From Polaromonas sp. (GTDB lineage: Bacteria; Pseudomonadota; Gammaproteobacteria; Burkholderiales; Burkholderiaceae_C): a stretch of 64,000 nt of DNA. This document shows positions 1-64,000 of the stretch, piece after piece. The DNA is taken from the NCBI GenBank assembly GCA_028292745.1, contig JAQGLT010000080.1, positions 1 to 64,000 on the forward strand, written 5' to 3'. The stretch's first letter is position 1; every line of letters begins with the position of its first letter. A program made the translations under genes and the position numbers. The notes beneath the pieces are model-generated. The model was not told the origin of the DNA. It made no database searches and saw only the letters and a list, made by a program, of their open reading frames with translations.

Positions 1-236
1 TCACGCCGACGTCATCGTCATGGCTCAACCTGGTGGAGTGCTGGTTTTCTATCTTGACTGCGCGCCAGTTGCGGCGCGGCCGCTTTCATTCGACTCGCGC
101 GCTCGAGTCAGCCATCCGTGCCTATATCGCTGAAAACAATGCCCACGCCAAACCTTTTGTCTGGACCAAATCGGCCGACGACATTCTCAACGCCGTTGCT
201 TCTTTCTGCCAACGAACTTCTAACTCACACCACTAG
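1..236 (+). CDS. IS630-family transposase, C-terminal part (cut by window start)
   Basis: The frame is open from the first bases and ends with a TAG at 234-236. Its translation, with TPTSSSWLNLVE, then CWFSILT and later KPFVWTK, matches the C-terminal end of IS630/Tc1-type DDE transposases, including the region of the last acidic catalytic residue. The 5' part lies outside the window, so completeness cannot be judged. It meets the phospholipase D-like gene tail to tail with a 12-base overlap, which suggests this is the end of an inserted element. IS630 elements insert at TA; a TA lies in the stop codon at 234-235. Confidence 0.8.
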   Translation, partial: TPTSSSWLNLVECWFSILTARQLRRGRFHSTRALESAIRAYIAENNAHAKPFVWTKSADDILNAVASFCQRTSNSHH

Positions 237-1634
237 GCGGACTTCATATGCCAGCGCGGAAACTTGGAGGGATGCGGCCTTGCGCATAGCCTGCGCCAGC
301 GCAGCACTGTCGATCGCAAGGCCCATCTCCGTGTTGAGGTTGGCCGAGCGGGGATCGAAGTTGAACGAGCCGACAAAAAGCCGCGAGTCATCGACGGCGA
401 AGACCTTGGCATGCAGGCTGGATGCAGAACTACCCGTGAGCGCGCGCTCAGGCGCCATACCTCCGCGTTTCATCTCATACAGGCCGATACCTGCTGTGAG
501 CAAGGGCACGCGCCATTTGGCATAGCCGGCATGCACGACCAGCACATCGGTGGCTTCCAGCGAATTGGTCAGCACCGACACCTGCACCCCCTGCGCAGAC
601 AGTCCCGCCAGCGCGTCGACCCCGGCAGCGGTCGGCACGAAGTAGGGCGTCACCAGCTGTACCTCGCGCGTGGCTTGGCCAAGCACCCGGCGCAAGCGCT
701 GCCACACCAGCGCTTCGGGTGGCGCAAGGCCGAGCCCTTTGGCTGGATCGTCGCTGACCAGGCGAACCCGGGTCCACTCCAAAGGCAACTGGCGTGCCAG
801 CAGACGCTGCACGAACGCCGAATCGACCAGGGCGCGCAAATAGCGATGCGCCGCAGGTTCGCGCTCGACCGGTGAAGCACGGATTGCCTGCGCCTCGCTG
901 GCAACAGCCGGGGCTGGCGCAAACAGGCTGCCCACGGGATAGGCCGATGCGCTGGACCAATAGCGGTCGAAGTCATCCGACACCTCGCGGACCACCGAGC
1001 CCACCGCCAAAATGTCAAGGTCAATGAAGCGCATCTGCGGGTGCGCACCGAAGTATTCATCGCCGACATTGCGCCCGCCGGTGATGGTCGCCTGGTTGTC
1101 GATCGTGAAGGACTTGTTGTGCATGCGCCGGTTCAGGCGTGGAAAATCCGTCAGGTAGTCCAGTGCTCGCCAGCGCCGGCTGACAAACGGGTTGAACAGG
1201 CGAACCTCTACATTGGGATGGGCATCGAGCGCGGCCAACGCCGGGTCCAGGCCGCTCGTGTTGTTGTCATCCAGCAGCAGCCGCACCCGCACGCCTCGCG
1301 CAGCTGCACGGTGCAACGCTTCAGCCAGCAAGGTGCCCGACATGTCAGGGTGCCAGATGTAATACTGCACGTCCAGCGTGCGCTCGGCGGCATCGGCCAG
1401 CAGCACCCGTGCGGCAAAAGCGTCGAGCCCCTCATAAAGCGGCACAACGCCAGACAGCCCCGGATGGGCCTGTGCAAGTGGAGCGAGGGCGCGGCCGAGC
1501 TGGGTACTGGCGGTGTCCGTGAGCACCGTCGAGACGGTCCTGCCCTGCAGTGATGGCAGGCGATTGAACTGATGCAGCACCAGCCATGCAGCCACTGCGA
1601 CTATTGGCAGGGCAAGATAGCCAGAGCCCCTCAT
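225..1634 (-). CDS. Phospholipase D-like protein (cardiolipin synthase ClsC type), 3' end truncated
   Basis: Two HKD motifs are visible: HNKSFTIDN near residue 170 and LHAKVFAVDD near residue 410, each followed by a Gly-rich stretch (GGRNVGDEYFG; GSFNFDPRS). The start of the mature domain has DVQYYIWHPDMSG, typical of the ClsC/YmdC branch, which transfers phosphatidyl groups at the inner membrane. The ATG at 1634 gives a protein with an N-terminal hydrophobic segment (residues 6-20); ATG 1679 or TTG 1730 are alternative starts. After AYEVRL the family normally continues for about 50 residues, ending in a hydrophobic tail. Here the frame stops three residues later, inside what looks like IS630 DNA. 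I infer an insertion-truncated gene that may or may not work. Confidence 0.75.
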   Translation of the reverse strand: MRGSGYLALPIVAVAAWLVLHQFNRLPSLQGRTVSTVLTDTASTQLGRALAPLAQAHPGLSGVVPLYEGLDAFAARVLLADAAERTLDVQYYIWHPDMSGTLLAEALHRAAARGVRVRLLLDDNNTSGLDPALAALDAHPNVEVRLFNPFVSRRWRALDYLTDFPRLNRRMHNKSFTIDNQATITGGRNVGDEYFGAHPQMRFIDLDILAVGSVVREVSDDFDRYWSSASAYPVGSLFAPAPAVASEAQAIRASPVEREPAAHRYLRALVDSAFVQRLLARQLPLEWTRVRLVSDDPAKGLGLAPPEALVWQRLRRVLGQATREVQLVTPYFVPTAAGVDALAGLSAQGVQVSVLTNSLEATDVLVVHAGYAKWRVPLLTAGIGLYEMKRGGMAPERALTGSSASSLHAKVFAVDDSRLFVGSFNFDPRSANLNTEMGLAIDSAALAQAMRKAASLQVSALAYEVRLVV

Positions 1635-2180
1635 CTGTACAGTCCTGCCGAAAGTCCTGCCTTGTCGTTCCCGCTCCATTTGCGCCCCAGGGCGCGAGAG
1701 TGCACAAGGATCGCTGTGGGCATTTGCCAATAATCCATCAGCAGCATCGCCCAGCCCACTTGAACTTGCTGCACTACCCGTTCAGGCCGAGTGGTCAGGT
1801 GATACCCGGCAAATACCGCGTCGCCAGCGCCTGGTAGCTGCGTGTGCCGTCCGGTTGAATCGGCTGAGAGCTCGGTCATGCCACCATTATTAGACTAACT
1901 TAGTTGCTTGCCGAAAGCCTCGGAAAATTGAGCTTGGCGCTGTCGCGTTGAAATTTTCGACCCAAGTTGAAAACTAGGCAGGTTGTCATGCTGGTTTACT
2001 CAGGCGTTAAATACACGAAGGGAGTCCCTGCTTTGCGGTAACGGCATCAAGTGCCAAATTGGATTATGAAATTAATCTTTCTTGGGTTCCTGAAACTTCA
2101 ATAGGTCACAAGGATTGCATTAGATTTTCCCTTAACGTAGGATGGACTCACTCACAGCATCACGCCGTCAGGAGAGCATC
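1635..2180. other. Intergenic stretch without a recognised gene
   Basis: About 545 bases between the divergent PLD-like and hydroxyacid oxidase genes. Short frames here have no family resemblance. The AT-rich part from 1880 to 2140 is where promoters for the downstream gene would lie, but I cannot pick convincing -35/-10 boxes. Confidence 0.4.
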
Positions 2181-3440
2181 ATGCGCATCCATATGCCAGA
2201 AGCACCTGTTCCGAACGAATCGCGACGCGAAATCTTCAAGATGGCTGGAATCGGCCTTGCAGCCACATTGGCTCCCGGCTTAGCATTCGCCCAGCTCAAG
2301 GCAGAATCGAGCTCGCCTTCTCTTTCTCTTCAGCGCAAGGGCATTGACCGGGCACTGACGGTGATCAATCCGGACCTCCTGGAGGCCGAGGCGAGGAAGG
2401 TTTATTCCGAGGCGGTCTATGTCTTCGTGACGCAGGGTTCCGGCAAGCAGTGGACGCTGCGCGAGAACCAGTATGCCTGGAGCGACTGGGCATTTGCTCC
2501 GCACCGCATGGGCGGCGTGCAACGCGACAAGATCGATACTTCCGTGACGCTGCTGGGTGAGAAATTGCCGCACCCGATTGTGGTCACACCTTTCGGCAGC
2601 CACGGCCTGCATCACCCGGAGGCTGAAGTCGCTACGGCGCGAGGTGCTGCGATGTCTGGCGCGCTGTGCTGCTTCTCCAGCGCATCGACGGCCAGCCTTG
2701 AAGACATCGCCAAGGCCTCGACGGGACCGAAGTGGTTTCAGATGTACCTCAATGTTGACGAGGGGCTTTCGCGTGAAGTGCTGCAGCGCGTGCCGCGTGC
2801 AGGTTTTAAGGCCGTGATCCTGACCATTGATGCCATCGGCCAGGGCTCTTCGGATGCCTATGTGCGCACCGGCAAGGCGCGTCCGTGGCTGCCGTATGGC
2901 AATTTTCCAAGCGGCGCTGCCAACGCATTCAAGACCAATCTGTCCTGGAGCGATGTCGAGATGATCCGCAAGGTCACGGGCCTACCGGTCATTGTCAAGG
3001 GCGTGACGCGCCCCGAGGACGCACTCGCAGCGGTTCAGGCCGGAGCGGGCGCTATCCAGGTGTCCAATCACGGCGGCCGGGCACTGGACGGCACGCCAGC
3101 AGCCATCACGGTGCTGCCAAGCATTGCCGATGCCGTAAAGGGCCAGGTTCCCATCATTCTCGACAGCGGCATTCGCCGTGGCACCGACGTGGCCATGGTG
3201 CTTTCGCTTGGCGCCAACGCGGTCGCCGTCGGTCGTCCGTTGATGTATTCGCTGGCCCTTGGGGGCGCGAAGGGTGTCGATAGCCTGCTGCAGTTCCTCC
3301 ACACCGAACTCATCGAGACGATGTTGCACCTCGGCGTGAATCGCCTTGGCGAGCTCGATCGCTCCCGTGTCATACCCGCGCCGGGTGGCCGGCATGGGAC
3401 GGCGCCAGCACCGGCACGGGCAATCGCGCCGCGCCAGTAA
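2181..3440 (+). CDS. Tat-exported FMN-dependent alpha-hydroxy-acid oxidase/dehydrogenase
   Basis: A member of the FMN-dependent alpha-hydroxy-acid dehydrogenase family (lactate oxidase, glycolate oxidase, L-lactate dehydrogenase), which oxidises 2-hydroxyacids to 2-oxoacids. Visible signatures are VTPFGSHGLHHPE, the active-site block SNHGGRALDG with the catalytic His, and the phosphate-binding DSGIRRGTDV and AVGRPL. The N-terminus carries SRREIFKMAG followed by a hydrophobic stretch and ALAFA-like cleavage region, a twin-arginine signal, so the enzyme is probably folded with FMN and exported to the periplasm, which is unusual for this family. The ATG at 2181 is preceded by GGAGAG; an upstream in-frame ATG at 2142 lacks such a site. 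The gene is monocistronic. Substrate is not predictable. Confidence 0.85.
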   Translation: MRIHMPEAPVPNESRREIFKMAGIGLAATLAPGLAFAQLKAESSSPSLSLQRKGIDRALTVINPDLLEAEARKVYSEAVYVFVTQGSGKQWTLRENQYAWSDWAFAPHRMGGVQRDKIDTSVTLLGEKLPHPIVVTPFGSHGLHHPEAEVATARGAAMSGALCCFSSASTASLEDIAKASTGPKWFQMYLNVDEGLSREVLQRVPRAGFKAVILTIDAIGQGSSDAYVRTGKARPWLPYGNFPSGAANAFKTNLSWSDVEMIRKVTGLPVIVKGVTRPEDALAAVQAGAGAIQVSNHGGRALDGTPAAITVLPSIADAVKGQVPIILDSGIRRGTDVAMVLSLGANAVAVGRPLMYSLALGGAKGVDSLLQFLHTELIETMLHLGVNRLGELDRSRVIPAPGGRHGTAPAPARAIAPRQ

Positions 3441-3554
3441 GTTCACTTTATTTACATGGGTCTTGAGTGACACCGCCACTCAATATTTATTGCCGCGGCT
3501 AGGGCGGCTTCGCCCTGCCTGGCAACAGCGAAGCCGGGCAGCCTTGTTGCTCCT

Positions 3555-3605
3555 GAATTCATAGCTGCTTACGAAGGCGCTGCCTGCGCTGTAGCCCGTT
3601 TTGAT
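3555..3605 (+). repeat. Dispersed repeat family A, copy 1
   Basis: Shares the core ATAGCTGCTTACG, then GCCTGCGCTGTAG and TTTTGAT, with the other family A copies at 6269, 15219, 23937, 28659 (reverse), 30011 (reverse) and 36614 (reverse). It lies between convergent genes. Confidence 0.6.
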
Positions 3606-3643
3606 CAAAAATTGATCCATTTTCCTGCCTTTCACCGGTATTT

Positions 3644-3677
3644 CTCCTTCCTCCGCTGGAGGAAGGTTGGGATGGGG
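3644..3677. repeat. Short palindromic repeat family C, copy 1
   Basis: CTCCTTCCTCCGCTGGAGG is followed by AAGG and GGGATGGGG; the arms CTTCCTCC and GGAGGAAG form a hairpin. A near-identical copy lies at 17681-17714 inside the lolD N-terminal extension. Confidence 0.5.
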
Positions 3678-3790
3678 TCAGCGGGGCTGAAACGCCCGCC
3701 GCCGGCTTTTTCATGCTGGCCCGGAGCATGGCTGGCGCCTGGAGGGTTTGGCTTCAGGGTGATTCGCCCTAGCATCTGTGCCGCAAGCCC

Positions 3791-4840
3791 CTACCGGATA
3801 CTTTCCGGCCCTTGTGCTTTATCTTTTTCACCGATCACCCGGACCAGCGGCTGGCCAGCCAGCCAGGCGGTCAGGCATTCGACCACGCCGGTGGCAAAGC
3901 GCTGGAATACGGGTTCTGTCACAAACCCCAGGTGCGGCGTCAGCAAGGCATTGGGCAGCCGGCGCAAGGGCGCATCCAGCGGCAGCGGTTCCACATCAAA
4001 GACATCGAGCGCGGCAAAGCCGGGACGGCCCTGTTCGAGGGCGCTCACCAGCGCGTCAGTGTCGATCAGCGCCGAGCGCGAGGTGTTGACCAGCAGGCTG
4101 TCAGGCCGCATCAGCGACAGTTTCTGCGCATCCAGCAGGTGATGCGTGGCGGGGGTGGGCACCAGGTGCAGGCTGACCACGCGCGAGGTTGCCAGCAGTT
4201 CTTCCAGCGACACCGCGGCAGCGCCGTGCAGCGCGGCGCGCTCGGGCGTCATGCGCGGGCTCCAGGCCACCACCTTCATGCCCAGCGCCTGGCCGACGCG
4301 GGCCACGCGCCCACCGATCTCTCCCAGCCCGATGAGCCCGAGCGTCTGCCCGTGCAGCACGCCGGCCAGCGCAAGCGCGATGGGCGGGCGCCACTGGCCG
4401 CTGCGCAGCAGGGCGGTTTGCTGCTCCAGCTGGCGCGTCGCCGCCAGAATCAGCGACCAGGTCATCTCGCACGTCCCGTCCTTGGACGGCCCCCATTCGG
4501 TATGGCTGACGGGAATGCCGCGCGCGGCCAGCGCCGCCAGATCCAGCGTGGTGTTGCGGGTGCCGGTAAACACCAGGTAACGCAGCCTGGGCAGCTGCGC
4601 CAGCAGCGAGGCATCGAACGGCGTGCGGTCGCGTACCAGCACCACGGCGTCGGCGCCCGCCAGCGCGTCCACCAGCGCTTTGCCTTGCAAGGGAAGGTGG
4701 TGGATCGTCACGTTCGCCTGGGCCTGAATGGCATGCCAGTCGCCCAGCCGCTGCAGCGCCTGCTCGCTGTCGCCTACGACGACGATGGACGGCCTGCCGG
4801 CCTGTTGGGCGCCGTCCATCGGAGCTGCACTGCCTGTCAT
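3791..4840 (-). CDS. D-isomer-specific 2-hydroxyacid dehydrogenase
   Basis: NAD(P)-dependent oxidoreductase of the D-2-hydroxyacid dehydrogenase family (formate/phosphoglycerate dehydrogenase fold), 349 residues. The Rossmann motif is GLIGLGEIGG near residue 165. The catalytic Arg lies in NTSRSALID, the Glu in DVFDVEPL and the His in LTPHLGFVTE. Substrate cannot be read from sequence. Its start overlaps the stop of the MmgE/PrpD gene by four bases (ATGA), so the two are translationally coupled. As the last gene of the GntR-controlled cluster, it probably interconverts a 2-oxo and a 2-hydroxy acid in the same catabolic route. Confidence 0.85.
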   Translation of the reverse strand: MTGSAAPMDGAQQAGRPSIVVVGDSEQALQRLGDWHAIQAQANVTIHHLPLQGKALVDALAGADAVVLVRDRTPFDASLLAQLPRLRYLVFTGTRNTTLDLAALAARGIPVSHTEWGPSKDGTCEMTWSLILAATRQLEQQTALLRSGQWRPPIALALAGVLHGQTLGLIGLGEIGGRVARVGQALGMKVVAWSPRMTPERAALHGAAAVSLEELLATSRVVSLHLVPTPATHHLLDAQKLSLMRPDSLLVNTSRSALIDTDALVSALEQGRPGFAALDVFDVEPLPLDAPLRRLPNALLTPHLGFVTEPVFQRFATGVVECLTAWLAGQPLVRVIGEKDKAQGPESIR

Positions 4841-6222
4841 GCGCCGGGCGCTGCCAGGGCGATGACGGCGCCCACGTCGGCCGCGCCCGCAATATTCCAG
4901 CAGGCGCTGATCAGCGCGCTGGTCTGCGCGTCGCCCAGCACCGGGTCCGACAGGCCATGGAACTTGGCTTCCAGGTTGGCATCGGTCATCGGGTTTTGCA
5001 GCGAGCCGATGGCGTGTTCCACAAACACATGCACGCGGCGGCCGTCTTTCAGCACCGCCGTGACATCGGCGCTGGCCTCGTCGATGGAGTCGTCGACCAC
5101 TGCCACGACCTTGCGGCGCAGCGCCACCATGTCGGCGCGGTTGACCACCTCGTCGGAGAATTCGTCCTCCGCCGCCCGCCCGAACGTCAGGCCGGCGGCG
5201 CAGCCGTGGTAGACGCTGAATTTGGCCTGCAGACCGTCGGCGGGTTCCTTTTTGCCCGTCAGTTCCAGCACCAGGGAATGCACCTTGAGCTCGATGCTGT
5301 CCACCTGCTCGGGCGTGACGCCCTGGCGTCCCAGTTGCACGCAGGCGTCGATGCTGGGATGGATCACGATGCCGCAGGCAAAGGGCTTGTAGCTGTTGAA
5401 CGAAATCTCAAAGCGCTGGCCCAGTTCGCTGGTGATTTCGGTCCAGTCGTTCTTCGTCGATACCGTCTGCATCATACCGCGCGGCGCCTCCAGCGCCTTG
5501 GGGCTGGCGGTGTAGCCCTTGCTGGCCAGCAACGCGGACATCAGGCCCGCGCGCGCCGCGCCGCCGGGGTGAAACGGCTTGGTCATGGTGCCGAATTGTT
5601 CGCGCATGCCCACCGGCTGCGATGCGGCGATGCCCAGCGCCATGGCGGTCTTGCCGGCATCGAGCTTGAGCAGGCGGGCGCAGGCGGCGGCGGCGCCGAG
5701 CGTGCCAGTCGATCCGGTGATGTGCCAGCCGCGGTCGTAATGCTCCGGGTACATCGCGTTGCCGACCCGGCAGGCCACATCGATGCCCAGCACCAGCGCA
5801 TCGAGCAGCTCCCGCCCGCTGGCGCCCGTGTGCTCGGCCAGTGCCAGCACGGCCGAGGCCACCGGCCCAGCCGGATGAATGATGGTTTTGAGATGGGTGT
5901 CGTCAAAGTCGAAGGTGTGCGAGGTGATGCCGTTGATCAGCGCCGCGCTGGCAATATCGACTTTTTCCTTTCGGCCCAGCAGGCTGGCCTGCGGTGCCGG
6001 CTGCAGAATCTGGACGGCGGCCAGGGCGGCATCGGCGGCTTCGTGATGCGCGGCCCCGACGGCGCAGCCCAGCCAGTTCATGAAGGTTCGATGCGCCTCA
6101 TGGTCCACTGTCTCGCTCCAGCCGCCCCCTTGGTAGCCAGGATGGGTGGCGACGAATTCCGCCAGGATTTGGGTAACGGGCGGGGCGTTGTGGTCGGCGG
6201 CGACCTGGGTATTACGGGCCAT
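4837..6222 (-). CDS. MmgE/PrpD family protein
   Basis: Homologous to 2-methylcitrate dehydratase (PrpD) and related dehydratases/isomerases, 461 residues. Typical stretches are the NWLGCAVG block near residue 50, DFDDTHLKTIIHPAGP near 110 with the conserved His residues, and GTLGAAAACARLL. Members of this family act on small tricarboxylic or dicarboxylic acids, and many have unknown substrates. Placement beside a tricarboxylate-type (Bug) binding protein and a hydroxyacid dehydrogenase supports a role in catabolism of an organic acid. It is not in a methylcitrate cluster, so the gene symbol prpD would be unsafe. Confidence 0.85.
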   Translation of the reverse strand: MARNTQVAADHNAPPVTQILAEFVATHPGYQGGGWSETVDHEAHRTFMNWLGCAVGAAHHEAADAALAAVQILQPAPQASLLGRKEKVDIASAALINGITSHTFDFDDTHLKTIIHPAGPVASAVLALAEHTGASGRELLDALVLGIDVACRVGNAMYPEHYDRGWHITGSTGTLGAAAACARLLKLDAGKTAMALGIAASQPVGMREQFGTMTKPFHPGGAARAGLMSALLASKGYTASPKALEAPRGMMQTVSTKNDWTEITSELGQRFEISFNSYKPFACGIVIHPSIDACVQLGRQGVTPEQVDSIELKVHSLVLELTGKKEPADGLQAKFSVYHGCAAGLTFGRAAEDEFSDEVVNRADMVALRRKVVAVVDDSIDEASADVTAVLKDGRRVHVFVEHAIGSLQNPMTDANLEAKFHGLSDPVLGDAQTSALISACWNIAGAADVGAVIALAAPGA

Positions 6223-6268
6223 GAAGTGGTTTTCCTAAAAAGCAGGTTGAAATCTGAAGCACGAATTT

Positions 6269-6326
6269 GCTATAAAAAGTATAGCTAATAAGGCTTATCT
6301 GTAGTGGGCTAGAGGCCTTTTTTATT
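6269..6326 (+). repeat. Dispersed repeat family A, copy 2
   Basis: GCTATAAAAAGTATAGCTAA, then GGGCTAGAGGCCT and a T-rich end, aligning with the GCTAT...ATAGCT...GCTAAAGGCCT frame of copy 4. It fills the gap between the MmgE/PrpD and Bug genes. Confidence 0.6.
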
Positions 6327-6332
6327 AAAAAA

Positions 6333-7304
6333 TCAGCTGTCAAGCTCGATCTTGCGCTCCTTGGCCAGCTTGGTCCACCGGACAATGTCGGTCTTGATAA
6401 AGGCGGCAAACTGCTCGGGCGACATCACCATCGGCTCGATCGCCTCGACCGCGAGCTTTTCCCGCAGGTCGGGCGCTTTGAGCACGATGGCCAGCGATTC
6501 GTTGAGTTGCTTGACGATGGGCGCGGGCATGCCGGCAGGCCCCACCACGCCATACCACTGCTGCGCATCAAAGCCCTTGAAGCCCGATTCGTCCAGGGTC
6601 GGCAAGTCCTTGAATTGCGGGTGGCGCACCAGGCCGGTGACTGCCAGCGGGCGCACCCGGCCCGAGCGGATATGCGGTATGGCCGCTGCCAGTCCGGGAA
6701 ACATGGCCTGTGTCTGCCCGCCGATCAGGTCGGTGAAGGCGGGCGCCACGCCCCTGTAGGGAATATGCACCATGAAGGAGTTGATCTGCTGCTTGAACAG
6801 CTCCATCGTCAGGTGCGTGAGCGAGCCTTGTCCGGCGGAGCCATAGCTCACCCTTCCGGGGTTTTTCTTGACGTACTCGATGAATTCCTGCACCGTCTTG
6901 ACGGGCAGGCTGGCATTGACCACCAGCACGTTGGGCGTCGCGCCGATCATGCCGATGGCGGTGAAATCCTTGACCGGGTCATAGGAGAGCTTGCGTGTGG
7001 CCGGGCTGGTGCCGTGGGTGGCCACATAGCCCTGCATCAGGGTATAGCCGTCCGGCGCGGCGCGCACGGTGGCCTGGGAGGCAATCACGCCGCCGCCGCC
7101 GCCCTGGTTGTCCACGATGAAGGACTGCTTGAGCTGGGCGCCCCAGCGTTCGGTCACGGTGCGGCCCACCATGTCGCTGCCGCCGCCGGCCGATACCGGA
7201 ATGATGTAGCGGATGGGCTTGCTGGGATACGCGGCTTGGGCCAGTGCCAGGCCGGGCGCGTAAATGAGCGCCGGGGCGGCTTGCAATAAAGTGCGTCGTT
7301 TCAT
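6333..7304 (-). CDS. Bug-family (TctC-like) periplasmic solute-binding protein
   Basis: Extracytoplasmic binding protein of the tripartite tricarboxylate transporter class, the hugely expanded Bug family of Burkholderiales; 323 residues. A signal peptide (MKRRTLLQAAP then a hydrophobic run ending ALAQA) precedes YPSKPIRYIIPVSAGGGSD, the usual start of the mature protein. The motif GGGGVIASQATVRAAPDGYT and IPYRGVAPAFTDLIGGQ are family hallmarks. No tctAB partner is adjacent; the only tctBA pair in the window is 27 kb away. Gene order (regulator, Bug, PrpD, dehydrogenase) suggests it binds the organic acid degraded by its neighbours. Confidence 0.9.
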   Translation of the reverse strand: MKRRTLLQAAPALIYAPGLALAQAAYPSKPIRYIIPVSAGGGSDMVGRTVTERWGAQLKQSFIVDNQGGGGGVIASQATVRAAPDGYTLMQGYVATHGTSPATRKLSYDPVKDFTAIGMIGATPNVLVVNASLPVKTVQEFIEYVKKNPGRVSYGSAGQGSLTHLTMELFKQQINSFMVHIPYRGVAPAFTDLIGGQTQAMFPGLAAAIPHIRSGRVRPLAVTGLVRHPQFKDLPTLDESGFKGFDAQQWYGVVGPAGMPAPIVKQLNESLAIVLKAPDLREKLAVEAIEPMVMSPEQFAAFIKTDIVRWTKLAKERKIELDS

Positions 7305-7379
7305 CAGTGTCTCCAGAAAAGTGAGGGAAAAATGTGCTGGGCTGTTGTTGGCTTTGGCGGCTGGCGGCCTGTTGGCAGG

Positions 7380-8108
7380 TCACGCGGGAACCGCCGGCTC
7401 TTGCGCGGCGGGGGTTTCCTGCGAGGCGTCCAGCAGGCGCTCATAGGCCTCGCCCACATGGCTGGCCATCAGGCTTTCGCAGCGCAACGCCTGGCTGTCG
7501 CGGATGGCGTTCACAATTTCCACATGGGCGTCAATCGACGCCTGCATGCCAAAGTCTTGCGAAAGATTTTTAAGGCGCGACAAATGCAGCTTTTGAACAA
7601 TGCCGCGGTAGCTGTCGGTCAGCTCCCTGTTGCCGGCCGACTCGACGATTGCCCAATGAAAACGCAGGTTTTCGCTGTAATACCGCTGCACGTCACGCTG
7701 CGCCGCGGCTTGGAGCATGGCCGCCACCGAGTCGTTGAGCAGTCCGAGGAGCGCTGCGCGGCGCGTTTCGGGCAAGCCAGCGGCGCAGCGCCCGGCAAAG
7801 CCGTCCAGCAAGGCGCGCATCTGGTACAGATCACGAATTTCAACAGGCTGCAGCTGGCGCACGAAAACGCCCGAATGCTTGCGCGACACCACCAGCCCCG
7901 AACTCTCCAGTTCACGCAGGGCTTCCCGGACCGGCACGCGCGACACCTGGAGCCGGCTGGCCACATCCGGCTCGCTGATGCGCTGGCCCGGGGCCAGGAC
8001 GCCCTTGAGGATGAGTGCCAGCATGTCGTCTCGCACCAGCTTTGAAAGTGAGGTGTCGCGTACATCGATCAAACGATCAGCGGAGGATTCTGTAAACCAG
8101 GGGAGCAT
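7380..8108 (-). CDS. GntR-family transcriptional regulator (FCD/FadR subfamily)
   Basis: The N-terminal winged helix contains LAPGQRISEPDVASRL and VSRVPVREALRELESSGLV near residues 35-70, and the C-terminal helical FCD domain follows with the expected metal or acid-binding His/Asp residues. Length (242) is typical. FCD regulators usually repress catabolic genes and respond to the substrate or an intermediate. It starts the minus-strand cluster and has a palindrome with a GTATAC core about 20 bases upstream, consistent with autoregulation and control of the downstream cluster. Confidence 0.88.
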   Translation of the reverse strand: MLPWFTESSADRLIDVRDTSLSKLVRDDMLALILKGVLAPGQRISEPDVASRLQVSRVPVREALRELESSGLVVSRKHSGVFVRQLQPVEIRDLYQMRALLDGFAGRCAAGLPETRRAALLGLLNDSVAAMLQAAAQRDVQRYYSENLRFHWAIVESAGNRELTDSYRGIVQKLHLSRLKNLSQDFGMQASIDAHVEIVNAIRDSQALRCESLMASHVGEAYERLLDASQETPAAQEPAVPA

Positions 8109-8127
8109 ACATGGCCTGTGAATATAT

Positions 8128-8151
8128 TTGATATATCGTATACGAAATCAA
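8128..8151. promoter_or_regulatory. Predicted operator of the GntR regulator
   Basis: Inverted repeat with perfect core TCGTATACGA (8136-8145) and outer arms TTGAT / ATCAA. GTATAC-centred palindromes are usual for FCD-type GntR regulators. It lies just upstream of the regulator gene, in an AT-rich patch that is likely its promoter. Confidence 0.55.
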
Positions 8152-8330
8152 GAGAAAAGTTCTTTACTGAAAAATCAAGCCGGTTTTCTAGCGGGGGAAA
8201 TGCCTCATTTGGCGCTGCCAGACCCCCCTGTAGGAGGGTACGCACGCCTGGTTGCGCTTTGTACCGATTTTCTGGATGAGCCTTCCAACGTACGCTGAAA
8301 CCCTCAGCAACCTGAACAAAAGGATATCTT

Positions 8331-8516
8331 ATGAACACCGATCAAATCAAGGGCGCCGTCAAGGAAGCCGCAGGCAAGGTGCAGTCCAAGACCGGCGAGA
8401 TCATTGGCAGCCCTGAGCAGGAAGCCAAGGGCTTGGTCAATCAAGCCGAAGGCAACGCACAGAAAAATGTCGGCAATGCCAAGGAAGTCGTGAAAGACGG
8501 CATCGACAAACTCTGA
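8331..8516 (+). CDS. CsbD-family stress protein
   Basis: 61 residues, starting MNTDQIKGAVKEAAGKVQ, with the repeated G-x-A-K-E-A-A-G pattern of CsbD/YjbJ proteins. These are small, hydrophilic, abundant stress-induced proteins of unclear mechanism. AAAGGA lies seven bases before the ATG. Two hairpin terminators follow directly, so it is a single-gene unit. Confidence 0.9.
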   Translation: MNTDQIKGAVKEAAGKVQSKTGEIIGSPEQEAKGLVNQAEGNAQKNVGNAKEVVKDGIDKL

Positions 8517-8540
8517 TCGGGCGTTAACGACCCGAGTAAA

Positions 8541-8600
8541 AATGGCCGGTTTTTACCGGTCATTTGCTTTAAAAGGGCCGCCGCATCTGGGCCCTTTTTA
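8541..8600. terminator. Two hairpin terminators between csbD-like gene and trpS
   Basis: First hairpin at 8541-8564 (ATGGCCGG / CCGGTCAT). Second at 8571-8598 (AAAAGGGCC / GGGCCCTTTT) followed by T residues. With the A-run on its other side the second can serve the convergent trpS transcript too. Confidence 0.7.
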
Positions 8601-8605
8601 AGGAT

Positions 8606-9928
8606 TCAGTTTTGCGTGCCGGGCGCAAAAAATTTCAGCGTGCTCTCCAACTCGTCGCTGCGCACGCCCGGAGCAGCTTGCAAAACCGGCTGCAGGCCGG
8701 GCAGGGCCGCAACGCCTTCTTTTTGCAGCGCCGCAATCGTCAAGCCGACTTCCTTGGGCGATTCAAAGCCCTGGCTTTGAAGCAGCAGTTTGGCATCGGC
8801 ATCGAGCAGCTTGAAGTAGAACTTTCCGTCTTTTTCCCGGTACTGCTTGAAGGCCGGCGCAGCGGTTTTCGCCAGCTTGGCCTTTGGGAGGGATCCGGCG
8901 GAAGATGCCAGATTGCGCAGCCCAACCGCCTGCCGAAGCTCTTGCAGGAGCGGGCTCGCCACGCTGCGGGCTTTTTCGGCGCCGGCCTGCAAAATCGCCT
9001 CAATTTTGGCCGGATCGGCGACGAGTGCGTGGTAGCGCTCGCGCATGGGTGCCACTTCCTGGTCGATACGCTCGAACACCGTCTTTTTGGCATCTGCCCA
9101 GGCAATTCCATCGTCATAGGCCTGCTTGAACGCGGCGGTTTCAGGGGGGCTTGCAAATGCCTGGTAAATCTGGAACAGGGCTGAGCTTTGCGTGTCCTTG
9201 GCCTCGCCCGGTGCGCGTGAATCGGTCACGATGCCGGCGATCAGCTTGCGCAGCTGTTCGCGCGGCGTGAACAGGGGAATGGTGTTGTCGTAGCTTTTGC
9301 TCATCTTGCGCCCATCCAGGCCGGGCAGGAGGGCCACCGACTCTTCGGTGACCGCTTCAGGAAGCACCAGATGCTCGCCGTAAAGGTGATTGAAACGCTG
9401 CGCCATGTCGCGCGCCATTTCAATATGCTGAATCTGGTCGCGTCCAACAGGCACTTTATGCGCCTTGAATACCAGGATGTCGGCGCCCATGAGCACGGGG
9501 TACATGAAAAGGCCGGCCGTGACATCGGCATCGGGGTCGTTGCCCGCCGCTTCATTTTTGTCGACCGAGGCCTTGTAGGCATGGGCCCGATTGAGCATGC
9601 CCTTGCCGGTCACGCAGGTCAGGAGCCAAGTGAGTTCGGGAATTTCGGGAATGTCGGACTGGCGGTAGAACAGGACGCGTTCCGGGTCCAGTCCGGCTGC
9701 CAGCCAGCTGGCTGCAATTTCGAGCGTCGAGCGCTGGATGCGTGCAGGGTCGTCACACTTGATCAGTGCGTGGTAGTCGGCAAGAAAATAAAAACTCTGC
9801 ACGCCGGGCAGGCGGCTTGCAGCCACCGAAGGGCGGATGGAGCCGACAAAATTGCCCAGATGCGGCGTTCCGGTGGTGGTGATGCCAGTCAGGAAACGCT
9901 GCGGCGACAGGAAAGAGGTTGGGTTCAT
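8606..9928 (-). CDS. trpS: Tryptophan--tRNA ligase with C-terminal extension
   Basis: Class I aminoacyl-tRNA synthetase that charges tRNA-Trp. The HIGH-like motif is TPHLGNFVG near residue 20 and the KMSKS motif is DGRKMSKSYDN near residue 205. The ATG at 9928 (MNPTSFLSPQRF) is the true start; the reading frame stays open upstream but there only shadows the M50 peptidase gene. At about 440 residues it is some 100 longer than E. coli TrpS. The extra C-terminal part contains YREKDGKFYFKLLDADAKLL, which resembles a DUF1508/YegP-type beta unit. This long form is, as far as I recall, common in betaproteobacteria. It is the last gene of a five-gene minus-strand run. Confidence 0.93.
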   Translation of the reverse strand: MNPTSFLSPQRFLTGITTTGTPHLGNFVGSIRPSVAASRLPGVQSFYFLADYHALIKCDDPARIQRSTLEIAASWLAAGLDPERVLFYRQSDIPEIPELTWLLTCVTGKGMLNRAHAYKASVDKNEAAGNDPDADVTAGLFMYPVLMGADILVFKAHKVPVGRDQIQHIEMARDMAQRFNHLYGEHLVLPEAVTEESVALLPGLDGRKMSKSYDNTIPLFTPREQLRKLIAGIVTDSRAPGEAKDTQSSALFQIYQAFASPPETAAFKQAYDDGIAWADAKKTVFERIDQEVAPMRERYHALVADPAKIEAILQAGAEKARSVASPLLQELRQAVGLRNLASSAGSLPKAKLAKTAAPAFKQYREKDGKFYFKLLDADAKLLLQSQGFESPKEVGLTIAALQKEGVAALPGLQPVLQAAPGVRSDELESTLKFFAPGTQN

Positions 9929-9960
9929 GCGAAAAGGCCAGCTGAAAAATGAGGTGAAAA

Positions 9961-10629
9961 CTAACGCAGCAGCGACAGCAGTGGGGAGATCAGCGTGTTG
10001 ATCAGGGTGTAGCCAAGCGACATGAGCGGGCGCAACCACAATGCGCCTACGACACCTGCAAGAACCAGCGCCAGCACGATGAAAAACCCCCAAGGCTCGA
10101 TGCGCGACACCCACTGCGCCTGCTTCCATGGCAACAGGCCCACCAGAATTCGCCCGCCATCGAGCGGAGGCAAGGGAAACAGGTTGAACGCCCACATGAC
10201 CAGGTTGACCAAAATGCCAGCCTGCGCCATTTTGATGAAAAAGGGCTCCTGCACGTTCAGCCCCGCAAGCACCACCAGCAGCAGTGCCCACAGGATCGCC
10301 TGCATGAAGTTGGAAGCAGGCCCCGCCAATGCCACCCAGATCATGTCGCGCTTGGGGTTGCGCAGGGCGCCGAAGTCCACCGGCACCGGCTTGGCATAGC
10401 CGAACAGGAAAGCGCCCGAAGTGGCGAAATAAAGCATCAGCGGCATGGCGATCGTGCCAATCGGGTCGATGTGCTTGAGCGGGTTCAGCGTCATGCGGCC
10501 CTGCAGGTACGCTGTGTTATCGCCAAAGTGGCGGGCGGCGTAGCCATGCGCCGCCTCGTGCACCGTGATGGCAAACAGCACAGGAAGCGCGTAAAGGGAA
10601 ACGGTTTGAATCAGGTTGGCAAGGTCCAT
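9961..10629 (-). CDS. Site-2 protease family (M50) membrane metallopeptidase
   Basis: 222 residues and almost entirely hydrophobic. The zinc motif HEAAH lies near residue 25 in the first membrane segment and the second metal ligand lies in NLFPLPPLDGG near residue 155. These short rhomboid-like S2P proteins (SpoIVFB/YwhC type) cleave substrates in the inner membrane; the substrate here is unknown. It sits 32 bases before trpS on the same strand, an arrangement I recall from many Burkholderiales, likely co-transcribed. Confidence 0.9.
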   Translation of the reverse strand: MDLANLIQTVSLYALPVLFAITVHEAAHGYAARHFGDNTAYLQGRMTLNPLKHIDPIGTIAMPLMLYFATSGAFLFGYAKPVPVDFGALRNPKRDMIWVALAGPASNFMQAILWALLLVVLAGLNVQEPFFIKMAQAGILVNLVMWAFNLFPLPPLDGGRILVGLLPWKQAQWVSRIEPWGFFIVLALVLAGVVGALWLRPLMSLGYTLINTLISPLLSLLR

Positions 10630-10665
10630 GCCCGGATTGTCTCAGACACGCTGGCGCGCCTTCTG

Positions 10666-11301
10666 TTAAAGGCCAATGGCGCCGAGTTCGCCGCGGCCCT
10701 GGCGCACCACGACGGGTTCACCGCCCTCGGCCATGGGCGTCAGGTCGATCACGGTCGTTGGCTCTTTGTGGCAGGCGCCTGCATCGATCACGGCGGCCAG
10801 CTCGCGCTCCAGCGGGCCCGTGATTTCCTGCGCATCGCTGAGTGACTCGGTTTCGCCGCGCGGAATGAGGGTCGTGGCCAGCAAGGGGCCTCCATGCAGT
10901 TCAAGCAGGCTTTGCAGGGTTTTGTGGTCCGGAACACGCAGCCCGATGGTTTTGCGCGAGGGGTGGCTGAGCCGGCGCGGGACTTCCTTGCTGGCCTCAA
11001 GAATGAAGGTGAAAGGGCCGGGCGTTGCCGCTTTCAGAAGGCGGAACTGCTTGTTGTCAACCCGTGCGTAATTCGACAGCTCGCTCAGGTCGCGGCACAG
11101 GAGGGTCAGGTGGTGCTTGTCGTCCACCCCGCGGATGCGCCGCAGGCTGTCGGATGCGGACTTGTCATCGAGCTGGCACACCAGCGCGTAGCTGGAGTCG
11201 GTCGGCACCGCTGCAATGCCGCCACGCTTGATCAGCTCCACTGCCTGCCTGAGCAGGCGCGCCGGCGGATTGTCAGGGTGAACTTCAAAAAACTGTGCCA
11301 T
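10666..11301 (-). CDS. YciO/YrdC/Sua5-family L-threonylcarbamoyladenylate synthase-like protein
   Basis: YrdC fold protein, 211 residues from the ATG at 11301 (a TTG at 11307 is less likely). The nucleotide/ATP pocket residues appear in VPTDSSYALVC and RIRGVDDKHHLTLLCR, and the substrate loop in GPFTFILEASKEVPRR. Family members make threonylcarbamoyl-AMP for the t6A modification of tRNAs; the YciO branch is a paralogue whose activity is less certain. This one fits YciO better (DSSYAL instead of the TsaC pattern). It is in a gene run with the M50 peptidase and trpS. Confidence 0.85.
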   Translation of the reverse strand: MAQFFEVHPDNPPARLLRQAVELIKRGGIAAVPTDSSYALVCQLDDKSASDSLRRIRGVDDKHHLTLLCRDLSELSNYARVDNKQFRLLKAATPGPFTFILEASKEVPRRLSHPSRKTIGLRVPDHKTLQSLLELHGGPLLATTLIPRGETESLSDAQEITGPLERELAAVIDAGACHKEPTTVIDLTPMAEGGEPVVVRQGRGELGAIGL

Positions 11302-11316
11302 GACCAACCTTTCAGA

Positions 11317-12216
11317 TCAGGTCGCGTGAACCGGGGCGCGGCCCTCGCGCACCGCCAGCCATGCGCCCAGGGCGCCAAATACCGCGATCATGCCCATGCC
11401 GACGAGCGAGAGGGAATCGGGAACATGGGAAAACGCCAGCCAGCCGCCCAGCATGGCAAAGGCAATCTGGGCATACAGGAAAGGCGTCAGGGTAGAAACC
11501 GCGGTGCGGGCATAGGCCAGGATCATCATGAAATGACCAGCCGTTGCCATCAGCCCCATCAGCGCCAGCCCTGCCCAGAGCGTCCATGAATCGAGCGAGG
11601 TCCAGACAAAAGGCAGAGCCACCGAAGCAATGAGCGTTCCCACCCAGCCCGTATAAAAATGCATGGTGACCGGGTCTTCGGTGCGAGCCATGCGGCTGGT
11701 CAGGATCTGGAACCAGGAATTGGAGGTCACCAGGCCGAGCGGCAGCAGCATCGCCCAGCTGAAATGTTCGCCCCCAGGGCGAATAATGATGAGCGTACCC
11801 GCAAAGCCGCCGATGACCAGCCCCCAGCGCAGGCCAGACACGCGCTCGCCCAGCGTCAGCGAGGCCAGCAGGGTCATCAGGAGCGGCGTAATCATCACGA
11901 TGGCTGTGAATTCGCCAACCGGCATGTACTTGAGGCTGAAAAAGGCAAGGGCGCTGCTGGTGACCAGCAGGATGCCGCGCAGGCACTGAAACTTCGGATG
12001 GGCAGTGGGCGGCAGTGACCAGCCACGTTTGGGCAGCACGGCCAGCGTTGTGGCGGCAGCCTGAAAGGCGTAGCGGAACCACAAGGCCATCAACAGCGGA
12101 ACACTCAGCGAAACGACTTTGGTAATGGTGTCCAGCACGGCAAAGCAGGCCACCGCCGCCACCAAAAGCAAAATCCCGGCCAGGGCGCTGGCGGGTGGTG
12201 TTGCACGGCCGCTCAT
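11317..12216 (-). CDS. DMT-superfamily (EamA) transporter
   Basis: About 299 residues with ten predicted membrane helices in two EamA repeats; the first starts at ALAGILLLVAAVACF. The short ATG start at 12216 (MSGRATPPAS) overlaps the stop codon of the PHP-domain gene by ATGA, which favours it over the longer frame. EamA proteins export amino acids or metabolites or act as nucleotide-sugar/drug transporters; the substrate here cannot be given. Confidence 0.85.
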   Translation of the reverse strand: MSGRATPPASALAGILLLVAAVACFAVLDTITKVVSLSVPLLMALWFRYAFQAAATTLAVLPKRGWSLPPTAHPKFQCLRGILLVTSSALAFFSLKYMPVGEFTAIVMITPLLMTLLASLTLGERVSGLRWGLVIGGFAGTLIIIRPGGEHFSWAMLLPLGLVTSNSWFQILTSRMARTEDPVTMHFYTGWVGTLIASVALPFVWTSLDSWTLWAGLALMGLMATAGHFMMILAYARTAVSTLTPFLYAQIAFAMLGGWLAFSHVPDSLSLVGMGMIAVFGALGAWLAVREGRAPVHAT

Positions 12217-13076
12217 TCCTGAATGCGATCGGCCAGCAGTTCCCATACCGGCGTCAGGGTGCCAGGCAAATAGGGCAGCGTGCCCAAGTCGGTGTGACTT
12301 TCATCGGGACTGTGGAAATCGCTTCCGCGCGAGGCCGCCAAGCCGAATTCCTTAGCCGTTTCGGCGTACTTGACGAATTCCTGCCGGGTATGGCTGCCCG
12401 TGACCACTTCGACCCCTTGGCCGCCATGGGCCTTGAATTCGGTGAACAGCGCATATTCTTCGTTGGCGGAGAAGTTATAGCGTCCTGGGTGGGCAATGAC
12501 CGCGATGCCGTGCGCCTGGGTGATCCAATTCACCGCATCCTGCAGGGTAGCCCAGCGGTGCGGCACATAGCCCGGTTTGCCTTCGGTCAGGTATTTACGG
12601 AAAACCTCGGCGGTTTCGCGGCAAACGCCCGATTCCACCAGAAAGCGCGCAAAGTGGGTGCGGGAGATCAGTTCGGGATTGCCGACGAATTTAAGCGCGC
12701 CTTCGAACGCGCCATGAATCCCTGCCTTGGCCAGAGAGGAGGCCATTTCCATGGCGCGTTGTTCGCGGCCGCCGCGTGTGTCGTGAAGGCCTTGGACAAG
12801 CGCAGCATTGTCCGGGTCGAATCCCAGGCCTACGATATGAACGGTTTGACCGGCAAAAGTCACCGAGATTTCGGTTCCTGTCAGGTAAGGCATGCCCTGC
12901 GCCTTGGCTGCCGCTGCCGCCCGCTGCTGTCCGCTGATCTCGTCATGGTCGGTCAATGCCCACAACTCAACGCCATTTGTCTTGGCGCGCTGAGCCAGTG
13001 TTTCGGGGGTCAGCGTGCCATCGGACACGACAGAGTGGCAATGCAGGTCGGCGTTCAGGATATTTTTAGCAATCAC
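12213..13076 (-). CDS. PHP-domain phosphoesterase (RNase AM / YciV type)
   Basis: 287 residues. Metal-binding PHP motifs are visible: NADLHCHSVVSDGTL at the N-terminus, LTDHDE, then VIAHPGRYNF and GSDFHSPDE. This matches the 3',5'-nucleoside bisphosphate phosphatase / 5'-3' exonuclease branch (E. coli YciV, RNase AM), which hydrolyses pAp-like nucleotides and trims rRNA 5' ends. It is the first gene of the run PHP, DMT, YciO, M50, trpS. Confidence 0.88.
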   Translation of the reverse strand: MIAKNILNADLHCHSVVSDGTLTPETLAQRAKTNGVELWALTDHDEISGQQRAAAAAKAQGMPYLTGTEISVTFAGQTVHIVGLGFDPDNAALVQGLHDTRGGREQRAMEMASSLAKAGIHGAFEGALKFVGNPELISRTHFARFLVESGVCRETAEVFRKYLTEGKPGYVPHRWATLQDAVNWITQAHGIAVIAHPGRYNFSANEEYALFTEFKAHGGQGVEVVTGSHTRQEFVKYAETAKEFGLAASRGSDFHSPDESHTDLGTLPYLPGTLTPVWELLADRIQE

Positions 13077-13100
13077 CGCACAATTTTAGGCTGGATGACA

Positions 13101-13122
13101 TTTGGCCGCTGAGGCGGCCAAA
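13101..13122. other. Perfect hairpin upstream of the PHP gene
   Basis: TTTGGCCGC, loop TGAG, GCGGCCAAA. There is no T-run on either side, so a terminator is not supported; it lies in the 5' leader of the PHP-domain gene. Confidence 0.4.
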
Positions 13123-13249
13123 GGATGGGTTGCCAGTGCAGGGATTTGTCGGGGTGTATTTCAAGAACGCAAGGCGCTGTTGAATCGTCCTGAATTGTCA
13201 ATTGGATGAGTTTATATGCCTTGGAAAAGCAAGTCATCCAGACAGGACA

Positions 13250-13324
13250 TCAACGCAAGCCGAAGTAAGACAGGATCACACCGATGATGACGACAAGGCC
13301 TACGATATAAATGATGGTGTTCAT
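13250..13324 (-). CDS. Small 24-residue single-span membrane protein
   Basis: Translation is MNTIIYIVGLVVIIGVILSY then FGLR. The whole chain is one hydrophobic helix ending in Arg. GGAGG lies seven bases before the ATG, an excellent ribosome binding site, and the gene stands alone between recJ and the PHP gene. I recall tiny hypothetical proteins of this pattern in other Burkholderiales but cannot name a family. A longer frame in another phase (13212-13403) is a shadow. Confidence 0.65.
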   Translation of the reverse strand: MNTIIYIVGLVVIIGVILSYFGLR

Positions 13325-13442
13325 GAATTCCTCCTGAAATAACCAAACGCTCCAAAGTGGAGGTCTTCTTGCTTTTAATCATCTGTGTTTTCTCGGAAAA
13401 CAAGTGTAGGTAGCCCTACTCAGAAACCGTCAGACAATTTCC

Positions 13443-15182
13443 CTAGAGCTTGCCTGGCCGGATTTCAGCCGCCTCGACCAGAAAACGTACCCGCTTGACG
13501 CCATGCCATTCGTCGGCATCCAGCCGGAACGCCAGTGTGACCCGCGCCGGCAGCGCTTCGGTATGCCCAAACCAGATCCCGTCCACCGGTTGCCCCTGGT
13601 GCTTGAGCTTAAGAGCCAGATGCTTTTCACCGACGAGCCGCTGCGAGACCACCTCGACCTCCTCGCTGAAAGTGGGCGCCGCGAAGCCCTGGCCCCAGAC
13701 CTCCCGGTGCAGCGTTTCCACCAGGTCGGCACGCCGGTACTCAGGGGCCAGCGGGCCGTCGGTGTCCAGGCGGCGCGTCAGCGTGGCGGCATCGAGCCAT
13801 TCACGGGCGACTTGCTGCAGCGCCTGCTCGAAGACCTCGAAGTTTTCTTCCGCAATGGTGCAGCCGGCCGCCATCGCATGGCCGCCAAAACGCAGCAGCA
13901 CGCCGGGATGGCGCTTGGCCACCAGGTCCAGGGCATCGCGCAAATGAAAGCCCGGTATCGAGCGGCCCGAGCCTTTCAGTTCATGCGCCTTGCCCGGCGC
14001 CTGGCTGGCCGCGAACACGAATGTCGGCCGGTGCAGCTTGTCCTTGATGCGCGAGGCAACAATGCCGACCACCCCCTCGTGGAAGTCCGGGTCGAAAATC
14101 GCGAGTGCCGGCGGCGGCTCCTCGTCCTCGTCGATCATGGCGTCGGCCGCCAGCTGGGCCTGCTCGCGCATGCCGGACTCAATGTGGCGGCGCTCCCGGT
14201 TGATGCCGTCGAGCATGAGGGCCAGCGCGTCGGCCCGCACCGGGTCGTCGGTGAGCAGGCATTCAATGCCCAGCGTCATGTCGGCCAGGCGGCCGGCCGC
14301 GTTGATGCGCGGGCCCAGCGCAAACCCGAAGTCAAACGTCGTCGCGACTGGCGCCTGGCGTCCGGCCGCCTTGAAGAGGCTGGCAATGCCGGCAGGCAGC
14401 GCGCCGGCGCGGATGCGTTTGAGGCCCTGGGCCACCAGGCGGCGGTTGTTGGCGTCGAGCTTCACCACATCGGCGACCGTGCCCAGCGCGACCAGCGGGA
14501 GCAGGGCGTCCAGCTTGGGCTGGCTGCCGGCGTCAAACACCCCGCGCGCGCGCAGTTCTGCTCGCAGCGCCAGCAGCACGTAGAACATCACGCCCACACC
14601 GGCGATCGATTTGCTTTCAAAGCCGCAGCCGGGCTGGTTCGGGTTCACAATCACATCCGCGCCCGGCAGCACGACCTGCCCGTTGATGAGCGCTGGCAAG
14701 TGGTGGTCGGTCACCAGCACTTGCATGCCCAAGGCCTTGGCGCGGGCAACGCCTTCGATGCTGGCGATGCCGTTGTCCACGGTGACCAGCACGTCGGCGC
14801 CGATGGCCTTGACGCGTTCTGCGATGGGCGGCGTGAGGCCGTAGCCGTCAATGACCCGGTCGGGCACCAGGTAGCTGACGTGCTGCGCGCCCAGCAGGCG
14901 CAAGCCGCGCAGCGCCACCGTGCAGGCGGTGGCGCCATCGCAGTCGTAGTCGGCGACGATGCAGATTTTTTTGCCGCTGGCGAGGGCGTCGGCCAGCAGG
15001 GCGGCGGCTTCGGTGCTGCCTTGCAGCGAGGCGGGGGGCAGCAGCCGGGCAAGCCCGTCGTCCAGTTCCTCGGCTGCATGGACGCCCCGCGCGGCATAAA
15101 GCTGCGCCAGCAAGGGATGCACGCCCGCCTGCCGCAGCGCCCAGACGCTGCGCGGCGGCACATCGCGTACCTGTATTTTCAT
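13443..15182 (-). CDS. recJ: Single-stranded-DNA-specific exonuclease RecJ
   Basis: 5'-3' ssDNA exonuclease of the DHH superfamily, used in RecF-pathway recombination and mismatch repair. DHH motifs are visible: ADYDCDGATA near residue 80, VTVDNGI, VTDHHLP near 160, and the DHHA1 part RFGGHAMAAG near 440. Metal-binding Asp and His residues are intact. The start MKIQVRDVPPRSVW at 15182 gives 579 residues, the usual length; the frame open upstream only shadows the rpfE-like gene. It lies 46 bases after that gene. Confidence 0.95.
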   Translation of the reverse strand: MKIQVRDVPPRSVWALRQAGVHPLLAQLYAARGVHAAEELDDGLARLLPPASLQGSTEAAALLADALASGKKICIVADYDCDGATACTVALRGLRLLGAQHVSYLVPDRVIDGYGLTPPIAERVKAIGADVLVTVDNGIASIEGVARAKALGMQVLVTDHHLPALINGQVVLPGADVIVNPNQPGCGFESKSIAGVGVMFYVLLALRAELRARGVFDAGSQPKLDALLPLVALGTVADVVKLDANNRRLVAQGLKRIRAGALPAGIASLFKAAGRQAPVATTFDFGFALGPRINAAGRLADMTLGIECLLTDDPVRADALALMLDGINRERRHIESGMREQAQLAADAMIDEDEEPPPALAIFDPDFHEGVVGIVASRIKDKLHRPTFVFAASQAPGKAHELKGSGRSIPGFHLRDALDLVAKRHPGVLLRFGGHAMAAGCTIAEENFEVFEQALQQVAREWLDAATLTRRLDTDGPLAPEYRRADLVETLHREVWGQGFAAPTFSEEVEVVSQRLVGEKHLALKLKHQGQPVDGIWFGHTEALPARVTLAFRLDADEWHGVKRVRFLVEAAEIRPGKL

Positions 15183-15218
15183 GATCGGCTGCTCCAAAAT
15201 ATGCAATCCATTACTTCT

Positions 15219-15275
15219 GCTATGATTTTCATAGCTTCTCAAGCAGGTCCAGTATGCGCAAAGGCCTGAAAAGGC
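15219..15275 (+). repeat. Dispersed repeat family A, copy 3
   Basis: GCTATGATTTTCATAGCTTC, then TATGCGCAAAGGCCTG, matching copy 4 in layout. It spans the 3' end of the rpfE-like gene and appears to supply its stop codon (15229-15231). Confidence 0.6.
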
Positions 15276-16203
15276 TTGTAATTTTGGTCCATGGGCGGGT
15301 TTGTCGGGTTTCGAAGGTCTGGGCGCTCTGCTCGCCGCACAGGGTGAGCTGCACGGTTTCGCCTGCGCGCTGCCGCTGGAGCAACTGCTGAATTTCACCT
15401 GCATCCAGTTGCTCCCAGGCCTGTGCATACCCGACCCAGTCTTCTTTGAAAACCGCCTCGGCGAGGTGGCGCGGCGCGCTGATGCCAGCGGCAGGCGTGA
15501 TGCCGGCGCCCGGCCATTCGCCTGTGCCGCTGACCCAGAATGAATTGACCGGCAGCTGCCCCTTGGCAGCGCGCTCGTCATTGAAGGGATGGGTGTAAAG
15601 CAGCATCTGCACCTCATTTTGAAGGCGCCGCAGCGCAGCGGCCTCGGGGGCATCGGGCAGCCAGGCATCCACGTTGCGCGCCAGCACCCGGTCCAGCGAT
15701 GCGGTCGGCAACGTGCGAAACAAGGCGGCCTCGGCCAGCCAGCGGTCGGGTGCCAGATAGTGCAGCGTGATGCCATCGGTTTCAAAATACGGCTGCACGA
15801 TCGCCAGCAGCCGGCGCGATTCGCTCTCGCGCAAGTCCAGCGCGGCCGGGTCGGTCAGCGTTGCATGCAGGTGGCCCATTGCCCAATGGCAAGGCGTGAT
15901 CCAGGCCCAGCCCTTGCCGCGGCAAGCCGGCAGATGGGCAATCGCCGACTGCGCTGCCCACGGTATCAGGCCATCCGGGGTCTGCGATGTGGCCAGGCCC
16001 AATGCCCGGGCCAATGCACGCTCATGGGGTGGGGACAGCGTGTTTTCACCCCGGGTATCGGTCTCTACCTTATGCATGCCTTGCAGCAATTTGCCAAGGT
16101 GTGCCAGCTTGCCCTGCGGCATGGCCTGCAGGGTGGGCCGCCAGGCCGCAGCGTTGCAGGCGGCAAAAGGAAGCAGCAAATGGGACGTCGGGTTGGGGCG
16201 CAT
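15229..16203 (-). CDS. RpfE-like / phosphoglycerate-mutase-like protein
   Basis: About 324 residues from the ATG at 16203 (MRPNPTSHLLLPFAA). The tail block LLYTHPFNDERAAKGQLPVN followed by SFWVSGTGEWP is the signature of proteins annotated as RpfE-type regulators (Xanthomonas rpf cluster) or as phosphoglycerate-mutase-like. They commonly sit beside recJ, as here. A biochemical role is not established to my knowledge. A start at 16242 would overlap the divergent lolC start, so the shorter start is preferred. The C-terminal residues come from a dispersed repeat. Confidence 0.75.
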   Translation of the reverse strand: MRPNPTSHLLLPFAACNAAAWRPTLQAMPQGKLAHLGKLLQGMHKVETDTRGENTLSPPHERALARALGLATSQTPDGLIPWAAQSAIAHLPACRGKGWAWITPCHWAMGHLHATLTDPAALDLRESESRRLLAIVQPYFETDGITLHYLAPDRWLAEAALFRTLPTASLDRVLARNVDAWLPDAPEAAALRRLQNEVQMLLYTHPFNDERAAKGQLPVNSFWVSGTGEWPGAGITPAAGISAPRHLAEAVFKEDWVGYAQAWEQLDAGEIQQLLQRQRAGETVQLTLCGEQSAQTFETRQTRPWTKITSLFRPLRILDLLEKL

Positions 16204-16236
16204 GGCCCTATTGTCCGGGATGCCACAATCCGGGCT

Positions 16237-17493
16237 ATGCAAATTCCCTACGAGTTGATTTTGGGCTGGCGCTACACCCGCGCGGGCCGCGCCACCCGGC
16301 GCAACGGCTTTATTTCTTTTATTTCAGGCGTGTCGATGCTGGGCATTGCGTTGGGCGTCGCGGCGCTGATCATCGTGCTGAGCGTGATGAATGGCTTTCA
16401 GAAAGAGGTACGCGACCGCATGCTGGGCGTGATCTCGCACATTGAGGTGTTCGCGCCGGGCGGCGGCGCGCTGGCCGATCCGCAAAAAACCCTGGGTGAA
16501 ATCAAGGCCAATCCAGATGTCGTCGGTGCGGCGACGTTCATCGCCGCCCAGGCGCTGCTGGCGCGCGGTGAAGACATGAAAGGCACTTTGGTGCGCGGGA
16601 TCGACCCGGCGCTGGAAGGCCAGGTCACCGACCTGGCCGTCGAGCTGGAAAAAACCGCTTTCCCCCGCCTTGTCAGTGGCAATTTTGGCGTGGTGCTGGG
16701 CGGTGAATTGGCCCGCGCCATGGGCGTTCGGGACGGGGACACGGTGACCTTGATCGCCCCCAGCGGACAGGTGACGCCCGCCGGGGTGGTGCCGCGCCTC
16801 AAGACCATGACGGTGGTCGGCACCTTCGATTCAGGCCACTTTGAGTACGACTCGGCGCTTGTCATGATGCACCAGGACGACGCGGCGAAAATCTTCCGGC
16901 TTGAAGGGCCAACCGGCATCCGCATCAAGCTCAAGGACTTGCACCAGGCGCGGCAAGTGGCGCTGGAGTTGTCCAGGAGCCTGAGCGGCGACCTCCTGAT
17001 TCGCGACTGGACGCGGCAGAACAAGACCTGGTTTGCCGCCGTCGAGCTTGAAAAACGCATGATGTTCATCATCCTGACGCTGATCGTGGCGGTGGCCGCC
17101 TTCAATCTCGTCAGTACGCTGGTCATGACCGTGACCGACAAGCGCGCCGACATTGCCATCTTGCGCACGCTGGGCGCCAGTCCGAAAAGCATCATGGGTG
17201 TGTTCATGGTGCAGGGCGCCATGGTCGGGGTGATCGGCACGCTCTCGGGCCTGCTGCTGGGCCTGGGGGTGGCCTTCAATATCGATGTCATCGTTCCGGC
17301 GATGGAGCGGCTGCTCGATGCCAGCTTTTTGCCCAAGGACATTTACCTCATCAGCCGCATGCCCAGCGAGCCGCAGTACAGCGACATCATGCCCATCGTC
17401 GTCATCTCCTTGGTGCTGGCGTTTCTTGCAACCATCTATCCCAGCTGGCGCGCCAGCCGCGTGAACCCAGCCGAGGCCCTGCGCTATGAGTGA
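16237..17493 (+). CDS. lolC: Lipoprotein-releasing ABC transporter permease LolC/LolE
   Basis: 418 residues, inner-membrane subunit that extracts mature lipoproteins for LolA. The N-terminus [16 protein letters not shown] precedes membrane helix 1 (about residues 28-50), then a MacB-like periplasmic domain, then three C-terminal helices (about 270-290, 315-345, 380-400) and the typical end [19 protein letters not shown] single permease gene followed by lolD means it likely works as a homodimeric LolF/LolC form. lolD starts eight bases before its stop. Confidence 0.93.
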
Positions 17494-18418
17494 TATTGCC
17501 CCCACGCTCCCCACTTCGTGTGGTTCGCTGCCCCCCGAGGGGGCCGTCCCGTCTGCGGACTGGCCGAGCCAGATCCGCGACGGGAACTTGGATGGGCGGG
17601 GGCAGGAGTTGCTTTCTCCTCCTGAAGGGTTGAAGGATGCTGCACCCACGCTGCCTTCAGGGGGGTCTGCGCCCGAATCACTCCTTCCCCGGCTGGAGGA
17701 AGGCAGGGAAGAGGGTCTCTTCGCATCCGGGCAGCGCGGCGAAGTCGTGCTGCGCGCCACGGCCCTGACCAAGCGCTTTACCGAAGGCCGGCTCGACGTC
17801 ACCGTGCTGCAGGGCGTGGACCTGCAGGTGCATCGCGGCGAAACGCTCGCCATCGTCGGCGCCTCGGGTTCCGGCAAAAGCACCTTGCTGCACTTGATGG
17901 GCGGCCTGGATGCGCCCACCAGCGGGCAGGTTGAGATCAAGGGCCTGATCCTGTCGGCGCTGTCGCCTGCCAGCCAGGGCCAGTTGCGCAACCAGCACCT
18001 CGGATTTGTCTACCAGTTCCACCACCTGCTGCCCGAGTTCAGTGCGCTCGACAATGTCGCCATGCCGCTGTGGATCCGGCGGCAGGACCGCGCAAAGGCC
18101 TCACAGGTGGCCAGCCAAATGCTGGCCAGCGTGGGGCTGAAAGACCGGGTTCACCATCGGCCGGCAGAGTTGTCGGGTGGCGAACGCCAGCGTGTGGCCA
18201 TTGCCCGCGCGCTGGTCACGCAGCCGGCCTGCGTGCTGGCCGATGAGCCCACCGGCAACCTCGACCGCTCCACCGCGGATGGCGTGTTCCAGCTGATGCT
18301 CCGGCTGGCGCGCGAACACGGAACCGCCTTTGTGATGGTGACGCACGACGAAGCCTTGGCGGCCCGCTGCGGACGTCAGCTGAGGCTGGTGCTCGGAAAA
18401 CTGTCGGAAGTCAGCTGA
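17486..18418 (+). CDS. lolD: Lipoprotein-releasing ABC transporter ATPase LolD with repeat-derived N-terminal extension
   Basis: ABC ATPase of the Lol system. Walker A is GASGSGKST, the signature is LSGGERQR, Walker B is VLADEPTGN, and the H-loop is VMVTHDE. The frame from ATG 17486, overlapping the lolC stop, carries about 85 residues before [10 protein letters not shown], the normal LolD start. That extension is encoded by dispersed repeat B (17498-17602) plus palindrome C (17681-17714) and is low-complexity Pro/Gly/Ser rich. An in-frame GTG at 17747 could give a normal-length LolD. Which start is used decides whether the repeat is translated. Confidence 0.92.
17498..17602 (+). repeat. GC-rich dispersed repeat family B, copy 1
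   Basis: Begins GCCCCCACGCTCC and contains TCGCTGCCCCCCGAGGGGGC, then GTCCCGTCTGCGG, ending GGGCGGGGG. A reverse copy at 26263-26366 aligns along the full length with scattered changes. I recall similar CCCCCACGCTC...CCCCCCGAGGGGGC elements as frequent in Comamonadaceae genomes. Confidence 0.7.
17681..17714. repeat. Short palindromic repeat family C, copy 2
   Basis: CTCCTTCCCCGGCTGGAGG then AAGGCAGGGAAGAG; near copy of 3644-3677. Located inside the lolD extension just before the conserved ATPase domain. Confidence 0.5.
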
Positions 18419-18457
18419 GCACAAACGCTTGCCCATGCGGGCATCCGAAGCGCCCAT

Positions 18458-18486
18458 AAAAAAAGACAGGTCAAACCTGTCTTTTT
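18458..18486. terminator. Bidirectional terminator between lolD and the Ala/Lys-rich gene
   Basis: Perfect hairpin AAAAAGACAGGT / ACCTGTCTTTTT with A-run and T-run on the two sides, placed between convergent genes. Confidence 0.85.
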
Positions 18487-18503
18487 AAGGGCGCAAAAGT
18501 CAA

Positions 18504-18998
18504 TTACTTGACGGTTGCAGCTTTCACGTCGGCCTTGCCCTCAGCCTTTACTGCCGTGGTTTCAATTTTTGCATTCTTTTTGTCGGCGTTTGCCTCGACC
18601 TTGACCTTGTCGGCCTTGGCGGTCGCGTTCACGATTGCCTTGTCAGCTTTGGCATCGGCCTTCACCTCGACCTTCTCGGCCTTGGCGTCGGCAGCGACTT
18701 TATCCTGGGGGGCTGCATCGGCTGCCTTGGCCTGGGATTTGGCCTTTGCATTGTCAGCCTTGGCCTGGGCTTTGGATTTGGTTTTTGCAGCGCTGGCTTC
18801 GGCTTTTTCTACCTTGCTGTCTGCCTTGGCATCGACCTTGGCTTCTGCGGCACCGGCCTTGGCAGTGGCCTTGTCAGCTTTGGCTTCTGCCTTCACGACA
18901 GCCGGGGTGGCAGGCGCGGCTGCAGGGGCAGCCGGCGCCTGGGCAAATGCGCCCGAAACAAACAGGCCGGCGATCAGGGAAGCGAGTAACTTGTTCAT
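18504..18998 (-). CDS. Secreted Ala/Lys-rich low-complexity protein
   Basis: 164 residues. A clear signal peptide (MNKLLASLIAGLFVSGAFAQ) is followed by a chain made almost only of Ala, Lys, Asp, Glu and Val in imperfect KAEAKADKA-like units, expected to form a long charged helix or coiled coil. No catalytic motif. Resembles other periplasmic AKA-repeat or histone-H1-like proteins by composition only, so no function is proposed. Because of the repetitive codons the antisense strand is also open (18508-19011), which I treat as a shadow. Confidence 0.75.
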   Translation of the reverse strand: MNKLLASLIAGLFVSGAFAQAPAAPAAAPATPAVVKAEAKADKATAKAGAAEAKVDAKADSKVEKAEASAAKTKSKAQAKADNAKAKSQAKAADAAPQDKVAADAKAEKVEVKADAKADKAIVNATAKADKVKVEANADKKNAKIETTAVKAEGKADVKAATVK

Positions 18999-19290
18999 GG
19001 TGAACCTTTAGGATAAATTAATGAAAAGCAGGTTTTCGTTGCAACCTGACTATTAACGAGGCGCAGGTCGGAGCAGTTGACTGCGATTGCAATTTGTTTC
19101 ATGTTGCCTGCTCTCAGCGTAGCCATCCGCTTTTTGATGCGCTCAACTTTTCTGAAGCACCCGCTGCGCAGGGGGACTTGCATGGCTTCCTCCCGGCAGG
19201 CTGGCGGTCAAGCATAATCACCGGCTCGCGCTTTGCGCATCTGTTGGAATGTCCGCCCTGGGCTGCGGTTTCAGTACAACCACAACACGC

Positions 19291-19614
19291 ATGACAGACC
19301 ACTACACCACCCTTGGACTCGGCAGCACGGCGACGCTGGCCGATATCAAAAAAGCGTTTCGCCAGAAGGCGTCCCACTGGCATCCCGACCGAAATGCCGC
19401 GCCGCAAGCTGCCGAAAGATTTCGCGCCGTGCAGTCGGCCTATGAAGTGCTTTCGGATGCGGCCAAGCGCCAGGCTTATGACGACAACCGCCGCCGCAAC
19501 CTGCTCGACAGCCCTCTGGACACGGCGCAGGAGATATGGGCAAGCTATTTCAATCCCTTGCTGGATGCCTGTGGCACGGCACAAAACCCTGACATGAAAC
19601 AACCGCCGGCATGA
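19291..19614 (+). CDS. J-domain (DnaJ-like) protein
   Basis: 107 residues from ATG 19291 (MTDHYTTLGLGSTATLADIK). The J domain fills residues 3-65, with the HPD motif in HWHPDRNA and the helix IV part SDAAKRQAYDD. The short C-terminal tail has no G/F or zinc region, so it is a class III J-protein that should recruit and stimulate an Hsp70 for a special client. Its stop overlaps the start of the next gene (ATGA). The three genes that follow on the same strand are tightly packed, suggesting a dedicated chaperone unit. Confidence 0.88.
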   Translation: MTDHYTTLGLGSTATLADIKKAFRQKASHWHPDRNAAPQAAERFRAVQSAYEVLSDAAKRQAYDDNRRRNLLDSPLDTAQEIWASYFNPLLDACGTAQNPDMKQPPA

Positions 19615-20171
19615 CCATCTCCCCCTTTTTCCTGAACCTGCGTTCGGCCTACCAGGCCGAAATGGATGACCTGATGTTTGACTCGGACGGACGCGATGTG
19701 CTGCGCCACCGCCTGGCCGACAAACGCAGGCAGATCGCCTTTCTGGTCCAGATGATGGAGCTGAGCCCCGAGATGGTGGCCGTGGTGTTTCATCAAGGCT
19801 TTGTTTTCAGGCAGACCGCTGCGATGGACCAACTGCTCGGCCATGAGGCCGACGAGTTGCCCGGATGGCGCGAGGTGTGCGGCGGGATAGACACCGCACC
19901 CTGGGCGGCGGAGCTGGTCCGGGTCATCCTGGAAGCGCCGGGCGGCGAGCGGTTTCTCACCGTCGCCGCATGCCTGCACTACATGGCCGGTAAAGCCGAT
20001 GCGGAGGCTGTCCAGCAACGCCATGACAGTGCTGAGGACAGTGGCGGCAACGACGACGATCAGGATGAATTTGACGCCGATGAAGAAGGCGATGAGCCAG
20101 GCGACGCCCGTGCCCGCAAGGAGGCCGGCGCCGACTGGCTGGTCGACCAGGGCTTTGACCGCAAAGATTGA
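19611..20171 (+). CDS. Unrecognised protein, J-domain operon gene 2
   Basis: 186 residues beginning MTISPFFLNLRSAYQAEMDD. The first 130 residues look globular and helical, with a conserved-looking PGWREVCGGID segment; the C-terminal 55 are very acidic (runs of Asp/Glu such as DDDQDEFDADEEGDEPGD). No family recognised. Overlaps the J-domain gene and the next gene by four bases at each end, so all three are coupled. Confidence 0.7.
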   Translation: MTISPFFLNLRSAYQAEMDDLMFDSDGRDVLRHRLADKRRQIAFLVQMMELSPEMVAVVFHQGFVFRQTAAMDQLLGHEADELPGWREVCGGIDTAPWAAELVRVILEAPGGERFLTVAACLHYMAGKADAEAVQQRHDSAEDSGGNDDDQDEFDADEEGDEPGDARARKEAGADWLVDQGFDRKD

Positions 20172-20947
20172 TGACCGCTACAGACACGCCAAGCCATATG
20201 AACCACCTTGCCCTGATTGAAAAAACCCAGACCCTGATTGCCGCCGGAGACATCGTGGGCGCCGAGAGCGCACTGGTCGAGCTGGCCGACACCGAGGGCG
20301 ATGCAGCGCTGATGGTCGTGCTCGATCAGCTGCCGCCAAAAGATATTCTGGCGGTGATCCGCGAATACGACAATTCCAAGGAGTCGGTGATCAACCTGCT
20401 GGTCACGCCGGAGCAGTTCGCGCGGGCGGTCGTGATCGAAAAGCAATACAAGGACCTGGCCCGCACCCATCTGCGGGGCATGGTCAATTCGATCATCTTC
20501 AGGGAAGACGCGGATCCGCTCGAATTCCTGAATGCGATTGGCGACCTGGAAGGCGGCAGTGAAGCGCTGGCCGACTATTTCACCGACAAGTGGGACCGCG
20601 TCGAATCATTTGCCGCCACGGGCAGCTTTGATGCGATGAAAGACACCGGCGAGTTGCTGTCCAAAGCGGCCCTGCTGGCATCGGCCTACGAAAAACCCGA
20701 GCTGGAGCAGGACGAAATCGCCGACCGCGACTGGATGGAGCTGGCCTGGCTGCTGCGCTACCAATGCCCCGACCTGTTTATCGAGATGCTGACCGTGCTG
20801 CGTGCCAAGGCGCGTGCCCACGACACCGGACTTGATGAAGAAGACGACGACACCGAAGAGGACGACGGCAAGGTCGAAACAGGAAACACCGATCGCGGCA
20901 AGGTCACGCCCGCCGCGCGGGAGTCGGACGAGGAATCGGCGATCTGA
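20168..20947 (+). CDS. Unrecognised acidic helical protein, J-domain operon gene 3
   Basis: 259 residues, predicted mostly helical in short repeat-like units (residues 15-100 contain LALIEKTQTLIAAGD, LVELADTEGDAALM and LDQLPPKDILAVI, reminiscent of helical-repeat folds). A strongly acidic tail begins near residue 220 (DEEDDDTEEDDG), parallel to the tail of gene 2. No motif pointing to catalysis. Overlaps gene 2 by ATGA. Confidence 0.7.
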   Translation: MMTATDTPSHMNHLALIEKTQTLIAAGDIVGAESALVELADTEGDAALMVVLDQLPPKDILAVIREYDNSKESVINLLVTPEQFARAVVIEKQYKDLARTHLRGMVNSIIFREDADPLEFLNAIGDLEGGSEALADYFTDKWDRVESFAATGSFDAMKDTGELLSKAALLASAYEKPELEQDEIADRDWMELAWLLRYQCPDLFIEMLTVLRAKARAHDTGLDEEDDDTEEDDGKVETGNTDRGKVTPAARESDEESAI

Positions 20948-20965
20948 TAGCGGCGGTCTGATTCA

Positions 20966-22273
20966 ATGATGCCCCTGCCTACTGTCTCCTCTGCGCCGGT
21001 TTCGCTTTACGACGCACGCCCGTTTTTCGAGAAAGCGCTCCAGTTCGGCCTTCGCAACGGCCTCATCGGCCACCAAAAACTCGATGCGATCCGCACTGAC
21101 GCGCCGAAAGGCATGGTGCAGATTGCGCGCTATTTCGGCAACGAATTTTTGCGTCCCGACCTGGAAAAGGCCAGGGACCGCCTGGTCAACCTGGTGAGTC
21201 TTTACCTGGAAAGCACCAGTGGCGGCGATGTGAAACGAGCCGCCGAGTCGCTGCGCGACCATTCCTTTTTATCCCGCTCCAAAGGCGGATCGGACCTGCT
21301 CAAGGCGTTGCTGGCGCTGCCGGAAAGCACCAGCTTTCACGCTGACTTCACCAGCGCCGACGATGAGCGCGGCCCGCCGAAAGGGCTCGCTGAATGGTCG
21401 CTTAAAAGCTTTGCCGAGTACCAGGCTGAACTGGCCAGGCGCAGCCCGGTGAAGCAGGAAAAAGACGCAGCCATCTGGCTGGCCGGGCAACTGGGCCTGC
21501 AGGAAGATGCGCTGGAGGAGGCGCATACCCACGCCGAGGCGGTCATCCGCACGGCGCTCCTGGTCCTTGCCACGCAGCGCACCGACATGCCGGACTGGCC
21601 GGCATTTGAGGAAATAGTGGCGGACCTGCGTAAAAAATACCGTGCAGCCAGGCCCCGTGGCCCGGCCCTGGCTGGAAAAAAAGCCGCCGGTGCAAGCGCC
21701 CGGGCTTTCACCATCGCGCTTCCCGACAACCTGCCCGATGACCTCAGGGGCGTGGTGCAGGCCGTGCAGCAGTCGGTCGTGGCCGATCTGCCCCAGATTC
21801 TGGAGGGCTCCTTGCCGGCCCGGGCGATTTTTGCCCATGACAGCGAGGACCACCACCCGCCTCTTCTGGGCCGCTACTTCTGGCTGGAAGACATGGCCAG
21901 CGAAATAGAGCATCATGAGCGCGCCGTTTCCCAAGCCTGGGACAAAGCCACTGGCGGAAACTGCGATGACGGCTCGCTGTTGACCCTGTTCACCTGCGTG
22001 GCGGCTGGCGCGGCGCCTAAAACCATGCTGACCGAAAAAAGCGCGATTGCCTTGGTCCGCAGCATTCAAAAACCCGGTGCCAAGCCGGGTTTCCAGCCCG
22101 AACGGGCGCATCAGTACATCCTGGCGCATGCGCCTGTGCAGTTCCAGGATGACTACGTCCAGTTGTGGACGGACTTTATTGACGAGGCTTTGCCCGTGCT
22201 GCAAAGCGACGCGACCTTTGCGCAGCAGGATGCCCTGGCGTTGCTCCGGCGTGAATGCCACGTGAAAGCCTGA
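20966..22273 (+). CDS. Unrecognised large protein, J-domain operon gene 4
   Basis: 435 residues, soluble, starting MMPLPTVSSAPVSLYDARPF. Contains LYDARPFFEKALQFGLRNG near the N-terminus and a central Lys/Arg-rich linker (AGKKAAGASARA) that divides two globular halves. The second half has HDSEDHHPPLLGRYFWLEDM, a His/Asp/Glu-rich stretch that could bind metal, though I cannot assign a fold. It starts 18 bases after gene 3 and ends the operon. Confidence 0.7.
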   Translation: MMPLPTVSSAPVSLYDARPFFEKALQFGLRNGLIGHQKLDAIRTDAPKGMVQIARYFGNEFLRPDLEKARDRLVNLVSLYLESTSGGDVKRAAESLRDHSFLSRSKGGSDLLKALLALPESTSFHADFTSADDERGPPKGLAEWSLKSFAEYQAELARRSPVKQEKDAAIWLAGQLGLQEDALEEAHTHAEAVIRTALLVLATQRTDMPDWPAFEEIVADLRKKYRAARPRGPALAGKKAAGASARAFTIALPDNLPDDLRGVVQAVQQSVVADLPQILEGSLPARAIFAHDSEDHHPPLLGRYFWLEDMASEIEHHERAVSQAWDKATGGNCDDGSLLTLFTCVAAGAAPKTMLTEKSAIALVRSIQKPGAKPGFQPERAHQYILAHAPVQFQDDYVQLWTDFIDEALPVLQSDATFAQQDALALLRRECHVKA

Positions 22274-22537
22274 CGCGCCTCGATACCAGGCCATCGGCTT
22301 TCGGTAGGTTGCGACTTTTCCTGACCCCATCGGTGCCGGTGTCGAATGGTATGCTGCACTGCAACAAACCAGGCAATCGGTCGAGTAATCTTCAGGGCCA
22401 TGCTTGACATGGGACAGCCTGGGACGGGCTTTTCTAAAGTCCAACAAATAGAGATAGAGACAGACAGGCAGACAGATAGACGGTGATCCAGCACGGTGAA
22501 CTTGAGTTCGCCGCGCGGTCACAGACGAGGTTGAATT
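22274..22537. other. Leader region of the patatin gene with a GACA/GATA-like tract
   Basis: No gene. Positions 22451-22482 carry an imperfect tetranucleotide tract (GAGATAGAGACAGACAGGCA, then GACAGATAGAC). It could vary in length but lies too far from the start to affect the frame. Confidence 0.4.
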
Positions 22538-23563
22538 GTGCTTTTTGGAAAACCGAAAAAACGGTCTATAAACCTGGCATTGCAGGGCGGAGGCGCCCAC
22601 GGGGCCTTCACCTGGGGCGTGCTGGACGGCCTGCTGGCGGACGGACGCATGCATTTCGAAGGGGTCAGCGGCACCAGTGCCGGCGCCATGAATGCCGTCG
22701 TGCTTGCCGATGGCCTGCTGCGCGGCGGTCGCGAGGGCGCACGCGCGGCTCTGGAAACATTCTGGACGGCAGTGGCGGCCAGCTTGCCGTTTGAAATCGC
22801 CGTGCCTTCTCCAAGCGGCCAGGACGTCAGCCTGGTGCCAGGATTCAAGATGATGCTGCAGTGGTCACATTATTTTTCACCCCACCAGCTCAATCCCTTC
22901 GGCCTGAATCCGCTCAAGGACATCCTGCTCGCGCAGGTCGATTTCGAACGCCTGCGCACCCACAGCCCCGTCAAGCTGTTCATTGCGGCCACGCATGCCA
23001 ATTCAGGCAAGGTGCGGCTTTTTCGTTCGCCAGAGATCAGCGCCGATGCCATCCTGGCCTCCGCCTGCCTGCCGATGATGTCGCGCCCTGTCGAGATTGA
23101 AGGGGAGCCTTACTGGGATGGAGGCTATGCCGCGAACCCGGCCGTTTTTCCGCTTTTCTACGAATGCACGTCCAGCGACATTGTGCTGGTGCTATTGACG
23201 CCGCTGGAACACAAGGCGACGCCGCGCAGCGCGCTGCAGATCAAGGACCGGGTGCTGGAGCTGGCGTTCAACGCCACGTTTTTGCGGGAAATGCGCATGT
23301 TCGCGCATGCGCGGGCCTATGCGGGCCAATCGTTTTTTAGGGTGGGGCGCCTGGAGCGGCGGCTCGCCGGCGCAAATTTCCACATCATCGATGCCCACGA
23401 AACGCTGAGCAACCTCAAGACGGAAACCAAGCTGGCGGCGAACCTGCGGTTTTTCGAAATGCTCCGGGACGCAGGCCGTGTCCGTACCCAGGCGTGGTTG
23501 CAGGGGCACCATGACCAGATCGGCAAACGCTCGACAGTGGATATCGCCGAGATATTTGCCTGA
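22538..23563 (+). CDS. Patatin-like phospholipase (RssA type)
   Basis: 341 residues. Oxyanion motif LALQGGGAHGAFTWG near residue 13, nucleophile elbow GTSAGAMN (Ser near residue 48), and the catalytic Asp in WDGGYAANPAVFPL near residue 190, so the Ser-Asp dyad is complete. Such enzymes hydrolyse acyl esters of membrane or storage lipids. The start is a GTG at 22538 preceded by GAGG; the next in-frame Met lies after the oxyanion motif, ruling it out. A small basic protein gene follows 116 bases later. Confidence 0.9.
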   Translation: MLFGKPKKRSINLALQGGGAHGAFTWGVLDGLLADGRMHFEGVSGTSAGAMNAVVLADGLLRGGREGARAALETFWTAVAASLPFEIAVPSPSGQDVSLVPGFKMMLQWSHYFSPHQLNPFGLNPLKDILLAQVDFERLRTHSPVKLFIAATHANSGKVRLFRSPEISADAILASACLPMMSRPVEIEGEPYWDGGYAANPAVFPLFYECTSSDIVLVLLTPLEHKATPRSALQIKDRVLELAFNATFLREMRMFAHARAYAGQSFFRVGRLERRLAGANFHIIDAHETLSNLKTETKLAANLRFFEMLRDAGRVRTQAWLQGHHDQIGKRSTVDIAEIFA

Positions 23564-23679
23564 GTGGAATTGAAGCTCGGCCATTTTGGAATGCCTGAGC
23601 CGCTCCATGCGGCACGACCGATGTGGCAAGTGGTGAATTGCACCAGGTGTTTTGTTTGTTTTGAAAAGGAATTGCTGTC

Positions 23680-23868
23680 ATGAAAAATCCCTTTATGAGC
23701 ATGTTTCTCAGTGGCGCCAACAAGATTGCCGGCTCGGCGCGGGCGCAGGCGACTGCTGCCGTCAAGCGGGAGACCGCAAAAAATGTCAAGCAGGCAACCA
23801 AGGCATGGACTGATGCGCTGATGCCAAAACCCCCGGTAGCCCGGAAAAAGAAGGCTGCTAAAAAGTAG
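23680..23868 (+). CDS. Small basic protein of unknown function
   Basis: 62 residues starting MKNPFMSMFLSGANKIAGSA, helical and Ala/Lys rich, ending in a run of basic residues (ARKKKAAKK). Preceded by AAAAGGA seven bases before the ATG. The amphipathic first half and basic tail would fit a small DNA-, granule- or membrane-surface-binding protein, but that is speculation. It follows the patatin gene on the same strand. Confidence 0.6.
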   Translation: MKNPFMSMFLSGANKIAGSARAQATAAVKRETAKNVKQATKAWTDALMPKPPVARKKKAAKK

Positions 23869-23936
23869 CGGAAAACTGGAACTGGAGCCGCATCGCTCGG
23901 GCCTGCAGTGGCCGCGTTGCTGCCCAGGCCCTGGCT

Positions 23937-23993
23937 GCTATTGAATTTATAGCTATTTGCGCAGTACCCGTCTGCGCTAAAGGCCTATTTGAT
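23937..23993 (+). repeat. Dispersed repeat family A, copy 4 (best-formed copy)
   Basis: GCTATTGAATTTATAGCTAT then TTGCGCAG, ACCCGTCTGCGCTAAAGG and CCTATTTGAT. Used here as reference. Copy 5 on the other strand shares ACCCGTCTGCGCTA and CTATTTG with it. It lies between convergent genes. Confidence 0.7.
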
Positions 23994-24076
23994 GCACAAA
24001 TCGCTTTGCCAGGCAGGGATAGCCGATTTGACGAAGGCGCCATCCTCATTCAGGCAGGAGGGCGGGGTTGCGCGGG

Positions 24077-25129
24077 TCAAAGAATCCGGTTGAACCACAG
24101 CAGCGACAAGGTGGCCGACAGCAGCGCCAGTGCTGCCGCCAGCAAGGCCAGGAGCCCTGAGACTTCGGTTTCCTTTTTTTCCACCGTCAAACGGGAGCTC
24201 AGGGTTTCATAGACCTTTTTCAGGTCGCCTGCCGTGCCGGCATAAAAGTATTCAGCCTGGGTCGTCCGGGCGATGCCCTTGAGGGTTTCCTCGTCGAGCT
24301 TGACGCGCATGGACCAGCCTTCAAAACCGATGGTTTCCCCTTCCACCGTGCCCACGCCCACGGTGTAGACCCGCACCCCGCGGTCGGCAGCCGCCTTGGC
24401 GGCCTCCAGGGAATCCACGCCGGTGGTGCGCTGGCCATCGGTCAGCAAAATAATGGCGGCCGACGTGTAGGAGCCGGGCGTGACGGGCGTGAAGGCCTTT
24501 TTTGCATCCTTTCCATCCTTGCCGACCTGATCGAGCGACATGCCGCGCTTGCGCTCCCTGCCGGTCTCCAGGGCTTCCAGGTTGATGCCGGCATCGGGGA
24601 ACAACTCGGCCAGCGACACCACAATGCCGTTGCCGATCGCCGTGCCGCGCTGCAGCTGGAACTTGTCGATGGCCACCGTGAGGTCTTCCCGGCTCAGGGT
24701 CGGCGACTGCACCACGGCGGCAGTGCCGGCAAACGCCACCACGCCGACCCGGACGCTGCGCGGCAGGTCGGCCAAAAAAGCCTTGGCGGCATTTTGCGAG
24801 GCGACCAGCCGGTTGGGCAGCACGTCGGTCGCCCGCATGCTGCCCGACACGTCCATCGCCAGCATGATGGTTTCGTTCTGCGAAGGCAGCGTCACGACGG
24901 CAAAGGGGCGCGAAGCGGCCACCAGCATGGCGGCCAGGGACAGCAGGAACAGCACCGGCGGAATATGGCGGCGAAAGCCCTGGCCTTTGCCCATGGCTTC
25001 GCGCACGATGGACAGGCTGGCATAGCGCAAGGCCATCTTCTTCTTGCGGCGCAGCAGCCAGACATACACCGCTATCAGCAGTGGAAGGGTCAAGAGCAGC
25101 CAGAGAAATTGGGGCCAGAGAAAATTCAT
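24077..25129 (-). CDS. VWA-domain membrane protein (BatA-like)
   Basis: 350 residues. Two N-terminal membrane helices (about residues 5-25 and 58-75) precede a von Willebrand A domain with a complete MIDAS: AMDVSGSMRATDV, the Thr in VGVVAFAGTAAV, and LLTDGQRTTG. A third helix lies near the C-terminus (about 325-345). BatA-type proteins act with MoxR ATPases and DUF58 proteins in stress tolerance and envelope protein maturation. It follows the DUF58 gene by 21 bases, third in the MoxR cluster. Confidence 0.9.
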   Translation of the reverse strand: MNFLWPQFLWLLLTLPLLIAVYVWLLRRKKKMALRYASLSIVREAMGKGQGFRRHIPPVLFLLSLAAMLVAASRPFAVVTLPSQNETIMLAMDVSGSMRATDVLPNRLVASQNAAKAFLADLPRSVRVGVVAFAGTAAVVQSPTLSREDLTVAIDKFQLQRGTAIGNGIVVSLAELFPDAGINLEALETGRERKRGMSLDQVGKDGKDAKKAFTPVTPGSYTSAAIILLTDGQRTTGVDSLEAAKAAADRGVRVYTVGVGTVEGETIGFEGWSMRVKLDEETLKGIARTTQAEYFYAGTAGDLKKVYETLSSRLTVEKKETEVSGLLALLAAALALLSATLSLLWFNRIL

Positions 25130-25150
25130 TGCAGCTCCTTGGGAAGCTTG

Positions 25151-26137
25151 TCAGGCCACGCGCCTCAAATGGGTGGGCAACCGGCCGGCCGGGTGCGCGC
25201 CGGACACACGGCTTCGCTGCTTGCGCAGGTCGGTAAACCGCATGATGGCGCTGGCCAAATCGTCATCGGTTGAAAGCTCCAGCGTGTCCACGCCGGCATG
25301 CGCCAGCGCCTGCCGCAACTCGGCCTCCCGCTGGGCGGCAATGCGCGCAAAGCGCTTGCGAAAACCCGCATCGTGCGTATCGACCAGCAACTGCTCACCG
25401 GTTTCGGCATCGCGAATCGGGATCAGCCCGAGGTCGGGCAGCTCCAGCTCCAGCGGGTCGAGCAGCCGCACGGCCACCACCTCGTGCCGCTGCGCCAACA
25501 GGCCGAGCGGCTTTTCCCAGCCGGCTTCGCTAATGAAATCGGACACCACGAACAAGGTCGAGCGGCGGCGCACCAGGTTGGCGGCAGACTGCAGCAGCTC
25601 ATGCAGGCGCGTCGGCCCGCTGCTGGCGGCTTCGGGACGCGACTGAAGGGTATGGAGCAGGTTCAGCACATGAGGCCGACCGCTGCGCGCCGGAAGCGCG
25701 GCGTCCACCCCGGCGCCGTAGAGCACTGCGCCGACGCGGTTGCCGTGGCGCGTCAAAAGCCGTGCCAGCACGGCCACGAATTCAGTCGATACCTGGCGTT
25801 TGCGCTGGTCGCCGGAGCCAAAATCCATCGATGGGCTGAGGTCGAGCAGGAACCAGGCGCTCATTTCCCGGTCTTCGGTGAACACCCGCACATGCGGCTG
25901 CTGCAGGCGGGCGGTAACGTTCCAGTCGATGTGGCGCACATCGTCATGGTGCTGGTACTCGCGCAAATCCGCCAGGTCCATGCCGGTGCCGCGCAGCAGC
26001 GTGCGGTAGTCGCCCTGCAGCAGCCCGTCAAGGCGGCGCAGCACCGTCCATTCCAGCCGACGCAGCAGATGGTCCGCGCTCTCAGCAGGGGCTGGTGCGG
26101 CAGACGGCGGTTGCGACGCCCGTGCCAGCCTAGCCAT
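25151..26137 (-). CDS. DUF58-domain protein
   Basis: 328 residues, with the DUF58 core DIDWNVTARLQQPHVRVF near residue 90 followed by a VWA-like half (LLDLSPSMDFGSGDQRKR). DUF58 proteins accompany MoxR ATPases and VWA proteins in clusters that act on envelope or metalloprotein assembly. No membrane segment is obvious. A repeat-bearing gap of 230 bases separates it from moxR, which may weaken co-transcription. Confidence 0.88.
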   Translation of the reverse strand: MARLARASQPPSAAPAPAESADHLLRRLEWTVLRRLDGLLQGDYRTLLRGTGMDLADLREYQHHDDVRHIDWNVTARLQQPHVRVFTEDREMSAWFLLDLSPSMDFGSGDQRKRQVSTEFVAVLARLLTRHGNRVGAVLYGAGVDAALPARSGRPHVLNLLHTLQSRPEAASSGPTRLHELLQSAANLVRRRSTLFVVSDFISEAGWEKPLGLLAQRHEVVAVRLLDPLELELPDLGLIPIRDAETGEQLLVDTHDAGFRKRFARIAAQREAELRQALAHAGVDTLELSTDDDLASAIMRFTDLRKQRSRVSGAHPAGRLPTHLRRVA

Positions 26138-26262
26138 GATTGCCTCCGCAAAGGTTACTGACTAGTTCGGCAGGACGACTGCAGCGCATTCCTTCACCAG
26201 CCAACCACAGGCTTCGCCGGGCTGGAGGCAGCGGCGCGATCGGCTGGCAAACAGTCGCGCTT

Positions 26263-26366
26263 CCCCGCCCCTGCAAGCACCGGCCGCGGAACCGGCTTAG
26301 CCGGGCCGCAGGCGGGACAGCCCCCCCGGGGGACAGCGACCCGCGCAGCGGCGGAGCGTGGGGGCC
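26263..26366 (-). repeat. GC-rich dispersed repeat family B, copy 2
   Basis: Reverse orientation to copy 1. On the minus strand it begins GCCCCCACGCTCCGCCGCTG and contains GTCGCTGTCCCCCGGGGGGG, then GTCCCGCCTGCGG. It starts immediately after the moxR stop codon, splitting moxR from the DUF58 gene. Confidence 0.7.
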
Positions 26367-26367
26367 T

Positions 26368-27390
26368 TCAAGCAGCAAGTTTTTCATGGGCAAGCGGCTT
26401 GGCGGGAGTGGGGATTTTGGCCATGATCTTGCCGACGATCTGGTCGGCCGACAGGCCTTCGGACAAGGCTTCGTACGACAGCACCAGTCGGTGGCGCAAG
26501 ACGTCGGGGATCAGGTCGGTCATGTCTTCGGGCAGCGCATAGCTGCGCCCGCGCAGCATGGCCAGCGCACGGGCGCCTTCCGTCAGGTTGATGGTGGCCC
26601 GGGGGCTGGCGCCGAAGGTGATGAAGCGCTCCAGCTCCTTCAAGCCGTGCCTTGCCGGGTCGCGGGTGGCTGAAACCAGCCGCACGGCGTACTGCACCAG
26701 CGAGGGATCGACATAAATCCGCCGGCATTCGGCCTGCAGTTCTGCCAGCTGTTCGGTGGTGGCCACCGCAGACACCGCCACCGCCGGGCCGATGACACGC
26801 TGCACGATGACGAATTCCTCCTCATCGGTCGGGTAGTCCACCAGCACCTTCATCATGAAACGGTCCACCTGCGCTTCGGGCAGCGGATAGGTGCCCTCGG
26901 TTTCGATCGGGTTTTGCGTGGCCATGACCAGGAAGGGCGACGGCACCTTGTGCGTGACGCCGGCAATCGTCACCTGCCGCTCCTGCATCACCTCCAGCAG
27001 CGCGCTTTGCACCTTGGCAGGGGCACGGTTGATCTCGTCGGCCAACAGGAGGTTGGTGAACACGGGACCCAGGGAGGTGCTGAATTCGCCGGTTTTCTGG
27101 TTGTAGATGCGGGTGCCCACCAGATCGGCCGGCACCAGGTCGGGGGTGAACTGGATGCGCTTGAATTCGCCGCGAATCGTATTGGCCAGCGTCTTGACGG
27201 TCAGGGTCTTGGCCAGCCCCGGAACCCCTTCCACCAGCAGGTGGCCTTGCGCCAGAATGGCCACCATCACGCGCTCCAGGAAGCGGTCCTGCCCCACCAC
27301 GATGCGCTTGACCTCGTAGAGGATCTGCTCCATCAGCTGCGCAGTGGCGTCATGGGTGGATGGCGAGTGGTCAAAGCTGTTCGATTCCAT
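26368..27390 (-). CDS. MoxR-family AAA+ ATPase
   Basis: 340 residues. Walker A GVPGLAKT near residue 58, Walker B LLADEINRAPAK near 115, sensor 1 ATQNPIETEGTYPLPEAQ near 150 and sensor 2 region with SPRATINL. MoxR ATPases act as chaperones in maturation of complexes, with DUF58 and VWA partners, which are the next two genes. Start ATG 27390; the upstream protease gene ends only nine bases before, so the four genes may form one transcript. Confidence 0.92.
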   Translation of the reverse strand: MESNSFDHSPSTHDATAQLMEQILYEVKRIVVGQDRFLERVMVAILAQGHLLVEGVPGLAKTLTVKTLANTIRGEFKRIQFTPDLVPADLVGTRIYNQKTGEFSTSLGPVFTNLLLADEINRAPAKVQSALLEVMQERQVTIAGVTHKVPSPFLVMATQNPIETEGTYPLPEAQVDRFMMKVLVDYPTDEEEFVIVQRVIGPAVAVSAVATTEQLAELQAECRRIYVDPSLVQYAVRLVSATRDPARHGLKELERFITFGASPRATINLTEGARALAMLRGRSYALPEDMTDLIPDVLRHRLVLSYEALSEGLSADQIVGKIMAKIPTPAKPLAHEKLAA

Positions 27391-27399
27391 GAGGATCCT

Positions 27400-28341
27400 T
27401 TAAAACGGAGTCATGCCGGCGGCTGCGGCGGCGTTTTCAATCGGAACGGCAAAACCAATGCCGACAAAAGAGCGTTGCTGGTTGGGGTTGTAGATGGCGG
27501 TGACGATGCCGATGACTTCTCCCTCCATGGTGACCAGCGGGCCGCCCGAGTTGCCGGGGTTGGCGGCCGCATCGAACTGGATCAGGTTCTTGATGGGCTG
27601 CTGGCCGTCGGGCGAGCGGAAAGTGCGCCCCAGCCCGGAGATGATGCCGCTCGAAGCAGAAGGGCCGATGCCGAAGGGGTAGCCCACCGCCACGACCTGA
27701 TCGCCCGGCGCCAGATCGGCGGTCGAGCGCATGGTGGCGGCAATCATGTCATCTGGAATCGTGTGCGCCTGCAGCACCGCCAAGTCGTTTTCAGGCTGCA
27801 CGCCCGAGATCGAGGCCGTGGTCTGCAGGCCGTCCGAAAACGTGATCTTGATGGTTTCCGACCCCTGCACCACATGCAGGTTGGTCAGGATGACGCCTTT
27901 GTCGGTAATGACCACGCCGGTTCCCACGCTGCGGTCGGCGTGCTCGTCGCCATCCTTGTCCTTGCTGGGTTTTCCCAGCCCGACCACGCGCACAACCGAA
28001 GGAATGATGGCGTCGTATGCTTTCACGGCAGGCGAGGGGAGTACCGTGGTTTCCAGTGTTTTCAGCACCGCCGCATTGATGTCGTCCTGGGTGAGCTTGC
28101 GCACGCCCTGCTGCAGAGCGCCGGACAGGCTGAGCGCCAGCATCAAGGCCAGCAGGCCCACCACGGCCCAGAGCAGGCGAAGCTGATGGGTCGATAAATG
28201 CCGGAGAAATCGTGACGATCGGGAAGTTGCCGGCGCTGCCGACGTGGGCGGCGCATCGGGGCCGGCAGCGGCCGCAGGGTCATGGGCCGCGTTGTCAGGG
28301 CTGGCGCGGCTTGAGCTACTGTAAAGGGCAGGTCTTCGCAT
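27400..28341 (-). CDS. Membrane-anchored trypsin-like serine protease (S1C/HtrA-like)
   Basis: About 313 residues from ATG 28341, which has AGGTGA eight bases upstream (a TTG at 28368 is the alternative). A single membrane helix (LLWAVVGLLALMLALSLSG, about residues 50-70) anchors the protein, leaving the protease domain outside. The triad is visible: His in LTNLHVVQGS, Asp in ENDLAVLQ, Ser in NPGNSGGPLV. There is no PDZ domain after the protease fold, unlike DegP. It heads the MoxR-DUF58-VWA group, suggesting joint work in envelope quality control. Confidence 0.85.
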   Translation of the reverse strand: MRRPALYSSSSRASPDNAAHDPAAAAGPDAPPTSAAPATSRSSRFLRHLSTHQLRLLWAVVGLLALMLALSLSGALQQGVRKLTQDDINAAVLKTLETTVLPSPAVKAYDAIIPSVVRVVGLGKPSKDKDGDEHADRSVGTGVVITDKGVILTNLHVVQGSETIKITFSDGLQTTASISGVQPENDLAVLQAHTIPDDMIAATMRSTADLAPGDQVVAVGYPFGIGPSASSGIISGLGRTFRSPDGQQPIKNLIQFDAAANPGNSGGPLVTMEGEVIGIVTAIYNPNQQRSFVGIGFAVPIENAAAAAGMTPF

Positions 28342-29030
28342 CCGGTCACCTGTGAGGTTTGTCTGCAAAACTGAACGAACAACGGATAGACCGTATCACG
28401 ATTTTCGTTTTGCTGCACGCCTGCGCACCCCCTAAATACCCCCGGTAACAGTTGTTTGTCGCTGGTTTCAACTACCCCGTGCATCGGCCGGCTTGCCCGG
28501 CAAGCCAAGCGCTTTCACGCATGCGGCTGTCCGTCACCAGCGCCGCCAGAAACCTCACCCGGCAGGCAACCGCCGCGCTGCTACAAAGGCTAAAGCGCTT
28601 TGTTTTAACCGGCGAATGATTTTGGCGTCAATGCGGTAGCAGTTCACCATAAATTGAGCACCAAATAGACCTCTAGCGCAGACGGGTATTGGGTTTATAG
28701 CTATAAATATAATAGCATTCAGCTTCTTGCCAGGAACGCGGCCATTGCCAGCCCCATTGCCAGGCAACCAGTCGAGTCTGGAGCCGCGCCAGGGCGCATC
28801 GCTGAAGGCAAGCTCCGCTGCCATGTCATGCGCAGGACCAGAGTAAAAAATGAAAAACAGGGCCTTTGGAAGCGGGCGGCGAAACGCAAAATAGCGCAGC
28901 ACGAAAACCTGAACCAAACGCTGAACCGCAGGCAGTAGTCCGGGCTACAAAAGCCTGGCTTATCCCGCTTGCATTTGTGTGTCAACATCCTGCGAACAGG
29001 CTGAGCGCCTTCCTTCTTTTTCTTTTTTGC
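28342..29030. other. Long intergenic stretch with one dispersed repeat
   Basis: About 690 bases between divergent genes with no supported gene. It contains repeat A copy 5 (28659-28716). The frames that cross it show no family resemblance. A pyrimidine run (28998-29029) lies directly before the TatD start. Confidence 0.5.
28659..28716 (-). repeat. Dispersed repeat family A, copy 5
   Basis: On the minus strand: GCTATTATATTTATAGCTAT, then ACCCGTCTGCGCTAGAGG and CTATTTGGTGC. This is the closest match to copy 4. Confidence 0.7.
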
Positions 29031-29879
29031 ATGACCTTCTGGATCGACACGCATTGCCATCTTGACGCCGCAGAGTTTTCGCCGGACGTGGCGGATGTGC
29101 GCGCACGGGCCGCGGCAAGCGGCGTGGCGCATTGCGTTCTGCCCGCTGTCGCAGCCGGCAACTTCGAGGCGGTCCGCCTGCTGGCGCATCGGTTTTCGGA
29201 CAGTTACGCGCTTGGGATTCATCCGCTGTGCGTGCCCGAGGCGCAAGACGCCGATTTGCAAGCGCTCGACGCCGAGCTTGCCTTGCGGCGAGCCGATCCG
29301 CGCCTGGTGGCCGTGGGGGAGATAGGACTGGATTACTTTGTGCCGGCGCTGCTGCAAAGCCCCATGCGCGAGCGCCAGGAGTATTTTTACCGCGCGCAGC
29401 TCAAGCTGGCGCGCAAGCACGGCCTGCCGGTCATGCTGCATGTGCGGCGCTCGGCCGACAAGCTGCTCAAGCACCTGCGCGAGCTGGCCCCGGACGGCGG
29501 CTGGCGCGGCATCGGCCATGCCTTCAACGGCAGCGAGCAGCAGGCCAGGGAATTCATCAAGCTCGGCTTGAAGCTCGGCTTTGGCGGCACGGTGACCTTT
29601 GATTCGGCCTTGCAGATCAGGCGGCTGGCCAGCCGGCTGCCGCTGGAGGCGCTGGTGATGGAAACCGACTCGCCCGACATTGCGCCCCATTGGCTTTACA
29701 GAACCGCGCAGCAACGCGAGGACGGCCAGGGCCAGGGCCGCAACGAGCCGGGCGAATTGCCGCGCATCGCCGCCGTGCTGGCGCAACTGCGCGGCATGCC
29801 GGCCCCGGCCCTGGCGCAGGCGACCACGGCCAATGCGCTGCAGGCGTTCCCCAAGCTCAAGGGGCTGCTGCCATGCTGA
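29031..29879 (+). CDS. TatD-family metal-dependent hydrolase (DNase)
   Basis: 282 residues from ATG 29031, MTFWIDTHCHLD; the frame open upstream has no support. Metal ligands appear in DTHCHLD, VGEIGLDYF, LHVRRSADK, GHAFNGSEQ and METDSPDIAPHW, in the order usual for TatD 3'-5' exonucleases, which act in DNA repair. The next gene, a DNA glycosylase, starts inside its last codons, pointing to a small repair operon. Confidence 0.92.
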   Translation: MTFWIDTHCHLDAAEFSPDVADVRARAAASGVAHCVLPAVAAGNFEAVRLLAHRFSDSYALGIHPLCVPEAQDADLQALDAELALRRADPRLVAVGEIGLDYFVPALLQSPMRERQEYFYRAQLKLARKHGLPVMLHVRRSADKLLKHLRELAPDGGWRGIGHAFNGSEQQAREFIKLGLKLGFGGTVTFDSALQIRRLASRLPLEALVMETDSPDIAPHWLYRTAQQREDGQGQGRNEPGELPRIAAVLAQLRGMPAPALAQATTANALQAFPKLKGLLPC

Positions 29880-30370
29880 CCGGCCTGGCGCCGCTGGTTG
29901 CCAGCCAGACGAAACTGTTGATCCTGGGCAGCTTTCCCGGCGCGGCCTCCTTGCGGGCGCAGCAGTATTACGGCCACCCGCACAACCACTTCTGGAAGAT
30001 TTTGCAAGCCATTTGGCCCCCTGGCGCAATGGACATCTGCGCAAGCAGCTATCAAATCCGTAGCGAGTGGATGCTCTCCAAGGGGCTGGGCCTGTGGGAT
30101 GTGTACGCCGCCTGCGAGCGCCAAGGCAGCCTGGACAGCAAGATCCGCCAGCCGGTGCTGAATGATTTTGCGCACCTGCGGCGGCTGTGCCCGGAACTGC
30201 AGGCCATTGCGCACAATGGCGCCGAGAGCTACAAGCATGCGCGCCACACCCAGCTGCTGGGCTTGCCGGTCTACCGGCTGCCTTCGACCAGCCCGGCGAA
30301 CATGGTCTGGTCGTTCGAGCGCAAGCTGGCCGCCTGGCGCGAGGTATTTGAAAAACACGGACTGGTCTGA
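29873..30370 (+). CDS. DNA-deoxyinosine (hypoxanthine) glycosylase, UDG superfamily, with repeat-derived insert
   Basis: 165 residues. UDG-fold motifs are LILGSFPGAASL near the N-terminus, YYGHPHNHFWKIL, then GLGLWDVYAACERQGSLDS, AHNGAESYK and LPSTSPANM. The pattern fits the family that removes hypoxanthine or uracil from DNA. Overlaps tatD by seven bases. Between FWKILQ and WMLSKGLGLWDV lie residues AIWPPGAMDICASSYQIRSE, encoded by an in-frame copy of dispersed repeat A (30011-30064, 54 bases). That insert lies in a variable stretch before motif GLWDV, so the enzyme may still be active. Confidence 0.85.
   Translation: MLTGLAPLVASQTKLLILGSFPGAASLRAQQYYGHPHNHFWKILQAIWPPGAMDICASSYQIRSEWMLSKGLGLWDVYAACERQGSLDSKIRQPVLNDFAHLRRLCPELQAIAHNGAESYKHARHTQLLGLPVYRLPSTSPANMVWSFERKLAAWREVFEKHGLV
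30011..30064 (-). repeat. Dispersed repeat family A, copy 6, inside the DNA glycosylase gene
   Basis: On the minus strand: GCTACGGATTTGATAGCTGC, then TTGCGCAGATG, TGCGCCAGG and GGCCAAAT. This follows the layout of copy 4 over its whole length. At 54 bases it keeps the reading frame of the gene. Confidence 0.65.
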
Positions 30371-30374
30371 ATCA

Positions 30375-31469
30375 ATGAGCACACTGCCTACTCCCGCTAC
30401 TCCCGCTACTCCCGCTACTCCCGCATTGCCCACGGCCGAGGGCGTCTTCAGGGCCTGGGCGCTTGAGCGCGCCGCGCAGCGAAAGGGGGCGTTGTCACCA
30501 CGGTCGCTCGCCTCCTACCATTCGCTGTGGACCGGCTGGACCGAGTACTTGCTGTCGAAACAGGCATTGCCGTGGCAGCAGGCCCGGTCGGTGGATGTGC
30601 GGGCCTATCTGGAAGCGCTGAATCCGCGCGCCCAGGCGCGGGGCCTGGTGCTGGCCAGCACCGTGACGCAGCGCCGCTACTACCGGGTGCTCAAGAAAAT
30701 CTATGCCTTTGCCGTCGCCCAGGGGTGGCTCGAGGACAACCCGGTCGATGCCGGGGCGTCGGTGTCGCCCACCGAACAGATGGATTCGCTGGTTTTTCAT
30801 GCCATCGACTGGGATGCGCTGCTGCAGGCCGTGGCGCCGGCGGTGGATCCGCCGCCCGAGCAGCCCTGGCTGGCGGTGCGCGACCAGGCGATCTTGCGGC
30901 TGATGATGCAGTCGGCCCTGACCGTGGCCGAGCTGGCGGGCCTGGACATGGGCGACGTGCAGCATCCCCGGCTGGGTTCCGCCCGGGGCGTGGGCGAGCT
31001 GTGGCCGGCGCCCGAGACAGCGCCCGGCGCCGGCGGGCCGCAGGCGGTCATGCTCGACTTGAGCGGCGCCAGGGCGGCGCAGGAGCGGCGCATCACCTTG
31101 TCCGAAGAAGCCAGCACGGCCGTGCTGGCCTGGCTGACCGTGCGGGCCACGCTGGCGCTGCCGCAGGATGCGGCCACGCCCCTGTTTGTGTCGCGCAAGA
31201 AGGCCGGCCGCCTCACGCCCCGCGCCCTGTTTCATCTGGCCAACCGCCATGTCAGCGCCACCCTGGGGCCGCGTTACCCGCACACGGTGCTGGCCCATGC
31301 CGGGCCGATGACGCTGCGCAACTCCTGCATTGTTCGCTGGCTCGACGCCGGCCTGCCGGAGGAGGACGTACTGGCCCGCGCCGGGCTGCGTGAAAGCCAG
31401 GCCCTGCTGCGGCTGCGCAAGCATGTCCATGCCGCCGAGGCGCCCGATTTGCAGGACGGGCAGGCCTGA
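30375..31469 (+). CDS. Tyrosine-recombinase-like protein with degenerate active site
   Basis: 364 residues. The N-terminal SAM-like core-binding domain (LASYHSLWTGWTEYLL ... YYRVLKKIYAFAVAQGWLEDNPVD) and the catalytic-domain fold (AILRLMMQSALTVAELAGLD with the first Arg-helix position replaced) resemble XerC/phage integrases. In the C-terminal part I see TLRNSCIVRWLDAG and then RAGLRESQALLRLRKHVHAAE, but no His before the Arg, no GH box and no Tyr nucleophile. Probably a non-catalytic DNA-binding relative. The N-terminus encodes four Thr-Pro-Ala units. It follows the glycosylase by four bases. Confidence 0.75.
   Translation: MSTLPTPATPATPATPALPTAEGVFRAWALERAAQRKGALSPRSLASYHSLWTGWTEYLLSKQALPWQQARSVDVRAYLEALNPRAQARGLVLASTVTQRRYYRVLKKIYAFAVAQGWLEDNPVDAGASVSPTEQMDSLVFHAIDWDALLQAVAPAVDPPPEQPWLAVRDQAILRLMMQSALTVAELAGLDMGDVQHPRLGSARGVGELWPAPETAPGAGGPQAVMLDLSGARAAQERRITLSEEASTAVLAWLTVRATLALPQDAATPLFVSRKKAGRLTPRALFHLANRHVSATLGPRYPHTVLAHAGPMTLRNSCIVRWLDAGLPEEDVLARAGLRESQALLRLRKHVHAAEAPDLQDGQA
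30388..30423 (+). repeat. Four perfect 9-bp tandem repeats in the recombinase-like gene
   Basis: Unit CTACTCCCG, four identical copies, encoding (Thr-Pro-Ala)4 near the N-terminus. Perfect identity suggests recent slippage; each unit is three codons, so changes keep the frame. Confidence 0.85.
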
Positions 31470-31527
31470 GGCGAAAATGAACGCTGTTGTGCCTGCCGGC
31501 GCATGAGCAACCCATCATTTCAGCTGC

Positions 31528-32295
31528 ATGTCAAAAAAAGAAATCCCGAACAGCCCGCCCGACTTGCCCGAAGTCAATTTTTCAGACTATGGCGATGTCC
31601 GCTTTTTGCACCTGGGCACTGAGTGGGTGCAGGGCTCGATGCTGCGCGACGCGCCCTACGACATCGAGCTGGAGTACGTGCAGCGCATGATGGCGGGCCT
31701 GCTGTTCACCGATGCCGGGGAAATCGCCAAAAAGCACGCCATGCAGCTCGGGCTGGGCTCGGCGGCGCTGACCAAGTTCTGCTACAAGAAGCTGCGCATG
31801 CAAACCACGGCCATCGAGATCAACCCGCAGGTCATCAACGCCTGCCGGCTCTGGTTCAAGCTGCCCCGGGACGATGCCAGGCTGCGCGTCATCCAGGCCG
31901 ATGCGGCGCTGGAGGTGCAAAACCCCGCGCACCGGGGCACGGTTGACCTGCTGCACGTGGACCTGTACGACCACGAGGCCGCCGCGCCGGTGCTAGACAA
32001 TGCTGATTTTTATGCCCACTGCCGCGACCTGCTAACCGGCGACGGGGTGATGACGGTCAACCTTTTCGGCCGTGCCTCCAGCTATGAGCAGTCGCTGACA
32101 AAAATCGCCGAGTCGTTCGGTCCCGAATCGATCTGGGCCTTCCGTCCGACCCGCGAGGGCAACACGGTGGTCATGGCCCAGCAAGAACCCTCGCGGCCCG
32201 AACAGGCCGAACTGCTGCAGCGCGCCGGCGTCGTGGAATCGCGCTGGGAACTACCGGCGAAGAAATGGCTGCGGCTTTTCCGGCCGGTGGTTTGA
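31528..32295 (+). CDS. Spermidine-synthase-like methyltransferase-fold protein
   Basis: 255 residues with the Rossmann-type core of polyamine synthases: LGLGSAALTKFCYK (SAM-binding loop), TTAIEINPQVINACR, then VIQADAALEV and DLLHVDLYDHEAAAP. The polyamine-binding residues of true SpeE are not clear, so it may be one of the many uncharacterised spermidine-synthase-like proteins. It stands alone with a weak ribosome binding site. Confidence 0.75.
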   Translation: MSKKEIPNSPPDLPEVNFSDYGDVRFLHLGTEWVQGSMLRDAPYDIELEYVQRMMAGLLFTDAGEIAKKHAMQLGLGSAALTKFCYKKLRMQTTAIEINPQVINACRLWFKLPRDDARLRVIQADAALEVQNPAHRGTVDLLHVDLYDHEAAAPVLDNADFYAHCRDLLTGDGVMTVNLFGRASSYEQSLTKIAESFGPESIWAFRPTREGNTVVMAQQEPSRPEQAELLQRAGVVESRWELPAKKWLRLFRPVV

Positions 32296-32336
32296 CGCGG
32301 CGTTTGTTGCTGCAAGCGATGCGGTAAAGTGCCTTC

Positions 32337-34139
<1,803 letters not shown>

Positions 34140-34288
34140 GAGGCGGGCCCGGCAGCACTGGATTGCCCCGGGTCAGGCCTGGTAAACGATTCGCTAGGGG
34201 TATGCCCCATGTAGGTGAAAGCCACATAGCCGGAAGGGTTCTTTGAATGCACAATCCACCGATTCATTCTTTATCGAGGAGACAAACC

Positions 34289-34777
34289 GTGAATATCAAG
34301 AGTCAAAAAGACTTTTTTTCCGGGCTCATGTTCATGGGCATTGGGGTGGCATTTTCCTGGGGTGCAACCACCTATAACGTGGGCAACGGCGCGCGCATGG
34401 GGCCAGGCTATTTTCCGCTGTACCTGGGCGTGCTGATGACGATTTTGGGCGCGATCATTACCTTTCAGTCGCTGGTGGTCGAAACCAGGGGTGGCGACAA
34501 AATCGGCAAATGGGCATGGAAGCCGCTGATCCTGATCATCTTGTCCAATCTGGTGTTTGGCGTCTTGCTGGCAGGCTTGCCCACTTTGGGCATTCCCGCC
34601 ATGGGCTTGATCGTTGCCATTTACGCCCTGGTCTTCATCGCCAGCGTGGCCGAGGCCGGCTGGAAAGTCAAGGCCACCTTTATTCTGGCGACCATTCTGG
34701 CAGTTGGAAGTTACCTTGCCTTCGTGGTTGCGCTCAAGCTGCAGTTCCCGGTGTGGCCTGCTTTCATCACCGGTTAA
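34289..34777 (+). CDS. tctB: Tripartite tricarboxylate transporter, TctB-like small permease
   Basis: 162 residues, four predicted membrane helices, with FFSGLMFMGIGVAFSWGA at the start and GPGYFPLYLGVLMTILGAII, the TctB signature. The GTG at 34289 follows GAGGAGAC by four bases and is preferred over an upstream ATG (34247). The protein is the small membrane subunit of the TTT system and is followed closely by tctA. No binding-protein gene is adjacent. Confidence 0.9.
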   Translation: MNIKSQKDFFSGLMFMGIGVAFSWGATTYNVGNGARMGPGYFPLYLGVLMTILGAIITFQSLVVETRGGDKIGKWAWKPLILIILSNLVFGVLLAGLPTLGIPAMGLIVAIYALVFIASVAEAGWKVKATFILATILAVGSYLAFVVALKLQFPVWPAFITG

Positions 34778-34788
34778 GGAGATAAAAA

Positions 34789-36300
34789 ATGGAATTGATT
34801 GAGCATCTATCGTTGGGTTTTGGCGTGGCCTTCACGCCGATCAACCTGTTGTATTGCCTGATCGGCTGTATTCTGGGCACCCTGATTGGCGTGCTGCCTG
34901 GCATCGGCCCTGTGGCGACCATTGCCATGCTGCTGCCCGCCACCTATGCGCTGCCCCCCGTGTCGGCGCTGATCATGCTGGCCGGTATTTACTACGGCGC
35001 GCAATATGGCGGCTCCACCACGGCCATTCTGGTCAACCTGCCGGGCGAGTCGTCCTCGGTCGTCACTTGTATTGACGGTTATCAGATGGCCCGAAAAGGC
35101 CGGGCGGGCCCTGCGCTGGCCGCCGCCGGCATCGGTTCGTTCTTTGCCGGCTGCGTTGGCACCCTGATCTTGGCCGCTTTCGCGCCGCCGCTGACGGAAC
35201 TGGCTTTCAAGTTCGGCCCGGCTGAATACTTCGCCCTGATGACTCTAGGCCTGATCGGCGCCGTGGTGCTGGCTTCAGGCTCGCTGCTCAAGGCGATTGC
35301 CATGATCGTGCTGGGCCTGCTGCTCGGCCTGGTCGGCACTGACGTGAACTCGGGTGTCGCCCGCTTCAGCTTCGACATTCCTGAATTGACCGACGGCCTC
35401 GGCTTTGTCGTGATTGCGATGGGTGTGTTCGGCTACGGCGAGATCATCAGCAATCTGGCACAGCCCGAACATGAGCGCGAAGTGTTTACCGCCAAGGTGT
35501 CGGGGCTGCTGCCCACCAAGCAGGACTTCAAGGACATGGCGCCAGCAATGATGCGCGGTACCGCCCTGGGCTGTTCTCTGGGTATCTTGCCTGGTGGCGG
35601 CGCCATGCTGTCGGCCTTTGCCGCCTATGCGCTGGAAAAGAAAATGAAGATGAAGCCGGGCGAAGTGCCTTTCGGCCAAGGCAATATTCGTGGTGTCGCC
35701 GCGCCTGAATCCGCCAATAATGCCGGTTCGCAGACTTCTTTCATTCCGCTGCTGACCCTGGGTATTCCACCCAACGCCGTAATGGCTCTGATGGTGGGTG
35801 CGATGACGATCCACAACATCCAGCCTGGTCCACAGGTCATGACCAGCAACCCTGAACTGTTCTGGGGCTTGATTGCCTCCATGTGGATTGGCAATGCCAT
35901 GCTGGTCATTTTGAACCTGCCGCTCATCGGCATCTGGATCAAACTGCTGACCGTACCTTACCGCTACCTGTATCCAGCTATTGTGCTGTTCTGCGCGGTG
36001 GGTGTGTACTCGACCAACAACAATACCTGGGACGTCTGGATGGTGGGCCTGTTCGGCATCGTTGGCTACATCTTCGCCAAGCTGGGAACGGAACCTGCGC
36101 CTTTGCTGCTAGGTTTCATCCTGGGCCCGATGATGGAAGAAAACCTGCGCCGGGCGCTGCTGCTGTCGCGCGGCGACTGGAGCGTTTTTGTCACCCGTCC
36201 GATTTCCGCAGGCCTGCTGGCGGCGGCGGTGCTGATGATCGTGGTCGTCATGATGCCAGCCATCAAGAACAAACGCGAAGAAGCTTTCGTCGAAGAGTGA
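34789..36300 (+). CDS. tctA: Tripartite tricarboxylate transporter, TctA large permease
   Basis: 503 residues, about twelve membrane helices. Family motifs: GTLIGVLPGIGPVATIAMLL near residue 30, YYGAQYGGSTTAILVNLPGE near 68 and GILPGGGAMLSAFAAYALEK near 265. It imports carboxylates with TctB and a periplasmic binding protein using an ion gradient. AAGGAG lies eight bases before the ATG. Terminator follows directly, so tctBA is a two-gene unit whose TctC partner must be encoded elsewhere. Confidence 0.95.
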   Translation: MELIEHLSLGFGVAFTPINLLYCLIGCILGTLIGVLPGIGPVATIAMLLPATYALPPVSALIMLAGIYYGAQYGGSTTAILVNLPGESSSVVTCIDGYQMARKGRAGPALAAAGIGSFFAGCVGTLILAAFAPPLTELAFKFGPAEYFALMTLGLIGAVVLASGSLLKAIAMIVLGLLLGLVGTDVNSGVARFSFDIPELTDGLGFVVIAMGVFGYGEIISNLAQPEHEREVFTAKVSGLLPTKQDFKDMAPAMMRGTALGCSLGILPGGGAMLSAFAAYALEKKMKMKPGEVPFGQGNIRGVAAPESANNAGSQTSFIPLLTLGIPPNAVMALMVGAMTIHNIQPGPQVMTSNPELFWGLIASMWIGNAMLVILNLPLIGIWIKLLTVPYRYLYPAIVLFCAVGVYSTNNNTWDVWMVGLFGIVGYIFAKLGTEPAPLLLGFILGPMMEENLRRALLLSRGDWSVFVTRPISAGLLAAAVLMIVVVMMPAIKNKREEAFVEE

Positions 36301-36324
36301 CGGCAAAGCGTTGACGTTTCCTCC

Positions 36325-36350
36325 AACGGCACCTTCGGGTGCCGTTTTTT
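36325..36350 (+). terminator. Terminator of tctBA
   Basis: Hairpin AACGGCACC, loop TTC, GGGTGCCGTT followed by six more T residues. Confidence 0.9.
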
Positions 36351-36588
36351 TTGGCCGGTGCAAGTTTCCATGGCTGCGCCCCTTGTCTGCCGGCCATGGA
36401 TTTTCAGCAAGCCGATGCAAAAGATTGCTTCCTGGCCTGTTTGATCGGTCCAGCTCAGCCCAGCCCTCTGCAATCAAGGGGGCGCGCGCACAAATGCCCG
36501 ATGGCATCTCCTTCGCAGCCGTGCCAAACTTGACTCTGCCAACAATGCAAGACGTTGCAGCAGCCAAGCCAAAAACCAACGACACACT

Positions 36589-37530
36589 TTGAACCCTGTT
36601 TCTCAACAAAAAAAGCTTCTAGCGCAAGCAGCTAAAGGGCATGAAGCTACAAAAAGCATAGCGGTTGGTTTATTGCTCGCCAGTTTGGGAGCCATTGCTT
36701 TCAGCGGCAAGGCGATCATCGTCAAGCTGGCGTACCGCCATGGGGTGGATGCCGTTACCCTGATCATGTACCGCATGCTGTTCGCCCTGCCGATTTTCAC
36801 TGCCATGGCCTGGTGGGCCAGCCGGGGCAAGGCACCGCTGTCCCGCAAGGATTGGCTGGGTGTGGTCTGGCTCGGCTTTAGCGGCTACTACCTGGCCAGC
36901 TTTCTGGACTTTGCTGGCCTGGCCTACATCAGCGCCTCACTGGAGCGCCTGATCTTGTACCTCAACCCGACGCTGGTCATGCTGCTCGGCCTGGTGTTGT
37001 ATCAGCGGCGCGTGACGATGCCGCAAATTGTTGGCATGGGCATCAGCTATGCAGGCGTGGTGCTGGTGTTTGGCCAGGAACTCACCTTGATGGGCAGCCA
37101 TGCCGCCCTGGGTGCGGTGCTGGTCTTTCTCAGTGCCATCAGTTATGCGCTTTACCTGGTGTACAGCGGCGAGATGGTCAGGCGCCTGGGCTCGATGCGG
37201 CTGGTCGGGTTGGCGACCACGGTGGCTTGCCTGTGCTGCCTGCTACAGTTTGTGCTGCTGCGCCCGTTGAGCGCGGCCGCCGTCGCGCCCGAAGTGCTGT
37301 GGCTGTCGGTGTTGAACGCCACCTTGTGCACGGCGCTGCCGGTGCTGATGGTGATGATGGCGGTTGAACGCATTGGCGCCAGCCTGGCCGCCCAGACCGG
37401 CATGATCGGGCCGCTCTCGACAATTTTGATGGGAGTCTTGATTCTGGATGAACCGTTCACTGCCTGGGTCGCTGCCGGGACTGTGTTGGTTGTTGCCGGG
37501 ATATTCGTGTTTACCCGGTACGCACGCTGA
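36589..37530 (+). CDS. DMT-superfamily (EamA) transporter
   Basis: 313 residues and ten predicted helices in two EamA units; the first begins at GLLLASLGAIAFSGKAIIV. The only in-frame start before the first helix is the TTG at 36589 (or a TTG further in), without a clear ribosome binding site. Residues 9-25 (KLLAQAAKGHEATKSIA) are encoded by repeat A copy 7, so the original start was probably altered by the repeat. Substrate unknown. Confidence 0.82.
   Translation: MNPVSQQKKLLAQAAKGHEATKSIAVGLLLASLGAIAFSGKAIIVKLAYRHGVDAVTLIMYRMLFALPIFTAMAWWASRGKAPLSRKDWLGVVWLGFSGYYLASFLDFAGLAYISASLERLILYLNPTLVMLLGLVLYQRRVTMPQIVGMGISYAGVVLVFGQELTLMGSHAALGAVLVFLSAISYALYLVYSGEMVRRLGSMRLVGLATTVACLCCLLQFVLLRPLSAAAVAPEVLWLSVLNATLCTALPVLMVMMAVERIGASLAAQTGMIGPLSTILMGVLILDEPFTAWVAAGTVLVVAGIFVFTRYAR
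36614..36662 (-). repeat. Dispersed repeat family A, copy 7 (degenerate), in the DMT transporter N-terminus
   Basis: On the minus strand: GCTATGCTTTTTGTAGCT, then TTTAGCTGCTTGCGCTAGAA. It keeps the GCTAT...TAGCT...GCTTGCGCTAGA elements in a slightly different spacing. Confidence 0.45.
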
Positions 37531-37595
37531 GTGCCTTTCCTTTCAAAACCTAGAAATTCCTTTATTTTTGTATATGTAGTGGTTTATTCCTGGGC

Positions 37596-37601
37596 TATAA
37601 T
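37596..37601 (+). promoter_or_regulatory. -10 element of the tRNA-Arg promoter
   Basis: Consensus TATAAT ten bases before the first tRNA base, preceded by TGGGC. No good -35 box at standard spacing; the region upstream is AT-rich. Confidence 0.55.
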
Positions 37602-37611
37602 TTAAAGCTTG

Positions 37612-37688
37612 GCGGCTGTAGCTCAGTTGGATAGAGTACTTGGCTACGAACCAAGGGGTCGTGGGTTCAATTCCTGCCAGCCGCACCA
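37612..37688 (+). tRNA. tRNA-Arg (anticodon ACG)
   Basis: Full cloverleaf: acceptor GCGGCTG / CAGCCGC, D-arm with AGCTCAGTTGGATAGAG, anticodon stem CTTGG / CCAAG with loop CTACGAA (ACG), T-arm GTGGGTTCAATTCCTGC, and encoded CCA. ACG is read as ICG after deamination and decodes CGU/CGC/CGA. The accessory island begins right after it, consistent with tRNA-Arg as integration target. I did not find a second copy of its 3' end in the window. Confidence 0.97.
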
Positions 37689-37708
37689 TAACATTATCGT
37701 TATAGATC

Positions 37709-37746
37709 AACAGCTTAGAGAATTTTTTCTCTAGGCTGTTTTTCTT
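37709..37746 (+). terminator. Terminator behind tRNA-Arg
   Basis: Hairpin AACAGCTTAGAGAA / TTCTCTAGGCTGTT followed by TTTC and more T residues. Confidence 0.8.
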
Positions 37747-37949
37747 TGTGTGCTCAACTTTTGCAAGTTCATGCCGTCTAGTCACCGTTCGGTCACCGTT
37801 GGCAGCTGGCTGTTGCGGGACTTCGTCAGACGTTCCCAGACTGAAATTTCCAAAACTTCGTCTTTCCTGACCTCGCCTGTCCAACTTTTACGGTAGCTAT
37901 GCGTTCAAACCTATGATGAGCTTTAAGCTCAATCTTCATAGGTCCCAGC

Positions 37950-38501
37950 ATGATAAATCCCACACTTGTTGAGCCCGAGCATCCTGATGCCGAGCGAAGC
38001 TATCACTTACTCACAGTAAATTTAGAGACCGAAGCGACGGCTGAATATTTTTTCAGGGTTCGCGAACACTCTACCGCAATGGCTTTCCTTGCCTCGGCAA
38101 ACTTGCTGGAAAGTCAAGCACTTCTACTATGGAAAAAAAGCGATAGCCTTGAGCTTGAAGATTTGCTCAGCCTTCTTGAACAGAACCCGCCAACGCCACA
38201 GCTAATTGCAATGATCATGCTGATGGCTAAGTCCACATTCAGATCAAAGTCTGATGGTGCCCTAGGCGGAAAAGCCAAAAGCGACAAGTTCAAACCTTTG
38301 AGGGAAAAACTCCAGTCAGATTGGAAAAATTCCACTGGTAGATTGAACAAAAAGCGTTTTGCTGACGAACGGTATTACGACTGGGAAAAAACCAATAAGG
38401 AGTTGATCGACAGTGGGCAACAACCAATGAAATTACCGCATGTTGATACGCCGAAAAGGTGGCTAAACAACATCAAGCGAGAAAATAACCAAAAAAAATA
38501 G
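37950..38501 (+). CDS. Unrecognised island protein
   Basis: 183 residues. N-terminal half helical (RVREHSTAMAFLASANLLES), C-terminal half very basic with KPLREKLQSDWKNSTGRLNK and TPKRWLNNIKRENNQKK. No family recognised; the basic end would suit a nucleic-acid contact. It is the first gene after the tRNA, with base composition clearly more AT-rich than region 1, so probably acquired with the island. Confidence 0.65.
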   Translation: MINPTLVEPEHPDAERSYHLLTVNLETEATAEYFFRVREHSTAMAFLASANLLESQALLLWKKSDSLELEDLLSLLEQNPPTPQLIAMIMLMAKSTFRSKSDGALGGKAKSDKFKPLREKLQSDWKNSTGRLNKKRFADERYYDWEKTNKELIDSGQQPMKLPHVDTPKRWLNNIKRENNQKK

Positions 38502-38551
38502 TATGCGTCGAACTGGCTAGGCGTATCTCAGCCCTCCAAAACGAAGCCAAA

Positions 38552-38580
38552 CTGCCCCTACACCACATTGAAAGGGGCAG
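38552..38580 (+). promoter_or_regulatory. Hairpin that covers the ribosome binding site of the AlpA-like gene
   Basis: CTGCCCCT (38552-38559) pairs perfectly with AGGGGCAG (38573-38580) across a 13-base loop. The AGGGG is the only ribosome-binding-site candidate for the ATG at 38584, so the stem would block translation until opened. Confidence 0.5.
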
Positions 38581-38583
38581 AAA

Positions 38584-39180
38584 ATGCGAGAAAAAAATAC
38601 CGTTGAAAACGATAAATCCAGGATAAATTTATCCAGGAATGGTCTTGGCAAAAATGTATGGCTGAGGTTGGTTCCTGCCGATTCCACTGGAATCCGGCAT
38701 GGCACGGCTGAAACCAAATTGGAAAATGGTTTAGTGTTGGCATCGGAAGAAGCTTGCCTCCATGATCCGACATCGTCATATGAAACAGAGATCGAGCGCA
38801 GCTTCCAAGCGAGCATTGGCGAAGAAGCTTTCAGCATAAATGAGCATCTAACACCTTCCTTTCACTCCAAGCCTTATGCCGAGACAAAAATTCCGTCGCG
38901 GTCGGCAAAGAACAGAAACGCGGTAAATAGAAAAAAGAAGCTTGATGCTCGTGCATTGACAGTGACGATCAATCTCGACATGCCTGGATTTCAGCGTCTC
39001 GAAAGCGTTCTGGATATCTTCCCGGTGTCCCGTGCTGCATGGTATGCCGGCATTGCTGAGGGTCGCTACCCTGCGGGAATTCAAATCGGCAAACGTTCTG
39101 TTGGTTGGTCGAATGCTTCGTTGAAGAAGCTTATTGAAGATTTGTCGAATCAAAGACTTCACGCGGATGATTCCAGCTAA
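38584..39180 (+). CDS. AlpA-like regulatory protein
   Basis: 198 residues. The last 65 residues (VLDIFPVSRAAWYAGIAEGR then YPAGIQIGKRSVGWSNASLK) match the AlpA/excisionase type of MerR-like winged helix found on prophages and integrative elements, where it activates excision or replication genes. The first 130 residues are polar, low in hydrophobics and not recognised. A stem-loop covers its ribosome binding site. It lies upstream of the DUF927 gene. Confidence 0.7.
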   Translation: MREKNTVENDKSRINLSRNGLGKNVWLRLVPADSTGIRHGTAETKLENGLVLASEEACLHDPTSSYETEIERSFQASIGEEAFSINEHLTPSFHSKPYAETKIPSRSAKNRNAVNRKKKLDARALTVTINLDMPGFQRLESVLDIFPVSRAAWYAGIAEGRYPAGIQIGKRSVGWSNASLKKLIEDLSNQRLHADDSS

Positions 39181-39389
39181 GGGCATCAAGATTTTTGGGC
39201 AATTTAGCCTAGTTCCGACGACCCGTTTATCGGACCGCGCCATATCCTAAATATGGCGGAAAGCCTGGTACAGCTCGCTACCGGCTTGCCTTTCATAGGC
39301 ATGCGCAAGCAGGGCAACCTCAACTGCTTTAATTTTTCAAAATCATCAGAATAAAGCGATGCCCGTCTGGGCATGGCCAAGGAAGACTC

Positions 39390-41204
39390 GTGTCAAAAAT
39401 AAGTGAAAACAAACCAGCCCTTAACAACGCAGTGCGTAAAGTGGCCAAGACTAAACCTCAGGACGAACTCCGCGCCAAGTTGTTCAAGCTTAAGAAAAAG
39501 AACGTTTTGGCTGAAACTGTGCAAGTACTCGGAAGACCGAACAAGCCCAAGGTGCGCGACCCCAACAGCGATCTGCCTCTACCCATTGCCGCTGTAAGGC
39601 ATGCCATGAATGCACATGGCGAGCCCTCTGAAAAACTGGTTGTGGTCACCACCACTGACGATGTTCATCTAGGGTATTTTGTACTTAACGAAACAGCACT
39701 TATCAGCGGTCAAAACAGCGAACTGGTCAAAATGGTGATCAAGTGCAAACTGCTTGCTTACAAGACGCCAAAGGGCATTCGAGAGTTGGCGGGCATCTTG
39801 TTACAAGCGGCTGACAAATTGATCTACATCGCTGAACACGACGGTTACCACATGGTGCAGGTCAGCGGCCACCATTACGAGTTTTTTGTCTGGCGCACGA
39901 AGGTTTATCCGCTAGGACGGCCCTGCCCAGTTCGCATCGTGCCTTTGATAGAGACTGCACCGATGCCGCCAGCGTCGGGCAGCCTGGACGATTGGAACGA
40001 GAACGTAGGCAAGCACATCGTGGTCAACCCCTACATGCTGGTGACCTTATGTGCAGCAGTTTCAGCCTTGCTCGTTCAGCCGTTTCGCTTGCCACGTCTG
40101 ATTTTGATGCTGGTCGGCGGCAGCAGCTTGGGCAAGTCCACGACGCAGCAGGCTATCAGGTCTTTATATGAGCGCTCTGACACCGACATCGACAACTTTT
40201 CGGGCACTGCAAAGGGTATTCAGGCATCGCTTCGACAGGACTGTGACAAGCCAAAAATGATGGAAGAACTGCGTCAGGCAGAAGACAAAGAAGCAATTAT
40301 CCAGTTGATTTTTGACCTCTCCAGCGGGGCGAGTCGCAAGACGAGCAACGCCAACCAACAGTTGGTTTGCTCTGCATCGTTGACCTGTGGCCTCATTATC
40401 TCGAACGAGAACACTTTTCACGAGACGGCAGGCGGGGCCACTATCACCGTTGGGCTTGCTGCACGCTTTATCGAATTGCATGCCAACGGCCCCCACGGAA
40501 TGTTTCACCAGATCCCAGAGGGCATGACGGCGGGCGAGTTTTCTGACATGCTCAAAACCACCAGCGCCCAGTTTTACGGTGCGTTTTGGAACGCATGGGT
40601 TCCAGCAGTTTCCAGGAATATCGAAAAGCTCCGAACTTGGGTGCCGGAAAATTTGCCGAAACTACAGGCCGAACTCTGCGCGGATATGAACATCAATGAT
40701 CCGGTCACCAAGCGGATGGTGAACGGCATGGCCGGCTGGGCATGTGCAGGCATCATTGCCCTCAAGCTCAAATTGCTGCCTGCCATAACAACGCGCGCCA
40801 CCATTGTGAATGCCCTGCGTTTGCAGCTTCGCGAGCACCTTGCCCGGCAAAAACACAACACAACACCTGTGGGTGAAAAAATCATCAGTGCAGTGCGCGA
40901 CGTACTTGACCGCCATGCTGGTCGTTTCCCCAACTTTTTGACCATCAATTCGACCGATCAGATGGGCATTTACGGCTACCGCAGGACAACGCAGCGCGAA
41001 ACGCTGTACCTGTTCTTGCCAACCGTGTTCGAGGAAATTTTGGGCAAGCAATTTGGCACGGAACCAGCATTGCGCGAGTTGAAAGCAGCTGGCTACCTTA
41101 GCACCGATTCCGAAGGCCACCAGCGGCAAATCCGCTTGTCCAAAAATGGGCGGCGCAAGCGGTTTTATGCAATCAAGGATGCCATTCGCTTCGATGCTGA
41201 GTGA
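39390..41204 (+). CDS. DUF927-domain ATPase (replication/mobilisation type)
   Basis: 604 residues. The central block LILMLVGGSSLGKSTTQQAI (Walker A GSSLGKST) with FSGTAKGIQASLRQDCDKPK and later SASLTCGLIISNENTF matches DUF927 proteins, helicase-like ATPases of mobile elements thought to act in replication. The GTG start at 39390 follows AAGGAAG. The C-terminal 90 residues (DQMGIYGYRR ... LREL KAAGYL) look like a winged-helix domain. A rolling-circle type gene follows 172 bases later. Confidence 0.82.
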   Translation: MSKISENKPALNNAVRKVAKTKPQDELRAKLFKLKKKNVLAETVQVLGRPNKPKVRDPNSDLPLPIAAVRHAMNAHGEPSEKLVVVTTTDDVHLGYFVLNETALISGQNSELVKMVIKCKLLAYKTPKGIRELAGILLQAADKLIYIAEHDGYHMVQVSGHHYEFFVWRTKVYPLGRPCPVRIVPLIETAPMPPASGSLDDWNENVGKHIVVNPYMLVTLCAAVSALLVQPFRLPRLILMLVGGSSLGKSTTQQAIRSLYERSDTDIDNFSGTAKGIQASLRQDCDKPKMMEELRQAEDKEAIIQLIFDLSSGASRKTSNANQQLVCSASLTCGLIISNENTFHETAGGATITVGLAARFIELHANGPHGMFHQIPEGMTAGEFSDMLKTTSAQFYGAFWNAWVPAVSRNIEKLRTWVPENLPKLQAELCADMNINDPVTKRMVNGMAGWACAGIIALKLKLLPAITTRATIVNALRLQLREHLARQKHNTTPVGEKIISAVRDVLDRHAGRFPNFLTINSTDQMGIYGYRRTTQRETLYLFLPTVFEEILGKQFGTEPALRELKAAGYLSTDSEGHQRQIRLSKNGRRKRFYAIKDAIRFDAE

Positions 41205-41376
41205 CTCCAGTTTGTCACGTTGTCACGTCCAAATTCCGGCACATATCAAACCATTTATGGCGTGCGTCAGTGCTGCCATAAGGCAAAAAAACGGCATTTG
41301 AACGCTCGCCGTAATACGCAACAAATCACTTGACTTTCACTTATTCAATCATTGACAAATTATTCGGAGTCTTCCA

Positions 41377-42672
41377 ATGGCTACCCTTCATCAGCCCTCA
41401 ACCTCTCGCCACTCATTTATTCAAATAAGTTTCCCAAAGGTTGAAAAACCAGTACAACGCGCTGCATCGGCTAACCAGCGTTGCATCAAAACCAAGCTGC
41501 CGAACCCGGCATTGATCAACCCGTCAACGCTATCCAAGCCGACCATGCGCTATCCACTGGCACCTTATGCCCTCAAGCCTGTAAGCGCATGGGCACCATT
41601 CTTTTCATGCCTGATTGATACTGTTGCCGTCCTGGTCAAAGTTCAGCATAAAGCTTTTTCACGTATTGCTGAAAACAATCCTAACGTGCGACGCAATGGC
41701 AATCATGTACTCAGCGTCAAGTCTGCCTTTTGCTGCAAAGTTTCAGCCCGTGTCCTGACCCGTGAAAACCGTGAAGTGCTTTACATCGAAGCCTCGATTC
41801 CGAAATTTTTGACCGGGCAGAATATTGTTGGTCGTGAAGATTTGCATGAACCATGCGTGCAGATGATTCTTGAAGTTCTGAGCCGCGCAGGCATCAAAGC
41901 GACGCCCGATGAAATTGCCGCTATTCAAGCGGGGCAATACACACTAGTACGGATCGATCATGCGCTCCACTGTGATACTGGCTCGCCCGAGCGTGGGGCA
42001 GCAGTAATGTCGGGCTTGCGATGCTTGGTGTATGCCAAGGCCAAGGCAGCAAGTGCTTATGGCAACGAAACCATTTATGTCCAGCAGCACAGTTCCCGCT
42101 GGACGTTGCGCATTTACCGCAAAGATTTGGAGTTGAAAAAGCGCAGCCGCCAGTTGCCCGCCAATGTTTATGGCCGGCAGCATCTGCTTGGTAAGGTTGA
42201 AGGCTGCGTGCGTCTCGAACTGGTGTTGCGCGCCCCGGAACTCAAGCGGCTGGGTTTGAGTGATCCGCTGGCTTGGAACCCCAATGGAGCCCAACAACGC
42301 ATGAAAGTATGGACTGACCGCTTGTCTCAATTGGAAGGGCGTGTGCCTGGCATTGAAAATATTGACAGCTTGAGCAACCTCAATCAGCTCAAGCTTCGTG
42401 CATGGCTTTTGGGCGACCATTGCGCTTTTTCGCGTACGCCTACAACCGTTGCCATCAGCCGCAAGGAAATCCTCCGTGTGACTGGAATTGATGTGCGTGG
42501 CGAGCCCAACGTAGCGCTTCAACGCCAGGCCATTACGTGTGTTCGCCACATTTTTCGGGCAGGCATCGGCTTGAAAAACTATGCCAGCAAGTGGGAAAAG
42601 CTTCGCCAGGGTACGAAATTCAGTAGTAACGATGGGTTGACCCGTTGCGTGCGGGCAAAAACCATCCGATAA
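41377..42672 (+). CDS. Rolling-circle replication initiator, phage gene II/X type
   Basis: 431 residues. Similar to phage/plasmid replication protein II/X: N-terminal part with IDTVAVLVKVQHKA, HVLSVKSAF and RIDHALHCDTGSPERG, then WTLRIYRKDLELKKRSRQLP and VRLELVLRAPELKRLGL, and a C-terminal X-like part. Gene II proteins nick the plus-strand origin and stay bound by a tyrosine; I cannot point to that Tyr with certainty. With the DUF927 and AlpA genes this suggests the island carries or derived from a replicating phage satellite or plasmid. Confidence 0.72.
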   Translation: MATLHQPSTSRHSFIQISFPKVEKPVQRAASANQRCIKTKLPNPALINPSTLSKPTMRYPLAPYALKPVSAWAPFFSCLIDTVAVLVKVQHKAFSRIAENNPNVRRNGNHVLSVKSAFCCKVSARVLTRENREVLYIEASIPKFLTGQNIVGREDLHEPCVQMILEVLSRAGIKATPDEIAAIQAGQYTLVRIDHALHCDTGSPERGAAVMSGLRCLVYAKAKAASAYGNETIYVQQHSSRWTLRIYRKDLELKKRSRQLPANVYGRQHLLGKVEGCVRLELVLRAPELKRLGLSDPLAWNPNGAQQRMKVWTDRLSQLEGRVPGIENIDSLSNLNQLKLRAWLLGDHCAFSRTPTTVAISRKEILRVTGIDVRGEPNVALQRQAITCVRHIFRAGIGLKNYASKWEKLRQGTKFSSNDGLTRCVRAKTIR

Positions 42673-42916
42673 GATTTTTGACGTGCACGGCCTGAATTCG
42701 GCAATAAGGGCAGCGGCACTCGAAAGTATGCAAATTTGGAATGTTCTGAAGCATCTCAAGCGCTAAAAGTGCCAACTTGTCTCAATTTTTAGACGCTCGC
42801 CAGATCGGCTTCCAAACCATTTTCCGGCTGTCACCATGTGCTTGGTCTTTTGACGGCTCTGGCGGCTGGTCTGGTGGCTTGGCTGGCATGGTTGCTGGCA
42901 CAAACTGCATCGACCA

Positions 42917-43600
42917 TTGCCGAATCTCTCAAAAAAGATGCGGCGTCTCATATTGACTGAGCCAGCAATGATTTTGCACAACGGCAGCGCGAGCGAAATA
43001 ACCGGTAATTCGGCCCAGTTAGCATCGCAGCTAAGATGCCAGCAGAGCGAACACCTGTACGTGGCGGAAAAGCTCAACCGCGCCTCTGTGGCAGATGCCG
43101 ATGAAACCCGTACCAACAAGTTTTTTGCAGATGCTCGATTGCGATCCGCCGAACGGGCCACATTGGATGACTACAAGGCCAGCGGCTTCGATCGCGGTCA
43201 CTTGGCGCCAGCCGGTGACATGCCCACGGCGCAGGCCATGGCGCAGAGCTTTTCGCTTGCCAACATGGTTCCGCAAGCACCGGAACATAACCGGGGTGCT
43301 TGGGCCAAGTCGGTCGAGATGGCGACCCGGAAATATGCCAGCAGAGCCAGCGGCGACGTGTACGTCATCACAGGCCCGGTCTTCGAGCCAAGCATTGCCC
43401 AAAGCCCGGGCATCGGCCCCGGCCGCGTGCGCGTGCCCAAGTACCTCTTCAAGCTCGTGTACGACGAAGATCAGAAGCGGGCGTGGGCGCACTGGCATCT
43501 CAACGACAACGCGACCCGAGGCTCAAAGCCGATCAGCTATGGCGAGCTGGTCAGGCGCACTGGCATCGAGTTTCTGCCAGGGCTGCATCTGAGCGAATGA
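42917..43600 (+). CDS. DNA/RNA non-specific endonuclease (NucA/NUC1 type)
   Basis: About 220 residues. The beta-beta-alpha-metal motif is GFDRGHLAPAGDM with the catalytic His, followed by QSFSLANMVPQAPEHNRGAW with the metal-binding Asn. The usual secretion signal is missing: the frame begins with TTG 42917 or ATG 42938, and the first 20 residues do not look conserved, so the 5' end may be damaged. A 75-base diverged copy of the gene's 3' end occurs at 48755-48829. Confidence 0.82.
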   Translation: MPNLSKKMRRLILTEPAMILHNGSASEITGNSAQLASQLRCQQSEHLYVAEKLNRASVADADETRTNKFFADARLRSAERATLDDYKASGFDRGHLAPAGDMPTAQAMAQSFSLANMVPQAPEHNRGAWAKSVEMATRKYASRASGDVYVITGPVFEPSIAQSPGIGPGRVRVPKYLFKLVYDEDQKRAWAHWHLNDNATRGSKPISYGELVRRTGIEFLPGLHLSE

Positions 43601-43845
43601 TGCTAAGGCCTGGACGTTATGGCACCGCTGGGCAGAACGTGGCGTTCGTAGCGCGTCCTTAGCTGGTGGATATGCAGAGTTGGAGTGCGAAATTTGCTTT
43701 AAGGCTCGCAGTTACCCGGCGTAGAGGATAGCCGCTGCGCTGTAGGAAAGCATTTACTCACCAACGCGAGTTTCCCTTCATCGGCCATGGCTGAACGGCC
43801 TCAACATAGCGTAGAAATCACATGTCCGGCATTAAGGAGTGACTA

Positions 43846-44094
43846 ATGGCCAAGCTAAACGAGAAGGAGCGCGACGGTCTTACCGGGGCTCAGTTCGCGT
43901 TCGAGAAGCAGCGCAAAGAACCGCTTGAAAACGCGAGCCACGTCCGAAACGCCGTGGCTCGCTTTAACCAAGTTGAGGGCGTGACCGACGCGGAGCGCGA
44001 TGCCGCGTGGAAACGCATACAAGCGGCCGCCAAGAAGTTTAACGTTGACCTGCACGAAACCGGATGGCGGGAAATTGGCGGTAAAAAAAGTTGA
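43846..44094 (+). CDS. DUF6582-like small protein
   Basis: 82 residues starting MAKLNEKERDGLTGAQFAFE, with ENASHVRNAVARFNQVEGV and DAAWKRIQAAAKKFNVDL. I recall this pattern (hydrophilic, helical, common in soil Proteobacteria and on elements) as DUF6582; no function is known. AAGGAG lies seven bases before the ATG. Confidence 0.8.
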   Translation: MAKLNEKERDGLTGAQFAFEKQRKEPLENASHVRNAVARFNQVEGVTDAERDAAWKRIQAAAKKFNVDLHETGWREIGGKKS

Positions 44095-44189
44095 AGAAGC
44101 AGCGCGTGCATTGCGCACCCTGCCTTTTTTGCCCAATTTTTTATGTCACGGTGCCATACTGTTGAGGCTCAACTTAACTGGAAGTCTCA

Positions 44190-44582
44190 ATGCCTCGCCC
44201 AATTCTTGACGAGACCCACATTGATCCAACTATTCGCAGCAAGATCGCTGGGCATCAGCAGGCCATTGTGCAAGAGGTGATGAAGGCGATCGGTGACAAC
44301 GCTGTGGTCGTGGTCGGAATGGGCATGAATCCCTTCCCCAAGAAGGCATGCAAGACGCTGGATCAGATAAATCAGCCGTACCGATATTTGGAGTTTGGCA
44401 ATTACTTCAACACATGGCGTCAGCGAAATGCGCTCAAGATGTGGACTGGCTGGCCCAGCTTTCCAATGGTGTTTGTCCAAGGCACGCTGATTGGTGGCGC
44501 TAGCGATCTACGGGCACTGATCGACAGCGGTGAATTCAAGAAAATGCTGGCGCTTCCATCTTCGGCGGATATGCGGCTTTAA
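44190..44582 (+). CDS. Glutaredoxin-family protein
   Basis: 130 residues with a thioredoxin fold: AVVVVGMGMNPFPKKACKTL, then YRYLEFG, WTGWPSFPMVFVQGTLIGG (the cis-Pro loop) and DLRALIDSGEF, the usual glutaredoxin end. The classic CPYC/CGFS site is replaced by NPFPKKAC, leaving one Cys a few positions late, so redox activity is uncertain. Its stop lies one base from a fragment of a hydrolase gene on the other strand. Confidence 0.75.
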   Translation: MPRPILDETHIDPTIRSKIAGHQQAIVQEVMKAIGDNAVVVVGMGMNPFPKKACKTLDQINQPYRYLEFGNYFNTWRQRNALKMWTGWPSFPMVFVQGTLIGGASDLRALIDSGEFKKMLALPSSADMRL

Positions 44583-44583
44583 T

Positions 44584-44714
44584 TCATTTCATCTCTTTCA
44601 AGAACTCCAGCACGTCCCTGACCGCTTCACGCCGCACCGATTCATCGCCGCCATCGGCGCGGCCCTTGCCAATGCATTCTTTGCGCGCGGCTTTCCACTC
44701 GTCCCACCCGTTGA
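44584..44714 (-). pseudogene. 3' fragment of a dienelactone-hydrolase-like gene
   Basis: About 131 bases that match, with roughly nine differences by eye, the 3' end of the complete hydrolase gene at 48916-49046, including the stop and the final FLKEMK. Similarity ends abruptly at 44714. The rest of the gene is absent here, so this is a remnant left by recombination. Confidence 0.8.
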
Positions 44715-45191
44715 CTGTGCCGACAAGATGGCATCAAAGCCACGCTAGCAGCTTTCAGGCACACCGAACACGCTCGGAGCATCAGTGCCAATTGGCGATC
44801 GCACCAGCCATCATGGTGGCAGTCCCAGTCATACTGATCAAAAGCTTGCGATGCAGAAAGCAAATCGGTCTTTTCTAGATGAAGCGTTTGACACCGCTGC
44901 TTGATTAAGCATCACTCAGATGATAGTTCTTCTCTTTCCTCTGGTGCCGCTATTGGGATAGTTTTTACAACTGCATATATGGCTATATTGGTGATCTAAC
45001 TGTTGTGCTTCTAAGGGCTGTCTCGGTTTTATCTTACTTAGAAGGTTACCTCTCACAGCAGTCAATCTGTAGCATTTCTACTATGCGTTAGCAAAATTTA
45101 CACAGTCATGTAAAGCATTGCGCTTTTACTTGACGTCAGCAATGGCAGGAGGACGATTGAACTCGTCAGTCCAAATCGAGGGAGTCATTGT
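44715..45191. other. Left flank of the recombinase/ParB cassette
   Basis: 477 bases with no supported gene. The part after 44880 is AT-rich and should contain the promoter of the recombinase operon. The left attachment end of the cassette, if it is mobile, would lie here. Confidence 0.4.
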
Positions 45192-46760
45192 TTGAATAAC
45201 TTGTCGCCGGATGCTAGTGCTACGCCTTTAATCGGTGATGAAATGCCTGTTGTTGAATATGTCCGGATGTCAACCGAGCATCAGCGGTATTCAACAGAAA
45301 ATCAGTCTCAAGCAATTGCTGAATATGCAGCCCAACATGGCATGCGCATCATCCGCACCTACACTGATGCTGGAAAAAGTGGGCTGAACATTCGAGGTCG
45401 CGCTGGGCTTCAACAGTTACTTCACGACGTCCAGCAGCCCAAGCCGGATTTCAATGCTGTCCTTGTCTATGACATCAGTCGTTGGGGACGATTTCCCGAT
45501 CCTGATGAAGCTGCCGTCTATGAGTACTCGTGTAAGCAGCGAGGCATCAAAGTCATTTACTGTGCAGAGCCTTTCAATAATGATGGATCGCTACCTTCTA
45601 CAGTATTGATTGGTATCAAGCGAAGCATGGCGGCGGAGTACAGCCGAGAGCTTTCGGTAAAAGTCTTTGCCGGCCACCGCAATCTTGTGCAGCTGGGCTA
45701 TCGACAGGGCGGTGCTCCAGGGTTGGGCTTGCGTCGTCAACTAATCGATGAAGAACACAATATAAAAGGCATTTTGTCGCGTGGCGAAAAAAAGAGCATT
45801 CAAACTGACCGCGTGATACTGATCCCTGGTCCTGCCGAAGAGGTGTCGCTTGTTCATCAAATTTATCGTCACTTCTTGGATGACTGCATGCCTGAACGCG
45901 TCATTGCTTCGACTCTAAACCGTCAGGGCCACACTTCCGATACCGGAGTTCCTTGGACTCGAGGCACCATCCATCAGATTCTCACTAATGAGAAATACAT
46001 AGGCAATAACGTTTACAACCGTACATCATTTAAGCTGAAGATCAAACACGCGCGAAATGAACCGGCCGACTGGATTCGCAAGGATGGTGCATTTGAAGCA
46101 GTGGTTCCACTTGATCAGTTTGCCCGCGTGCAGGAAATTATTGCCAGCCGTTCGCACCATCTTGATGACGCACAGATGCTTGATGTACTTAAAAAAATGT
46201 TGCAACAGCACGGCGAATTGTCTGGTCTTGTTATAGATGAGGAGGATGGCGCACCATCCAGTTCAGCGTATCGGAGTCGTTTCGGAAGTCTTCTGCGAGC
46301 ATACAGTTTGGTTGGATTCACACCAAAACGTGACTATGCCTACCTCGAAATAAATCGGGCACTGCGGCGTCAGCACCCGGAACAGATCGCGGAAATGTCG
46401 GCATCCATTGAGCGAATGGGCGGTTGGGCCAGTGTTAATTCATCAACCGATTTACTGACGGTAAATGGAGAATTCACTGTTTCATTGGTTATTGCACGAT
46501 GCAAGCCAACGCCTGCCGGAAGTTACCGTTGGCGCATCCGCTTCGATGCTAGCTTGCAACCAGATATCACAGTAGTAGCGCGTATGAACCATGCAAACCG
46601 ACGTGCGTTCGACTACTACGTATTGCCTTCCATTGATTTCTCTTCAGAAGTCCTACCCACCATGGAAGACAACGGCTTCACGCTGGACGCCTACAGGATG
46701 GACACGCTTGATTTGTTCTACAACCTGGCAGGGCGTGTGCCCTTAGAGCAAGCTGCATGA
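45192..46760 (+). CDS. Large serine recombinase
   Basis: 522 residues. The resolvase domain has VEYVRMSTEHQRYSTENQ with the nucleophile Ser, YTDAGKSGLNIRGRAGLQQL and VLVYDISRWGRFPD. A recombinase domain follows with RHFLDDCMPERVIASTLNRQ and PWTRGTIHQILTNEKYIGN. The zinc-ribbon/coiled-coil end typical of phage integrases is not obvious, and the last 120 residues are unfamiliar. Start is a TTG at 45192 behind GAGGGAG; ATG 45243 is possible. Stop overlaps the next gene by ATGA, so it is expressed with two ParB-like proteins. Confidence 0.88.
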   Translation: MNNLSPDASATPLIGDEMPVVEYVRMSTEHQRYSTENQSQAIAEYAAQHGMRIIRTYTDAGKSGLNIRGRAGLQQLLHDVQQPKPDFNAVLVYDISRWGRFPDPDEAAVYEYSCKQRGIKVIYCAEPFNNDGSLPSTVLIGIKRSMAAEYSRELSVKVFAGHRNLVQLGYRQGGAPGLGLRRQLIDEEHNIKGILSRGEKKSIQTDRVILIPGPAEEVSLVHQIYRHFLDDCMPERVIASTLNRQGHTSDTGVPWTRGTIHQILTNEKYIGNNVYNRTSFKLKIKHARNEPADWIRKDGAFEAVVPLDQFARVQEIIASRSHHLDDAQMLDVLKKMLQQHGELSGLVIDEEDGAPSSSAYRSRFGSLLRAYSLVGFTPKRDYAYLEINRALRRQHPEQIAEMSASIERMGGWASVNSSTDLLTVNGEFTVSLVIARCKPTPAGSYRWRIRFDASLQPDITVVARMNHANRRAFDYYVLPSIDFSSEVLPTMEDNGFTLDAYRMDTLDLFYNLAGRVPLEQAA

Positions 46761-47659
46761 AAAATTCGCCTGAGCGAATCGAAATGATTCCGATTGACTT
46801 TATCACTGTTCCTAATCCGCGTGTGCGCAATCCAAAAATTCACAGGGATATGACGGATAGTATTGAAAAGTTAGGCTTAAAGCGCCCCATTACGGTCAGA
46901 CGTATCGTCAGCGTACATGACAAAGAGCAGAAATATGCATTGGTCTGCGGCCAGGGCAGGATGGAATCCTGCCAGATGCTTGGGCAAAAAGAAATTGCTG
47001 CTGTGATCGTAGATGTCGATGCAGAAACCGGTCATGTGATGAGCATTGTTGAAAATGTGGCACGTCGTTTGCCAAGGGCGAATGAAATGCTTGAGCAGGT
47101 CGGAAGCTTAAAACGTCGAGGCTATAACGATGTCGAGATAGCAGCAAAAATTGGATGTACGCCTTCTTGGGTTAACAACGTCACGTATCTTTTGGCGCAT
47201 GGAGAAAAGCGTCTACTTGCAGCTGCGGGGGCTGGACATATTTCACTCCATTTAGCAGCAAGCATTTCAAGAGCAAACGATGAGGATGCGCAGAGACTAC
47301 TTCTGGAGGCATATGAAAAAGGCGATCTTAAAGGGAAAAATGTGACTGCGGTGAGGCTAATTTTGGATCAGCGCTCAAGGATTGGTAAAAGCTTAAATAA
47401 CTCTTTTACTACTCGCAACAGTGCCAGGCGTCACATGACCACAGAAGACCTTCGCAAAATTTATCTGAGTGAAACTCAGAAACACAAACTGAATCAAAAA
47501 AAAGCAGAACACACGCAAAGTGCACTACTGCTTGCGCAACAAATATTCAAGGAGTTGTTTGCCAGTGAAGATTTTTGTTCCGTTCTCAAGTCTGAAAAGC
47601 TGATATCAGTACCGTTACCCTTGGCAGAACTTGCTCGTAGAGGTGGAAACTTGTCATGA
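46757..47659 (+). CDS. ParB-like protein 1 of the recombinase cassette
   Basis: 300 residues. ParB N-terminal domain: IDFITVPNPRVRNPKIHRDM, LGLKRPITVRR, and YALVCGQGRMESCQMLGQKE in place of the GERR box. An HTH follows (YNDVEIAAKIGCTPSWVNNV). This is ParB/Spo0J/RepB type, but no ParA gene is nearby, so classical plasmid partition is unlikely. It is coupled by ATGA overlaps to the recombinase and to the second ParB gene. Confidence 0.85.
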   Translation: MKNSPERIEMIPIDFITVPNPRVRNPKIHRDMTDSIEKLGLKRPITVRRIVSVHDKEQKYALVCGQGRMESCQMLGQKEIAAVIVDVDAETGHVMSIVENVARRLPRANEMLEQVGSLKRRGYNDVEIAAKIGCTPSWVNNVTYLLAHGEKRLLAAAGAGHISLHLAASISRANDEDAQRLLLEAYEKGDLKGKNVTAVRLILDQRSRIGKSLNNSFTTRNSARRHMTTEDLRKIYLSETQKHKLNQKKAEHTQSALLLAQQIFKELFASEDFCSVLKSEKLISVPLPLAELARRGGNLS

Positions 47660-48549
47660 AAAAATTTCAGTCTGTACGGTTGGGTTTTCAACGCGACTGC
47701 ATTGATATACCGCTCGATCTTTTATGTGCATCCAAATCTCTGGGAGAAGGGATCAAGCAAACAACGAAATATTTACAGATACATGCTTCTGTAAAAGCAG
47801 TCGGCTTAGTGGAGTCGGTAGTAGTTGCGCCTAGCACTGATAAGCCTGGGGCCTTTATTGTGCTAGACGGTCATATGCGTGTGGAAGCACTGCGGGATTT
47901 AGGGCATTCAAGCGTGAGTTGTCTGCTATCTACCGACGATGAAGGTTATACCTATAACAAGCAGGTCAACAGACTCTCTGCAATCCAACAGCACAGAATG
48001 ATCATTAAAGCTGTGGAAGACGGCACTCCTATTGCAAAGCTGGCAAATGCACTGCACATTTCGGAAAACGCGATTCGTGACCGCTTCAAGTTGCTGGACG
48101 GCATCTGTAATGAAGCTATCGCCTTACTGGCTGATAAGCCTGCAACACTTGGAATGTTCAGAATACTTCGGCAGATGAAAGCGTTCCGACAGATCGACGT
48201 TGCGCAAGCGATGATTAATCTAAACAGCTATTCAATAAGGCTTGCTTTAGCAATGCTGCATGCAACATCTCCTGAACAGCTGATAGAAAAAGCTGCATCT
48301 AAAATCAAGCAGGATGGTCTTTCAGAGACACTACAGCGTGTAGAACGTGAGTTGGCCGCTGTCCAGGCGGAAACCAAACTTCTTGAAGAAAGTTATGGGC
48401 CTGCAAACCTTCAATTGATGATCATAAAAACACATATCAAAGCTTTGCTAGAAAACGCAAGCATTGTGAAATGGCTGGCAAAGTTTCATCGAGAATATTT
48501 GCAGCAATTGCAGTTAATTGCGGAGATAAAACAGCTGCCAGCCGAGTGA
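47656..48549 (+). CDS. ParB-like protein 2 of the recombinase cassette (RepB C-terminal type)
   Basis: 297 residues. A diverged ParB domain: VKAVGLVESVVVAPS and FIVLDGHMRVEALRDLGHSS in the position of the GERR box, then HTH IAKLANALHISENAIRDRFK and a helical C-terminal half ending in AEIKQLPAE. The last gene of the cassette; a strong terminator follows. Two different ParB proteins downstream of a serine recombinase form an arrangement I recall seeing in Proteobacteria without a described function. Confidence 0.82.
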   Translation: MKKFQSVRLGFQRDCIDIPLDLLCASKSLGEGIKQTTKYLQIHASVKAVGLVESVVVAPSTDKPGAFIVLDGHMRVEALRDLGHSSVSCLLSTDDEGYTYNKQVNRLSAIQQHRMIIKAVEDGTPIAKLANALHISENAIRDRFKLLDGICNEAIALLADKPATLGMFRILRQMKAFRQIDVAQAMINLNSYSIRLALAMLHATSPEQLIEKAASKIKQDGLSETLQRVERELAAVQAETKLLEESYGPANLQLMIIKTHIKALLENASIVKWLAKFHREYLQQLQLIAEIKQLPAE

Positions 48550-48646
48550 TATTTAGTTCTACAAAAAAGCATATTCAAGTAAATTTTAGCGGTTAGCATC
48601 AATCCGCCCCAGAATCACCGATCACCTTGTGAGCAAGGATCAAAGC

Positions 48647-48686
48647 ACTCCCAAAAAAGTTCTAACACACTTTTTTGGGAGTTTTT
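48647..48686 (+). terminator. Terminator of the recombinase/ParB operon
   Basis: Perfect stem ACTCCCAAAAAAG / CTTTTTTGGGAGT with a short loop and a following T-run. Confidence 0.88.
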
Positions 48687-48754
48687 CAACAGAATTAGTT
48701 GAAAACTGCCATTGGGCGCACTAGCATCTAAATGACAACAGCATGCGATCTTTA

Positions 48755-48829
48755 AAAGCGATCAGCTATGGCGAACGGGTCAAGCGTACTGGCACTGAGT
48801 TTCTACCTGGGCTACATTTAAGCGAATGA
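48755..48829 (+). pseudogene. 3' fragment of the DNA/RNA endonuclease gene
   Basis: Encodes KAISYGERVKRTGTEFLPGL then HLSE and stop, versus KPISYGELVRRTGIEFLPGL then HLSE in the full gene at 42917-43600: five changes by eye over 24 residues. Similarity ends upstream near 48750 and fades downstream of the stop. Confidence 0.8.
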
Positions 48830-48915
48830 TGCCAAACGCCGGCCATCATAGCGCCGCAAGTCCAGAGAGTGGCCTGCATACCGCTTCCATATCTGGACAG
48901 ACTAGCAGCGTTAGT

Positions 48916-49929
48916 TCACTTCATTTCTTTCAAGAACTCCAGCACGTCCTTGACTGCTTCGCGCCGCACCGATTCATCGCCGCCATCGGCGCGACCCTTG
49001 CCGATGCATTCCTTGCGCGCGGCTTTCCACTCGTCCCATCCGTTGATCACCACACCCGTCTTGTAATTGCGCGCTTCGCCAAGTCCAGCGCGTTTCGGAT
49101 CAATGAACACTTCGAGCGAGCAGTTCTTGGCGCTTTCGGCGTTCGGATTGATGTGCCACTTGGCAAAGCCGTCGAACGCATGGTACGCATTCGGATAAAT
49201 CTTCCATTTCACATTGGCGCCGGATTTTTCGTTGACGTTCTTGTAAAGATCCGTGCAGTTTTGCACGCCGCCATGGCCGACGTCCTTGCCGCCGAGCAGC
49301 GCGAGCATCGGCACATTGTTGGTGTTGCCCCGGTCCAGCCGCGTGCGCACGGTGCAGCCGCCGGGATAGACCGCAATTTGCGCGGCAAACTTGAGATCGT
49401 CTTTGATGATCGGCCGGCGCGCTGAGTCCCAATAGCTTTCATATGTGACCGCCCCGCCACGAGAAAAGCCCATGATCGCGATGCGCTTGCTGTCAATCTG
49501 CGGATGGGTCGCCAGCAGCTTGAGCGCATAGAACCCATCGGCCACGCTGGCCGCCACATCGAGCTGACCCTGGTTGGTGTCGGTCTGGTCGATGCCGCGC
49601 GGCTTGAAACTGTCCACCACGAACGCCGCGTAGCCGGCTTCATTGAGTTCCTTGACCCAGACCGAGTACTGGGCTGGCGTGACACCGATGGAGCCATGCA
49701 TCAAGACCACCGCGCCGACTTTGCCATTGATGGTCTTGGGCATCACCAGATCACCTGTCACGACGGCAGCGGTGGTGTTCTTCTTGAACTCGCGCACGTA
49801 TTCCCAGCGGCTGGGCGGCGTGATGGAGGCATATTCGATCCGGCCGACTTGGCCACCCGCCAGATCGTCCAGGGGCGCCGCGCTGGCAAAGCTGGAGGCA
49901 AGAAGCAGCGCAAGTAAACATTTTTTCAT
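48916..49929 (-). CDS. Dienelactone-hydrolase-family alpha/beta hydrolase, secreted
   Basis: 337 residues from ATG 49929 (MKKCLLALLLASSFASAAPL, a signal peptide). Alpha/beta-hydrolase motifs: VVLMHGSIGVTP (oxyanion region), IMGFSRGGAVTYESYW with the nucleophile Ser, and YPNAYHAFDG with the catalytic His. Dienelactone-hydrolase-like proteins act on a range of esters, so the substrate is unknown. The frame open upstream of 49929 is a shadow. Its 3' 131 bases are duplicated at 44584-44714. Confidence 0.85.
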   Translation of the reverse strand: MKKCLLALLLASSFASAAPLDDLAGGQVGRIEYASITPPSRWEYVREFKKNTTAAVVTGDLVMPKTINGKVGAVVLMHGSIGVTPAQYSVWVKELNEAGYAAFVVDSFKPRGIDQTDTNQGQLDVAASVADGFYALKLLATHPQIDSKRIAIMGFSRGGAVTYESYWDSARRPIIKDDLKFAAQIAVYPGGCTVRTRLDRGNTNNVPMLALLGGKDVGHGGVQNCTDLYKNVNEKSGANVKWKIYPNAYHAFDGFAKWHINPNAESAKNCSLEVFIDPKRAGLGEARNYKTGVVINGWDEWKAARKECIGKGRADGGDESVRREAVKDVLEFLKEMK

Positions 49930-50084
49930 AAAGGCGATCGTTAAGGAACTCGAACAAGGAAAGGGAAATTGCTGCAGAACTAGGCGGCGCTCGAAAGCCC
50001 CAGTTGTTCTTGGTGCGCGAAAGAGCTGCAGCCGATAAAACAAGCCCGCAAAAATACATTTTGTAGTTCTGCAGGCGCTTTCTA

Positions 50085-51218
50085 TTACTGCGTGAGCAGC
50101 GCGCCGTACTGGCTGGCAAAGCTCTGGCCCTGGCTCACCGCCTGGAGCAGCTGCGTCACGCCGGTGATGCCATGCTGGCTGGTCCATGCCGCCACTTCGG
50201 CACGTGCCTGGCAGTACGTCTTGCTGAAGTTCGCACTGCTGGCGGTGTAGCTGGTCCAGTTCGCTCCCAGCGCCAGCGTGTTCAGATCCGTCACGCCCTT
50301 GCCGGTCACACCGGTGCATTCCGGCTCATTGCCGATCAAGGTCGCCAAGCCTTCATCAAACCATGCCGGTACTTGGCTGCCGTTGAGCCGGGCAGCGACT
50401 TCGACATGGGAGAACTCATGGGCCAGCACCAACGCATTGCGCCCATACGTCGCTGACGTCAGCACCACCGTCGTGCGCGGCGCCAGGTATTGGCCAGCAA
50501 AGCTGCCAGTCGGCAGCATCACGTTGCGCAGGCTGGCACCGGCAAAGTAGGTACCGCATGCCGCTGTGCTGCACACCACCACGTCGGGCTGGCTTGACTG
50601 CAGCGCACCATACACCGCTTTGTCGGCTGCAATGGCCGTGCTGATGCTCTCGACAATTGCCGGGTATTGGTTCTTGGCCACGGTCGGGTCAACGAAGACA
50701 TTGCCGCACACCGCCACCAGTGCAGCGCCGTTGACGACCGGCGGCGTGTTCGTTGCCGTGGACGTGCACCCCAGGGATTTCACGGTGAAGTTGGTGATCG
50801 CCACATTGCTGGCAAAAGCGTTTCCGGCCAGATCCTTGGTCAAGGCGGCATTCACCGTGGCTGTGCATTTCGCATTGGCTGCGTAACCGGGGGCCAGCGG
50901 CGTATAGGTCGCCACGGCACCGGACACGGCAGTGGTGCCCGGCACGTCCACACCGTCGCAGGCCATCTTGATGCTTGCCGTGAACAGCGCTTCGCTGGCT
51001 GTGAATTTCGCGACCGCGCTATAGCCAATGTCGATGCTGCCGTTGGCCGGGGCAATAGCTGCTGATGCCGCCATCGTCGGCGCTGTCGTGTCTGCGCTTG
51101 TTCCAGTAGCAGGGGAGCTGGCGCCATCGCTGCTACCGCCGCCGCAACCGACGAGCATCAGCAGGGGCAGGCTGATGGCCAGGACTTGAATTCGTGACTT
51201 ATGTTTGATGTTTGTCAT
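50085..51218 (-). CDS. Lipoprotein with Ig-like domain and HExxH-type metalloprotease domain
   Basis: 377 residues. Lipobox LLMLVGC near residue 25 followed by a Gly/Ser linker, so an envelope lipoprotein. Residues 45-150 look like a bacterial Ig-like (Big_5) domain (DTTAPTMAAS ... LTKDLAGNAFASNVAITNFT). The C-terminal domain has LVLAHEFSHVEVAARL with HEFSH and then PAWFDEGLATL with the third zinc ligand Glu, the arrangement of gluzincin proteases (peptidase MA type). Substrate unknown. Confidence 0.75.
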   Translation of the reverse strand: MTNIKHKSRIQVLAISLPLLMLVGCGGGSSDGASSPATGTSADTTAPTMAASAAIAPANGSIDIGYSAVAKFTASEALFTASIKMACDGVDVPGTTAVSGAVATYTPLAPGYAANAKCTATVNAALTKDLAGNAFASNVAITNFTVKSLGCTSTATNTPPVVNGAALVAVCGNVFVDPTVAKNQYPAIVESISTAIAADKAVYGALQSSQPDVVVCSTAACGTYFAGASLRNVMLPTGSFAGQYLAPRTTVVLTSATYGRNALVLAHEFSHVEVAARLNGSQVPAWFDEGLATLIGNEPECTGVTGKGVTDLNTLALGANWTSYTASSANFSKTYCQARAEVAAWTSQHGITGVTQLLQAVSQGQSFASQYGALLTQ

Positions 51219-51363
51219 AGTTTTTCTTGGGTGGTTGGATTTGCTGCAAATTGCCGCTTGCCTGGCTTTCGCCAGCGAACCTGTGCAGACGTCAAGTTCT
51301 TGTGTTTTGGTGTTTGGTCGGTTACATCTGGAAAAAATAGGTAGAAGTCAGACCTATCGATAG

Positions 51364-51412
51364 CTACGACATGCGTAGTATCTGAATCATACAAAAGTTA
51401 CGAAGCTCGTAG
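51364..51412 (+). promoter_or_regulatory. Paired inverted-repeat operators upstream of the XRE gene
   Basis: CTACGACATGCGTAG (51364-51378) and TTACGAAGCTCGTAG (51398-51412): both have TACG-N5-CGTA symmetry, 34 bases apart centre to centre (about three helical turns), ending 18 bases before the XRE start codon. Confidence 0.6.
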
Positions 51413-51430
51413 TTTTTATATGAGCGACAA

Positions 51431-51757
51431 ATGTCTGAAGCGGATAAGCAATGGGGCGGTCGGTTAAAGCAAGCGCGTCTGGCTGCGCAGCTGTCACAAA
51501 AGCAGTTGGGGATCCAGGCCGGCATTGATCAGTTTGTTGCCAGCACCCGGATCAATCGGTATGAGCTTGGCGTTCACAAGCCGGACTTTTTGACCGCACA
51601 GAACCTAGCACGCGTGCTAGGCATATCCGCCGCTTTTCTCTATGCGCCTGAAGACGAGATTGCCAACTTGCTGTTTCGGTATTGCCATGCCGATGAACCA
51701 GTGCGCCTTTCCGTGCAAAAGCTGCTGGAAAAGTTGCCAGCACTACCGATGGTCTGA
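51431..51757 (+). CDS. XRE-family transcriptional regulator
   Basis: 108 residues. HTH_3 domain spans about residues 8-65: LKQARLAAQLSQKQLGIQAG, then INRYELGVHKPDFLTAQNLA and VLGISAAFLYAPEDE. The C-terminal 40 residues are short and without ligand domain, as in phage-type repressors. Two matched inverted repeats upstream fit autoregulation. It faces a three-gene operon tail to tail, nine bases between stops. Confidence 0.88.
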   Translation: MSEADKQWGGRLKQARLAAQLSQKQLGIQAGIDQFVASTRINRYELGVHKPDFLTAQNLARVLGISAAFLYAPEDEIANLLFRYCHADEPVRLSVQKLLEKLPALPMV

Positions 51758-51766
51758 CTAAATCTT

Positions 51767-52486
51767 TCATTCGTGGAGGTCGAAATTGTCATGCAGTTCG
51801 GAGGGCTCTAAAGCAATAGCTGAAGTTAAACGCACGGGCTCGCTTGAGTACGGCATGGACTCAAACTGCCACACGGTTGATGCAGTTTTCTTGCCAAAAT
51901 CCGTGGGCTGAGCGCAGTTCAACCGAGCGTTGTGACTTGCAAGCGGCACCGGTTCTGAGGATGAGCAGAGGACAAATAACGTGTCTACTTCCCAGGTTTT
52001 GCCGATCTGAAAACCGCTGACGCCGACGGCAAGAACCCAGTGGCTGTGGCCGTCGCGCTCGCTTGTGTAGGCTATTAAAACAAGCTTTCCCTTGAGCAGC
52101 GCATTGACTGCAAACGCATCAACTTTTTTAGAGATATCGCACAGACGCGGCAAAATCGGCAGCGTCATGCTTTGTATCGCATCGAAAAACGGCTTGGCAT
52201 GCAAACCTTCAAACCAGCTATCGGCCAGCGTTCGGTAGAGCACGGCGGCTACACCATGCTTGCGCTTGGCCTGTTGCAACACCGCGTTGCGCTTGACCAC
52301 GCCCAATATCAAGAGTGCTGTAGCAAAGGCATGGGCTGAGCACGAGCTATCTATGTCTGACTGACGCAGCAAGACTTCAACCGTTTCTTGGCGCGCGCCG
52401 CTTACGCTCAGCGTATGGCCAGCGTTGAGCGCCGCGTGGTAGCGCACGGTTCGGTATGGCGCACGGGGTTCAATCAAGCTGTTCAT
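51767..52486 (-). CDS. Unrecognised protein with papain-like Cys/His pattern
   Basis: 239 residues. DIDSSCSAHAFATALLILGV around residue 48 puts a Cys at the start of a helix, and RDGHSHWVLAVGVSGFQI near 148 puts a His in a beta strand, the layout of papain-fold or C39-like peptidases. An Asp follows in WEVDTLFVLCSS. No close family comes to mind, so a peptidase role is inference. Third gene of an operon with two paralogous small proteins; starts two bases after the middle gene. Confidence 0.65.
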   Translation of the reverse strand: MNSLIEPRAPYRTVRYHAALNAGHTLSVSGARQETVEVLLRQSDIDSSCSAHAFATALLILGVVKRNAVLQQAKRKHGVAAVLYRTLADSWFEGLHAKPFFDAIQSMTLPILPRLCDISKKVDAFAVNALLKGKLVLIAYTSERDGHSHWVLAVGVSGFQIGKTWEVDTLFVLCSSSEPVPLASHNARLNCAQPTDFGKKTASTVWQFESMPYSSEPVRLTSAIALEPSELHDNFDLHE

Positions 52487-52488
52487 TT

Positions 52489-52872
52489 CTATATATCCCG
52501 CTGAGTCAAAATAGTAGTGGTGGTCCGATAGCCATTGGTCGAGACCAAAACGGCGGGCGCATGGCGCTGTTCTTCTGGTGTCATGGCGTCCAATGCTTTT
52601 TTGTCAAGCAGCCGGTACAAGCCCAGAATCCGTCCGATTTTTGCCATAGCCTGAGCATTGGCCGAACGGTCTTCGATGCCAATACTTCCAAAGTCACCGG
52701 CCTGAAAACGCGCCAGCAGCACCGAGACATTGACGTGGTGCCGCTCCAGCAAAGCAGTTGCCGATTGGGTCATGGCGATCCGACCAAGCGCAAACAGGGG
52801 CGTGGCGCTGCTCGGGACCGGCAGCAGTTTGCAGGCGATGAGTTTCACCGTGGGTTTGAGCAAGTTGTGCAT
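52489..52872 (-). CDS. Plasmid-type small protein, paralogue of the next gene
   Basis: 127 residues with LFALGRIAMTQSATALLERH, then ARFQAGDFGSIGIEDRSANA and ILGLYRLLD. It shares this block with the neighbouring 126-residue protein, in the same order, so the two arose by duplication. The family with the FALGxIVATPGAL...GDxGD...R pattern is very common on plasmids and integrative elements but has no known function that I can cite. Confidence 0.75.
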   Translation of the reverse strand: MHNLLKPTVKLIACKLLPVPSSATPLFALGRIAMTQSATALLERHHVNVSVLLARFQAGDFGSIGIEDRSANAQAMAKIGRILGLYRLLDKKALDAMTPEEQRHAPAVLVSTNGYRTTTTILTQRDI

Positions 52873-52908
52873 GATGGTTTTCAGTCGTAGTTCAGAAATT
52901 TCGGGGCT

Positions 52909-53289
52909 TCAATATTCGGCCGGCAGCAGCAGGGTTGTGGAACTTCTGTCGGCCTCACTGATGATCCACAGGGTTGGCAAATCGCTTCGCTGTGCTATGG
53001 GCGTGTTCGCCAACTTGACGGGATCAACCAGCCGGTAGACGCTCATCAGCCGCAGTCGCCGAGTCACCGCGAATTCATTTGTTGCCCTGTCGTCGCCGCA
53101 GATGTCGCCAAAATCACCGTGAACATGTCGGCCGATGAGCGCGGCGGCGCTGAAGCCGGTGGTCTGCAGGAGTGCCAGTGCACCGGGCGTCGCCACAATC
53201 TGGCCCAGCGCAAAGCGTGCGGTGTTGGTGATGATCAGGACAGGCGTGGGTGGACGCATGCTGTGCGGCGTATTCGGTTCGTGGTTCAT
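52909..53289 (-). CDS. Plasmid-type small protein (LxLGQIVATPGAL family)
   Basis: 126 residues from ATG 53289 (MNHEPNTPHSMRPPTP). Core block: ARFALGQIVATPGALALLQT, then RHVHGDFGDICGDDRATNEF and LMSVYRL, ending LWIISEADRSSTTLLLPAEY. This matches a widespread plasmid/ICE hypothetical family. First gene of the three-gene minus-strand operon. The companion 36 bases downstream is a paralogue lacking the ADRS-type end. Confidence 0.82.
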   Translation of the reverse strand: MNHEPNTPHSMRPPTPVLIITNTARFALGQIVATPGALALLQTTGFSAAALIGRHVHGDFGDICGDDRATNEFAVTRRLRLMSVYRLVDPVKLANTPIAQRSDLPTLWIISEADRSSTTLLLPAEY

Positions 53290-53845
53290 GGTGAAGGCCT
53301 TTGTGGTTGGTGATGACGGGACGTGCAACGCCCTCCGCAATGAATGACGGATAGCTGGGCGTGATCACTTTTCAATTTGTGCAGCGAACGCTGCGATGCC
53401 GTTAGCTTTCTGGGCTACACGTCGGAAGTGTGTTTAAGCGGTCAACAGGAACTGCATTTCAAGCAGTCGTTCGACGAACCGCCAGATGAGGTGCTTTGGG
53501 GAGCAGGCTTACAGCAAAGCAAGACGTTGAAGCTCCATGTCGGATGGAACTCAAAAGCCTGGAAACGAAAGGCGGCCGCAGGTCAGCCAGGATGAGCAAC
53601 AGGACGCGCAAGCCCGATGTCGGCCAGAGAGGGGAGGGACTGCTTTACTTCAAAGGCTGTAGCAGGTGAGCAGTTGAGGTGAACCGCTTGCAGCTTGAAA
53701 TTGCTAAAACCACATAAAAACAGCTGTTTTTTGCTGGTTCAAGCTTGAAATTAAGTGGACAAAAACTTAATTTATGTAATTTTACCACACTTTTCACATT
53801 AAAAACACTAAAATTGTGTGCAGTATTTTGAGCATTGGAGATTTT
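53290..53845. other. Gap before the toxin-antitoxin operon
   Basis: About 556 bases. A 72-codon frame at 53377-53595 (GTG start) has no family likeness or clear ribosome binding site and I leave it out. The AT-rich end (53700-53845) should hold the promoter of the toxin-antitoxin pair. Confidence 0.4.
53786..53820 (+). promoter_or_regulatory. Imperfect inverted repeat before the antitoxin gene
   Basis: CACACTTTT and AAAATTGTGTG face each other across an AT-rich spacer, 26 bases before the antitoxin start. Type II antitoxins usually bind such repeats to repress their own operon. Confidence 0.45.
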
Positions 53846-54157
53846 ATGGCGATTTCAATCCGCGATATCGTGGCCTTCTCAAAAGCACGGACTAGCTTGT
53901 CAAGCTTGGTTGAGGCTGTTGAGAAGGGTGCGGAAAAGATCATCACCAAAAATGGTGAACCGGCAGTTGCCTTGATCAGCGCCGAGCGGCTGGAGCACTA
54001 TCACAGGCTGGAGCGCGCCCACATCCATTTGCTGCTGCTGGGCGAAGCGGAAAGGGGCTGGGCCGACATTGAAGCGGGCCGGACAACCAATGCGCGTGAA
54101 GGCTTAGCGGCGTTGAAAGCGAAGCGAAAGCAACCGCTGGCGGGTAGCAATGGCTGA
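53846..54157 (+). CDS. Phd/YefM-family antitoxin
   Basis: 103 residues from ATG 53846, which has GGAG seven bases upstream. The N-terminal DNA-binding half contains MAISIRDIVAFSKARTSLSS and EKIITKNGEPAVALISAERL, the Phd/YefM signature. The C-terminal half should wrap the toxin; it is rather basic at the end. Overlaps the toxin gene by eight bases. Confidence 0.88.
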   Translation: MAISIRDIVAFSKARTSLSSLVEAVEKGAEKIITKNGEPAVALISAERLEHYHRLERAHIHLLLLGEAERGWADIEAGRTTNAREGLAALKAKRKQPLAGSNG

Positions 54158-54611
54158 AACACCCGGCGATGGCATACCGCCTGCTGACGAACCGGCTACT
54201 TTTTCGGTGGAAGTCCGTTACACCGCGAACTTTGAAGCCAACCTCCAGAGCATCGAAGCGTTCTGGACCGAAAACGATTTTGTGCAAGGCTACGACCGTT
54301 TGCTTGATGAACTGTTGGGCACCGTGGTGACGAATCTGGAGCGGCATCCGCGCATGGGCCGGTCGTTTATGAGCCGCAAACCAGAGTCCATTGAAGCGCA
54401 AAAGCTGCATGAAAAGCTCCAGGCGAAGATGGCAGCGCATGACCAGCCAGCCGACGTGCGCGAGTGTGTGACGACGGACTATCTGGTGCTTTACGCCATT
54501 CTAGAGGCGGCTGCCGACAAGCCCTCAGTCATCTATTTAGCTTCGATCAAGAACCACAAGCAGTTGTCTTTTGATTTCGAGCGGTTGTGGGCTCCATTCC
54601 AGTCAAGCTGA
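54150..54611 (+). CDS. RelE/ParE-superfamily toxin
   Basis: 153 residues. The RelE/ParE fold is visible in VEVRYTANFEANLQSIEAFW, NLERHPRMGRSF and TTDYLVLYAILEAAADKPSV then IYLASIKNHKQLSFD, with the usual Arg and Tyr positions near the C-terminus. Whether it cuts mRNA (RelE) or poisons gyrase (ParE) cannot be told. It is longer than most by about 50 residues, partly a Pro-rich N-terminus and partly an insert (EAQKLHEKLQAKMAAHDQ). Confidence 0.82.
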   Translation: MAETPGDGIPPADEPATFSVEVRYTANFEANLQSIEAFWTENDFVQGYDRLLDELLGTVVTNLERHPRMGRSFMSRKPESIEAQKLHEKLQAKMAAHDQPADVRECVTTDYLVLYAILEAAADKPSVIYLASIKNHKQLSFDFERLWAPFQSS

Positions 54612-54857
54612 TTTGGCTATATGTGTAAGCGCAACGCCTCACGGCTGTGAAGTGCATGACATACACTTGAAGTTACAAGATGTTGTGCATTCGCCACGTG
54701 AATTACACCGAAAAAAGGCAATAAATGACAGGGATCACCGCGCAAAACCCGTTCGCCTTCAGTGAAGCCAATACCCGCCATTTAATTGGCAGTTTTTTTG
54801 AATTTTTACTCAAATAACAGTAGAAAAATTCCAACATTTAATTGAGTGGGGGAAAAA
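54612..54857. other. Promoter region of the methyltransferase operon
   Basis: AT-rich gap with no gene longer than a few codons. A plausible but imperfect hairpin with AATT-rich arms lies around 54780-54815; I cannot say if it ends the toxin transcript. Confidence 0.35.
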
Positions 54858-54989
54858 ATGTTCAATCACAATCATGAAGCACTGTTTCGCTTACTGGGCA
54901 AACATTACACGTTTCAAGCCAATGAGGGAAGCGGCGGTACAAGCAAATTCGGAAGCTTGGAAAAATCACATCAGTTAGTTAGCTCATGA
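54858..54989 (+). CDS. 43-codon leader ORF coupled to the methyltransferase gene
   Basis: MFNHNHEALFRLLGKHYTFQ then ANEGSGGTSKFGSLEKSHQL and VSS. GGGGG sits seven bases before the ATG, a much better site than anything before the methyltransferase start, and its stop overlaps that start as ATGA. It could feed ribosomes to the methyltransferase gene or encode a small controller. No family recognised. Confidence 0.5.
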   Translation: MFNHNHEALFRLLGKHYTFQANEGSGGTSKFGSLEKSHQLVSS

Positions 54990-57784
54990 ATGCTGTAGAA
55001 ATAGAACAAGCCATATCGGAACTTGCCCTTCAGCCTTTCGACGCGGCGGAGTTTTCTTTCGCCTTTCTAGCCGCATTCGGTAATAAAGACACTACTCTCA
55101 AGCGCCTGCGTACCGGCAACAACAATGCGTCGGATGTGGCAGGAGGTGTGCTGCTGCGAAACAACATCCACATGGCAGTTTGCAAAAGCGGCTATGTGGA
55201 TGAAACTCTCAAGTCGTTACGCGCCAGCCCAGCCACCACGAAAGCAAAGGCCAAATTCATCCTGGCCACTGACGGGCAAACCCTTGAAGCCGAAGAGCTG
55301 ATTGGTGGCGAAACAATCAACTGTGCTTACACGAATTTCCCAAATTATTTCGGATTCTTCTTACCGCTGGCTGGTATCTCCACCATAAAGGAGATCAAAG
55401 ATAACCCTATTGACGTGCGTGCCACCGGGCGGCTGAACAAGCTGTACGTTGAGTTGTTGAACGAAAACCCGGATTGGGCTAAAGAGGAACGCCGTGCTGA
55501 CATGAATCACTTCATGTCCCGGCTGGTGTTCTGCTTTTTTGCGGAAGACACCGACATTTTTAATGGCGAGGGACTGTTTACCAAAACCTTGGAGCAGATG
55601 AGTGAGCGCGACGGCTCAAATGCCCATAAGGTGCTGGAAACGATCTTTCGCGCTATGAATATCAAGGTTGCCAACCGTGCTGTTGCTCAGCCTCGTTTAC
55701 CAAACTGGGCTAATGCCTTCCCTTATGTCAACGGTGGGCTTTTCTCTGGCAGCACCGAGGTACCACGCTTCACGCGTATTGCTCGCACTTATTTATTTCA
55801 TGCTGGCAGCCTGAAATGGCGCGAAATAAACCCTGACATTTTCGGCAGCATGATCCAGGCCGTTGCTGACGATGACGAGCGCGGCGCACTGGGCATGCAC
55901 TACACCAGTGTGCCCAATATCCTGAAAGTGTTGAACCCATTGTTTTTGGACGGCTTGCGCATGCAACTCGAAGCGGCAGGAGACAACAAAGCAAAACTTC
56001 TAAACTTGCGCAAGCGCATGGCGCGCATCCGCGTCTTTGATCCGGCCTGCGGTTCAGGCAACTTCTTAGTAATTGCCTACAAGCAAATGCGCGAGATTGA
56101 AGCGGAGATCAACCGCCGCAGAAGTGAAGAGCACCTTGGCAGCGAGATTCCGCTGACAAATTTTAGGGGAATCGAGTTACGCAATTTCCCAGCTGAAATC
56201 GCACGGTTGGCGCTCATCATTGCCGAGTTTCAGTGTGATGTTCTATACCGAGGTCAGAAAGACGCTTTGGCCGAGTTCCTTCCTTTAAATGCGCAGAATT
56301 GGATTGTTTGCGGTAATGCCTTGCGACTAGACTGGCTAAATGTGTGCCCGCCGACCGGTACCGGTGTAAGGCTGGTCGAGGACGATTTGTTTGGTACAAC
56401 GCAGAATCAATCGGAAATAGACTTTGAAAACGAGGGTGGGGAAACGTACATTTGCGGTAATCCACCGTACCTTGGTAGTACATGGCAATCAGCGACACAA
56501 AAAGACGACCTTAGAGCTATTTTTGATTTCCGTTGCAAAAACTGGAAATCTTTGGACTATGTTGCTGGATGGTTTATGAAAGCTGCCGATTATGGCGGTC
56601 GAACCCCATGCGCAGCCGCATTTGTGTCTACAAACTCTATCTGCCAAGGACAACAAGTTTCGCTACTTTGGCCGTTAATTTTTGCTACCGGCCACGAGAT
56701 AGCATTTGCTCACACCTCATTTAAATGGGCAAATTTGGCTAGCCATAACGCAGGTGTGACAGTGGCCATTGTGGGTATCGCCAACCCTGCTCCAAAAGTG
56801 CGACGGCTTTTCACCATCGCCGATAAATCTGAGACCGTCGTCAAGGACGTTTCTAATATCAACGCCTATTTGGTTGCGGGCACCAATGTGATTGTGGACA
56901 AACTGGTTCGCCCAATGGGTGAGCATGCAGAGATGGTCCGAGGAAATATGCCGTACGACGGTGGCCATTTGCTCTTGTTACGTGATGAAGTAGCCATGCT
57001 GGGATTAAATTCAGAACAGCAAGAGCGCTTCATTCGGCGCATCTACGGTTCCGCTGAATTTATTCGCGGATTAGAACGCTACTGTTTGTGGATTGACAAC
57101 GCATATTTGAAAGAAGCAATGGAAATTGAGACTATTGCTCACCGCATTAAAAAGGTCCGCAATATGCGACTTGCGAGTACAGACAAAGGTGCAAGCTCTT
57201 TAGCAGTTCGCGCACATCAAATGCGTGAAATGAATTTTGGAAAGCATCACACAATTGGCGTGGCAGGAATTTCATCTGAAAATCGACCATTTCTTCCATG
57301 CGGCTTACTATCCTCATCTCAAACGGTTACAAATAAAGTATTCGCTCTCTATGATGCCCCACTTTGGAATATGGCACTGATTGCTTCTCGTCTACATTGG
57401 GTCTGGATTGGCACGGTTTGCGTGCGGATGCGTACCGATTTTTCGTATTCCAATACTCTTGGCTGGAATACTTTCCCAGTCCCCCTGCTCACTGAGAAAA
57501 ACAAACTCGACCTTACTGCCTGCGCCGAAAACATCTTGTTGGCACGTGAAGCGCATTTTCCCGCCACCATTGCTGGCCTGTACGACGCGGAAACTATGCC
57601 TGAAAACCTGCGTTACGCCCACGAGTGCAACGATGAGGTGCTAGAGCGCATTTACATCGGGCGCCGCTTCAAAAACGACACTGAGCGGCTGGAAAAACTG
57701 TTTGAGCTATATACAAAGATGACTGGGGCGGCTGCCAAGGCCAAGCTAGCAGCAAATGTTACAAGGATGAAAAAAGCATTATGA
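54986..57784 (+). CDS. MmeI-like class I SAM-dependent DNA methyltransferase
   Basis: 932 residues. Order of parts resembles MmeI-type proteins: an N-terminal domain (about 1-160), a helical spacer with NHFMSRLVFCFFAEDTDIF, then the methyltransferase with motif I FDPACGSGNFLVIAY near 350 and motif IV CGNPPYLGS near 490 (adenine N6 type), and a target-recognition/C-terminal part with WNTFPVPLL. I do not see a PD-ExK nuclease motif in the N-terminal domain, so cleavage probably depends on the partner genes. Linked by ATGA to the helicase gene. Confidence 0.88.
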   Translation: MNAVEIEQAISELALQPFDAAEFSFAFLAAFGNKDTTLKRLRTGNNNASDVAGGVLLRNNIHMAVCKSGYVDETLKSLRASPATTKAKAKFILATDGQTLEAEELIGGETINCAYTNFPNYFGFFLPLAGISTIKEIKDNPIDVRATGRLNKLYVELLNENPDWAKEERRADMNHFMSRLVFCFFAEDTDIFNGEGLFTKTLEQMSERDGSNAHKVLETIFRAMNIKVANRAVAQPRLPNWANAFPYVNGGLFSGSTEVPRFTRIARTYLFHAGSLKWREINPDIFGSMIQAVADDDERGALGMHYTSVPNILKVLNPLFLDGLRMQLEAAGDNKAKLLNLRKRMARIRVFDPACGSGNFLVIAYKQMREIEAEINRRRSEEHLGSEIPLTNFRGIELRNFPAEIARLALIIAEFQCDVLYRGQKDALAEFLPLNAQNWIVCGNALRLDWLNVCPPTGTGVRLVEDDLFGTTQNQSEIDFENEGGETYICGNPPYLGSTWQSATQKDDLRAIFDFRCKNWKSLDYVAGWFMKAADYGGRTPCAAAFVSTNSICQGQQVSLLWPLIFATGHEIAFAHTSFKWANLASHNAGVTVAIVGIANPAPKVRRLFTIADKSETVVKDVSNINAYLVAGTNVIVDKLVRPMGEHAEMVRGNMPYDGGHLLLLRDEVAMLGLNSEQQERFIRRIYGSAEFIRGLERYCLWIDNAYLKEAMEIETIAHRIKKVRNMRLASTDKGASSLAVRAHQMREMNFGKHHTIGVAGISSENRPFLPCGLLSSSQTVTNKVFALYDAPLWNMALIASRLHWVWIGTVCVRMRTDFSYSNTLGWNTFPVPLLTEKNKLDLTACAENILLAREAHFPATIAGLYDAETMPENLRYAHECNDEVLERIYIGRRFKNDTERLEKLFELYTKMTGAAAKAKLAANVTRMKKAL

Positions 57785-59901
57785 GCGATCAAATCGCCAA
57801 TCCAACCAATGCTTACACTTTGCCATCGGTGTCCATCACCACGGCGCGCACTGGCGTTTCCAGCAAGGCTAATGCATTAGGCATGCGTGCAATGCAGGAG
57901 CGCGCCTATGCAAAGCGTGGCGAACAATATCTGTTGATCAAGTCACCACCTGCTTCAGGCAAGTCCCGCGCGTTGATGTTTATCGCATTGGACAAGCTGA
58001 ACAATCAAGGCCTGAAACAAGCTATTGTGGTGGTGCCTGAGCGTTCGATTGGCAGCAGTTTTGCCGATGAACCCTTGAGCCAATATGGCTTCTATTGGGA
58101 TTGGCAAGTAGCCCCGCAATGGAACTTGTGCAATGCCCCTGGAATAGATGATGTCAAAGTGGACAAGTCGAAGATCAAAGCTGTGGGTGAGTTCCTTGCC
58201 AGCAACGACAAAGTTTTAGTCTGTACCCACGCCACTTTTCGCTTTGCAGTGGAAGAGCTAGGTATTCAGGCGTTTGATAACCGCCTGATCGCCGTTGACG
58301 AGTTTCACCACGTTTCCAGCAACCCGGACAATAAGCTGGGCAGTCAGTTAGGAGCGTTCATTACCCGCGACAAGGTACACATGGTGGCCATGACTGGCTC
58401 CTACTTCCGTGGCGACAGCGAGGCGGTGCTATCTTCTGCAGACGAATCCCGGTTCGAGACGGTCACCTACACCTATTACGAGCAGCTAAATGGCTACCAA
58501 TGGCTCAAGTCGTTGGACATTGGCTACTTCTTCTACACCGGCCCTTATGTTGATGCGGTTAGTAAGGTGTTGGACCCTGCACTGAAAACCATTGTCCATA
58601 TCCCCAACGTGAACGCCCGCGAAAGTTTGAAAGACAAGCAGCGCGAGGTGGATGAAATCATGCATGGCATGGGCGAATGGAAAGGCATTGACCCCGCCAC
58701 TGGCTTTCATTTGGTGTTGGCCCGTGATGGCCGAACCTTGAAAGTGGCGGACTTGGTGGATGACAGCGACCAGGCTAAACGTTCGCGCGTGCTGACTGCA
58801 CTGAAAGACCCAGCGCAGAAGAACAACCGCGACCACGTCGATGTCATCATCGCGCTAGGCATGGCGAAGGAAGGCTTTGACTGGATTTGGTGTGAACACG
58901 CGCTGACCATTGGCTACCGCAGTAGTCTGACTGAAATCGTGCAAATCATTGGTCGCGCCACCCGTGATGCCGAAGGTAAGGAACGATCCCGCTTTACCAA
59001 CCTGATTGCCGAACCCACAGCAGAGCAGTCCGCAGTGGCCGAGGCGGTGAACGATATGCTCAAAGCCATTTCTGCCAGCCTGCTGATGGAACAAGTATTG
59101 GCCCCGCGCTATGAGTTCACGCCTAAGAACATGGGGCCTAAAGAGGGCTTCGATTACGGCGACGACGGCTACAAAGATGATGGTCATAACGTTGGAGTGA
59201 ATAAAGACACGGGCCAAATTCACGTGGAGATCAACGGGCTGACTACGCCGCAGACCCCGGAGGCGACTCGCATCTGCAAGGAAGACTTGAATGAAGTTGT
59301 CACCAGCTTTTTGCAGGACAAGACTACGCTGGAACGCGGCCTGTTTGACAAAGAAAACACCCTGCCGGAAGAGCTGACTCAGCTACGCATGGGCAAGATC
59401 GTTCGTGAGCGTTATCCCAATCTAAGCAATACGGATCAAGAAGCTATCCGGCAACACGCCATTACAGCCATGAACATCACCCAGCAGGCCAAATTGGCGT
59501 TGGCCATGGCCGATGCCAAGGGTGGTGACATGGTTCAAGGCAGCACAGCTTTGATTGATGGCGTGCGCAAATTCGTCAACGTGCGTGACCTAGACATTGA
59601 CCTGATAGACCGCATTAACCCTTTCGATGCCGCTTATGCGGTGTTGGCAAAGGCGATGGATGAAAAATCGCTGCGTCAGGTGCAAGCAGCAATTGCGGCA
59701 AAAAAAGTGAGCATTCCAGAGGATGAAGCGCGCGATCTGTCTAAGCGGGCCTTGCAGTTCAAGAACGAACGTGGGCGTTTGCCAGACATCAATTCAACCG
59801 ATGCTTGGGAGAAGCGTATGGCCGAAGGCGTTGCTGCCTTTGCGCGTTACCGTGCGCAAGCTAAGGCCGCGCAGGTGCAGGGAGTAACTAGCAATGGCTG
59901 A
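57781..59901 (+). CDS. DEAD/DEAH-type helicase of the restriction-like module
   Basis: 706 residues. Motif I LIKSPPASGKSRAL near 55, motif II AVDEFHHVS near 170, motif III MVAMTGSYF, and motif VI EIVQIIGRATRDAEG near 385, so a complete SF2 ATPase like those of type I/III restriction enzymes. The C-terminal 250 residues are helical and unrecognised. It overlaps both neighbours (4 and 8 bases), making methyltransferase, helicase and nuclease one translational unit. Confidence 0.9.
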   Translation: MSDQIANPTNAYTLPSVSITTARTGVSSKANALGMRAMQERAYAKRGEQYLLIKSPPASGKSRALMFIALDKLNNQGLKQAIVVVPERSIGSSFADEPLSQYGFYWDWQVAPQWNLCNAPGIDDVKVDKSKIKAVGEFLASNDKVLVCTHATFRFAVEELGIQAFDNRLIAVDEFHHVSSNPDNKLGSQLGAFITRDKVHMVAMTGSYFRGDSEAVLSSADESRFETVTYTYYEQLNGYQWLKSLDIGYFFYTGPYVDAVSKVLDPALKTIVHIPNVNARESLKDKQREVDEIMHGMGEWKGIDPATGFHLVLARDGRTLKVADLVDDSDQAKRSRVLTALKDPAQKNNRDHVDVIIALGMAKEGFDWIWCEHALTIGYRSSLTEIVQIIGRATRDAEGKERSRFTNLIAEPTAEQSAVAEAVNDMLKAISASLLMEQVLAPRYEFTPKNMGPKEGFDYGDDGYKDDGHNVGVNKDTGQIHVEINGLTTPQTPEATRICKEDLNEVVTSFLQDKTTLERGLFDKENTLPEELTQLRMGKIVRERYPNLSNTDQEAIRQHAITAMNITQQAKLALAMADAKGGDMVQGSTALIDGVRKFVNVRDLDIDLIDRINPFDAAYAVLAKAMDEKSLRQVQAAIAAKKVSIPEDEARDLSKRALQFKNERGRLPDINSTDAWEKRMAEGVAAFARYRAQAKAAQVQGVTSNG

Positions 59902-61084
59902 TCTGGATGACGACGAACTGCTGGACGCGCTGGGCGTTGAATTCGCCCCGCTCAAAGTTTCCAGCCGTACCCCACGCGAGGAACGCATCATTGCGGGTTT
60001 TGAAGACATCTTGCGCTTCCACCAAACCCATGGCCGAGCACCGTTGCATGGCGAGGACTGTGACATATTTGAGCGCCTATACGCCGTGCGACTAGATCAA
60101 TTGCGCAAATTGCCGGAAGCGCAGTCTTTGCTGGCCGAACTCGATAGTGCTGTCCTGTTGTCTGGAGTAGCCGTATCTACGACCAATGTGGACGACCTCG
60201 ACGAAGATTCCTTGTTAGCGGAGCTTGGCATTGGTGATGGCCCTACTGAACAGAACGACATTACTGTCTTAAGGCATGTACGCTCCAACACCGAAAAACG
60301 TGCTGCGGAAGAAATAGCCGACCGCACGCGGTGCGCAGACTTTGAAAAGTTTCAACCCTTGTTTGAGCAGGTTGAACGGGAATTGAAATCGAACGTTCGT
60401 AAGACCTTGCGTTTTGGGCGTGACACCAGCATTGCCTTTGGTAATTTCTTCATCCTCAGTGGCCAGCTTTCCTATGTGGCCGAAGTGGGTGAATCCATCA
60501 AAGCACCAAACGGTGAGAGCGATGCACGCCTGCGCGTTATTTATGCTAACGGCACAGAGAGCAATTTGCTACGCCGCTCGCTGCAACGGGCGCTATATAA
60601 GGACGACACTGGCCGCCGCATAACCGACACGGATACGGGACCGCTGTTTGGCGATTTGCCAGAGCCTAACGATATCGAGTCTGGAACCATATATGTTTTG
60701 CGGAGCCAGTCCACCCACCCATTTGTGACTGAGCATCGTGAACTGATTCACAAAATCGGCGTGACGGGCGGCAAAGTGGAAACACGCATTGCAGTGGCAG
60801 CAACAGATGCCACTTATCTATTGGCTAATGTGGAAATTGTTGCCACCTACAAACTTCACAACCTGAACCGCACTCGTATGGAGAATATCTTCCATCGACT
60901 GTTTGGAGCCGCGCAGATTGACGTGACGATCAAAGACAGATTCGGCAACCCGATCAAGCCGAGGGAATGGTTCTTGGTGCCGCTCCATGTGATTGACGAG
61001 GCGGTTGAACGCATTCGGGATGGTTCGATTACCGACATGGTTTACGACCCAACCTCGGCGCAACTGATACGCACCGTAAAGTGA
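59894..61084 (+). CDS. GIY-YIG (T5orf172-like) nuclease of the restriction-like module
   Basis: 396 residues. The catalytic domain lies at the C-terminus: SGTIYVLRSQS (GIY part), IHKIGVTGGKVETRI (YIG part with Arg), LHNLNRTRMENIFHRLF with the metal-binding Glu, then KPREWFLVP. This fits the T5orf172/MUG113 branch. The N-terminal 250 residues are helical and may bind the helicase or DNA. Likely the cutting subunit for the methyltransferase-helicase pair. Confidence 0.85.
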   Translation: MADLDDDELLDALGVEFAPLKVSSRTPREERIIAGFEDILRFHQTHGRAPLHGEDCDIFERLYAVRLDQLRKLPEAQSLLAELDSAVLLSGVAVSTTNVDDLDEDSLLAELGIGDGPTEQNDITVLRHVRSNTEKRAAEEIADRTRCADFEKFQPLFEQVERELKSNVRKTLRFGRDTSIAFGNFFILSGQLSYVAEVGESIKAPNGESDARLRVIYANGTESNLLRRSLQRALYKDDTGRRITDTDTGPLFGDLPEPNDIESGTIYVLRSQSTHPFVTEHRELIHKIGVTGGKVETRIAVAATDATYLLANVEIVATYKLHNLNRTRMENIFHRLFGAAQIDVTIKDRFGNPIKPREWFLVPLHVIDEAVERIRDGSITDMVYDPTSAQLIRTVK

Positions 61085-61133
61085 TATTTCTGCAAACTAA
61101 GCCGCCATATTACGGCAACGTTTAAACAGCCGT

Positions 61134-62153
61134 GTGACACAATTTCCAAAAATGTGGTCAACCTATGACCCGCAAACGGAAAGCAAGGGAAGGACAACAA
61201 TCGCAATGAAGCTCAGCCCTGAGATTTCAGTTGAACAGCGTTACTGGTGGCGCATCGCTCTTGAGTTGCGATTGCGCCAATGCAACAGCGATGCATTTCA
61301 AGATTTTTTCTCAGCAGTCATGGGGCACTTGCATGGCGACGATTTCGTTCGTGTTCGTCCTTTTGGAAAACTTGGCGACAGCGGGTGTGATGGATACCTC
61401 ATATCGACGGGGCAACTTTTTCAGTGCTATGGGGCATTAAATGGTGAAACCAAGCAAGTTGCGACGCTGATAAAGAAGATGAAAGAAGATTTCGCCAAGG
61501 CGGCTGCGTGCCTTGCTGCCATCATGCAGGAATGGCATTTTGTGCATAACCTTATTGAGGGACTACCCATTGAAGCCGTTACAACCTTAAAGGGACTTGA
61601 GCAAGCGAGTCCAAAAATACAATTTCGCTTTGTTGGTTTCGAGGGGTTTGCAGAAAGGCTCTTTGAGCTAAGTTCAGAACGAATCGCCTCATTACTTGGC
61701 CCCGTAGCATCTCAGGCTGACACCAAAAACCTTGATGTCGCGACCCTCCGCAAGCTTGTGCATGAACTTGCGGTAGCGGCGGATAAAACTCAACAAAATA
61801 CTGTTGATTTGCGACCGGTGCCAGTGAATAAGCTTGCCTACAACCAGCTTCCCAACCACTGGAAGATGTTGATATCCGGTGGGTGGATGAATGCGCACCT
61901 CGTTGCGACATACTTCGAGCGTCATCCCGATCCATTAACTGGCGATAAGGTCGCTTCGGTATTCAGGAAAAAATACGAATACTACAAGGCACAAAACCTT
62001 GCTCCGGCCGAGATCATGGCGGCGTTGTTTGAACTTGTGACTGGTATCGGTAACGTCTTGCCTCAACAACAAGTGGCAACTCAGGCATTGCTAGCGTATC
62101 TTTTTGAGAACTGTGACATCTTCGAGCGCGAACCAGAGTTGTCTGCATTATGA
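61134..62153 (+). CDS. ABC-3C system effector with N-terminal restriction-endonuclease-like domain
   Basis: 339 residues from GTG 61134; ATG 61206 (MKLSPEISVEQRYWW), with GGAAGG upstream, is an equally good start. Residues 45-110 (DFFSAVMGHLHGDDFVRVRP, GKLGDSGCDGYLISTGQLFQ then CYG) follow the pattern of REase-fold domains with the active Asp in GDSGCDG and a QCY strand. The C-terminal part resembles ABC-3C C-terminal domains. Together with the next two genes it forms an ABC-three-component conflict system, where the ATPase is thought to sense and license the effector. Confidence 0.75.
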   Translation: MTQFPKMWSTYDPQTESKGRTTIAMKLSPEISVEQRYWWRIALELRLRQCNSDAFQDFFSAVMGHLHGDDFVRVRPFGKLGDSGCDGYLISTGQLFQCYGALNGETKQVATLIKKMKEDFAKAAACLAAIMQEWHFVHNLIEGLPIEAVTTLKGLEQASPKIQFRFVGFEGFAERLFELSSERIASLLGPVASQADTKNLDVATLRKLVHELAVAADKTQQNTVDLRPVPVNKLAYNQLPNHWKMLISGGWMNAHLVATYFERHPDPLTGDKVASVFRKKYEYYKAQNLAPAEIMAALFELVTGIGNVLPQQQVATQALLAYLFENCDIFEREPELSAL

Positions 62154-62398
62154 TTTTGCCGACAAAGTACCTGTCGCACGACCGCGCCTTGCTCAGTGTT
62201 GGGGCGGAAATACTGGTTCAGTTGAAGGAACCACGATCAGTATCTGAACTGTGGGACTGTGTGCGCGACGACCGCGAAATGCGACCAACGGCGGCCCCGC
62301 TTTCCTTTGACTGGTTTGTGCTGGCATTGAATCTTCTTTATGCTGTATCAGCGATTGACTACAGCAAAGGCATCATTTATCGAGAGGTTTCGGAATGA
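62150..62398 (+). CDS. ABC-3C system middle component
   Basis: 82 residues, MILPTKYLSHDRALLSVGAE then ILVQLKEPRSVSELWDCVRD and SFDWFVLALNLLYAVSAIDY. Small winged-helix-like middle component of ABC-3C systems (the MC6 type by my recollection), expected to link effector and ATPase. Overlaps both neighbours by four bases. Confidence 0.8.
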   Translation: MILPTKYLSHDRALLSVGAEILVQLKEPRSVSELWDCVRDDREMRPTAAPLSFDWFVLALNLLYAVSAIDYSKGIIYREVSE

Positions 62399-64000
62399 TA
62401 CTGACCATCGAGAGTTCGTTGAAAACTTTCAAACCGGTCACGTTTCATCAAGGGTTGAACGTACTGCTATCTGACAAAAGTGATTCCTCTACTGAGAAGC
62501 AGACTCGCAACAGCGCAGGTAAAACTAGTTTAGTAGAAATAATCCACTTTCTGATGGGCTCAGACTGCGACAAGGACTCTCTCTTTAGAGTCCCGCAACT
62601 GGTTGAACATACGTTCAGGGGACGCTTTCGTATCAGCGGAGAGGAGTTCACGATTCAGAGGGGTGGTGCAGAGCCAGCCAAGGTTTTTCTCCTCTCGGGC
62701 GGAGAAGATCGGAAGGATATACCCAAGAGGCTAGACAAGGCAACCGAGCTTTTCTTTGTCTCCAATACCAATTGGAAAGCATTCCTCGGGCACAGTATGT
62801 TTGCACTGCCTTTGGATGAGCGTGGTACTGTTTTTGCAGAGTCTTACACTCCAAGTTTTCGTGCCATGTTTTCGTATTTTGCGCGGCGGCGTGATTCTGG
62901 AGGATTTATAGGGCCGGAGCGGCAAGCTGAGAAACAGCACCGCTCGGATTGGCAGGTCAACCTTTCCTATCTTTTAGGGCTTGATTGGCAAATTCCATAT
63001 GAGTTTACTAAAGTTCGGTTGCGCGAAAAGACATTGGATGAACTTCGCAAAGCGGTTAGAGCAGGCGCGCTGGGGCAAGTGGTTGGCTCAGTAGCGGAGT
63101 TGCGCCCGCAGGTAACGATTGCTGACGCGAGAGCAAATAAATTGCGCCGTGCCTTGAGTAGTTTTGAGGTACATGAAAGTTACAAGGAGTTCTCACGTCG
63201 TGCCGCACATGCTAAATCTGAGATGCAGACAATTGTTCGGCGAGTTGTATCCTTAAATGAGAATCTCGAATACTTAGAGGGAGCTTTGAATTCGGAAAGA
63301 GTTCCTCAGCGGTCGGACATTCACCAACTCTACGCCGCCGCCGGAATCGAACTTCCAGGCATTGCTTTACGTAGGTTTGATGAAGTGGGTGAGTTCTATG
63401 AGTCAGTGGTTGCCAATCGCCGGGTCCATTTAAAGAACGAAACTGCGATCTTGAGAGAAAAAATTTCGGCCGAAGAGGCTGAGGTCGTCCGGTTAGACGC
63501 GGAACGTAGCGGCATTTTGCAAGGACTCGACGGACGAGGGGCATTGGATGACTTCCTTACATTGCAACGCGAGCTTGCCGACTCAGAAGCGCAAGCTGCA
63601 ACGTTGCGTGAGCGATTTAAAGCGGCAGAAATGCTGGAAGGCGAGTCTACGAAGTTAGATATTGACCGCGCGAACTTGCAACGCAGGTTGCAAGAGGATC
63701 ATCACATCCGCTCTGAGGCACTTACTCAAGCAATCCTCATCATTGCGGAAGCTATTGGAAGTCTCTATGACGACCGTGCTGGCCGACTGGTAGTTGAAGC
63801 GACTGACAATGGTCCAGAATTTAGAATTTCTATTGAAGGGGATCGTGGTGGTGGAATATCTAATATAGAAATTTTTTGTTTTGATTTGGCTCTCCTAAAA
63901 GTGGTAACTGCTCGATACGGAGGCCCAGGATTTTTGTTGCACGACAGTCACCTTTTCGATGGTGTTGACGAGCGACAAATAGCAGGTGCGCTGCAACTTG
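62395..64000 (+). CDS. ABC-3C system ATPase (DUF2326-type), cut by window end
   Basis: The frame is open from ATG 62395 to the last base, 535 codons. N-terminal ABC/SMC-like head: FHQGLNVLLSDKS, Walker A NSAGKTSLVEIIHFLMG. A long coiled coil follows (about residues 220-450, LDELRKAVRAGALG ... LQRRLQEDHHIRSEA). The second half-head begins at FEISIEG-like FRISIEGDRGGGISNIEIF and contains FLLHDSHLFDGVDERQIAGA, the DUF2326 Walker B/D-loop. The 3' end is missing. Third component of the module. Confidence 0.85.
   Translation, partial: MILTIESSLKTFKPVTFHQGLNVLLSDKSDSSTEKQTRNSAGKTSLVEIIHFLMGSDCDKDSLFRVPQLVEHTFRGRFRISGEEFTIQRGGAEPAKVFLLSGGEDRKDIPKRLDKATELFFVSNTNWKAFLGHSMFALPLDERGTVFAESYTPSFRAMFSYFARRRDSGGFIGPERQAEKQHRSDWQVNLSYLLGLDWQIPYEFTKVRLREKTLDELRKAVRAGALGQVVGSVAELRPQVTIADARANKLRRALSSFEVHESYKEFSRRAAHAKSEMQTIVRRVVSLNENLEYLEGALNSERVPQRSDIHQLYAAAGIELPGIALRRFDEVGEFYESVVANRRVHLKNETAILREKISAEEAEVVRLDAERSGILQGLDGRGALDDFLTLQRELADSEAQAATLRERFKAAEMLEGESTKLDIDRANLQRRLQEDHHIRSEALTQAILIIAEAIGSLYDDRAGRLVVEATDNGPEFRISIEGDRGGGISNIEIFCFDLALLKVVTARYGGPGFLLHDSHLFDGVDERQIAGALQL

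Follow-up and report, generated by a model that had tools for sequence, protein, structure and literature searches.

A recombinase-ParB-ParB gene trio flanked by diverged copies of one locus in Polaromonas sp.: a candidate integrative element with relatives in distant bacteria

RESULTS

Genes and features of the locus

The window analyzed here is a stretch of 64,000 nucleotides from Polaromonas sp. (contig JAQGLT010000080.1, assembly GCA_028292745.1). The features relevant to this report are as follows.

42917..43600, + strand, DNA/RNA non-specific endonuclease (nuclease) gene, identified by domain search; possible target
43484..43600, + strand, nuclease 3' end, intact left-hand member of the repeat
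43846..44094, + strand, DUF6582 gene, present in the left copy only
44190..44582, + strand, glutaredoxin-like gene, complete in the left copy only
44551..44714, - strand, left-copy hydrolase 3' remnant (44584-44714) together with the glutaredoxin gene's end
45192..46760, + strand, large serine recombinase, 522 aa (Pfam domains and open reading frame)
46757..47659, + strand, ParB1, 300 aa, with ParB N-terminal and RepB domains (Pfam)
47656..48549, + strand, ParB2, 297 aa, with a RepB domain (Pfam)
48647..48687, + strand, terminator-like hairpin with a perfectly paired stem of 14 bp (48647-48682), then a run of T
48683..48705, no strand assigned, 8-bp inverted repeat with a 7-base loop by the right edge; candidate site
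48713..48829, + strand, nuclease 3' end, right remnant
48882..49046, - strand, right counterpart of the hydrolase segment, the intact hydrolase end together with some 33 bp from the end of the glutaredoxin gene
48916..49929, - strand, intact dienelactone-hydrolase-family gene, right side
54986..57784, + strand, type IIG restriction-modification gene, outside the unit and 6.4 kb downstream (PADLOC, E = 2.4e-276)

The three central genes form an operon (45192-48549) coupled through ATGA overlaps. The recombinase has the two domains of the large serine recombinases, Resolvase at residues 20 to 164 (PF00239, E = 2.6e-23) and Recombinase at residues 216 to 320 (PF07508, E = 1.1e-19), and its catalytic serine and arginines are invariant. 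Residues Y23, R25, S27, Q31, S96, R97, and R100 of the catalytic domain are identical in 32 of 32 aligned recombinases; R25, S27, R97, and R100 have catalytic roles. The C-terminal 200 residues form a conserved region with neither a Pfam match nor a PDB sequence match. A zinc ribbon is typical of large serine recombinases rather than defining for them, and none was found here by Pfam scan, which at E values up to 0.1 listed only the Resolvase and Recombinase families. In ParB2 the ParB N-terminal domain went undetected by Pfam, and there is a weak match to TIGR00180. Structure models of the recombinase and ParB2 have mean pLDDT values of 76 and 79.5, respectively. None of the trio proteins matches a model of PADLOC-DB 2.0.0 at E values up to 0.001.

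The flanks are two diverged copies of one locus

The same locus flanks the trio on both sides, as a direct repeat. On the left stand nuclease, DUF6582, glutaredoxin-like gene, and hydrolase 3' end; on the right stand the 3' end of the nuclease, some 33 bp of the glutaredoxin gene, and the intact hydrolase, the right copy lacking DUF6582 and most of the glutaredoxin gene. Comparison of the left with the right flank by BLAST gives E values of 7e-55 and 3e-27, so the similarity is not due to chance. At the DNA level the hydrolase segments (44551-44714 and 48882-49046) agree in 145 of 165 alignment columns (88%) and the nuclease segments (43484-43666 and 48713-48896) in 136 of 184 (74%). At the protein level the hydrolase remnant is 93% identical to the full gene over 44 residues, and the nuclease remnant is 73% identical over 40 residues, with one stop. 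Since the hydrolase homology starts at 44551 and 48882, the right copy has apparently retained roughly 33 bp from the end of the glutaredoxin gene.

This arrangement, a recombinase and two ParB genes set between diverged nuclease and hydrolase gene ends, had been proposed in an initial annotation of the window, and the genes, the ATGA overlaps, and the terminator are all as described there. The remnants are likewise present but larger than first drawn: the hydrolase homology begins slightly earlier (44551), and the nuclease remnant is longer (43484-43666 and 48713-48896).

The trio is a fixed and widely shared unit

A scan of genome contigs with the recombinase gave at least 581 relatives, of which the best 80 were kept as loci; one of these, L075, is a near-copy of another, L068. 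ParB1 follows the recombinase on the same strand in all of these best 80 loci, and ParB2 does so in 77. Fully intact trios make up 64 of the 80, and the others reach contig ends or carry flagged frameshifts or stops, which affect nine ParB genes. One locus, L047, is without ParB2 despite 1.6 kb of remaining contig. Distance matrices of the three proteins from 64 loci are correlated (Mantel r = 0.914, 0.914, and 0.963), and the three proteins co-evolve. A ParA query (one Soj protein of the same genome) found zero matches beside the trio at E values up to 1e-5 in the 80 loci with flanks of up to 10 kb. The search proposed with the initial annotation reveals a widely shared unit of exactly three genes, next to which no ParA was detected.

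In a midpoint-rooted recombinase tree the window falls in a group (support 100/100) of Burkholderiales, Methylophilus, and Lysobacteraceae; further copies of the trio occur in Alphaproteobacteria and on one contig of an Acidobacteriota MAG. Its presence is patchy. A strong match was found in 1 of 60 relatives, the genome of the window itself excluded, and another genome gave weak RepB-like matches only. Of 229 genomes sampled from the window's class, 3 carry ParB2, the window's own among them, and one of the three, G532, retains only part of the trio. From IMG/VR, 80 loci were kept of 162 relatives; the trio is complete in 66, and 13 of the other 14 run into a contig end. Nine of these 80 contigs end within about 25 bp of the recombinase match, which is probably due to what we take to be a boundary rule of the provirus caller, and we did not use these ends as evidence. 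ParB2 relatives are also contained in 104 plasmid records, and the plasmids examined carry intact trios.

A relative in Escherichia coli and the right edge of the unit

A distant relative, with a recombinase 47% identical to that of the window, is matched in 650 of the 5,426 complete genomes of E. coli, among them that of the laboratory strain BL21, and always on the chromosome. The match covers most of the query in 618 genomes, for a frequency of 11 to 12%. Where strains have kept the right flank, the trio lies between copies of an integrase 3' end beside ssrA that differ by about 21%.

Among 15 loci compared, four with one type of right flank and nine with another, unrelated type diverge from the common sequence at an identical position, 48 bp downstream of the ParB2 stop, which amounts to one contrast between two flank types; the remaining loci, L307 and L317, leave the shared sequence earlier. 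The candidate element-edge sequence in E. coli is AAGTATACTTACACAAC. The integrase remnant of the first flank type begins at about this edge.

The comparison of empty with filled sites that had been suggested at the outset yielded no empty site, either in the search with the E. coli remnant or in the integrase comparison. The 60 rows listed for the right remnant, from 62 genomes, all show two places per genome, which fits genomes carrying both integrase copies. On the left, comparison with an integrase family of 78.6% identity, in genomes whose trio status was not checked row by row, revealed no break at the expected junction.

Direct duplication of flanking genes recurs beside the trio

Translated comparison of 3 kb to the left of the trio with 1.5 kb to its right revealed a direct duplication in 8 of the 128 loci that could be tested, whereas 0 of 119 control pairs, made by swapping flanks among loci, showed one. 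The duplicated genes include the E. coli integrase (L303 and L307), an RfaH/NusG-like gene named by eye (L278 and L288), a small open reading frame (L274), and the nuclease/hydrolase locus of the window; in the last two loci, L083 and L295, the repeats lie 0.65 to 2.3 kb away and may be unrelated to the trio. Because L303/L307 and L278/L288 are related pairs, the cases number at most six independent ones, four of them close and clear. In the other 73 loci of the first set, DNA BLAST detected no direct repeat whose two copies flank the trio at a distance of 2 kb or less, and the impression from that search that the flank duplication is unique to the window was overturned by the IMG/VR and E. 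coli loci. Copies of flanking genes around the trio, first noted in the window, thus recur with other genes in other hosts. The remaining 120 loci show no flank duplication, which could reflect age, gain of cargo, precise insertion, or a false model.

A predicted structured RNA follows ParB2 in Alphaproteobacteria

A conserved segment begins 29 to 102 bp past the end of the ParB2 match in 52 of 81 sequences (the 80 loci and the window), these 52 being alphaproteobacterial. Its alignment predicts a structured RNA with covariation: among 46 sequences, 98.4% of paired cells hold standard pairs, compared to 93.8% in shuffles, and 63 cells show changes on both sides, compared to 21.5, although the structure is favored by having been built from the very alignment on which it is scored, and kinship among the sequences inflates the contrast with the shuffles. 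Seven pairs stay paired despite changes on both sides, and sliding the structure along the alignment lowers pairing to at most 43%. A longer hairpin of variable sequence lies behind the RNA in most loci inspected.

Among 240 sampled alphaproteobacterial genomes, the RNA is present in 11, ParB2 in 16, and both in 9 (Fisher P = 9.5e-11), with the already known genome chosen as center counted among the 16 and the 9. The two genomes with the RNA only have a ParB2 3' remnant directly upstream of it, one found by tblastn and the other by eye. We rejected the idea that the RNA is an independent cassette site, since 13 of 13 RNA matches in this sample lie directly behind ParB2 or a decayed piece of it (by eye in genome G216). 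Locus L015 has a second copy of the RNA 5 kb further on, behind helicase-like and PIN-like genes (named by eye) and not behind ParB2. The RNA pattern is also matched by 43 viral contigs.

Rfam gave no match at the gathering score in four RNA-bearing loci, and in L052, from Rhodobacter capsulatus, gave only a match with an E value of 0.87, outside the 144-base core; this is apparently a new conserved RNA of Alphaproteobacteria. Seven alphaproteobacterial trio loci (L020, L033, L051, L054, L061, L066, and L067) have no credible match to it. An RNA of this kind in the window or its beta- and gammaproteobacterial relatives was rejected on the absence of matches in the window's own genome at E values up to 1 and of credible matches in the beta- and gammaproteobacterial loci supplied, in a scan that covered 43 loci in all. 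The 600-bp flanks of 13 beta- and gammaproteobacterial loci have nothing in common except one weak pair. Nor is a long hairpin a general right end: 22 loci without the RNA, the window included, resemble controls (mean stem, 6.9 compared to 6.8), the 14-bp stem of the window being an exception among them.

DISCUSSION

A candidate integrative element

The reading that we favor, to which we give slightly better than an even chance, sees in the trio a small integrative element, about 4 kb long, that uses ParB-like accessory proteins, enters genes, and brings along a substitute gene end. It is supported by the fixed trio, the co-evolution of its proteins, the lack of a detected ParA, and the sharing among distant hosts, and equally by the recurrent direct duplication, the sharp right edge in E. 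coli, and the covarying alphaproteobacterial RNA. From these we infer catalysis, mobility, att sites, and roles for both ParB proteins and the RNA. Cutting and joining of DNA would fall to the serine recombinase. A fixed ParB pair without ParA suggests recombination accessory proteins, and ParB1 and ParB2 may be DNA-binding factors for synapsis, site choice, or direction rather than for plasmid partition. The element would insert inside a gene and supply a replacement 3' end so that the target stays complete, while the displaced old 3' end would stay on the far side of the insert. Its right edge would lie slightly past ParB2, and the DNA beyond, defense genes included, would vary by locus. The initial annotation saw a mobile unit that had brought two related loci together; flanking copies do occur elsewhere, but one split target gene may describe them better. 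The left hydrolase remnant of the window fits a single nuclease insertion only with a longer donor segment, or else a second event.

Passenger of islands

An unlikely alternative, but one to be taken seriously, is that the trio is a passenger of genomic or defense islands moved by tyrosine integrases or Tn7-like genes, where it might act as an island regulator, stabilizer, or phase switch. The neighbors of the trio give this some appeal. PADLOC models were scanned against open reading frames of at least 200 aa lying no more than 6 kb from the trio; 214 of these were downstream and 188 upstream, from 65 loci on each side; the trio genes, an upstream regulator cluster, two antisense clusters, L075, and the window were left out. 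The matches listed include BREX and DISARM models (BrxC, BrxL, PglZ, DrmD, and DrmMII), ZacABC, MzaABC, IetAS, ThsB of Thoeris, Aga_SIR2, SoFic, AbiE, PifA, and a methyltransferase. In L184, genes that by eye resemble brxR-A-B-C come after a trio that has lost an internal segment. An integrase gene adjoins the trio in E. coli, and Tn7-like TniA/B/Q genes adjoin it on Agrobacterium and Piscinibacter plasmids. However, the defense list holds the top 25 families per scan, gives no rate, and has no random-locus control; moreover, the unit stays the same where its surroundings are unrelated, and target-like genes are directly duplicated next to it.

Old duplication of the flanks

We regard it as rather unlikely that the flanking copies stem from an old tandem duplication, or from homologous recombination between related loci, independent of the recombinase. 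Their divergence, which is 7 to 26% for the window and close to 21% for E. coli, would suit such an origin, as would the absence of a two-sided direct repeat within 2 kb in all 73 other loci of the first set by DNA comparison. It accounts poorly for a like layout with different genes (integrase, RfaH/NusG-like gene, small open reading frame, and nuclease) in separate hosts, for the 0 of 119 control pairs with exchanged flanks, and for an E. coli remnant that starts at about the edge of the shared unit.

Further readings

A bolder version of the integrative element, in which ParB clamps, with the RNA in Alphaproteobacteria, would steer the recombinase into genes and install replacement ends, making a device that adds genes to defense islands, strikes us as quite improbable. 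That the trio is a plasmid partition locus or its remnant, as its RepB/ParB domains and the ParB2 relatives on 104 plasmid records might suggest, we reject as highly improbable, given that no ParA was found (one Soj query, 80 loci), that all 650 E. coli places are chromosomal, and that the recombinase stands upstream in 80 of 80 loci (themselves fetched by recombinase), with intact trios on the plasmids examined. The initial annotation had named a constant company of parA and a plasmid origin as the counter-case; the chromosomal E. coli places and the lack of a detected ParA differ from it, yet plasmid relatives do exist. An ordinary phage integrase was also rejected: 80% of the query is covered in 1 of 95 phage records matching the recombinase and in 1 of 4 matching the E. 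coli-type ParB2.

Relation to known systems

The large serine recombinases and serine integrases TP901-1, SPbeta YokA, and TnpX share the Resolvase and Recombinase domains and are among the PDB sequence matches, but the trio recombinase differs from them in its unmatched 200-residue C terminus and its two ParB-like partner genes. The best NCBIfam match of the recombinase is CcrB (E = 9.5e-16), and the idea of a cassette is common to the trio and the CcrA/B/C recombinases of SCCmec; the match, however, scores 57.5 bits against a cutoff of 900, and the partners are ParB proteins rather than Ccr pairs. RepABC and ParABS systems share the ParB N-terminal and RepB domains, whereas the trio has no ParA found and is linked to a recombinase. 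IS110/IS1111 elements have a bridge or seek RNA at the recombinase-element edge; theirs is a different class of recombinase, and the RNA of the trio is conserved, with no evident variable guide loop.

Recombinases often lie beside anti-phage genes clustered in defense islands, with function unknown, according to the accessible part of a report on a PinQ-type recombinase near defense genes (PMC12529663). That system likewise places a serine recombinase in an anti-phage setting but, as described there, inverts cryptic prophage DNA, unlike our reading of the trio (PMC12529663). The accessible part of another report (PMC6536676) concerns Paracoccus prophages and does not describe the trio. No description was found in the full-text literature searched, a scope outside which lie subscription papers and preprints, and the recombinase-ParB-ParB unit of 11 to 12% of complete E. 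coli genomes seems undescribed so far. Should the unit prove to function as an integrative element, it would present ParB proteins acting in site-specific recombination and another module linked to defense islands. In the annotated plasmid and E. coli records that we examined, the trio genes bear generic names only.

Genes flanking the trio

Tn7-like TniA, TniB, and TniQ genes directly adjoin the trio of large serine recombinase, ParB1, and ParB2 genes on plasmids (L147 and L188 to L190). On the Agrobacterium trio plasmids with Tn7-like genes, DUF1403 is annotated, and ScpB genes are annotated in two of the three. Immediately upstream of the recombinase, 49 loci, including L031, L062, and L025, have a small divergent gene that, judged by eye, resembles an HTH regulator. 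Six upstream ORFs, aligned together in A7, were matched by the SoFic defense models of the PADLOC scan, with L059, L065, and L080 among the loci concerned. A seven-locus cluster, made up of the near-copies L068 and L075 and five more, also has what by eye are ParE-like toxin genes on the upstream side of the trio.

Two further features of the window lie on either side of its own trio, as follows.

37612-42672: tRNA-Arg, followed by an AlpA-like regulator gene, a gene whose DUF927 product is primase/helicase-like, and one encoding a G2P-like replication protein of the filamentous-phage type

53816-54611: gene pair resembling, by eye, a toxin-antitoxin locus of the Phd/ParE kind, in the vicinity of the type IIG restriction-modification gene

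The first of these regions looks like a separate integrated element, situated immediately to the left of the trio locus.

Partial trios and the structured RNA

Internally deleted trios, in which part of the recombinase and the conserved structured RNA are retained, are present in L184 (4881-5024) and L185 (1482-1622); in L184, genes that appear BREX-like by eye come after the deleted trio. In L047 (12327-13979), ParB1 ends early and there is no ParB2, despite the 1.6 kb of contig that is left. L015 has a second copy of this alphaproteobacterial RNA 5 kb downstream, at 18367-18511; between its two copies lie two genes that by eye are PLD/helicase-like and PIN-like. The RNA pattern is also present in 43 IMG/VR contigs (L318 to L360).
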